Positions 1 to 19,799 of a stretch of DNA of 19,799 nt are shown here, piece after piece (position 1 is the stretch's first letter; each line of letters begins with the position of its first letter). Location of the stretch: assembly GCA_017861495.1 (NCBI GenBank), contig JAGFXW010000019.1, forward strand, positions 1 through 19,799, in the 5' to 3' direction. Made by a program: the position numbers and the translations under genes. The DNA comes from Bacillota bacterium (GTDB lineage: Bacteria > Bacillota_C > Negativicutes > CTSoil-072). The notes beneath the pieces were generated by a model that saw only the letters and a program-made list of their open reading frames with translations, was not told the DNA's origin and ran no database searches.

Positions 1-231
1 ATAAGTGAGCCTTAGGTTCGGAGGGGGTTATTGCCCCGCCGAACCCTTAGAGCGAACTTAGTTCGAGTGTTATAGCCTGTTGATCCCCGACCTAAGAGGT
101 CGGGGTATTACAGGCTGTTAACGAGATAAACTCTTGTTTCCTTTGAATTTCTTACTTGTTGCGGCACTTCATCGTAACAGCTTTGAGCCGCTTTCCGGTA
201 TGGCCAATACGCCCGCAGCCTCAAAATCGTT
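1..231. other. Gene-free left margin with three consecutive hairpins
   Basis: No convincing gene is seen here. Three inverted repeats follow one another: 15-45 (GGTTCGG with CCGAACC, then GGGG with CCCC), 53-65 (CGAAC-TTA-GTTCG) and 74-116 (outer AGCCTGT with ACAGGCT, inner CCCCGACCT-AAG-AGGTCGGGG). The third is by far the strongest. None is followed by a T-run on the minus strand, so none is a classical terminator for the symporter gene that ends at 232. The structure could be an intergenic repeat, an insertion-sequence end or an RNA fold. Its identity is unknown. Confidence 0.55.
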
Positions 232-1722
232 TCAGACACTTACTTTTGATGCAACCGGCTTAGAATTCTCGCCAGCGAACTTTTTTAGGTTTACAGTATG
301 GTAATCTTCAAACCGTTTGGCTACTTTGCCGTCTTGTTTCGTCAATAAGCTGACAATAACAGTTACCGCCAAGTTAATCAATAATGCAACAGCGCCTTTG
401 TTAATCCCATACGGAACCGTAGTAATTAAGAAAATAACTGCCACACCGACAACCAATCCGGCGCAAATCCCCTGTTTTGTGGCGCGTTTCCATAGGAAAC
501 CTAGTACAATCGGAACAACGCACTGGGTGGTGCCAAAATACGACATCGCAAGAAGATTGGCAACAAGACCTGGGGAGAACAACGCCAATAGCACACCAGC
601 CGTCAGCGACATTGCCATCATCGCCCTGGCACCCCAAATGAGCTGGATTTCACTCATATCCGGCCTAATCACTTTAAGAATATTTTTAGAGAATAATCCG
701 GAAATCGCCAAGGCAGCTACCGCCATAAACAGTATCGCCGTAAGAGCGGCGCCACCGGCCACTAATCCAACTACCCAGCCCGGCAGAAGCTTTACCGCTA
801 CAGCCAATAACGCGTAATCAGGTTTTTCAAGGCCGGTAACGGCCACAAGAGCATAATAAGCGGCGATAAACAGGAAGGGAAACATAATCATATACAACGG
901 CATAATAATCGAATTGCGCCGCAAAATTTTTGCGCTGCTACTGGACATGGACGCCTGAAGATTGGTCGGCGATACATAGAACCCCATCATCTGGAATAAA
1001 ATAGTGGAAATTGTGAATGTCAGCCCGGCTGTGACCGGCTCTGATGTCACCGTAAGGAGTTGGGGCATATTGTTTGCAACGGTGCGGAAAATTCCTTCCA
1101 CGCCGCCTGGCATATTGACTGCTGCCGCTATGCCAATTACGGCTACGGCCAAAATCAGCAATACGTCTTTCAAAACAGCAACATAGGCCGAAGACCGGAT
1201 CCCGGCCACAGCGATAAAAGAAAACGCAATCATAGCGCCTACTATAGCCGAAGTCGTAAAATCAATCCCCAAATCAAGATAATAAAAGACAATCCCCATA
1301 CCGGTAATCTGAAATTGGATCAAGGGAATAAAAAATACAATTCCAATTAACGCCACTATTATTTGCAGGACCTTGCTGTCATAACGCCAGCCTATGATAT
1401 CGGCAACAGTAATCGCTTTCGCAAGCTGCCCCATCCGCCATACAGCCGGATTCAAGAAATAACCGATAACGTACGCTAAAAGAATATAGCCAAAGAACCA
1501 TACGCCATAATTGGCGCCTTTTGAGTAAACGGCCCCGGGTACACCCAGCAAAGTCCCAATCGTATAGATCTCGCCGACGGAAACAAAGAACAGCAGAAAC
1601 GGCCCGAAAGAACCACTGGCCTTCATTATATCATCCATGCTATTGCTGATAGCGCCACGGCGGGCAAGGAATACTAATCCCAAAGCTACAATAATAATTA
1701 GTGCAAAAACAAATAATGTCAT
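232..1722 (-). CDS. Sodium:solute symporter family permease (YhjB-like)
   Basis: A 496-residue polytopic inner-membrane protein of the sodium:solute symporter (SSS) family, with about 13 hydrophobic segments and a short basic cytoplasmic C-terminus. Family knowledge says it couples sodium entry to uptake of a small solute; the substrate cannot be told from the sequence. The N-terminal part carries SSS-type text around residues 35-60 (FGPFLLFFVSVGEIYTIGTL) and a central AGIRSSAYVAVLKDVLL stretch typical of the family's conserved core. ATG at 1722 is preceded by GGAGGGG at good spacing. It lies 34 bp downstream of a DUF3311 gene on the same strand, the same pairing as yhjC-yhjB of Bacillus subtilis, so the two are probably one operon and possibly one transport complex. 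No U-tailed terminator is seen after the stop. Confidence 0.88.
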   Translation of the reverse strand: MTLFVFALIIIVALGLVFLARRGAISNSMDDIMKASGSFGPFLLFFVSVGEIYTIGTLLGVPGAVYSKGANYGVWFFGYILLAYVIGYFLNPAVWRMGQLAKAITVADIIGWRYDSKVLQIIVALIGIVFFIPLIQFQITGMGIVFYYLDLGIDFTTSAIVGAMIAFSFIAVAGIRSSAYVAVLKDVLLILAVAVIGIAAAVNMPGGVEGIFRTVANNMPQLLTVTSEPVTAGLTFTISTILFQMMGFYVSPTNLQASMSSSSAKILRRNSIIMPLYMIMFPFLFIAAYYALVAVTGLEKPDYALLAVAVKLLPGWVVGLVAGGAALTAILFMAVAALAISGLFSKNILKVIRPDMSEIQLIWGARAMMAMSLTAGVLLALFSPGLVANLLAMSYFGTTQCVVPIVLGFLWKRATKQGICAGLVVGVAVIFLITTVPYGINKGAVALLINLAVTVIVSLLTKQDGKVAKRFEDYHTVNLKKFAGENSKPVASKVSV

Positions 1723-1756
1723 TTAAAGCGTCCCCTCCTTTTTCATTTTTTCGTTT

Positions 1757-1966
1757 CTACCAATCCTCTTCATCGTTTAACGGGTCAAGTTTATAGGCAA
1801 CAAAGAGGCATATAGACGTCAAAAACAACCACAGGAACATCCAAAAATAGTTAAAAGAAAATCCCAAAATAAAAGGCTCCACCTTATTCCACCACGGTAA
1901 CAGGAATACTATCCCGGTCAATGGAGCTACCAACCCAATTAAGATCGTCGGAATCCTACTTTTCAT
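1757..1966 (-). CDS. DUF3311 small membrane protein, symporter partner
   Basis: A 69-residue protein with two hydrophobic helices (about residues 8-25 and 34-58) and an acidic C-terminal tail (DPLNDEEDW). Length, two-helix layout and position directly upstream of an SSS permease match the DUF3311 family, exemplified by B. subtilis YhjC. The likely role is an accessory subunit of the downstream symporter, which is inference from conserved pairing. ATG at 1966 has AAAGGAGG about 7 bases upstream, and a consensus-like promoter at 1991-2019 precedes it, so it is the first gene of the operon. Confidence 0.82.
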   Translation of the reverse strand: MKSRIPTILIGLVAPLTGIVFLLPWWNKVEPFILGFSFNYFWMFLWLFLTSICLFVAYKLDPLNDEEDW

Positions 1967-1990
1967 CCTAACACCTCCTTTCCTATGACC

Positions 1991-2019
1991 CTTATAGTAT
2001 GGTTCTTAGCATATGCCAA
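1991..2019 (-). promoter_or_regulatory. Probable sigma-A promoter of the DUF3311-symporter operon
   Basis: On the minus strand TTGGCA (complement of 2014-2019) and TATAAG (complement of 1991-1996) are separated by exactly 17 bases. Transcription would begin around 1984 and give a short leader holding the Shine-Dalgarno sequence. Confidence 0.5.
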
Positions 2020-2081
2020 AACTATATCAAAAAATGCCATAATACGTCTATGTTTGGTCTGGACAAAAATTTGACAAAATC

Positions 2082-2111
2082 TTGTTGATAACTGAAAATT
2101 CATGCTATTAT
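2082..2111 (+). promoter_or_regulatory. Probable coaX promoter with extended -10
   Basis: TGCTATTAT at 2103-2111 is an extended -10 element, with TTGTTG 18 bases upstream (2082-2087). A consensus TTGACA also occurs at 2071-2076 but has no good -10 at 17 bases. The coaX ribosome site GAGGTGG (2129-2135) follows. Confidence 0.45.
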
Positions 2112-2147
2112 GGAAAAGATCATACTTTGAGGTGGTGTTAGGGCATT

Positions 2148-2915
2148 ATGTTGCTCGTAGTTGATATTGGCAATTCCAACATTGTTCTGGGGTTGTATGC
2201 TGGATCCAACCTTATTCATCATTGGCGAATTGCTACCGACCGGCAAAAAACAGGGGATGATTATGGAATGCTAATCCATAACTTGTTCCATTACCACGGT
2301 AAAAAATTTAACGAGATCACAGGCGCAATCATATCTACCGTTGTCCCCCCCTTGACCGTTCCCTTTACCAAGATGATTCAACGGTACTTGGGTTTTGAAC
2401 CGTTACTCGTCGGCCCCAAAATTAAAACCGGTATCAATATTCGAACCGAAAATCCACAACAAGTCGGCGCAGACCGAATTGTGAATGTCGTAGCGGCCCA
2501 TGCTAAATATCCCGGAGCCCTGGTTGTCATTGATTTGGGTACGGCAACTACGTTTGATGCCGTTACAGCCGAGGGAAATTTTATCGGCGGCGCCATTTCG
2601 CCGGGCGTCGGGATATCGATTGAAGCGCTGTCTCAGACGGCGGCCCAATTACCAAGGATCGAATTGGCAAAACCATCCAAAATTATTGCTCGTAATGTGA
2701 TAGCCAGTATGCAGGCAGGTACGATATTTGGCTACATTGGTATTGTTGATGAAATTACCAAACGGATGAAAATAGAATTAGGCGGAACCGCCACAGTAAT
2801 TGCTACCGGTGGTTTAGCTAACCTTCTCGCAGAAGAGTCAAAGCAAATCGAATTTGTTGAACCGTTTCTCACTTTAGAAGGATTGCGGATCATTTATCAT
2901 CGTAACCGGCCTTAA
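2148..2915 (+). CDS. coaX: Type III pantothenate kinase
   Basis: A 255-residue cytosolic enzyme that phosphorylates pantothenate with ATP, the first step of coenzyme A synthesis. It belongs to the ASKHA (acetate kinase/hsp70/actin) fold and needs a monovalent cation; this is family knowledge. Diagnostic motifs are visible: the N-terminal phosphate-binding DIGNSN at residues 6-11, GADR at 107-110, IDLGTATTFD at 128-137 and GGAISPG at 147-153. Length is normal for CoaX. ATG at 2148 is served by GAGGTGG 12 bases upstream. It appears monocistronic here, with its own promoter and a terminator at 2943-2991. The usual Firmicute neighbours (dihydrouridine synthase, greA) are absent, so the surroundings have been rearranged. 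Confidence 0.95.
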   Translation: MLLVVDIGNSNIVLGLYAGSNLIHHWRIATDRQKTGDDYGMLIHNLFHYHGKKFNEITGAIISTVVPPLTVPFTKMIQRYLGFEPLLVGPKIKTGINIRTENPQQVGADRIVNVVAAHAKYPGALVVIDLGTATTFDAVTAEGNFIGGAISPGVGISIEALSQTAAQLPRIELAKPSKIIARNVIASMQAGTIFGYIGIVDEITKRMKIELGGTATVIATGGLANLLAEESKQIEFVEPFLTLEGLRIIYHRNRP

Positions 2916-2942
2916 ACTCGGGTGAAATGCATACATCGCAAG

Positions 2943-2991
2943 AAAAGCTACCGTCCTTTTACATTTTCTCAAAGGTACGGTAGCTTTTTTT
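2943..2991 (+). terminator. Rho-independent terminator after coaX
   Basis: AGCTACCGT (from 2946) pairs with ACGGTAGCT (2977-2985), extended inside by CCTTT/AAAGG with one bulge, and is followed directly by a run of seven T. Confidence 0.85.
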
Positions 2992-3128
2992 ATCCCGCAT
3001 ACCTTATTTGCCATTATAGACAAATTCTCGTTTTACTTTTGTCCAGGTTGAACATAGACCAACTTTCCGGTTTTTGATATATTTTCATCGTAGACTTGCC
3101 AAGAAATGGAGCACAAGGAGAGTTATCT

Positions 3129-4049
3129 ATGAAACCACAAAATGCCGGAGTACTCATCGTGATACTGTCTGCTGCCGGGTTTGCCACACTGCCGGTCTTT
3201 ATAAAACTGGCTTACGGAGTAGGAGCCAATAGCATTACCGTGTTAACCACCCGGTTTATTCTGGCGTCCCTTGGGCTCTGGTTTATTCTCCGCTATCGCA
3301 ATCTCTCCCCCAAAGTAGGAATAAAAACAGGTATCTATCTCGGTCTCCTCGGCATCGCCGGTTACGGCCTTATGTCTGCTGCCTTCGCAGCGTCGCTGAA
3401 TTATCTTTCTGCTGTGATGTTATCATTACTATTCTACAGCTATCCCGCTATCGTCACCCTGCTGTCCTTTCTTTTCGGTGTAGAAGAATTTAATTGGAAA
3501 AAAGGGCTCGCTTTAGTGATTTCGTTTGTCGGTCTTTTTCTCATTCTCGGAGTATCTTTTGCCGACATTAGTCTCACCGGGATCATATTGGGGATGGCTG
3601 CGTCGATCATCTATGCGACTTATCTCCTTGCCAGCAATCACCTTCTGAAAGAGGTTGATTCCATAGTTGCCACTACTTACGTCTGTTCAGCAGCAGCAGT
3701 AACTTTCTTGCTGACCTCCGTCTTTACCGGCGAATTTGTCACCACTTTGCCTATAAAAGGCTGGTTAATCCTACTGTCTATCGCATTTTTCTCCACTATT
3801 GTCGGCATTTTAGGTTGTTTTATTGGCCTGAGCCTGATTGGTCCATCCAATACCGCCATTATCAGTACGGCAGAGCCATTCATTACTGTGGTCCTGTCTG
3901 TCCTGCTTCTTTCCGAAAAATTAACTCTCGTACAACTGCTGGGCGGATTGCTGATATTGGGCAGTATCCTCCTCCTTCAACTCTGGGCCGGAAAAAAACA
4001 AACGAGCCCCATAAATACTGCTGCTTCTTATCATTCCGCCGACCTCTAA
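3129..4049 (+). CDS. EamA/DMT-family permease
   Basis: A 306-residue integral membrane protein of the drug/metabolite transporter superfamily. Two tandem EamA repeats of five helices each are visible (about residues 5-140 and 150-290), the second ending in the typical AEPFITVVLSVLLLSEKLTLVQLLGG pattern, of which only the hydrophobic and Glu-Pro core is diagnostic. Such proteins usually export amino acids or other small metabolites; the substrate is not readable here. ATG at 3129 is chosen because AAGGAG ends 8 bases upstream. An in-frame TTG at 3096 would put that ribosome site inside the gene. It is transcribed alone, between the coaX terminator and the hairpin at 4113-4146. Confidence 0.88.
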   Translation: MKPQNAGVLIVILSAAGFATLPVFIKLAYGVGANSITVLTTRFILASLGLWFILRYRNLSPKVGIKTGIYLGLLGIAGYGLMSAAFAASLNYLSAVMLSLLFYSYPAIVTLLSFLFGVEEFNWKKGLALVISFVGLFLILGVSFADISLTGIILGMAASIIYATYLLASNHLLKEVDSIVATTYVCSAAAVTFLLTSVFTGEFVTTLPIKGWLILLSIAFFSTIVGILGCFIGLSLIGPSNTAIISTAEPFITVVLSVLLLSEKLTLVQLLGGLLILGSILLLQLWAGKKQTSPINTAASYHSADL

Positions 4050-4112
4050 GCGTTCATGCCTTTCCTCTTTCACTTTGCCGAATCTATACACATCCTTTCC
4101 ATCCTAATTTTT

Positions 4113-4146
4113 AAAGAACTCTGAACCTAACTTCGGAGTTCTTTTT
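4113..4146 (+). terminator. Rho-independent terminator after the EamA gene
   Basis: AAAGAACTCTGAA (4113-4125) pairs with TTCGGAGTTCTTT (4132-4144) through one G-T wobble. The right arm runs into a T-tract. Confidence 0.8.
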
Positions 4147-4240
4147 CCTGACATCAAGCCAGATACCGGGAGCAAAATTTGCAACTCACCCACAAGGGAT
4201 TGTAGGCCGTTTCCTTGAATTTAAGTATATAAAAATAGTC

Positions 4241-4257
4241 TTATATGCGTATATAAT
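4241..4257 (+). promoter_or_regulatory. Possible -10 region and operator before the PucR gene
   Basis: A TATAAT box (4252-4257) lies within the inverted repeat TTATAT-GCGT-ATATAA (4241-4256), about 20 bp before the start codon. No clear -35 is found at 17 bases. TTGAAT at 4215-4220 may serve a second, weaker promoter. The AT-rich palindrome could be an autoregulatory site; evidence is thin. Confidence 0.3.
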
Positions 4258-4275
4258 CAATTTGGGAGAGAACAT

Positions 4276-5493
4276 ATGATGCTGGTAAAAGTACGAGATA
4301 TTTTCAAACTTCCCCAACTAAAAAGGCTGCGGCTGGTCGCAGGTGCCAAGGGATTGGACCGTACGTTACATTGGATCCACGTAGTTGAACTGCCGGATGT
4401 GATGAGTTGGGTCTTAGGCGGAGAACTGCTGTTCATGACAGGAGTAGGTATCCGTGATAATCTCGAAGTTCTCAACACAATCGTGAAAGAATGTGCCGAC
4501 AAAAATGTTGCCGGCTTGGTGATCAATACCGGGCCATATATTCACAAAACACCGGACAAAATAATCAAACTGGCCGACGGTTTACACTTCCCTATTTTTG
4601 AAATGCCCTGGGAGGTACGGCTTGTAGAAGTAACAAAGGATATTTGCAACTACATTATTGCCAAACAAATTGAGGAAAAATCCATTCAAGACATTATTGA
4701 AAATATTTTGTATGGCGATTGTTCAAACGCGGAAACGCTGCTGACACGGGCCGCCGTTTACGGTTACGACCTGGGAAATCTTCACCAGGTTATGCTGATA
4801 AAGCTTCACGACAATTTGGAGCATTATAAGCAGAATGATGCCTTTGCTGAAAATTATATATTGGATGTCAAGATGCGTTTTCAGCAAATCGTGCAAGGAA
4901 TTGTTGAAAAAAATGGTCAGAAGGCCTTGTTTATGACTCGCAGCGATAGGATCATCTTATTATTACCTTCCAACAATACTGCTAAAGAAAAACAAAGACT
5001 CGAAAGTATGGCTGCCGACTTATCAGAATCTGTCAAACTGTACTTAAACGGCAGAAAAATTAGTATTGGCTGCGGCAATCCATACGAGGGATTACAACAA
5101 CTGAAAACCAGCCTTGAACAAGCTGAGTTAGCCTTAAAAGTTGCCCAAGCATCTACTATAAAACGATTCTTCGATTATGAAAATTTAGGTTTTTTTAAAG
5201 TTTTATTTAATGTTCAAGACCGACGGCAACTCGAACTATTCCGTACAGAAGTCTTGGGAAAATTATATGAATACGACGATGTGCATCATACCGACCTGGT
5301 ACCGACACTAAAAACGTTTTTGGAAGAAAACGCGGACAACGTGGCTGTGGCTGATAAACTACATATCCATCGCAATACGTTAAAATATCGTTTGAAAAAA
5401 TGTACTGAGATAACTGAAAAAGATTTTTCAAATTCTCAAGACCGGACACTCCTGTACTTTGCCGCAATGGTGGATACATTTCTCAATCTGTGA
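4276..5493 (+). CDS. PucR-family transcriptional regulator
   Basis: A 405-residue cytosolic DNA-binding protein. Domain order: N-terminal PucR ligand domain (about 8-125, with the family's WIHVVELPD and GELLFMTGVG text), a central diverged GGDEF-like region (about 160-300) and a C-terminal HTH_30 helix-turn-helix (about 340-398, including ADKLHIHRNTLKYRLKK). Length is normal for the family. Relatives activate purine, allantoin or amino-acid/peptide catabolism in response to a metabolite; the target here is unknown. Two adjacent ATG codons (4276 and 4279) follow GGGAGAG and either could be used. It lies just outside the tRNA-scar-bounded island, 430 bp from the amidohydrolase gene that converges on it, so regulation of that gene is possible but only by proximity. 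Confidence 0.9.
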   Translation: MMLVKVRDIFKLPQLKRLRLVAGAKGLDRTLHWIHVVELPDVMSWVLGGELLFMTGVGIRDNLEVLNTIVKECADKNVAGLVINTGPYIHKTPDKIIKLADGLHFPIFEMPWEVRLVEVTKDICNYIIAKQIEEKSIQDIIENILYGDCSNAETLLTRAAVYGYDLGNLHQVMLIKLHDNLEHYKQNDAFAENYILDVKMRFQQIVQGIVEKNGQKALFMTRSDRIILLLPSNNTAKEKQRLESMAADLSESVKLYLNGRKISIGCGNPYEGLQQLKTSLEQAELALKVAQASTIKRFFDYENLGFFKVLFNVQDRRQLELFRTEVLGKLYEYDDVHHTDLVPTLKTFLEENADNVAVADKLHIHRNTLKYRLKKCTEITEKDFSNSQDRTLLYFAAMVDTFLNL

Positions 5494-5494
5494 T

Positions 5495-5556
5495 AATAGT
5501 AAAGAGGGTTGCCGACAGCGATCATTGTATCGCTAGCGGCAGCCCTCTTTACTATT
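5495..5556 (+). terminator. Long hairpin after the PucR gene
   Basis: AATAGTAAAGAGGG (5495-5508) is perfectly complementary to CCCTCTTTACTATT (5543-5556). Inside, TTGCCG/CGGCA and AGCGAT/ATCGCT extend the fold, giving an almost continuous 62-nt hairpin. There is no T-run after it, but the right arm itself is T-rich. It probably ends transcription from both sides, since the amidohydrolase gene converges on it. Confidence 0.6.
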
Positions 5557-5570
5557 CAGGTGGCTTATAA

Positions 5571-5600
5571 AAAACTCCGAAGCATTGCTTCGGAGCCGTG
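5571..5600 (-). terminator. Terminator still attached to the left tRNA scar
   Basis: A perfect 9-bp stem CTCCGAAGC-ATT-GCTTCGGAG (5575-5595). Read on the minus strand it is followed by a T-run (complement of the A-run at 5569-5574). It lies just downstream of the tRNA 3' half at 5608-5657, the usual place for a tRNA gene terminator. Confidence 0.75.
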
Positions 5601-5607
5601 ATTTTTC

Positions 5608-5657
5608 TGGTGACCCACCGGGGACTTGAACCCCGAACCCTCTGATTACGAGTCAGA
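5608..5657 (-). other. tRNA-Lys 3'-half remnant, older attachment scar
   Basis: The minus strand reads from the 5' strand of the anticodon stem (TCTGA), through loop CTCGTAA, variable loop, T arm (GGGGTTCAAGTCCCC), acceptor strand and encoded CCA: exactly 50 nt, equal to tRNA positions 27-76. The D arm and 5' acceptor strand are absent; sequence beyond 5657 does not match a tRNA. The apparent anticodon is CGT, but the rest is that of the CTT copy at 13376-13425, so a drifted tRNA-Lys remnant is more likely than a tRNA-Thr. Integrases that target tRNA genes leave such a fragment at one end of the element. It is not a functional tRNA. Confidence 0.82.
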
Positions 5658-5748
5658 TAAAAGTCATTTGCAAATATTTATGTTACCTTGTGAAACGTTG
5701 CAACCATCAGGCTGTTCGCATTTTTTCTTGGCATTAGTTTGGCAAAGG

Positions 5749-5777
5749 TGGTGACACTTTTTTAATCCCTGTCACCA
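5749..5777. repeat. Inverted repeat near the left scar
   Basis: TGGTGACA (5749-5756) and TGTCACCA (5770-5777) face each other across 13 bases, with the related word GTGCCACTA close by at 5781-5789. Position within 130 bp of the scar fits arm-type integrase binding sites of the first element, but no integrase is left to support this. Confidence 0.35.
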
Positions 5778-5922
5778 ATAGTGCCACTAATATGTTTTTA
5801 AATTGTACCATCATATTAGATTTACCATGTGTTTATACTGTCCATCAAACGGGGTACGACGCCTTCTTACATGACCCCAAAATACCTCGCTATAGTTTAT
5901 TTTTCACGGTAATCCATTAAAT

Positions 5923-7056
5923 TTACAAGTCTTTACCGCAATACACGATCTCTCCATTAGCAATGGTTGCCTTGGGAACAAAGAGTTTATCGCCCTTCCT
6001 GCTTTCGCCTTTCGAATCAATAAACTCAGCAGCATGATCTTCGATTTTACATATACACAAATCTGCTACAGCCCCGTCCTGTACTGTTCCGATTTCTTTT
6101 TCCATCCCCATTAATTTGGCCGGGGTTGCAGTGACTGCCCGGACGATAGCTTCTACCGTCATTCCTAAGCTTAAGTATTTCGACATGATGAACGATAAGT
6201 TTTTCACTGGTGAAATTCCTGGTGTATTAAAACTCAACTTAGTTAAATCAGTGCTAATGATATCGGGGAAAAAATTTTCTTTCAACGCAGGTATCGCTAC
6301 ATTATAATCAAAATTCATTCGGCCATTCGCTGCATCAAAAACTACACCCCGTTTTTTAGCTTCCCAAAATTCAGGTTTTACAGCGTTATTTTTGCCTATC
6401 ATAGTGGAACCTACACCTTGAAATATATGACAGTAAACATCATCCTTATCCAACATGGAAACGAGGTCCGCCGCATCTACGGGTGGATTGGTTGTATGGA
6501 CGCACACGGGAACATTCGATTTTCTTGCCAATTCCAATGTCTTTTGCATCGGCACCATTCCATGTTCTTCCACTAAGTGTTCACTGCATCTAATTTTAAT
6601 GCCTAAGATAATATCGCGATACCTATCTATTAAATAAGTTATTTTAGCTTCATCAAATAATGCGGGATCTAGCGATTCTTCAATCCCACCGCCAAGCTGG
6701 CCGATGGAGGAAATATTCAAATATGCTTTTATCTTCACCATACTTTTTTGTATCGTATTGCGATAAAAGTCTTCAAAGTTTATAGCCCCAGTAGACCCTG
6801 CATCTACTACTGCCGTAATTCCATAGGGGAACAGCAACTCCGGCTTCACTGCAAATGCACTGCCTTCATAAATATGTGTATGAAAATCAATAAACCCGGG
6901 GAATACATAGCAACCATCAGCATTAATTTTTTGCTTGGCAGCAATCGTTTCATCATAAGGAACTATTCGATCGTTTTTGATGGCAATTGTCTTTTTTCCT
7001 GCAAAATTTGCTGACGGATCTACAACGTATCCATTTTCAATAATCAAATTATACAC
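5923..7056 (-). CDS. Amidohydrolase-superfamily deacetylase (cog3964-like)
   Basis: A 377-residue cytosolic metal hydrolase with the dihydroorotase-like TIM-barrel signature: HTH at residues 59-61 (FHTHIYEG), a lysine at 154 (GIKIRCS) that could be carbamylated to bridge two metals, His187 (VHTTNPP), His210 (HIFQG) and Asp270 (STDLT). All expected metal or catalytic ligands are present, so it is likely active. The closest family I recognise is cog3964 (Atu3266/EF_0837 type), whose members cleave acetyl or amide groups from small hydroxy or amino acids; the substrate here is not determinable. Translation starts at GTG 7056, preceded by AGGGGGAA. It lies downstream of the second MFS gene on the same strand but after 256 bp holding a strong hairpin, so it may have its own promoter. 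It looks more AT-rich than the oxidoreductase upstream. Confidence 0.82.
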   Translation of the reverse strand: MYNLIIENGYVVDPSANFAGKKTIAIKNDRIVPYDETIAAKQKINADGCYVFPGFIDFHTHIYEGSAFAVKPELLFPYGITAVVDAGSTGAINFEDFYRNTIQKSMVKIKAYLNISSIGQLGGGIEESLDPALFDEAKITYLIDRYRDIILGIKIRCSEHLVEEHGMVPMQKTLELARKSNVPVCVHTTNPPVDAADLVSMLDKDDVYCHIFQGVGSTMIGKNNAVKPEFWEAKKRGVVFDAANGRMNFDYNVAIPALKENFFPDIISTDLTKLSFNTPGISPVKNLSFIMSKYLSLGMTVEAIVRAVTATPAKLMGMEKEIGTVQDGAVADLCICKIEDHAAEFIDSKGESRKGDKLFVPKATIANGEIVYCGKDL

Positions 7057-7238
7057 AATTATTCCCCCTTATCTGTCTATCCGGCAGAAACATCAATCGT
7101 GCTCCTACACTAGGTTTCATTCCCTAAAGATGAACTTCAAATTCATTGCTCAAGATCTAGATTGTCAATGTGCCGACAAGTTACATAGAATTATATCACA
7201 GAAAGGCTTCTTGGCCGTTACAGCCGTCGAACAGCTTC

Positions 7239-7276
7239 GCGACGCAATCTGCCGGCACGGCGACAGGTTGCGTCGC
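7239..7276. other. GC-rich hairpin between MFS and amidohydrolase genes
   Basis: GCGACGCAA (7239-7247) pairs perfectly with TTGCGTCGC (7268-7276), with a further short inner stem. On the plus strand it is followed by TTTCTTT. On the coding (minus) strand no T-run follows, so it is a weak terminator there and may instead be an RNA-stability or partial termination structure that lowers amidohydrolase expression. A TTGACA (complement of 7163-7168) lies between it and the next gene, without a good -10. Confidence 0.45.
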
Positions 7277-7312
7277 TTTCTTTAATGATTCAAAACCGTT
7301 TGATTATTTTGC

Positions 7313-8611
7313 TTACACCGTGCGCGCTCTATCAAATCTAACGAAATAGGAGCACACCACTCCTGCCAAACAAATCACCCCGGCTGCCGCAAAAGCTGCG
7401 TTATAACCATAACCGGTAACTAGCAAACCCGTTACAGTAGGTGCTGCCATAGCTGCTATTTGCCCTAAGAAATGCATGATCCCGCCGAAAGTACCTGTTC
7501 TTGACGGATCAATATCGATCAAATTGCTCCAATAAATCGAATTTGACATTAACGCCGCTGAATTGCCAAGCGCCATCATGGTAAGAACCCCAGTCATGGT
7601 GCTCATTTGGGGTATAAGCAAGAAACATAACCCGGACAACGAGAGGGAAACCATAGCCACACTGTTTCTGGCAATTCTTAAATTACCAGTCCGCGCATAA
7701 ATCATATCCGCGATTTTACCCCCGAGAGGTGTGGTCAATATCGGGCCAATCCAGGGGACCATTCCCAGATACGATAAGGAAGTTAAACTCATATTGTACA
7801 CATCTTGCAAATATTTAGGGGTCCAGGCCAATAACATGAATATAATGTAACTAATGCCGAAGAAGCCAACGGTATTCAATAGATAAGAAGGATTCTTAAA
7901 GAAATCATACCAATGCCCGTCGCGAATTTCAATGGCTGCATCTTTAACCTGCAAGGCTGCAGCGCCGCCGCTTCTGATCTCAGCCAACTCTTCTTTGGAT
8001 ACTTTTGGATGCTCTTCTGGTAAGTTAGTAAAGATTCGCGAGAAAATAAGGGCCCAGGCAATCCCTATTCCACCCAATACAATCAACAATGTCCGCCAAT
8101 CGCTTATCGACAACAAGAATACAGCAACCGGAGCCGTGATTACAGATCCTAACGGTGTCCCGATCAAGGTGATGGAAGATGTAAATGTACGCTCTTTAGG
8201 AGCCACCCAATTAGCCAACGTTCTGCTCATGGTAACGAAGGAAGGACCTTCTGCAAAACCAAACAGTACACGGACAACGAAGAATCCAGCCATGGCAGAA
8301 CCGCCAAAGAAGGCCATGCCAATATTGCCGGCGAAAGCGGTCAAAGCCACACAAATTGACCACAGCGTAACAAACAGAAGCCAAACATACCTGGGTCCCT
8401 TTCTATCGGCTAATGCGCCGCCAAATAGGCCGCCAAAAATGTAACCATACCCAAAAAAGCCGTGGATACTTCCCCATTGGGCAGCTGTGAAGCCAAATTC
8501 TTTAATAATATCTTTCTGCGCATACGCTAGGGCTCCCCTGTCGATATAGTTAGTAATCATGATTAGCAACACCATAAATATGATAATATAACGATATTTT
8601 GTAGTTTTCAT
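7313..8611 (-). CDS. MFS permease, anion:cation symporter type (second of two)
   Basis: A 432-residue inner-membrane protein with 12 predicted helices and a central cytoplasmic loop near residues 190-225. The N-terminal half shows the MFS motif A region (GGALADRKGPR, about residues 60-72) and NYIDRGALAYA in helix 1, as in hexuronate/glucarate-type members of the anion:cation symporter family. It probably imports an organic acid with protons; the substrate is not known. ATG at 8611 is preceded by GGAGGAG. The gene starts 20 bp after the stop of another MFS gene of the same family but only distant sequence, so the two are not a recent duplication. Two permeases in one operon suggest two related substrates, or one for uptake and one for exchange. 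Confidence 0.85.
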   Translation of the reverse strand: MKTTKYRYIIIFMVLLIMITNYIDRGALAYAQKDIIKEFGFTAAQWGSIHGFFGYGYIFGGLFGGALADRKGPRYVWLLFVTLWSICVALTAFAGNIGMAFFGGSAMAGFFVVRVLFGFAEGPSFVTMSRTLANWVAPKERTFTSSITLIGTPLGSVITAPVAVFLLSISDWRTLLIVLGGIGIAWALIFSRIFTNLPEEHPKVSKEELAEIRSGGAAALQVKDAAIEIRDGHWYDFFKNPSYLLNTVGFFGISYIIFMLLAWTPKYLQDVYNMSLTSLSYLGMVPWIGPILTTPLGGKIADMIYARTGNLRIARNSVAMVSLSLSGLCFLLIPQMSTMTGVLTMMALGNSAALMSNSIYWSNLIDIDPSRTGTFGGIMHFLGQIAAMAAPTVTGLLVTGYGYNAAFAAAGVICLAGVVCSYFVRFDRARTV

Positions 8612-8631
8612 AATTTTCTCCTCCGCTACTT

Positions 8632-9966
8632 TTACCTTACTTTTCTGCTACTTTCCGCGATCAATTCGTCGGCTGTTTTTGCGGCTTTGAGAGAAATTGT
8701 AATTCCTGCAGAAACGATCAGGAATGCGGCAATAAAATAAAACCCAGCATAGGCATTACCACCGGCGACCGTTTTTATTGCCCCGATCCCAACGGGACCG
8801 ATAAATCCGCCTAGATTTGCAATGGAATTGATCGCTGCCATAGCCACTGCTGCCTGTTTCCCTGCATACACCGTGCCCGTCAAAGCCCAAAAGGATCCGT
8901 AGATGCTGTAGGAACCGCAATAAACGATGGTGAGGAAAACCACTGCAAGCACTGGAGTTTTGATTACTGCTAAGCCAATTAGGCCTATGGCACAGATCAA
9001 TACGGAAATGGTCACATGCCAGCGGCGTTCACCTGTCTTATCCGAATGATTACTCCACCAAACCATGAAGCAGGCTGCAAAAATAAAGGGTACCGCGTTC
9101 AGCAAGCCGACTTCGAAGTTGGACAAACCGGCCTTCAGACCTTTGAGCAGCGTCGGTGCAAAGAAACTCACGCCGTAAACCGCCAATGTTTTACTGAAGT
9201 ATATGATGGCCAATGCCCAAACAGTTTTTCCTGTTAAAGCGCTCCACATCGAATGCTTATGTTTGCTCTCAATTTCCTTATGCTCAATTGCAATTTTGTC
9301 TTCTAGCCAGGTTTTTTCTTGCTCGGAAAGGAATTTTGCATCACGAGGTCTGTCAGGAAGGCTCGTAAACGTAATGATACCCAGAATACAAGTAGGCAGT
9401 CCTTCCAGGATAAACAACCAGCGCCAACTGGAGATTCCCAACCAATTGACATAATCCAGAACTAACCCTGAAACCGGCGAACCGATAATTGACGAAATGG
9501 GCAGTGCCAACATGAATAACGCAACTACTTGGGCACGCTCTTTCGCCGGAAACCAGTAGGTCATATACAACATGATACCCGGAAAGAATCCGGCTTCCAT
9601 GACGCCGAGAATGAATCGTGCAATATACAGCTGCATTTCATTTTGAATTAAGCCACACGCCGCAGAAGCAAATCCCCAGGTAATGAGGATCCGGCCGATC
9701 CACTTACGGGCCCCTACCTTGGACATGATCAAATTACTGGGAACCTCAAATAAAAAATACCCGATGAAAAAGATACCTGCCACTAGGCCGTATTGTGCTG
9801 CTGAAATTCCCAACTCCTTATTCATTGTAAGAGCAGCATAACCAACATTAACTCTATCCAACATTGCAAAGAAATACAATAATACTAGAAAAGGTATTAA
9901 GCGGTTTTTTACTTTGGTCATCGTACTTTTTTCAAAGGTAGCTGCATCTTGGATCGTGTTTGCCAT
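8632..9966 (-). CDS. MFS permease, anion:cation symporter type (tartrate/phthalate-like)
   Basis: A 444-residue, 12-helix inner-membrane transporter. Helix 1 ends with AMLDRVNVGYAAL and the 2-3 loop with VPSNLIMSKVGARKW, both characteristic of the anion:cation symporter family, subgroup of tartrate (TtuB) and phthalate permeases. GVMEAGFFPGIMLYMTYWFP in helices 4-5 is another hallmark of that subgroup. It likely imports a di- or hydroxycarboxylate with protons. ATG at 9966 has AAGGGGTG upstream. It lies 46 bp after the oxidoreductase gene and 20 bp before the next permease gene, so it is the third gene of the rraA-led operon. Confidence 0.87.
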   Translation of the reverse strand: MANTIQDAATFEKSTMTKVKNRLIPFLVLLYFFAMLDRVNVGYAALTMNKELGISAAQYGLVAGIFFIGYFLFEVPSNLIMSKVGARKWIGRILITWGFASAACGLIQNEMQLYIARFILGVMEAGFFPGIMLYMTYWFPAKERAQVVALFMLALPISSIIGSPVSGLVLDYVNWLGISSWRWLFILEGLPTCILGIITFTSLPDRPRDAKFLSEQEKTWLEDKIAIEHKEIESKHKHSMWSALTGKTVWALAIIYFSKTLAVYGVSFFAPTLLKGLKAGLSNFEVGLLNAVPFIFAACFMVWWSNHSDKTGERRWHVTISVLICAIGLIGLAVIKTPVLAVVFLTIVYCGSYSIYGSFWALTGTVYAGKQAAVAMAAINSIANLGGFIGPVGIGAIKTVAGGNAYAGFYFIAAFLIVSAGITISLKAAKTADELIAESSRKVR

Positions 9967-10012
9967 GTTTAATCACCCCTTCATCTTTCTTGTTCCAGCC
10001 AGAGAAGTTGTT

Positions 10013-10885
10013 TTATTCCGCTAGGGCTTGGGTCACAGCTTCCCATTTGTCAGGGATCTCGCCGTGAAATTTATCTTTCAAGTTTTTCTCCGCCAAATAT
10101 TTCAGGTGCAGCATGGTGGCTTCGGTCATGATGGGCGCAATACCTAGATCCCGGAGCATAACCATACAGTCTTTCATCTCGTGCGACTGCCGCTCCGCAT
10201 GGATTGCGCCGGCTGTGACCAACATATTCATCGTTTTGACGAAAGGCGCTGCATCCATGGTGTTGGAAATGGAAGCGAGCACCAGGTCTTCCACCTGCAA
10301 TTTTGTCGCTGCCTCCAGCATCTCCGCTTGCAAAGACGCAATTCCTTTCATATAGATGCTGCGCACGAGTTTTATGGCAATGGCATCGCCAGCCTTGTCA
10401 CTCACTTTTTTCAGAGACATATGATAAGGTGTCATCAAATCAATAAATTTGCTTGCGCCGTTGCCACTGACCAAAGTAGGTACTTTGTGTTGCTCTACGG
10501 TCAGTCTTCCCATCAATGCCCCATCCACGAAGCCTGCGCCGGTGAGTGCGATGAGCTCCGCGATTTTTTGTTTTGTCGTAGGTGACGAAGTAGAGACATC
10601 GGCATAAATTTTTTGCTGATTGAGCTCGGCTGCAATCCCTTCTGCTGTCTGTAAAGCGTAAGCGCCCGGAACAGCCGAGATAATTACGTCCGTTGCTTTC
10701 ACCACATCACCCGGTTCGCTTAAAAGCGATACTGCCGCTACAGCCGCTCTTTCCTGCACTAATGGTCCATATTTTGGATCATCCTTCATCGGATCAAAGG
10801 CTACTATTCCTTGCAGCCCTTCCATCTTCAAGCCCCGCGATATTTCAAAAGCCACTTCCCCAAAACCAATAAATCCTAATTTCAT
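10013..10885 (-). CDS. NAD(P)-dependent 6PGDH-like oxidoreductase with DUF1932 domain
   Basis: A 290-residue cytosolic dehydrogenase of the beta-hydroxyacid dehydrogenase superfamily. The N-terminal Rossmann domain begins with GFIGFGEVA (residues 4-12; GxGxxx dinucleotide motif). The catalytic lysine is probably K172 in AIKLVRS. The C-terminal part (about 175-265) has the DUF1932 pattern with HAERQSHEMKD at 229-239. Family members oxidise 3-hydroxy acids or related sugar acids; the reaction here is inferred, not proved. ATG at 10885 follows GGGGAGG. The gene lies 59 bp downstream of rraA and 46 bp upstream of an MFS gene. It uses visibly more G and C than the amidohydrolase gene. Confidence 0.85.
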   Translation of the reverse strand: MKLGFIGFGEVAFEISRGLKMEGLQGIVAFDPMKDDPKYGPLVQERAAVAAVSLLSEPGDVVKATDVIISAVPGAYALQTAEGIAAELNQQKIYADVSTSSPTTKQKIAELIALTGAGFVDGALMGRLTVEQHKVPTLVSGNGASKFIDLMTPYHMSLKKVSDKAGDAIAIKLVRSIYMKGIASLQAEMLEAATKLQVEDLVLASISNTMDAAPFVKTMNMLVTAGAIHAERQSHEMKDCMVMLRDLGIAPIMTEATMLHLKYLAEKNLKDKFHGEIPDKWEAVTQALAE

Positions 10886-10944
10886 GCTAATTCCTCCCCT
10901 AATGTCAGGATGTCTATTGGATTATCCCGAAATTATTACAACTT

Positions 10945-11622
10945 CTAGACAATTTCGCAGCCAATTTCCTTGAGTTTTTCATCCACCCACGACCGAATAT
11001 AGGTTCCTTTATTTACAATTCCGTCCATAATACCCTGTTCTTTTTCACTGACTTTTCGAGTTTGTTCGGCGATGTATCTTGCTTCTTCCGGTTTTATAAC
11101 GACAATTCCATCACCATCGCCAACGACAATATCTCCTGGGCATACTGCTCTGCCGCCAAACGAAATAGGGGTATTAATTTCTCCTGGACCATTTTTATAC
11201 GGCCCATTTGGCGTAACTCCTTTAGCGTATACCGCAATGTCCATCTCTGCCAAAGCATCAGCATCACGAACGCTGCCATCAACGATTACACCGGCTATGC
11301 CTCTGCTTTGGCAATAGGTAATCATCAATTCACCGAAGATAGCGCGCTTAATATCGCCGCCGGCATCAATGACAATCACATCGCCAGGTTGAGCTAGGTC
11401 CATTGCTTTGTGAAACATCAGGTTGTCTCCTTCAGGAACCTTTACCGTAAACGCAGGTCCCAACAGGGTTGTCTTGTTCATCGGTTTTATCATAGGATCG
11501 ACTGCTGCCGTGCGGCTCATGCAATCATCGATATTGGCAACCGGTAGATCTTTGAATAATTGTATCAATTTTTTATCTGGTCTTACAAAATCTCTCACAA
11601 TTTTACAGCCTGGATTTTTCAT
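10945..11622 (-). CDS. RraA-family aldolase (4-hydroxy-4-methyl-2-oxoglutarate aldolase type)
   Basis: A 225-residue cytosolic protein of the RraA/MenG fold. Conserved features seen: DDCMSR at 32-37, GPAFTV at 55-60, GELM at 97-100 and VDGSVRDAD at 114-122, where Arg119 and Asp120 correspond to the substrate and metal-binding pair, and GDGDGIVVI near 168-176. Family enzymes use a divalent metal to split 4-hydroxy-2-oxo acids into pyruvate plus a second oxo acid, and also decarboxylate oxaloacetate. The true RNase E inhibitor role is unlikely in this context, because the neighbours are catabolic. It is the first gene of the minus-strand operon, ATG at 11622 following a GGGGG ribosome site, and is divergent from the lysR gene. 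Confidence 0.88.
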   Translation of the reverse strand: MKNPGCKIVRDFVRPDKKLIQLFKDLPVANIDDCMSRTAAVDPMIKPMNKTTLLGPAFTVKVPEGDNLMFHKAMDLAQPGDVIVIDAGGDIKRAIFGELMITYCQSRGIAGVIVDGSVRDADALAEMDIAVYAKGVTPNGPYKNGPGEINTPISFGGRAVCPGDIVVGDGDGIVVIKPEEARYIAEQTRKVSEKEQGIMDGIVNKGTYIRSWVDEKLKEIGCEIV

Positions 11623-11665
11623 TTTTATGCCCCCATACGTTAATCAATTAGTTCTGTGAAAGAGA

Positions 11666-11810
11666 AATTATCCTATTGTGCACGATAAGATAATTATTTG
11701 AAAATCCGCGAATTAACAAAATTGTTTATCTATTTAGAAGTTTATAGTATATTATTATTAAAGTAAAACGACTAATTTCGCTATTACTAATCACGATTTC
11801 GATAATTATC
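11666..11810. promoter_or_regulatory. Divergent rraA-lysR control region
   Basis: The word GATAATT occurs at 11689-11695, again inside the palindrome GATAATTATC at 11801-11810, and inverted at 11667-11673. The first and last of these form an imperfect palindrome around TTGTGCAC (11676-11683). A minus-strand promoter for rraA can be read as TTGTTA (complement of 11714-11719), 17 bases, TAATTA (11691-11696), overlapping these repeats. LysR regulators bind such divergent regions, so these are candidate operators. Confidence 0.4.
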
Positions 11811-11826
11811 TTTGGGAGGGAAAATC

Positions 11827-12741
11827 ATGTATGCACTAGGAATAGAAGCATTTTTGGCTGTAGTGCGAACGCAAAATATTACCCAGGCGGCTAAAATGCT
11901 GAATTTAGCGCAATCAACGACAAGCAAACGATTGAAAATGCTGGAACAGGAATTAGGAACCGCCTTGTTTGAGAGAGGGAAAGGGTGGAAATCGATCCGT
12001 TTAACCCCTGCCGGTGAGGAATTTGTTGATATGGCAGAGCAGTGGAATTCTCTTTGGCAAGAAACGCAGCTTCTAATGCAAGGCAAACCCAAACTTGCCC
12101 TGTCAATTGGCACATTGGATAGTATAATTAATTCCATATTTCCTGCGTTGTATTTTGCATTAAGTCAGCACGAACCTAAATTAAGTTTAAAAATAATCAC
12201 TTCCCATTCACCTGCTCTATATGAAGACGTAGAACGAAGAAATGTGGATGTCGCTTTTTCTCTACTAGACAGGACTCATCCAAACGTCATCGTAGAAAAA
12301 TGCTATACTGAACCAATGGTAGTATTACGTCCTGCAATATCATACCAAACAGAAGCTGGTTTTATTCATCCAACCGAATTAAATCCTGAAGATGAACTGC
12401 ATGTTAGTTGGAATCCTGGTTATCAGTTGTGGCATGATCATTGGTGGCTAACTGCGAGTCCAGGCCAAACAAAGGTGGATACGGTGCAACTGATCCTGGC
12501 AATGTTAAAAAAGACGGAACAGTGGTCCATAGTGCCCTTATCAGTTGCAAAAGCAGCTCGCTCAAAAGGGATTTTTTCCATATTCTATTTAACCGAACCG
12601 CCGCCTGAGCGCATATGTTACATACTGAAACATAAATATCCTAAATCAAGCACAGTGCAAGCACTAAAAATTTTCGACCATTATCTTAAGCTTCTGGTGC
12701 AGAAAGAATTTGCCAACACTTCAACGATCGAAATACTATAA
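11827..12741 (+). CDS. LysR-family transcriptional regulator
   Basis: A 304-residue cytosolic regulator. The N-terminal winged HTH (residues 3-60) has the family pattern AFLAVVRTQNITQAAKMLN, QSTTSKRLKMLEQELG and FER, then RLTPAGEEF. The effector-binding domain covers about 87-290. It most likely controls the divergent rraA operon in response to an intermediate of that pathway; this is inference from the head-to-head arrangement. ATG at 11827 is preferred because GGGAGGG lies 7-13 bases upstream; an in-frame TTG at 11812 would start within that ribosome site. The gene ends 20 bp before the terminal repeat of an IS66 remnant, so its original downstream neighbour is gone. Confidence 0.92.
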   Translation: MYALGIEAFLAVVRTQNITQAAKMLNLAQSTTSKRLKMLEQELGTALFERGKGWKSIRLTPAGEEFVDMAEQWNSLWQETQLLMQGKPKLALSIGTLDSIINSIFPALYFALSQHEPKLSLKIITSHSPALYEDVERRNVDVAFSLLDRTHPNVIVEKCYTEPMVVLRPAISYQTEAGFIHPTELNPEDELHVSWNPGYQLWHDHWWLTASPGQTKVDTVQLILAMLKKTEQWSIVPLSVAKAARSKGIFSIFYLTEPPPERICYILKHKYPKSSTVQALKIFDHYLKLLVQKEFANTSTIEIL

Positions 12742-12761
12742 ACTCTACTAGAAGATAATTT

Positions 12762-12968
12762 GTAAGCGATTAACAAGAGGATGGATATGAAGAGGGCAAA
12801 ACTTAAGTATACTCATACTCAAGTTTTGCCCTCTTTGCAGATTGTTTGAATTCTTGGGTTCCAAGGAAGATAATCTTCGAGAAACTCAGGATATTGTCCG
12901 AACTGAACGCCAGGCAGGTCCTGGAAGATGAACTTTAGATAGGCATAAGGCTTCAAGCCGTTGGCCTT
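12762..12968 (-). mobile_element. IS66-family remnant: right end and transposase C-terminus
   Basis: The minus strand encodes the last 49 codons of an IS66 transposase (12819-12968), beginning KANGLKPYAYLKFIFQDLP and including LPWNPRIQ, the standard C-terminal element of IS66 TnpC. The left edge at 12762 reads GTAAGCGAT, the start of IS66-family terminal repeats, so one genuine element end survives 57 bp beyond the stop. The rest of the transposase, tnpA, tnpB and the other end are missing; sequence changes abruptly after 12968 into a dehydrogenase fragment. The element is immobile. Confidence 0.85.
12790..12835. terminator. Hairpin inside the IS66 end, behind lysR
   Basis: AAGAGGGCAAAACTT pairs with AAGTTTTGCCCTCTT (15 bp), followed inside by AGTAT/ATACT around the loop ACTC. 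The arms overlap the transposase stop codon at 12819-12821. The plus-strand right arm ends in CTCTTT, so it probably terminates lysR as well as the old transposase transcript. Confidence 0.6.
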
Positions 12969-12971
12969 AAA

Positions 12972-13118
12972 AATCACCCACTATTAACCTGTGACAATTT
13001 TATTGCAACACCTCATAACGGTGCAAACACCGCAGATGCGCTAATTCGCATGGGCGTCGGAGCTGTTGATGAAATTACAAGGCTTAAAAACGGCGAAATT
13101 CCTCTATCCAAGCTTTAA
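12972..13118 (+). pseudogene. D-2-hydroxyacid dehydrogenase, C-terminal fragment
   Basis: An open stretch of 48 codons without its own start encodes the end of a D-isomer-specific 2-hydroxyacid dehydrogenase: NHPLLTCDNFIATPHNGANT contains the catalytic histidine in TPH, and the rest (MGVGAVDEITRLKNGEIPL) matches the usual last helix and tail of phosphoglycerate-dehydrogenase-like proteins. About 270 N-terminal residues expected for the family are missing. The fragment abuts the broken IS66 transposase within 4 bp, so one deletion probably removed the start of both genes. The intact gene may have belonged to the same catabolic cluster as rraA. Confidence 0.8.
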
Positions 13119-13338
13119 TCAAATTTTTCGAAAGGAAAATACAGCTTAACTTATCAAGTTATCATTATTGGTTTGATCGAGAAAAAGTATTACGCATAAT
13201 AAATAAGGCTGTAGCAGGCAGTTATAAAGGGTCCGACGTATTTGTTTTTTGATATGCTCCTTTGTTTCTCTTGATGATAAATTGCATTCATTTTTAAATG
13301 ACTGTTACTAGCACTATCACTATCACTAGTCAACATAA

Positions 13339-13367
13339 TAAAAAGCCCCGCATCGCTGCGAAGCCTT
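13339..13367 (-). terminator. Terminator still attached to the right tRNA scar
   Basis: On the minus strand GCTTCGCA (complement of 13358-13365) pairs with TGCGGGGC (complement of 13344-13351) through two G-T pairs, and a T-run follows (complement of 13339-13344). It sits downstream of the tRNA 3' half in the same place as the hairpin at the left scar, but its sequence differs. Confidence 0.65.
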
Positions 13368-13375
13368 GATTTTTC

Positions 13376-13425
13376 TGGTGACCCACCGGGGACTCGAACC
13401 CCGAACCCTCTGATTAAGAGTCAGA
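13376..13425 (-). other. tRNA-Lys(CTT) 3'-half remnant, newer attachment site
   Basis: Exactly 50 nt on the minus strand match tRNA-Lys positions 27-76: perfect 5-bp anticodon stem TCTGA/TCAGA, loop CTCTTAA with anticodon CTT, T arm with GGTTCGAGTCC, acceptor strand GGTGGGTC and CCA. The 5' half is missing. With the scar at 5608-5657 it forms a 59-bp direct repeat differing at two bases. This is the left junction of an element that extends to the right; the complete tRNA should stand at its far end. Confidence 0.87.
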
Positions 13426-13517
13426 AACAGCTCATTTGTGTTTATTTATGTTAACTTACAAACCTTTGTTTTTACTGGATTTATCTTTGTTTTAACTGTA
13501 ATTAATTGGAATTCAGC

Positions 13518-13545
13518 AAGGGACATTTGTAAGGCATAAGGGACA
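13518..13545. repeat. Direct repeats near the right attachment site
   Basis: AAGGGACA occurs at 13518-13525 and 13538-13545, exactly 20 bp apart (two helical turns), about 100 bp inside the junction. The spacing and position fit arm-type sites of a tyrosine recombinase. No third copy is seen. Confidence 0.35.
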
Positions 13546-13576
13546 ATTCAAGGTACAGTTTACATAATGTAATAAT

Positions 13577-13611
13577 GCAAAAAAATAAAGCGGCAGGCAT
13601 AAGCCCACCGC
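13577..13611 (-). terminator. Terminator after the junction-proximal HTH gene
   Basis: On the minus strand GCGGTGGGC-TTAT-GCCTGCCGC (complement of 13590-13611) has nine pairs including two G-T, then TTTATTTTTTT. It follows the gene ending at 13621 by 10 bp. Confidence 0.85.
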
Positions 13612-13620
13612 ATCTTCTAA

Positions 13621-13953
13621 TTATTCTTTTTCTTTCATGCTTGCCTCTTTTAATGCAAGTTTTTTGGCCAGCCTTACGCTGTCTGGTGGCCTTCCTCCTT
13701 TTTTCTTTCTGGCCGGATCGGCTTCTTGTTTTGATTTGACGATTTTCATCGGGACCGGCAATCTCGCGGCAATTTCCTCTGCCGACTGTTCCGCATATTT
13801 TTTCAGCGCCTCTAGCCCTGCTTCCACATGTACTCGAACATGACGTGCTCCAGTTCGCACATGCGGGATTTGTCCCTGCCGGATCATTTTTCGCAGTAAA
13901 TCTTCCGGCAACCCAACCCGTTCCGAAAAGACTTTTACCGTTTCAAAGATCAT
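13621..13953 (-). CDS. Small HTH protein beside the attachment site, possible excisionase
   Basis: A 110-residue basic protein. Residues 4-45 (VKVFSERVGLPEDLLRKMIRQGQIPHVRTGARHVRV, only its pattern being relevant) resemble a MerR-like winged helix of the excisionase type (HTH_17). The tail (78-110) is rich in Lys and Arg, suggesting DNA contact. Start: ATG at 13953 is preferred over the longer frame beginning with TTG at 14052, because AAGGAAGG lies before it and a promoter-like TATAAT lies within the would-be extension. As the first gene inside the tRNA junction it is a good candidate for a recombination directionality factor, although no integrase lies next to it. That role is inference; a plain repressor is the alternative. 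Confidence 0.6.
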   Translation of the reverse strand: MIFETVKVFSERVGLPEDLLRKMIRQGQIPHVRTGARHVRVHVEAGLEALKKYAEQSAEEIAARLPVPMKIVKSKQEADPARKKKGGRPPDSVRLAKKLALKEASMKEKE

Positions 13954-13981
13954 TCGCCTCACGACCTTCCTTTGCAATAAA

Positions 13982-14092
13982 TTGTTTTTCTGCTTCCTAT
14001 CTATTATAATCAAATTAAGAAAGCTCTGTTTCGCGGTCCCCTCCTTGGGCAATTGTAGCCCTATGGACTGGTACCAGGCAGAGCTTTTTTTC
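13982..14092 (+). ncRNA. Candidate small RNA with own promoter and terminator
   Basis: TTGTTT (13982-13987), a 17-base spacer and a perfect TATAAT (14005-14010) predict a plus-strand start near 14017. About 75 nt later a stem AAAGCTCTG/CAGAGCTTT (14020-14028 with 14079-14087) ends in eight T. Between the arms are GGGC-loop-GCCC and GTCC/GGAC pairings, so the transcript would fold as one branched structure. It contains no plausible reading frame with a ribosome site. It lies head-to-head with the HTH gene starting at 13953, and the two -10 boxes overlap in ATTATAAT. It matches no riboswitch or RNA family that I recognise. Confidence 0.42.
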
Positions 14093-14109
14093 TTTATTGA
14101 CAGTAAATA

Positions 14110-14180
14110 GCCCGCCCCCCCTATTAGTCGCGATTAATCTTTCAAATAAAGAAAGAAACAACTATGTAGGGAAGGCGGGC
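14110..14180 (-). other. Large imperfect hairpin behind the repressor gene
   Basis: GCCCGCC (14110-14116) pairs with GGCGGGC (14174-14180). The enclosed 57 bases include CCTA/TAGG, CTTTC/GAAAG and a near-perfect palindrome ATTAGTCGCGATTAAT. It lies 8 bp beyond the repressor stop and probably ends or protects that transcript. The minus-strand tail (TATTTACTG) is only weakly T-rich. Confidence 0.45.
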
Positions 14181-14187
14181 CTTATAC

Positions 14188-14385
14188 TTATTTATCGCCT
14201 AATAAACAGACCAATCGTATGCCCAAAGCATTAGAAACTTTCATTGCTCGCTGTAGTGTAGGTTCATTTCTCCCAGAAATCCAACTTTTGACCGTTCGGG
14301 CCGGTAATCCGGCTTTAGCTGCAAGGTCATTAATCGTCCAGCCACGCTTATTTATTTCCATTCTTAAGTTATTACGAAATGACAT
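14188..14385 (-). CDS. Cro/C1-type HTH repressor, short
   Basis: A 65-residue protein that is almost entirely one HTH_3/XRE domain: NNLRMEINKRGWTINDLAAKAGLPARTVKSWISGRNEPTL, where AAKAGLP and TVKSWISGR mark the two helices of the motif. There is no oligomerisation or peptidase tail, so it is smaller than lambda-type repressors and nearer to Cro or plasmid-type regulators. ATG at 14385 follows AAAAGGAG at ideal spacing; the longer frame from 14484 has no ribosome site. Upstream lies an inverted repeat (14412-14460) that could be its operator. It likely controls the prophage or element, perhaps through the HTH gene at 14544-14750. Confidence 0.75.
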   Translation of the reverse strand: MSFRNNLRMEINKRGWTINDLAAKAGLPARTVKSWISGRNEPTLQRAMKVSNALGIRLVCLLGDK

Positions 14386-14411
14386 ATTTCCATCTCCTTT
14401 TGGTTTTTGCT

Positions 14412-14460
14412 TCCGAAAGGATGTCGATATGTTATACTTATCAAGACAATCCTTTTCGGA
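14412..14460. promoter_or_regulatory. Inverted repeat and extended -10 upstream of the repressor
   Basis: TCCGAAAGGATGTC (14412-14425) and GACAATCCTTTTCGGA (14445-14460) are imperfect inverted repeats. The 19 bases between them hold TGTTATACT (14430-14438), an extended -10 on the plus strand, and TATAAC on the minus strand. This is the layout of a repressor operator overlapping divergent promoters. Confidence 0.45.
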
Positions 14461-14525
14461 GGTTGTTCTGTGAGGAAGTTGCACCGTCTTTGCGAGAGAT
14501 GGGGTGCAGCTTCCTTTTCATTTTC
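14445..14525 (+). ncRNA. Possible second small RNA or leader
   Basis: The plus-strand extended -10 at 14430-14438 would start a transcript near 14445. It would end at a 12-bp stem GGAAGTTGCACC/GGTGCAGCTTCC (14474-14485 with 14503-14514), followed by TTTTCATTTT. An alternative is a 43-codon frame starting at GTG 14470, seven bases after GGAGG; it overlaps the hairpin and the next gene and resembles nothing known. The -35 region is poor, so evidence is moderate to weak. Confidence 0.3.
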
Positions 14526-14543
14526 CAAATGCCCGAAAACAAA

Positions 14544-14750
14544 TCAGCTGCCATTCTGGCGCATTTCTTCTGGCGGCTTTCCGGTGTTTACCTTAATATA
14601 ATCCTTTACGCTGCCTTCTGTAATTCGCCATTGGCGACCAACCTTAAACCCAATTAATCTTCCTGTTTTTAGTTCATCCGCGATTACCTGCTCTGATACT
14701 TTTAATAATTCCGCTAGCTCTTTTGGAGAGTAAACAGGTTCCAACGTCAA
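14544..14750 (-). CDS. Excisionase-family HTH_17 DNA-binding protein
   Basis: A short protein of about 68 residues. YSPKELAELLKVSEQVIADELKTGRLIGFKVGRQWRI follows the standard HTH_17 (MerR-like winged helix) pattern, ending with the Trp-Arg-Ile wing and DYIK. Such proteins act as excisionases or as small regulators of mobile elements. The frame also opens at GTG 14759, but that codon overlaps the ribosome site AAGGAGGTG, so TTG at 14750 (seven bases after GGAGG) is the likely start. The promoter is very strong (14776-14805) and carries phased repeats. Together with the neighbouring repressor and the other HTH gene it forms the control module of the element. Confidence 0.75.
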   Translation of the reverse strand: MTLEPVYSPKELAELLKVSEQVIADELKTGRLIGFKVGRQWRITEGSVKDYIKVNTGKPPEEMRQNGS

Positions 14751-14775
14751 ATTATACACCTCCTTTTTTTGTTTT

Positions 14776-14818
14776 ATTATATATTTAACTATATTTAATT
14801 GTCAATAGCTATATTTAA
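14776..14818 (-). promoter_or_regulatory. Strong promoter with phased operator repeats
   Basis: On the minus strand a consensus TTGACA (complement of 14800-14805), 18 bases and a consensus TATAAT (complement of 14776-14781) precede the HTH_17 gene. TATATTTAA repeats at 14780-14788, 14790-14798 and 14810-14818, that is at 10 and 20 bp, placing the copies over the -10, in the spacer and just upstream of the -35 on one face of the helix. Confidence 0.7.
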
Positions 14819-14884
14819 TTATATAAATTACTAAGAATAATAACAATAACAGGAAGTTAAAAGGATTTTGCAAGTTTTAATAGA

Positions 14885-14947
14885 ATGAAAAATAGAAGCG
14901 CTTATGCCGTATGTCTTCCGGCTTTTGCAATCACAGCCTATACATAG
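14885..14947 (+). CDS. Possible 20-residue peptide
   Basis: ATG at 14885 opens a 20-codon frame (MKNRSAYAVCLPAFAITAYT) ending in TAG, followed within 10 bp by a terminator. The ribosome site is poor (AAAGGA lies about 18 bases upstream), and the promoter is uncertain. It could be a peptide, a leader or chance. Confidence 0.2.
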   Translation: MKNRSAYAVCLPAFAITAYT

Positions 14948-14953
14948 AAAACA

Positions 14954-14990
14954 AAAACCACACTGCTATTGCTGGCGTGGTTTTATTATT
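14954..14990. terminator. Bidirectional hairpin terminator
   Basis: AAACCAC-A-C pairs with G-C-GTGGTTT around the loop TGCTATTGCTG, with A-rich sequence on the left and T-rich sequence on the right. It separates the HTH control module from the envelope cassette. Confidence 0.6.
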
Positions 14991-15054
14991 TTACTAAAAT
15001 AAAGGGTGATTGATTATTTTAGGTATTATTTCCAATGATAGAAGGAGGGATATT

Positions 15055-15687
15055 ATGATTATCCAAAGTACCAAAAAAATATGGTGTATGCTTCTCTTTT
15101 CTGTGATATTTGTTATAAGTGGGTGTGGTGGTGGAATTATTGGTTTACATGCAGAACAGAAGCCACCTCTACATGAAGTGAAATTGGGGAACTTTGATTC
15201 TAAAATTAAAATAAGCGTACCATTTGAACTAAACACAGTAAAGGAACCAGACATGCCAGAGAGTATTCGAAAGTATATATTAGGACAAGAGGCTTATGAG
15301 GGTTTTAACAAAATAATGGCTGTTCAAATCACAAACTGTTGTTACAATGAAAAAGTACTTCCTAGAGAATGGAAGCCCAGTCTGGAAGGTGCCGTTGATG
15401 GAGCTGTCAATGGTATGGCGAAAAATAGCAGTATAAGCAATTTTTCAAGTACTAGGACCCCCACTGTAGTTACTGTTATTTCTGGCAATAATAAATCACC
15501 AGAATTTGGTGTTTTAACAAAACAATTGTATTATGACAATAAAAACAAAATACCAATTGAGCAACAAACTCTTTTTGTAACAGATGGCCTCTCGCTATGG
15601 ATGGTTATGGCTAAATATGGTCAGAATGATGAACCTGCTAGAAAATTGGTTGATAATATACTTCAAACATTTGCGATAATAAAATAA
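15055..15687 (+). CDS. Putative lipoprotein of unknown function
   Basis: A 210-residue exported protein. Residues 1-25 form a lipoprotein signal: positive start (STKK), hydrophobic stretch and lipobox ISGC, with glycines after the cysteine. It should be lipidated and held at the membrane surface. The body has a mixed alpha/beta pattern; the end (TDGLSLWMVMAKYGQND and LVDNILQTFAI) loosely recalls DUF1795/PsbP-like periplasmic domains, but I do not recognise the protein with certainty. ATG at 15055 follows AGGAGGG; an upstream TTG at 15010 would lack a ribosome site. It is the first of three plus-strand genes in a region visibly richer in A and T than the phage gene at 17788. Confidence 0.7.
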   Translation: MIIQSTKKIWCMLLFSVIFVISGCGGGIIGLHAEQKPPLHEVKLGNFDSKIKISVPFELNTVKEPDMPESIRKYILGQEAYEGFNKIMAVQITNCCYNEKVLPREWKPSLEGAVDGAVNGMAKNSSISNFSSTRTPTVVTVISGNNKSPEFGVLTKQLYYDNKNKIPIEQQTLFVTDGLSLWMVMAKYGQNDEPARKLVDNILQTFAIIK

Positions 15688-15706
15688 TTCAATGGGGGGA
15701 TGCTAA

Positions 15707-16243
15707 ATGTATTGCGAAAAATGTGGCAAACAAATCACAGCGAGCGCAGTATACTGCAAGCACTGTGGACAAAAAATAATCTTCGAACATGAAGATTGTC
15801 TGTCAGACATAAATTGTAAAAAAGAAACTGTGGTATTAGAAACTACGAATGGCAGCGAAAATACGTGCAATAACAAAGAAACTAAAGACAGTTCTTCGAG
15901 CACCGGCGGATTGTCCATTGTTGGATTTGTAATTGCCATAGCGACTGGAAAAGGACTTGCAAAATCATATTATAATGACCCTGTTGCTCATCGTTATATA
16001 GAACATATCGGTGGTGGCTTACTTTCTGGAGCGGTTTGTGGAATTATTCCTTTTTTTCTTAGTCACCAAAGGAAGGCTGGTCTTAAGAAGTCTAATTTTG
16101 TTTCTTGGGGTAGTTTTTTGTTTTGTACTGTGGCCGGATTAGTTGGCGGACTAACTTTCGCTATCCCCGCAAGCATTTGCTTAACCATAATCATTTGGTA
16201 CATGTCAAAGAAAGAAGGGGAGAAAGAAGAGGTTGAGGAGTGA
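15707..16243 (+). CDS. Zinc-ribbon membrane protein
   Basis: A 178-residue protein. The N-terminus is a zinc ribbon with cysteines 3, 6, 17 and 20 (MYCEKCGKQ and YCKHCGQKI), followed by a polar linker rich in Ser, Thr and Asn (about 28-65). Next come hydrophobic, glycine-rich segments near 68-85, 104-125 and 135-165, and a charged tail (KKEGEKEEVEE). This is a cytosolic zinc ribbon joined to a membrane anchor, a common but functionally vague architecture. ATG is preceded by GGGGGG with 8 bases spacing. It starts 19 bp after the lipoprotein gene and ends 4 bp before the next gene, so the three are co-transcribed. Confidence 0.7.
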   Translation: MYCEKCGKQITASAVYCKHCGQKIIFEHEDCLSDINCKKETVVLETTNGSENTCNNKETKDSSSSTGGLSIVGFVIAIATGKGLAKSYYNDPVAHRYIEHIGGGLLSGAVCGIIPFFLSHQRKAGLKKSNFVSWGSFLFCTVAGLVGGLTFAIPASICLTIIIWYMSKKEGEKEEVEE

Positions 16244-16247
16244 TTAG

Positions 16248-16793
16248 ATGCAATATTGTAGCTATTGTGGAAAGAAATTTTTGCTATTGTTCGGTTCTGT
16301 AAATGGTGTATTGAAAACTATTGTATTAACTGCTCTAGTAGCATTTATCATTATTACAATGCCTTGTGTTTCAGCAGAAGATGAACGCTGGATAAAGGCA
16401 GGAGAAGACAAGTTTGGAGTTTATTACGTTGAAAAACAATCTGTCAAACCGATGATGGATGAGCAAGGGTTATATTTAGATGTTTGGTTTAAAAATGAAC
16501 ACACGACAGCAGGGCTTGAAGATTTGTTAAATAATATGACGCCAAATCCTGATGACGAAACGGTTAATTTGGTATATAACATGAATTACACTGTTTCCCA
16601 TGAAAAAATCAGGGTCAGCAATTGGACACACATGAAACTTAAGGCCGTTATTTATGATAGGAATAATGCAAGTGTTCTTAATAAAGAAATATCGAATCCA
16701 ACATGGGTAGGTTTTAAACCGAAGTCTCCCGTGGACATGGTTGCACAACAAGCGTTAATTATAGTTATTGAACGTGAACAGAATAATACGTAA
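16248..16793 (+). CDS. Secreted protein preceded by half a zinc ribbon
   Basis: A 181-residue protein with an odd N-terminus. It begins MQYCSYCGKKF, a single CxxC that looks like the first half of the zinc ribbon of the preceding gene, then about ten residues, then a complete signal peptide (LKTIVLTALVAFIIITMPCVSA, about 22 residues) ending at a good cleavage site before EDERW. The exported part (WIKAGEDKFGVYYVEKQSV and following) resembles small secreted proteins of the surface-adhesin-E type in Negativicutes; this is a weak recognition. ATG at 16248 has GAGGAG upstream. An internal TTG at codon 22 would give a normal secreted protein but lacks a ribosome site. Confidence 0.65.
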   Translation: MQYCSYCGKKFLLLFGSVNGVLKTIVLTALVAFIIITMPCVSAEDERWIKAGEDKFGVYYVEKQSVKPMMDEQGLYLDVWFKNEHTTAGLEDLLNNMTPNPDDETVNLVYNMNYTVSHEKIRVSNWTHMKLKAVIYDRNNASVLNKEISNPTWVGFKPKSPVDMVAQQALIIVIEREQNNT

Positions 16794-16863
16794 TTGTATA
16801 TACAATGGGGAGAATGCAAATAAGTTCACTGAATTATTTATTAAATAGGTGTTTATAACCATT

Positions 16864-16904
16864 AAACAGCGAGCCTCTTTATCAGAGTAGCCCGCTGTTT
16901 TTTT
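16864..16904 (+). terminator. Terminator of the envelope cassette
   Basis: AAACAGCG (16864-16871) pairs with CGCTGTTT (16893-16900), with CTCT/AGAG inside, and runs into seven T. It lies 70 bp after the last gene of the cassette. Confidence 0.85.
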
Positions 16905-16931
16905 GTATTGATTTTGTGAAAACCTAATCTT

Positions 16932-17222
16932 TCAATCCGGATCGTTGGCTCTTGTATGCCAATTTATTGCAGTGCGGCAAGCCAAATAACACTCTTCCAA
17001 ATATAGATCACGTACCCGGCGCCCACAAGCGGGACAGATAAAAAGGGCTCAGTAAAATCGCAAACATTTTACCCACTCAATAGCTATCAAGAGATTAACC
17101 GCCTCATGATTATGCTGGTAAGAAATTTCAACGCTAAACCCATAAGCCGTAACTGTCGCATAGCCACAAGAAAAGCCATTTTCATCGATCCACTCGTATA
17201 AGAATACAGAGCCGACAGCCAA
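16932..17222 (-). pseudogene. Zinc-ribbon phage protein, broken by an in-frame TGA
   Basis: One continuous minus-strand frame of 97 codons (from TTG 17222) is interrupted by TGA at 17049-17051. Before it the frame reads GSVFLYEWIDENGFSCGYATV and IAIEWVKC; after it FICPACGRRVRDLYL and CYLACR. The set (IEW-x-x-C, then FxCPxCGRRVxxLYL, then a CR motif) is that of a widespread small prophage or plasmid zinc-ribbon protein. The second ribbon half is also damaged, with only one cysteine in place of CRxC. There is no good ribosome site at the start. I therefore read it as a decayed gene. Confidence 0.6.
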
Positions 17223-17257
17223 TTTCTTTACTCATTGCCAGATACTTATATTTACTT

Positions 17258-17500
17258 TCAACGCATATTCAACAAGGTTTTTGCAATTAACAAGCTTCCA
17301 GTATCACGAACCTGCACCGCCCATAACATTAAACCTTTCGCGAAATCATTAAAGTGAATTGTAGCCTCCATAGTGATGTGTTTGCAAGTTTTATGATTTT
17401 TTTCGCGAGACCATAAAAGACGTTCGCTTCCAGGTAATGAGTTACTGGAGGTGAAATCAACAATGAAAAACATCTGGCGCGTAATATTGCAGCAAAGCAT
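17258..17500 (-). other. Open frame of doubtful reality
   Basis: An 80-codon minus-strand frame with no ribosome site at its start. An internal ATG at 17370 would give 37 residues (starting MEATIHFNDFAKG), also without a ribosome site. It could be another worn phage gene, since it lies between two broken ones on the same strand. It resembles nothing I recognise, and part of it lies opposite the peptide gene at 17463-17540. Confidence 0.2.
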
Positions 17501-17540
17501 CGTTTACCTGGTAAAGAAAATCATCGACAACCTGTTTTAA
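17463..17540 (+). CDS. Possible 25-residue amphipathic peptide
   Basis: ATG at 17463 is preceded by an excellent ribosome site, GGAGGTGA, eight bases upstream. The 25 codons begin MKNIWRVILQQ and end KKIIDNLF: a basic, amphipathic or membrane-active helix with a central hydrophobic stretch (SIVYLV). Size and composition recall type I toxin peptides or small membrane regulators, but I recognise no family. It stands alone on the plus strand within a decayed minus-strand zone. No strong promoter is visible, and its last bases overlap the broken gene on the other strand. Confidence 0.4.
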   Translation: MKNIWRVILQQSIVYLVKKIIDNLF

Positions 17541-17689
17541 TCATGCCTTGCATTGAGGTCTTCCTTGCAGAACCCCCTGCACCATTAATTGAAACTCGGG
17601 TACCAATTCAATTGAGCTTCCACTTTTTGCTCTTCACTACCTAGTAAATTACCGCAGCCGCAAGTGAGGATGCGCTTAACAGATTGCAA
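17537..17689 (-). pseudogene. Possible Com-like zinc-ribbon remnant
   Basis: From TTG at 17689 the minus strand reads QSVKRILTCGCGNLLGSEEQ and continues to TAA at 17585-17587; in the same frame beyond the stop comes WCRGFCKEDLNARH. A CxC pair, a GNLLG stretch and a later CxxxC pair suggest a small Com-type zinc ribbon of Mu-like phages that has lost exact cysteine spacing and gained a stop. Recognition is tentative. Confidence 0.3.
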
Positions 17690-17701
17690 AACGATATTAG
17701 A

Positions 17702-17738
17702 AAACCCAAGGATACAAAGAATGTTCGTACCCTTGGGT
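17702..17738 (-). terminator. Terminator after the virion-protein gene
   Basis: On the minus strand CCCAAGGGTAC (complement of 17728-17738) pairs with GTATCCTTGGG (complement of 17706-17716), with one G-T pair, and TTTTCT follows. It lies 50 bp beyond the stop at 17788. Confidence 0.75.
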
Positions 17739-17787
17739 GGTTAATGCCCTAGTTTCAATCGAGGGTATAGTTTTAATTACCTTTCCT

Positions 17788-19347
17788 CTATTTCCAATAC
17801 TTATTTTGAATATACGCTTGAGCTTCTGCCGACGTCATTGGCTTTGCACCATTAAAACCGCCAGCGACAAGTTTGTTGTATAAAGCATCGTATTCAGCAT
17901 CAGTAATTTTGTTGCTTTTGGTTTGTCCTTGGCCACCCATTGCAGCATATAGCGTTTCCATAGCCTGCGGTAGATATACAGCATAAGGATTGACCCGCGT
18001 ATCCTTCGCGTCTTGACGGCTTCTTTCAAATGTTAAGTAGGCGTCGGATATATCGTTTGCTGCCGATAAAGACAACTTTCCGTTTCCGTCGGCACCGTTT
18101 TTATCTTTCACTTGTTGTAGTTCTTTCTGCGTATTGGTTGATAGTTGCGCCCGCCAATTTTGTCCGGCGTTATTCACATCCGTATTCCGCATTGACGTAT
18201 TATCGTGGTTCGTGGCAATTTCTTTCTGCGTCTGAGTGGTAAGAACCGTATCAGGTTTATAGCCAACAGGCATTGCAACCGATTGTCCTTGACCGGTTTT
18301 CGTGTTATACATCGTTACCGTCTTTTGATTGCCTTGGTCAGTAGTATTGACCTCATAATTCGGCGTAGCGCCACTTAACAGGGAAGTCATTTGCTTGCCA
18401 CCGTTTAATTGGTCAATACGAGAAGCCAACGCATACGCGGTTTGCATATCGCCGCCAGCGATCGCTTTTTGCATTGCCAGTTGCAGCGGTTGAACATTCG
18501 CTTGGTTGTACTGTTGTTTCGCCCAAGCGTCTTGTCCCTGCATGACTTCCTCGACGTTGGCAGAAGCGTGGCCGTTTTTCAGTAATTGCAGTTTCAAGTT
18601 GTTGGTATAGGAAGCAGGATCGAAGCCTGCGGATGCTTTCGCTTTGGCTAATGCTGCCGCCCGATCATCTACCGACTGATTGCCACCTAACTGTTGGACC
18701 AGACGATCTACCGTCAACGTGTAATCAGGATTGGACGTTTGCCGCGCTAAGGCAAGCTGTGTTATGTTAGGCTGCGCTGCTTGCGGTACTCCTATATCGG
18801 CTGACGTTGGCGCTTGTACGCCGCTAGTCGGCAGTACGGTATTCGCCAATTGCTGTTGTTGAGTGGTTACCGGTTGCTGTTGCATGAAGCTCTGCTGTTT
18901 CGAGGCAGCAAGCGCATCAGCCGCGCTTGCATCTTTCCTATACGAACCATTAAGAGACGGGAACATGGACCGCAGATAATCGCTTTGCGCCTCGATTTTC
19001 TTCTGCTGTGCGGTAATGGCGGCCTGGCCTTTATCATCGAGGCCGTTTTTCTGCTGCTCTAATCCTTCCCAGGTTTGCTTATTTTTCAAGATAAGAGCAT
19101 CCGTCTTTTGTCCAACCACATCGGAGGAAACCCCCGATCCCGCCAACAATTGATTTAAAGCATCGACTTTATCCTGTTCGTTCACTATTCCATTGGTTGC
19201 ATTCGCTTTATAGGCTTCGGCATCAGCGGCGGTACGCTTCAAGTCAATTAGGCGTTGGTTATTGCCAATCGCCCCGCCGATCAGGGCACCAACCGCATAC
19301 CCGGCGTCGTTCGTTTGGCTGTTAGGATTTCTTAGCCATTGTGTCAT
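17788..19347 (-). CDS. Phage internal virion or DNA-ejection-like protein
   Basis: A 519-residue protein without signal peptide. It opens with NDAGYAVGALIGGAIGNN (residues 13-30), a glycine-zipper-like membrane-active segment, followed by alanine- and glutamine-rich helical sequence with a low-complexity QQQPVTTQQQQ stretch near 155-165. This composition (one glycine zipper near the N-terminus, then long Ala/Gln-rich helices) is that of internal virion or injection proteins of tailed phages, especially podoviruses; no defined domain is recognised, so the call is by resemblance. ATG at 19347 has AAAGGAGG upstream and overlaps the stop of a 31-codon frame (ATGA). Base composition is richer in G and C than the envelope cassette. 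Confidence 0.55.
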   Translation of the reverse strand: MTQWLRNPNSQTNDAGYAVGALIGGAIGNNQRLIDLKRTAADAEAYKANATNGIVNEQDKVDALNQLLAGSGVSSDVVGQKTDALILKNKQTWEGLEQQKNGLDDKGQAAITAQQKKIEAQSDYLRSMFPSLNGSYRKDASAADALAASKQQSFMQQQPVTTQQQQLANTVLPTSGVQAPTSADIGVPQAAQPNITQLALARQTSNPDYTLTVDRLVQQLGGNQSVDDRAAALAKAKASAGFDPASYTNNLKLQLLKNGHASANVEEVMQGQDAWAKQQYNQANVQPLQLAMQKAIAGGDMQTAYALASRIDQLNGGKQMTSLLSGATPNYEVNTTDQGNQKTVTMYNTKTGQGQSVAMPVGYKPDTVLTTQTQKEIATNHDNTSMRNTDVNNAGQNWRAQLSTNTQKELQQVKDKNGADGNGKLSLSAANDISDAYLTFERSRQDAKDTRVNPYAVYLPQAMETLYAAMGGQGQTKSNKITDAEYDALYNKLVAGGFNGAKPMTSAEAQAYIQNKYWK

Positions 19348-19439
19348 TCGTCCGTCCCTCCTTTAGCGACTATGTTTACAAAAATCAACGTGTTAACCGG
19401 TTCGTTTTTATAACAGCATCCATAAGCTTTGGTTTTCAT
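19344..19439 (-). CDS. Small coupled reading frame, 31 residues
   Basis: ATG at 19439 is preceded by GAAGGAACG. The frame (MKTKAYGCCYKNEPVNTLIF and eleven more residues) ends in TGA overlapping the ATG of the next gene as ATGA, and it contains that gene's ribosome site. Translational coupling is typical of phage operons. The peptide has a CC pair and no recognisable family. Confidence 0.4.
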   Translation of the reverse strand: MKTKAYGCCYKNEPVNTLIFVNIVAKGGTDE

Positions 19440-19502
19440 GGTAATCGTTCCTTCTTTCTTTTTTAATCTTATTTACATCTTTTTCAAAGCACTAGCGAAA
19501 GC

Positions 19503-19700
19503 TCACTTCTCTAACATACGCTTCGCATACTCCGACAATGTTTCGCGTAATATTAAGCATTTTCCCGTTTTCCGTGCTTCTTTAAGTTCTTCACCTGTGG
19601 CCGGATAGATATTTGTCCCTGGCCAACCGACTAATATTAGTTCCCATTTCCCCCGGGATATTTTACTTTCCAAGGTATCAAGCCGTGTTTTTAGCGTCAT
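19503..19700 (-). CDS. Small phage-associated protein of unknown function
   Basis: A 65-residue soluble protein. The first 14 residues (LKTRLDTLESKI) look like a short coiled coil; the middle reads GKWELILVGWPGT, a beta-strand pattern, followed by an acidic and basic helix to the end (SEYAKRMLEK). ATG at 19700 has GAGGTGA five bases upstream. It belongs with the minus-strand phage-like genes. I do not recognise a family; similar small proteins lie between head genes in many prophages. Confidence 0.55.
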   Translation of the reverse strand: MTLKTRLDTLESKISRGKWELILVGWPGTNIYPATGEELKEARKTGKCLILRETLSEYAKRMLEK

Positions 19701-19799
19701 GACTTCACCTCACTATTTTGCCTCAAAATAACAAACCGACGTCCAAGGCAACCAAAATTTATTTGTATGTACTTGGATCCCCAATGGTAATAACTTCGC
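19697..19799 (-). CDS. Possible 3' end of a gene entering from the right
   Basis: A frame is open from the window edge to a TGA overlapping the next ATG (ATGA), ending FVILRQNSEVKS. A second frame is also open to a TAG at about 19713 (ending VCYFEAK), so the true one cannot be chosen. Confidence 0.25.
   Translation of the reverse strand, partial: RSYYHWGSKYIQINFGCLGRRFVILRQNSEVKS

Follow-up and report, generated by a model that had tools for sequence, protein, structure and literature searches.

Probable stacking of two integrative elements at a tRNA-Lys(CTT) gene in a relative of the Negativicutes

The nearest known counterparts of the locus analyzed here are the CIME-IME and CIME-ICE tandems of Streptococcus, in which integrase-less cargo is flanked by attachment sites and a second element is stacked at the 3′ end of the target gene, with the decayed member located farthest from that gene (PMC5704250, PMC7563491). 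In a study of Streptococcus agalactiae cited in PMC7563491, 215 CIMEs, alone or stacked, were found at tRNALys CTT in 303 genomes, and in the composite regions of Streptococcus salivarius described in the same source, the most decayed element is always the farthest from the target gene. Tandems are also known from the Islander survey, for which PMC4383910 tabulates 125 arrays of at least two islands and gives 2083 of 3919 islands as centered on the anticodon.

The features of the Streptococcus tandems, namely, attachment sites on both sides of cargo without an integrase, a second element stacked on top, and the decayed member in the distal position, recur in a 19,799-nt stretch of a 69.5-kb contig from a Negativicutes relative (hereafter, the window), and the target, tRNALys CTT, is the same as that of the S. 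agalactiae CIMEs in those sources. The pattern is that of CIMEs in accretion, and successive insertion at one tRNA gene is already well known from other bacteria. In contrast to the Streptococcus CIMEs, however, the parts of both elements that lie in the window show no recognizable conjugation or mobilization gene, the second one encodes phage-type regulators, the left site is mismatched in the presumed overlap, and the host belongs to a different lineage. As in the tandem islands described for Islander (PMC4383910), tRNA 3′ fragments in the same orientation would mark the ends; Islander demands an integrase for each island, such that the first of our elements would be filtered out, and here the intact tRNA would lie outside the window.

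The locus is defined by a 59-bp direct repeat (5599 to 5657 and 13367 to 13425), the copies of which are identical at 57 of 59 positions when compared directly. The two differences, at 5627 and 5649 (left-copy numbering), delimit exact runs of 28, 21, and 8 nt, and the first base outside the repeat (5598/13366) differs between the copies. Because no other site in the window, on either strand, exceeded 30/59 against either copy, a chance origin of the repeat is excluded. Each copy holds a 50-nt tRNA-Lys 3′ half on the minus strand, comprising tRNA positions 27 to 76 with the CCA end included (left scar, 5608 to 5657; right scar, 13376 to 13425), and the two halves are spaced by 7768 nt. ARAGORN called zero tRNA genes in the whole window, and neither half belongs to a complete tRNA; the Rfam tRNA model matched both on the minus strand, at 26.7 and 26.3 bits, which is below its cut-off of 29. 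A preceding sequence-only reading, made without database searches, had described the repeats with these coordinates, this length, and two differences, and had assigned tRNA positions 27 to 76 without the 5′ half to each copy, all of which proved accurate. It had also emphasized the break at the anticodon stem, which is indeed found in both copies but is not a special feature, given the anticodon-centered islands counted in PMC4383910. As for the displaced 3′ fragment by which tRNA-gene islands are recognized, two same-strand halves were found, their orientation being comparable only with each other, as the gene itself would lie outside the window.

Both halves are followed on the minus strand by a terminator-like hairpin with a T tail (5597 to 5573 and 13367 to 13342), and the corresponding regions, 5567 to 5599 and 13335 to 13367, have 22 of 33 positions in common. 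On the opposite side of the halves, the inner end of element 1 (5658 to 5700, no strand assigned, within the 134-nt repeat D1) and that of element 2 (13426 to 13468, likewise unstranded and delimited by its likeness to the former) are identical at 29 of 43 positions in the register fixed by the tRNA halves, with TCATTTG and then TATTTATGTTA in register, a level attained in one of 200,000 first-order resamplings. Thus, the individual terminators and the related inner-side sequences noticed in the sequence-only reading both withstood scrutiny. The sequence TTTATGTTA, considered as a dispersed arm-site repeat, was rejected, with 10 matches in the window at up to one mismatch versus 10.5 expected, which is not above chance.

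Taken together, the same orientation, the same break, the two terminators, and the related inner ends are best accommodated by the serial integration that had been proposed earlier, and we consider it probable that a single tRNA-Lys(CTT) gene on the minus strand acquired two integrative elements via tyrosine-integrase recombination near the anticodon loop. Which element entered first, where crossover took place, that an integrase was lost, and what lies at the far end are inferred as follows. Element 1 would have entered first, its integrase acting at the anticodon loop or close to it. The 3′ half that the element supplied (now 13376 to 13425) would have restored the tRNA, whereas the original 3′ half, together with its terminator (5573 to 5597), would have been displaced to the left end (5608 to 5657); the terminator at 13342 to 13367 would then be an import that came with the element 1 attachment site. 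Subsequently, the integrase end of element 1 would have been lost through IS and deletion decay. In a later event, element 2 would have used the restored tRNA as its site, so that the right scar came to mark the left end of element 2, and the intact tRNA-Lys and the integrase of element 2 would lie at its far right end, outside the window. Two distinct terminators are expected under this scenario because one would be original and the other imported, and inner ends that resemble each other in register are what two attP arms for similar integrases would give. The description of the elements as related holds for these attachment-site ends only: no integrase was recognized in element 1, and the genes observed in the two elements are of different families. 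Serial integration is further favored by the excisionase-like and Cro-like genes at the left end of element 2, whereas the lack of an intact tRNA-Lys or an integrase within the 19,799 nt counts against it.

One phage record and one viral-contig record also count in favor of stacked integration. In Faecalibacterium phage Roos, a tRNA-Lys(CTT) 3′ half is accompanied by a tyrosine integrase gene on the opposite strand that starts 53 bp past the CCA end. ARAGORN does call a tRNA-Lys at this match, but its upstream part does not have the usual D-arm letters, and we therefore read it, against ARAGORN, as an attachment-site half. In an IMG/VR record (G003, locus L014), a tRNA-Lys(CTT) half at 30299, retrieved by means of a pattern whose own first position is tRNA position 27, has a tyrosine integrase match at 30493 to 31053, on the downstream side and the opposite strand. 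Both records thus resemble our locus in that a tyrosine integrase lies downstream of a tRNA-Lys(CTT) half whose first nucleotide is either the start of the anticodon stem or inside it; they differ from it in the acceptor and T-stem letters and in that the inner-arm motifs are absent from the 45 to 50 nt upstream, and they are single elements, with no stacking as far as seen, whereas two are stacked here. With a looser tRNA-Lys pattern, 11 loci were found in viral contigs, at 10 of which ARAGORN called tRNA-Lys(CTT) and only one of which (L014) was a half; Phage_integrase was present in two of these 11 records, the second being G010. Counting against stacked integration, searches of the viral contigs for exact copies of the half, a shorter half, and the half plus inner arms gave 0 matches each. 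The right half matched 15 plasmid and five phage records, and in six of the seven matching records examined, including Roos, ARAGORN called a tRNA-Lys at the match, the exception being L010.

Given the geometry of Roos and L014, the integrase of element 1 (5658 to 13367) would sit just left of 13342, and it is there that gene fragments accumulate: three of them, two with an identity, are packed into ~390 nt. The first (12861 to 12968, minus strand) is a C-terminal remnant of an IS66 transposase (Pfam DDE_Tnp_IS66_C, E 1.3e-5, 25.7 bits against a curated cut-off of 30), which in tblastn matches annotated IS66 transposases, the best at 53% (E 3e-6). The second (12969 to 13100, plus strand) is a C-terminal remnant of a D-2-hydroxyacid dehydrogenase, with a phmmer match to 3-phosphoglycerate dehydrogenase in the PDB (E 2.5e-5) and a weak 2-Hacid_dh_C match in Pfam (E 0.13). 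The third (13100 to 13252, plus strand) is an open fragment of 50 codons plus a stop without an assigned family (best Pfam match, E 0.14), for which tblastn against plasmids and phages returned nothing at E up to 1 and integrase likeness was absent in every search made. No Phage_integrase match was obtained in the six main ORFs of element 1 or in six-frame translations of its two ends, 12742 to 13367 and 5658 to 5923, and this absence suggests that the element has lost its integrase. With respect to the definition of CIMEs, sequences corresponding to attachment sites are found on both sides (5599 to 5700 and 13335 to 13425, with one anticodon-loop mismatch in the left site), and no recombination or transfer genes were found by Pfam and NCBIfam in the six ORFs or by Pfam at the two ends, the IS66 tail being the sole exception. 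The remnants attest to gene decay, and none is recognizable as conjugation machinery; element 1 may derive by deletion from an ICE or IME or, equally well, from a phage or another island.

One of the two repeat differences, that at 5649, changes the anticodon, an effect that went unremarked in the sequence-only reading: the right copy carries CTT (13416 to 13418), and the left copy carries CGT (5648 to 5650, within the loop 5646 to 5652). An origin of the left half from a tRNA-Thr(CGT) was considered and rejected. It agrees with the right half in the acceptor strand, the T stem, the variable region, and the anticodon stem; given the letters typical of tRNA-Thr and tRNA-Lys, a tRNA-Lys half with a single altered base is the simpler explanation. 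The change falls in the 7-nt loop presumed to be the strand-exchange overlap. With such a mismatch where crossover presumably takes place, element 1 may be unable to leave: it probably excises poorly, whether by itself or together with element 2, whereas excision of element 2 could still occur. If the change does block strand exchange, the locus would represent a natural case of a mobile block turning into permanent chromosome through a point mutation in an attachment site that is also a displaced tRNA half not under selection.

The left scar also bears on the history of the pair. The two elements might have arrived as one composite joined in another cell, in which case the right scar would be an internal relic rather than the trace of a second event here. 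The structure of the window would be identical under either history, and according to PMC5704250 and PMC7563491, such tandems may also be acquired as whole composites. However, the outer sites would have to be competent at transfer, and the left scar differs in the anticodon loop, perhaps through a later change; we regard this route as unlikely. Alternatively, element 2 might have come first, with element 1 inserting later into the displaced 3′ half at the left end of element 2; with its anticodon loop preserved, this half could be a target, and the window would look the same for both orders. Against this order, gene decay is seen in element 1, and in all of the composites described in PMC7563491, the most decayed member lies farthest from the target gene; moreover, the left scar bears the anticodon change expected of the copy that has been unselected for longer. 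The reverse order thus appears quite unlikely.

Between the scars, element 1 is a 7.7-kb block of metabolic genes bracketed by the tRNA-Lys halves. On the minus strand, it encodes an amidohydrolase of the PRK12394 family (5923 to 7056; NCBIfam NF009060, 476 bits, cut-off 442), two MFS transporters, one matching Pfam MFS_1 (7313 to 8611) and the other nearest to, but under the cut-offs of, the HpaX and galactonate-transporter models (8632 to 9966; 46% to a gene on a plasmid of Priestia aryabhattai), a DUF1932 hydroxyacid-type dehydrogenase (10013 to 10885; 47 to 49% to genes of four Priestia plasmids), and an RraA-like aldolase (10945 to 11622; Pfam RraA-like, NCBIfam PRK06201 above cut-off); a LysR regulator (11812 to 12741; Pfam HTH_1 and LysR_substrate) is encoded on the plus strand. 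On a Priestia aryabhattai plasmid, four of these families, RraA, DUF1932, amidohydrolase, and MFS, are adjacent, which counts in favor of stacked integration. A foreign origin of element 1 by composition was considered but is not supported, GC and GC3 not separating it from the chromosomal flank. The best nonself identities were 90% over 64% of the length for a flank gene and 88% for a cargo gene; in these protein searches with PucR and DUF1932, the identities give no sign that the block has a history distinct from that of the flank and do not discriminate between a horizontal and a native origin. That no integration took place, the halves being decayed duplicated tRNA-Lys genes and 5.6 to 13.4 kb native chromosome, is highly improbable: although the block is without a recognized integrase and its composition resembles that of the flank, both copies break at the same anticodon-stem nucleotide and retain the CCA end and terminator, and the inner-side likeness resumes in register, an outcome that random decay would hardly produce twice.

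Element 2 starts at 13426 and runs past the window edge, with 6.4 kb inside. Its left end encodes, on the minus strand, an excisionase-like or Cox-like DNA-binding protein (13621 to 14052; TIGR01764 above cut-off, phrog_575 at E 5e-5), a Cro/C1-type regulator (14188 to 14484; Pfam HTH_3 and several phage regulator families), and another excisionase-like DNA-binding protein (14544 to 14759; TIGR01764 above cut-off, phrog_1840). Within these 6.4 kb, no integrase was found in the eight ORFs scanned or in a six-frame translation of 16794 to 17788; under stacked integration, it is expected at the far end. It is conceivable, albeit improbable, that element 2, possibly a temperate phage, co-excises element 1 by recombination between the left scar and the intact tRNA-Lys, moving the 7.7-kb catabolic cassette between Negativicutes cells, with the anticodon-loop change acting as a brake on the departure of the cargo. 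If so, a phage-type integrase, and not a conjugative element, would drive the accretion-mobilization of metabolic cargo. The locus adds a Negativicutes lineage in which tRNA-Lys(CTT) would serve as a stacking site, with a small catabolic block left there.

Farther into element 2, a 519-aa near-orphan protein without a family is encoded at 17788 to 19347 (minus strand). It has no match in Pfam, PHROG, or NCBIfam at E ≤ 0.001 and one nonself relative (49% over 93%) at E ≤ 1e-3 among the 7994 candidates richest in common words; scans with two element 2 proteins confirmed no relative. The chromosomal left flank encodes a PucR-type transcriptional regulator (4276 to 5493, plus strand; Pfam PucR, GGDEF_2, and HTH_30), the named homologs of which include Negativicutes, Sporomusaceae, and Pelosinus records, and a search of genome contigs with this protein yielded a single locus, in Sporolactobacillus, where the relative is at 28%.

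Two copies of the 3' half of a tRNA-Lys gene lie 7768 nt apart on the same (minus) strand, at 5608-5657 (left scar) and 13376-13425 (right scar), each spanning 50 nt from position 27, in the 5' strand of the anticodon stem, to the CCA end. The copies form part of direct repeats, 5599-5657 and 13367-13425, which are identical at 57 of 59 nt (exact runs of 28, 21, and 8), as described in the sequence-only reading; elsewhere in the window the best match to either copy is at most 30/59, which rules out chance for the repeat pair. Both copies indeed comprise tRNA positions 27-76 without the 5' half, with no complete tRNA detected in the window by ARAGORN and both halves scoring just under the cut-off of the Rfam tRNA model. 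Each half is also followed on its 3' side by a terminator hairpin of its own, as had been proposed, and the two terminator stretches are alike at 22 of 33 positions, a score matched by 5 of 200,000 resamplings. On the inner sides, 5658-5700 and 13426-13468 are alike at 29 of 43 positions in the register fixed by the tRNA halves, a score matched by 1 of 200,000 first-order resamplings; judged from sequence, this would look like the pattern expected of two attachment-site arms for similar integrases. The claim that related sequence follows each half is thus borne out by the likeness in register, but not by the motif TTTATGTTA, which by itself is no more frequent than chance within the window.

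The block between the scars (element 1, 5658-13367) encodes an amidohydrolase, two MFS transporters, a DUF1932 dehydrogenase, an RraA-like aldolase, and a LysR regulator, with no mobility genes among them, and its base composition is not distinguishable from that of the left flank. Counterparts of the RraA, DUF1932, amidohydrolase, and MFS proteins (30-49% identity) are encoded next to each other on a Priestia aryabhattai plasmid (L004), in a cluster that lacks a LysR counterpart. For the DUF1932 gene, which matched 132 plasmid records, the best four plasmid relatives (47-49%) are all on Priestia plasmids. Given the Priestia plasmid counterparts, clusters similar to the element 1 cargo do occur on mobile DNA. 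The cargo with counterparts on L004 occupies 5923-12741, suggesting a travelling catabolic pathway.

Beyond this cargo, the right end of element 1 contains the tail of an IS66 transposase (12861-12968, minus strand), which scores under the Pfam curated cut-off and has tblastn support, the tail of a D-2-hydroxyacid dehydrogenase (12969-13100, plus strand; Pfam match with E 0.13 at best), and an open fragment of 50 codons (13100-13252) for which searches of Pfam, plasmids, and phages gave no convincing match. The first two abut at 12968/12969, a junction that is probably a deletion scar. Six-frame Pfam scans of both ends of the element (5658-5923 and 12742-13367) revealed no integrase.

Element 2, which may be a prophage or an integrative element of another kind, extends from 13426 past the window end. 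Its first genes, on the minus strand and pointing at the right scar, encode two excisionase-like proteins and a Cro-like regulator; these are followed by three plus-strand genes (178-225 aa) and by a near-orphan protein of 519 aa (17788-19347), possibly a virion protein. The latter has no family match and a single relative, a 524-aa protein (49%) encoded on a 55-kb contig, in a search of a 5.8-billion-sequence database in which only the best 7994 word-sharing candidates were scored. No integrase was recognized among the stretches scanned in the 6.4 kb of element 2 within the window.

The side on which each integrase is expected is shown by one phage record and one viral-contig record. In Faecalibacterium phage Roos, the integrase gene, on the opposite strand, begins 53 bp past the CCA end of a tRNA-Lys half, and in a viral-contig record (L014), an integrase match, again on the opposite strand, comes after a tRNA-Lys half that was detected by a pattern starting at position 27. 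At the Roos site (L005:3977-4053), a tRNA-Lys is called by ARAGORN despite the unusual 5' half, and this tRNA-Lys(CTT)-like stretch could be either an attachment-site half or a tRNA carried by the phage itself.

Tyrosine integrases often take the anticodon loop as their 7-bp overlap, with core sites in the anticodon stem (PMC8371274); in Islander, a survey of islands in tRNA genes, 2083 of 3919 islands were anticodon-centered and 125 tandems of at least two islands were tabulated (PMC4383910). Each integration pushes the original 3' half and its terminator to the far end, and the half carried by the incoming element completes the gene again. After two rounds, the original half and terminator (5573-5657) would precede element 1, followed by the half and terminator brought by element 1 (13342-13425), element 2, and the intact gene. 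By the geometry of the two viral records, the integrase of element 1 would be expected immediately to the left of 13342, a stretch that yielded nothing but gene remnants, and that of element 2 past the window end, next to the intact gene. We infer that the element 1 integrase was lost rather than absent from the start; which element entered first, where crossover took place, and the presence of an intact gene at the far end are likewise what we infer. Serial integration into one tRNA-Lys gene, as originally suggested, is the most likely explanation and is partly supported, by the paired halves, terminators, and related arms; no integrase was recognized among the cargo genes and at the two ends of element 1 or in the scanned stretches of the 6.4 kb of element 2.

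Two other, less likely histories would leave an identical window: the elements might have been joined beforehand, the composite entering as a single piece, or they might have entered in the reverse order. Entry of element 1 first is favored by its decay, by the anticodon change in the left scar, and by the observation that, in all composite regions of one study, the most decayed member was farthest from the target gene (PMC7563491). The anatomy of the pair corresponds to accretion between a cis-mobilizable element (CIME) and a second element, in which the CIME has lost its integration and transfer genes, its attachment sites are kept, and a newcomer joins at the rebuilt target, as described in PMC5704250. 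A study cited in PMC7563491 reportedly counted 215 CIMEs, single or stacked, at tRNALys CTT across 303 Streptococcus agalactiae genomes. Element 1 shows two CIME features, sites kept and genes lost, and, as far as this evidence goes, appears CIME-like. The locus illustrates a known process in well-resolved form.

The two differences between the halves fall in the anticodon, which is CTT (Lys) in the right half and CGT in the left half, and in the T loop. Because the rest of the left half is identical to the right one, acceptor strand included, the most plausible reading is that it derives from tRNA-Lys and that its anticodon changed after severance from the gene. Strand exchange generally requires homology within the overlap. 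With the anticodon loop as the overlap, the mismatch between the left and right scars would fall inside it, so that element 2 would still be able to excise, and excision would be poor or absent both for element 1 alone and for the two elements as a pair.

The proteins of the window belong to a 69,513-nt contig, and among the named homologues of the PucR protein encoded there are Negativicutes, Sporomusaceae, Lucifera, and Pelosinus records. Just past the PucR gene, at 5495-5556, there is a long inverted repeat with 28-nt arms (89% complementary) and a 6-nt gap, which is probably a terminator.
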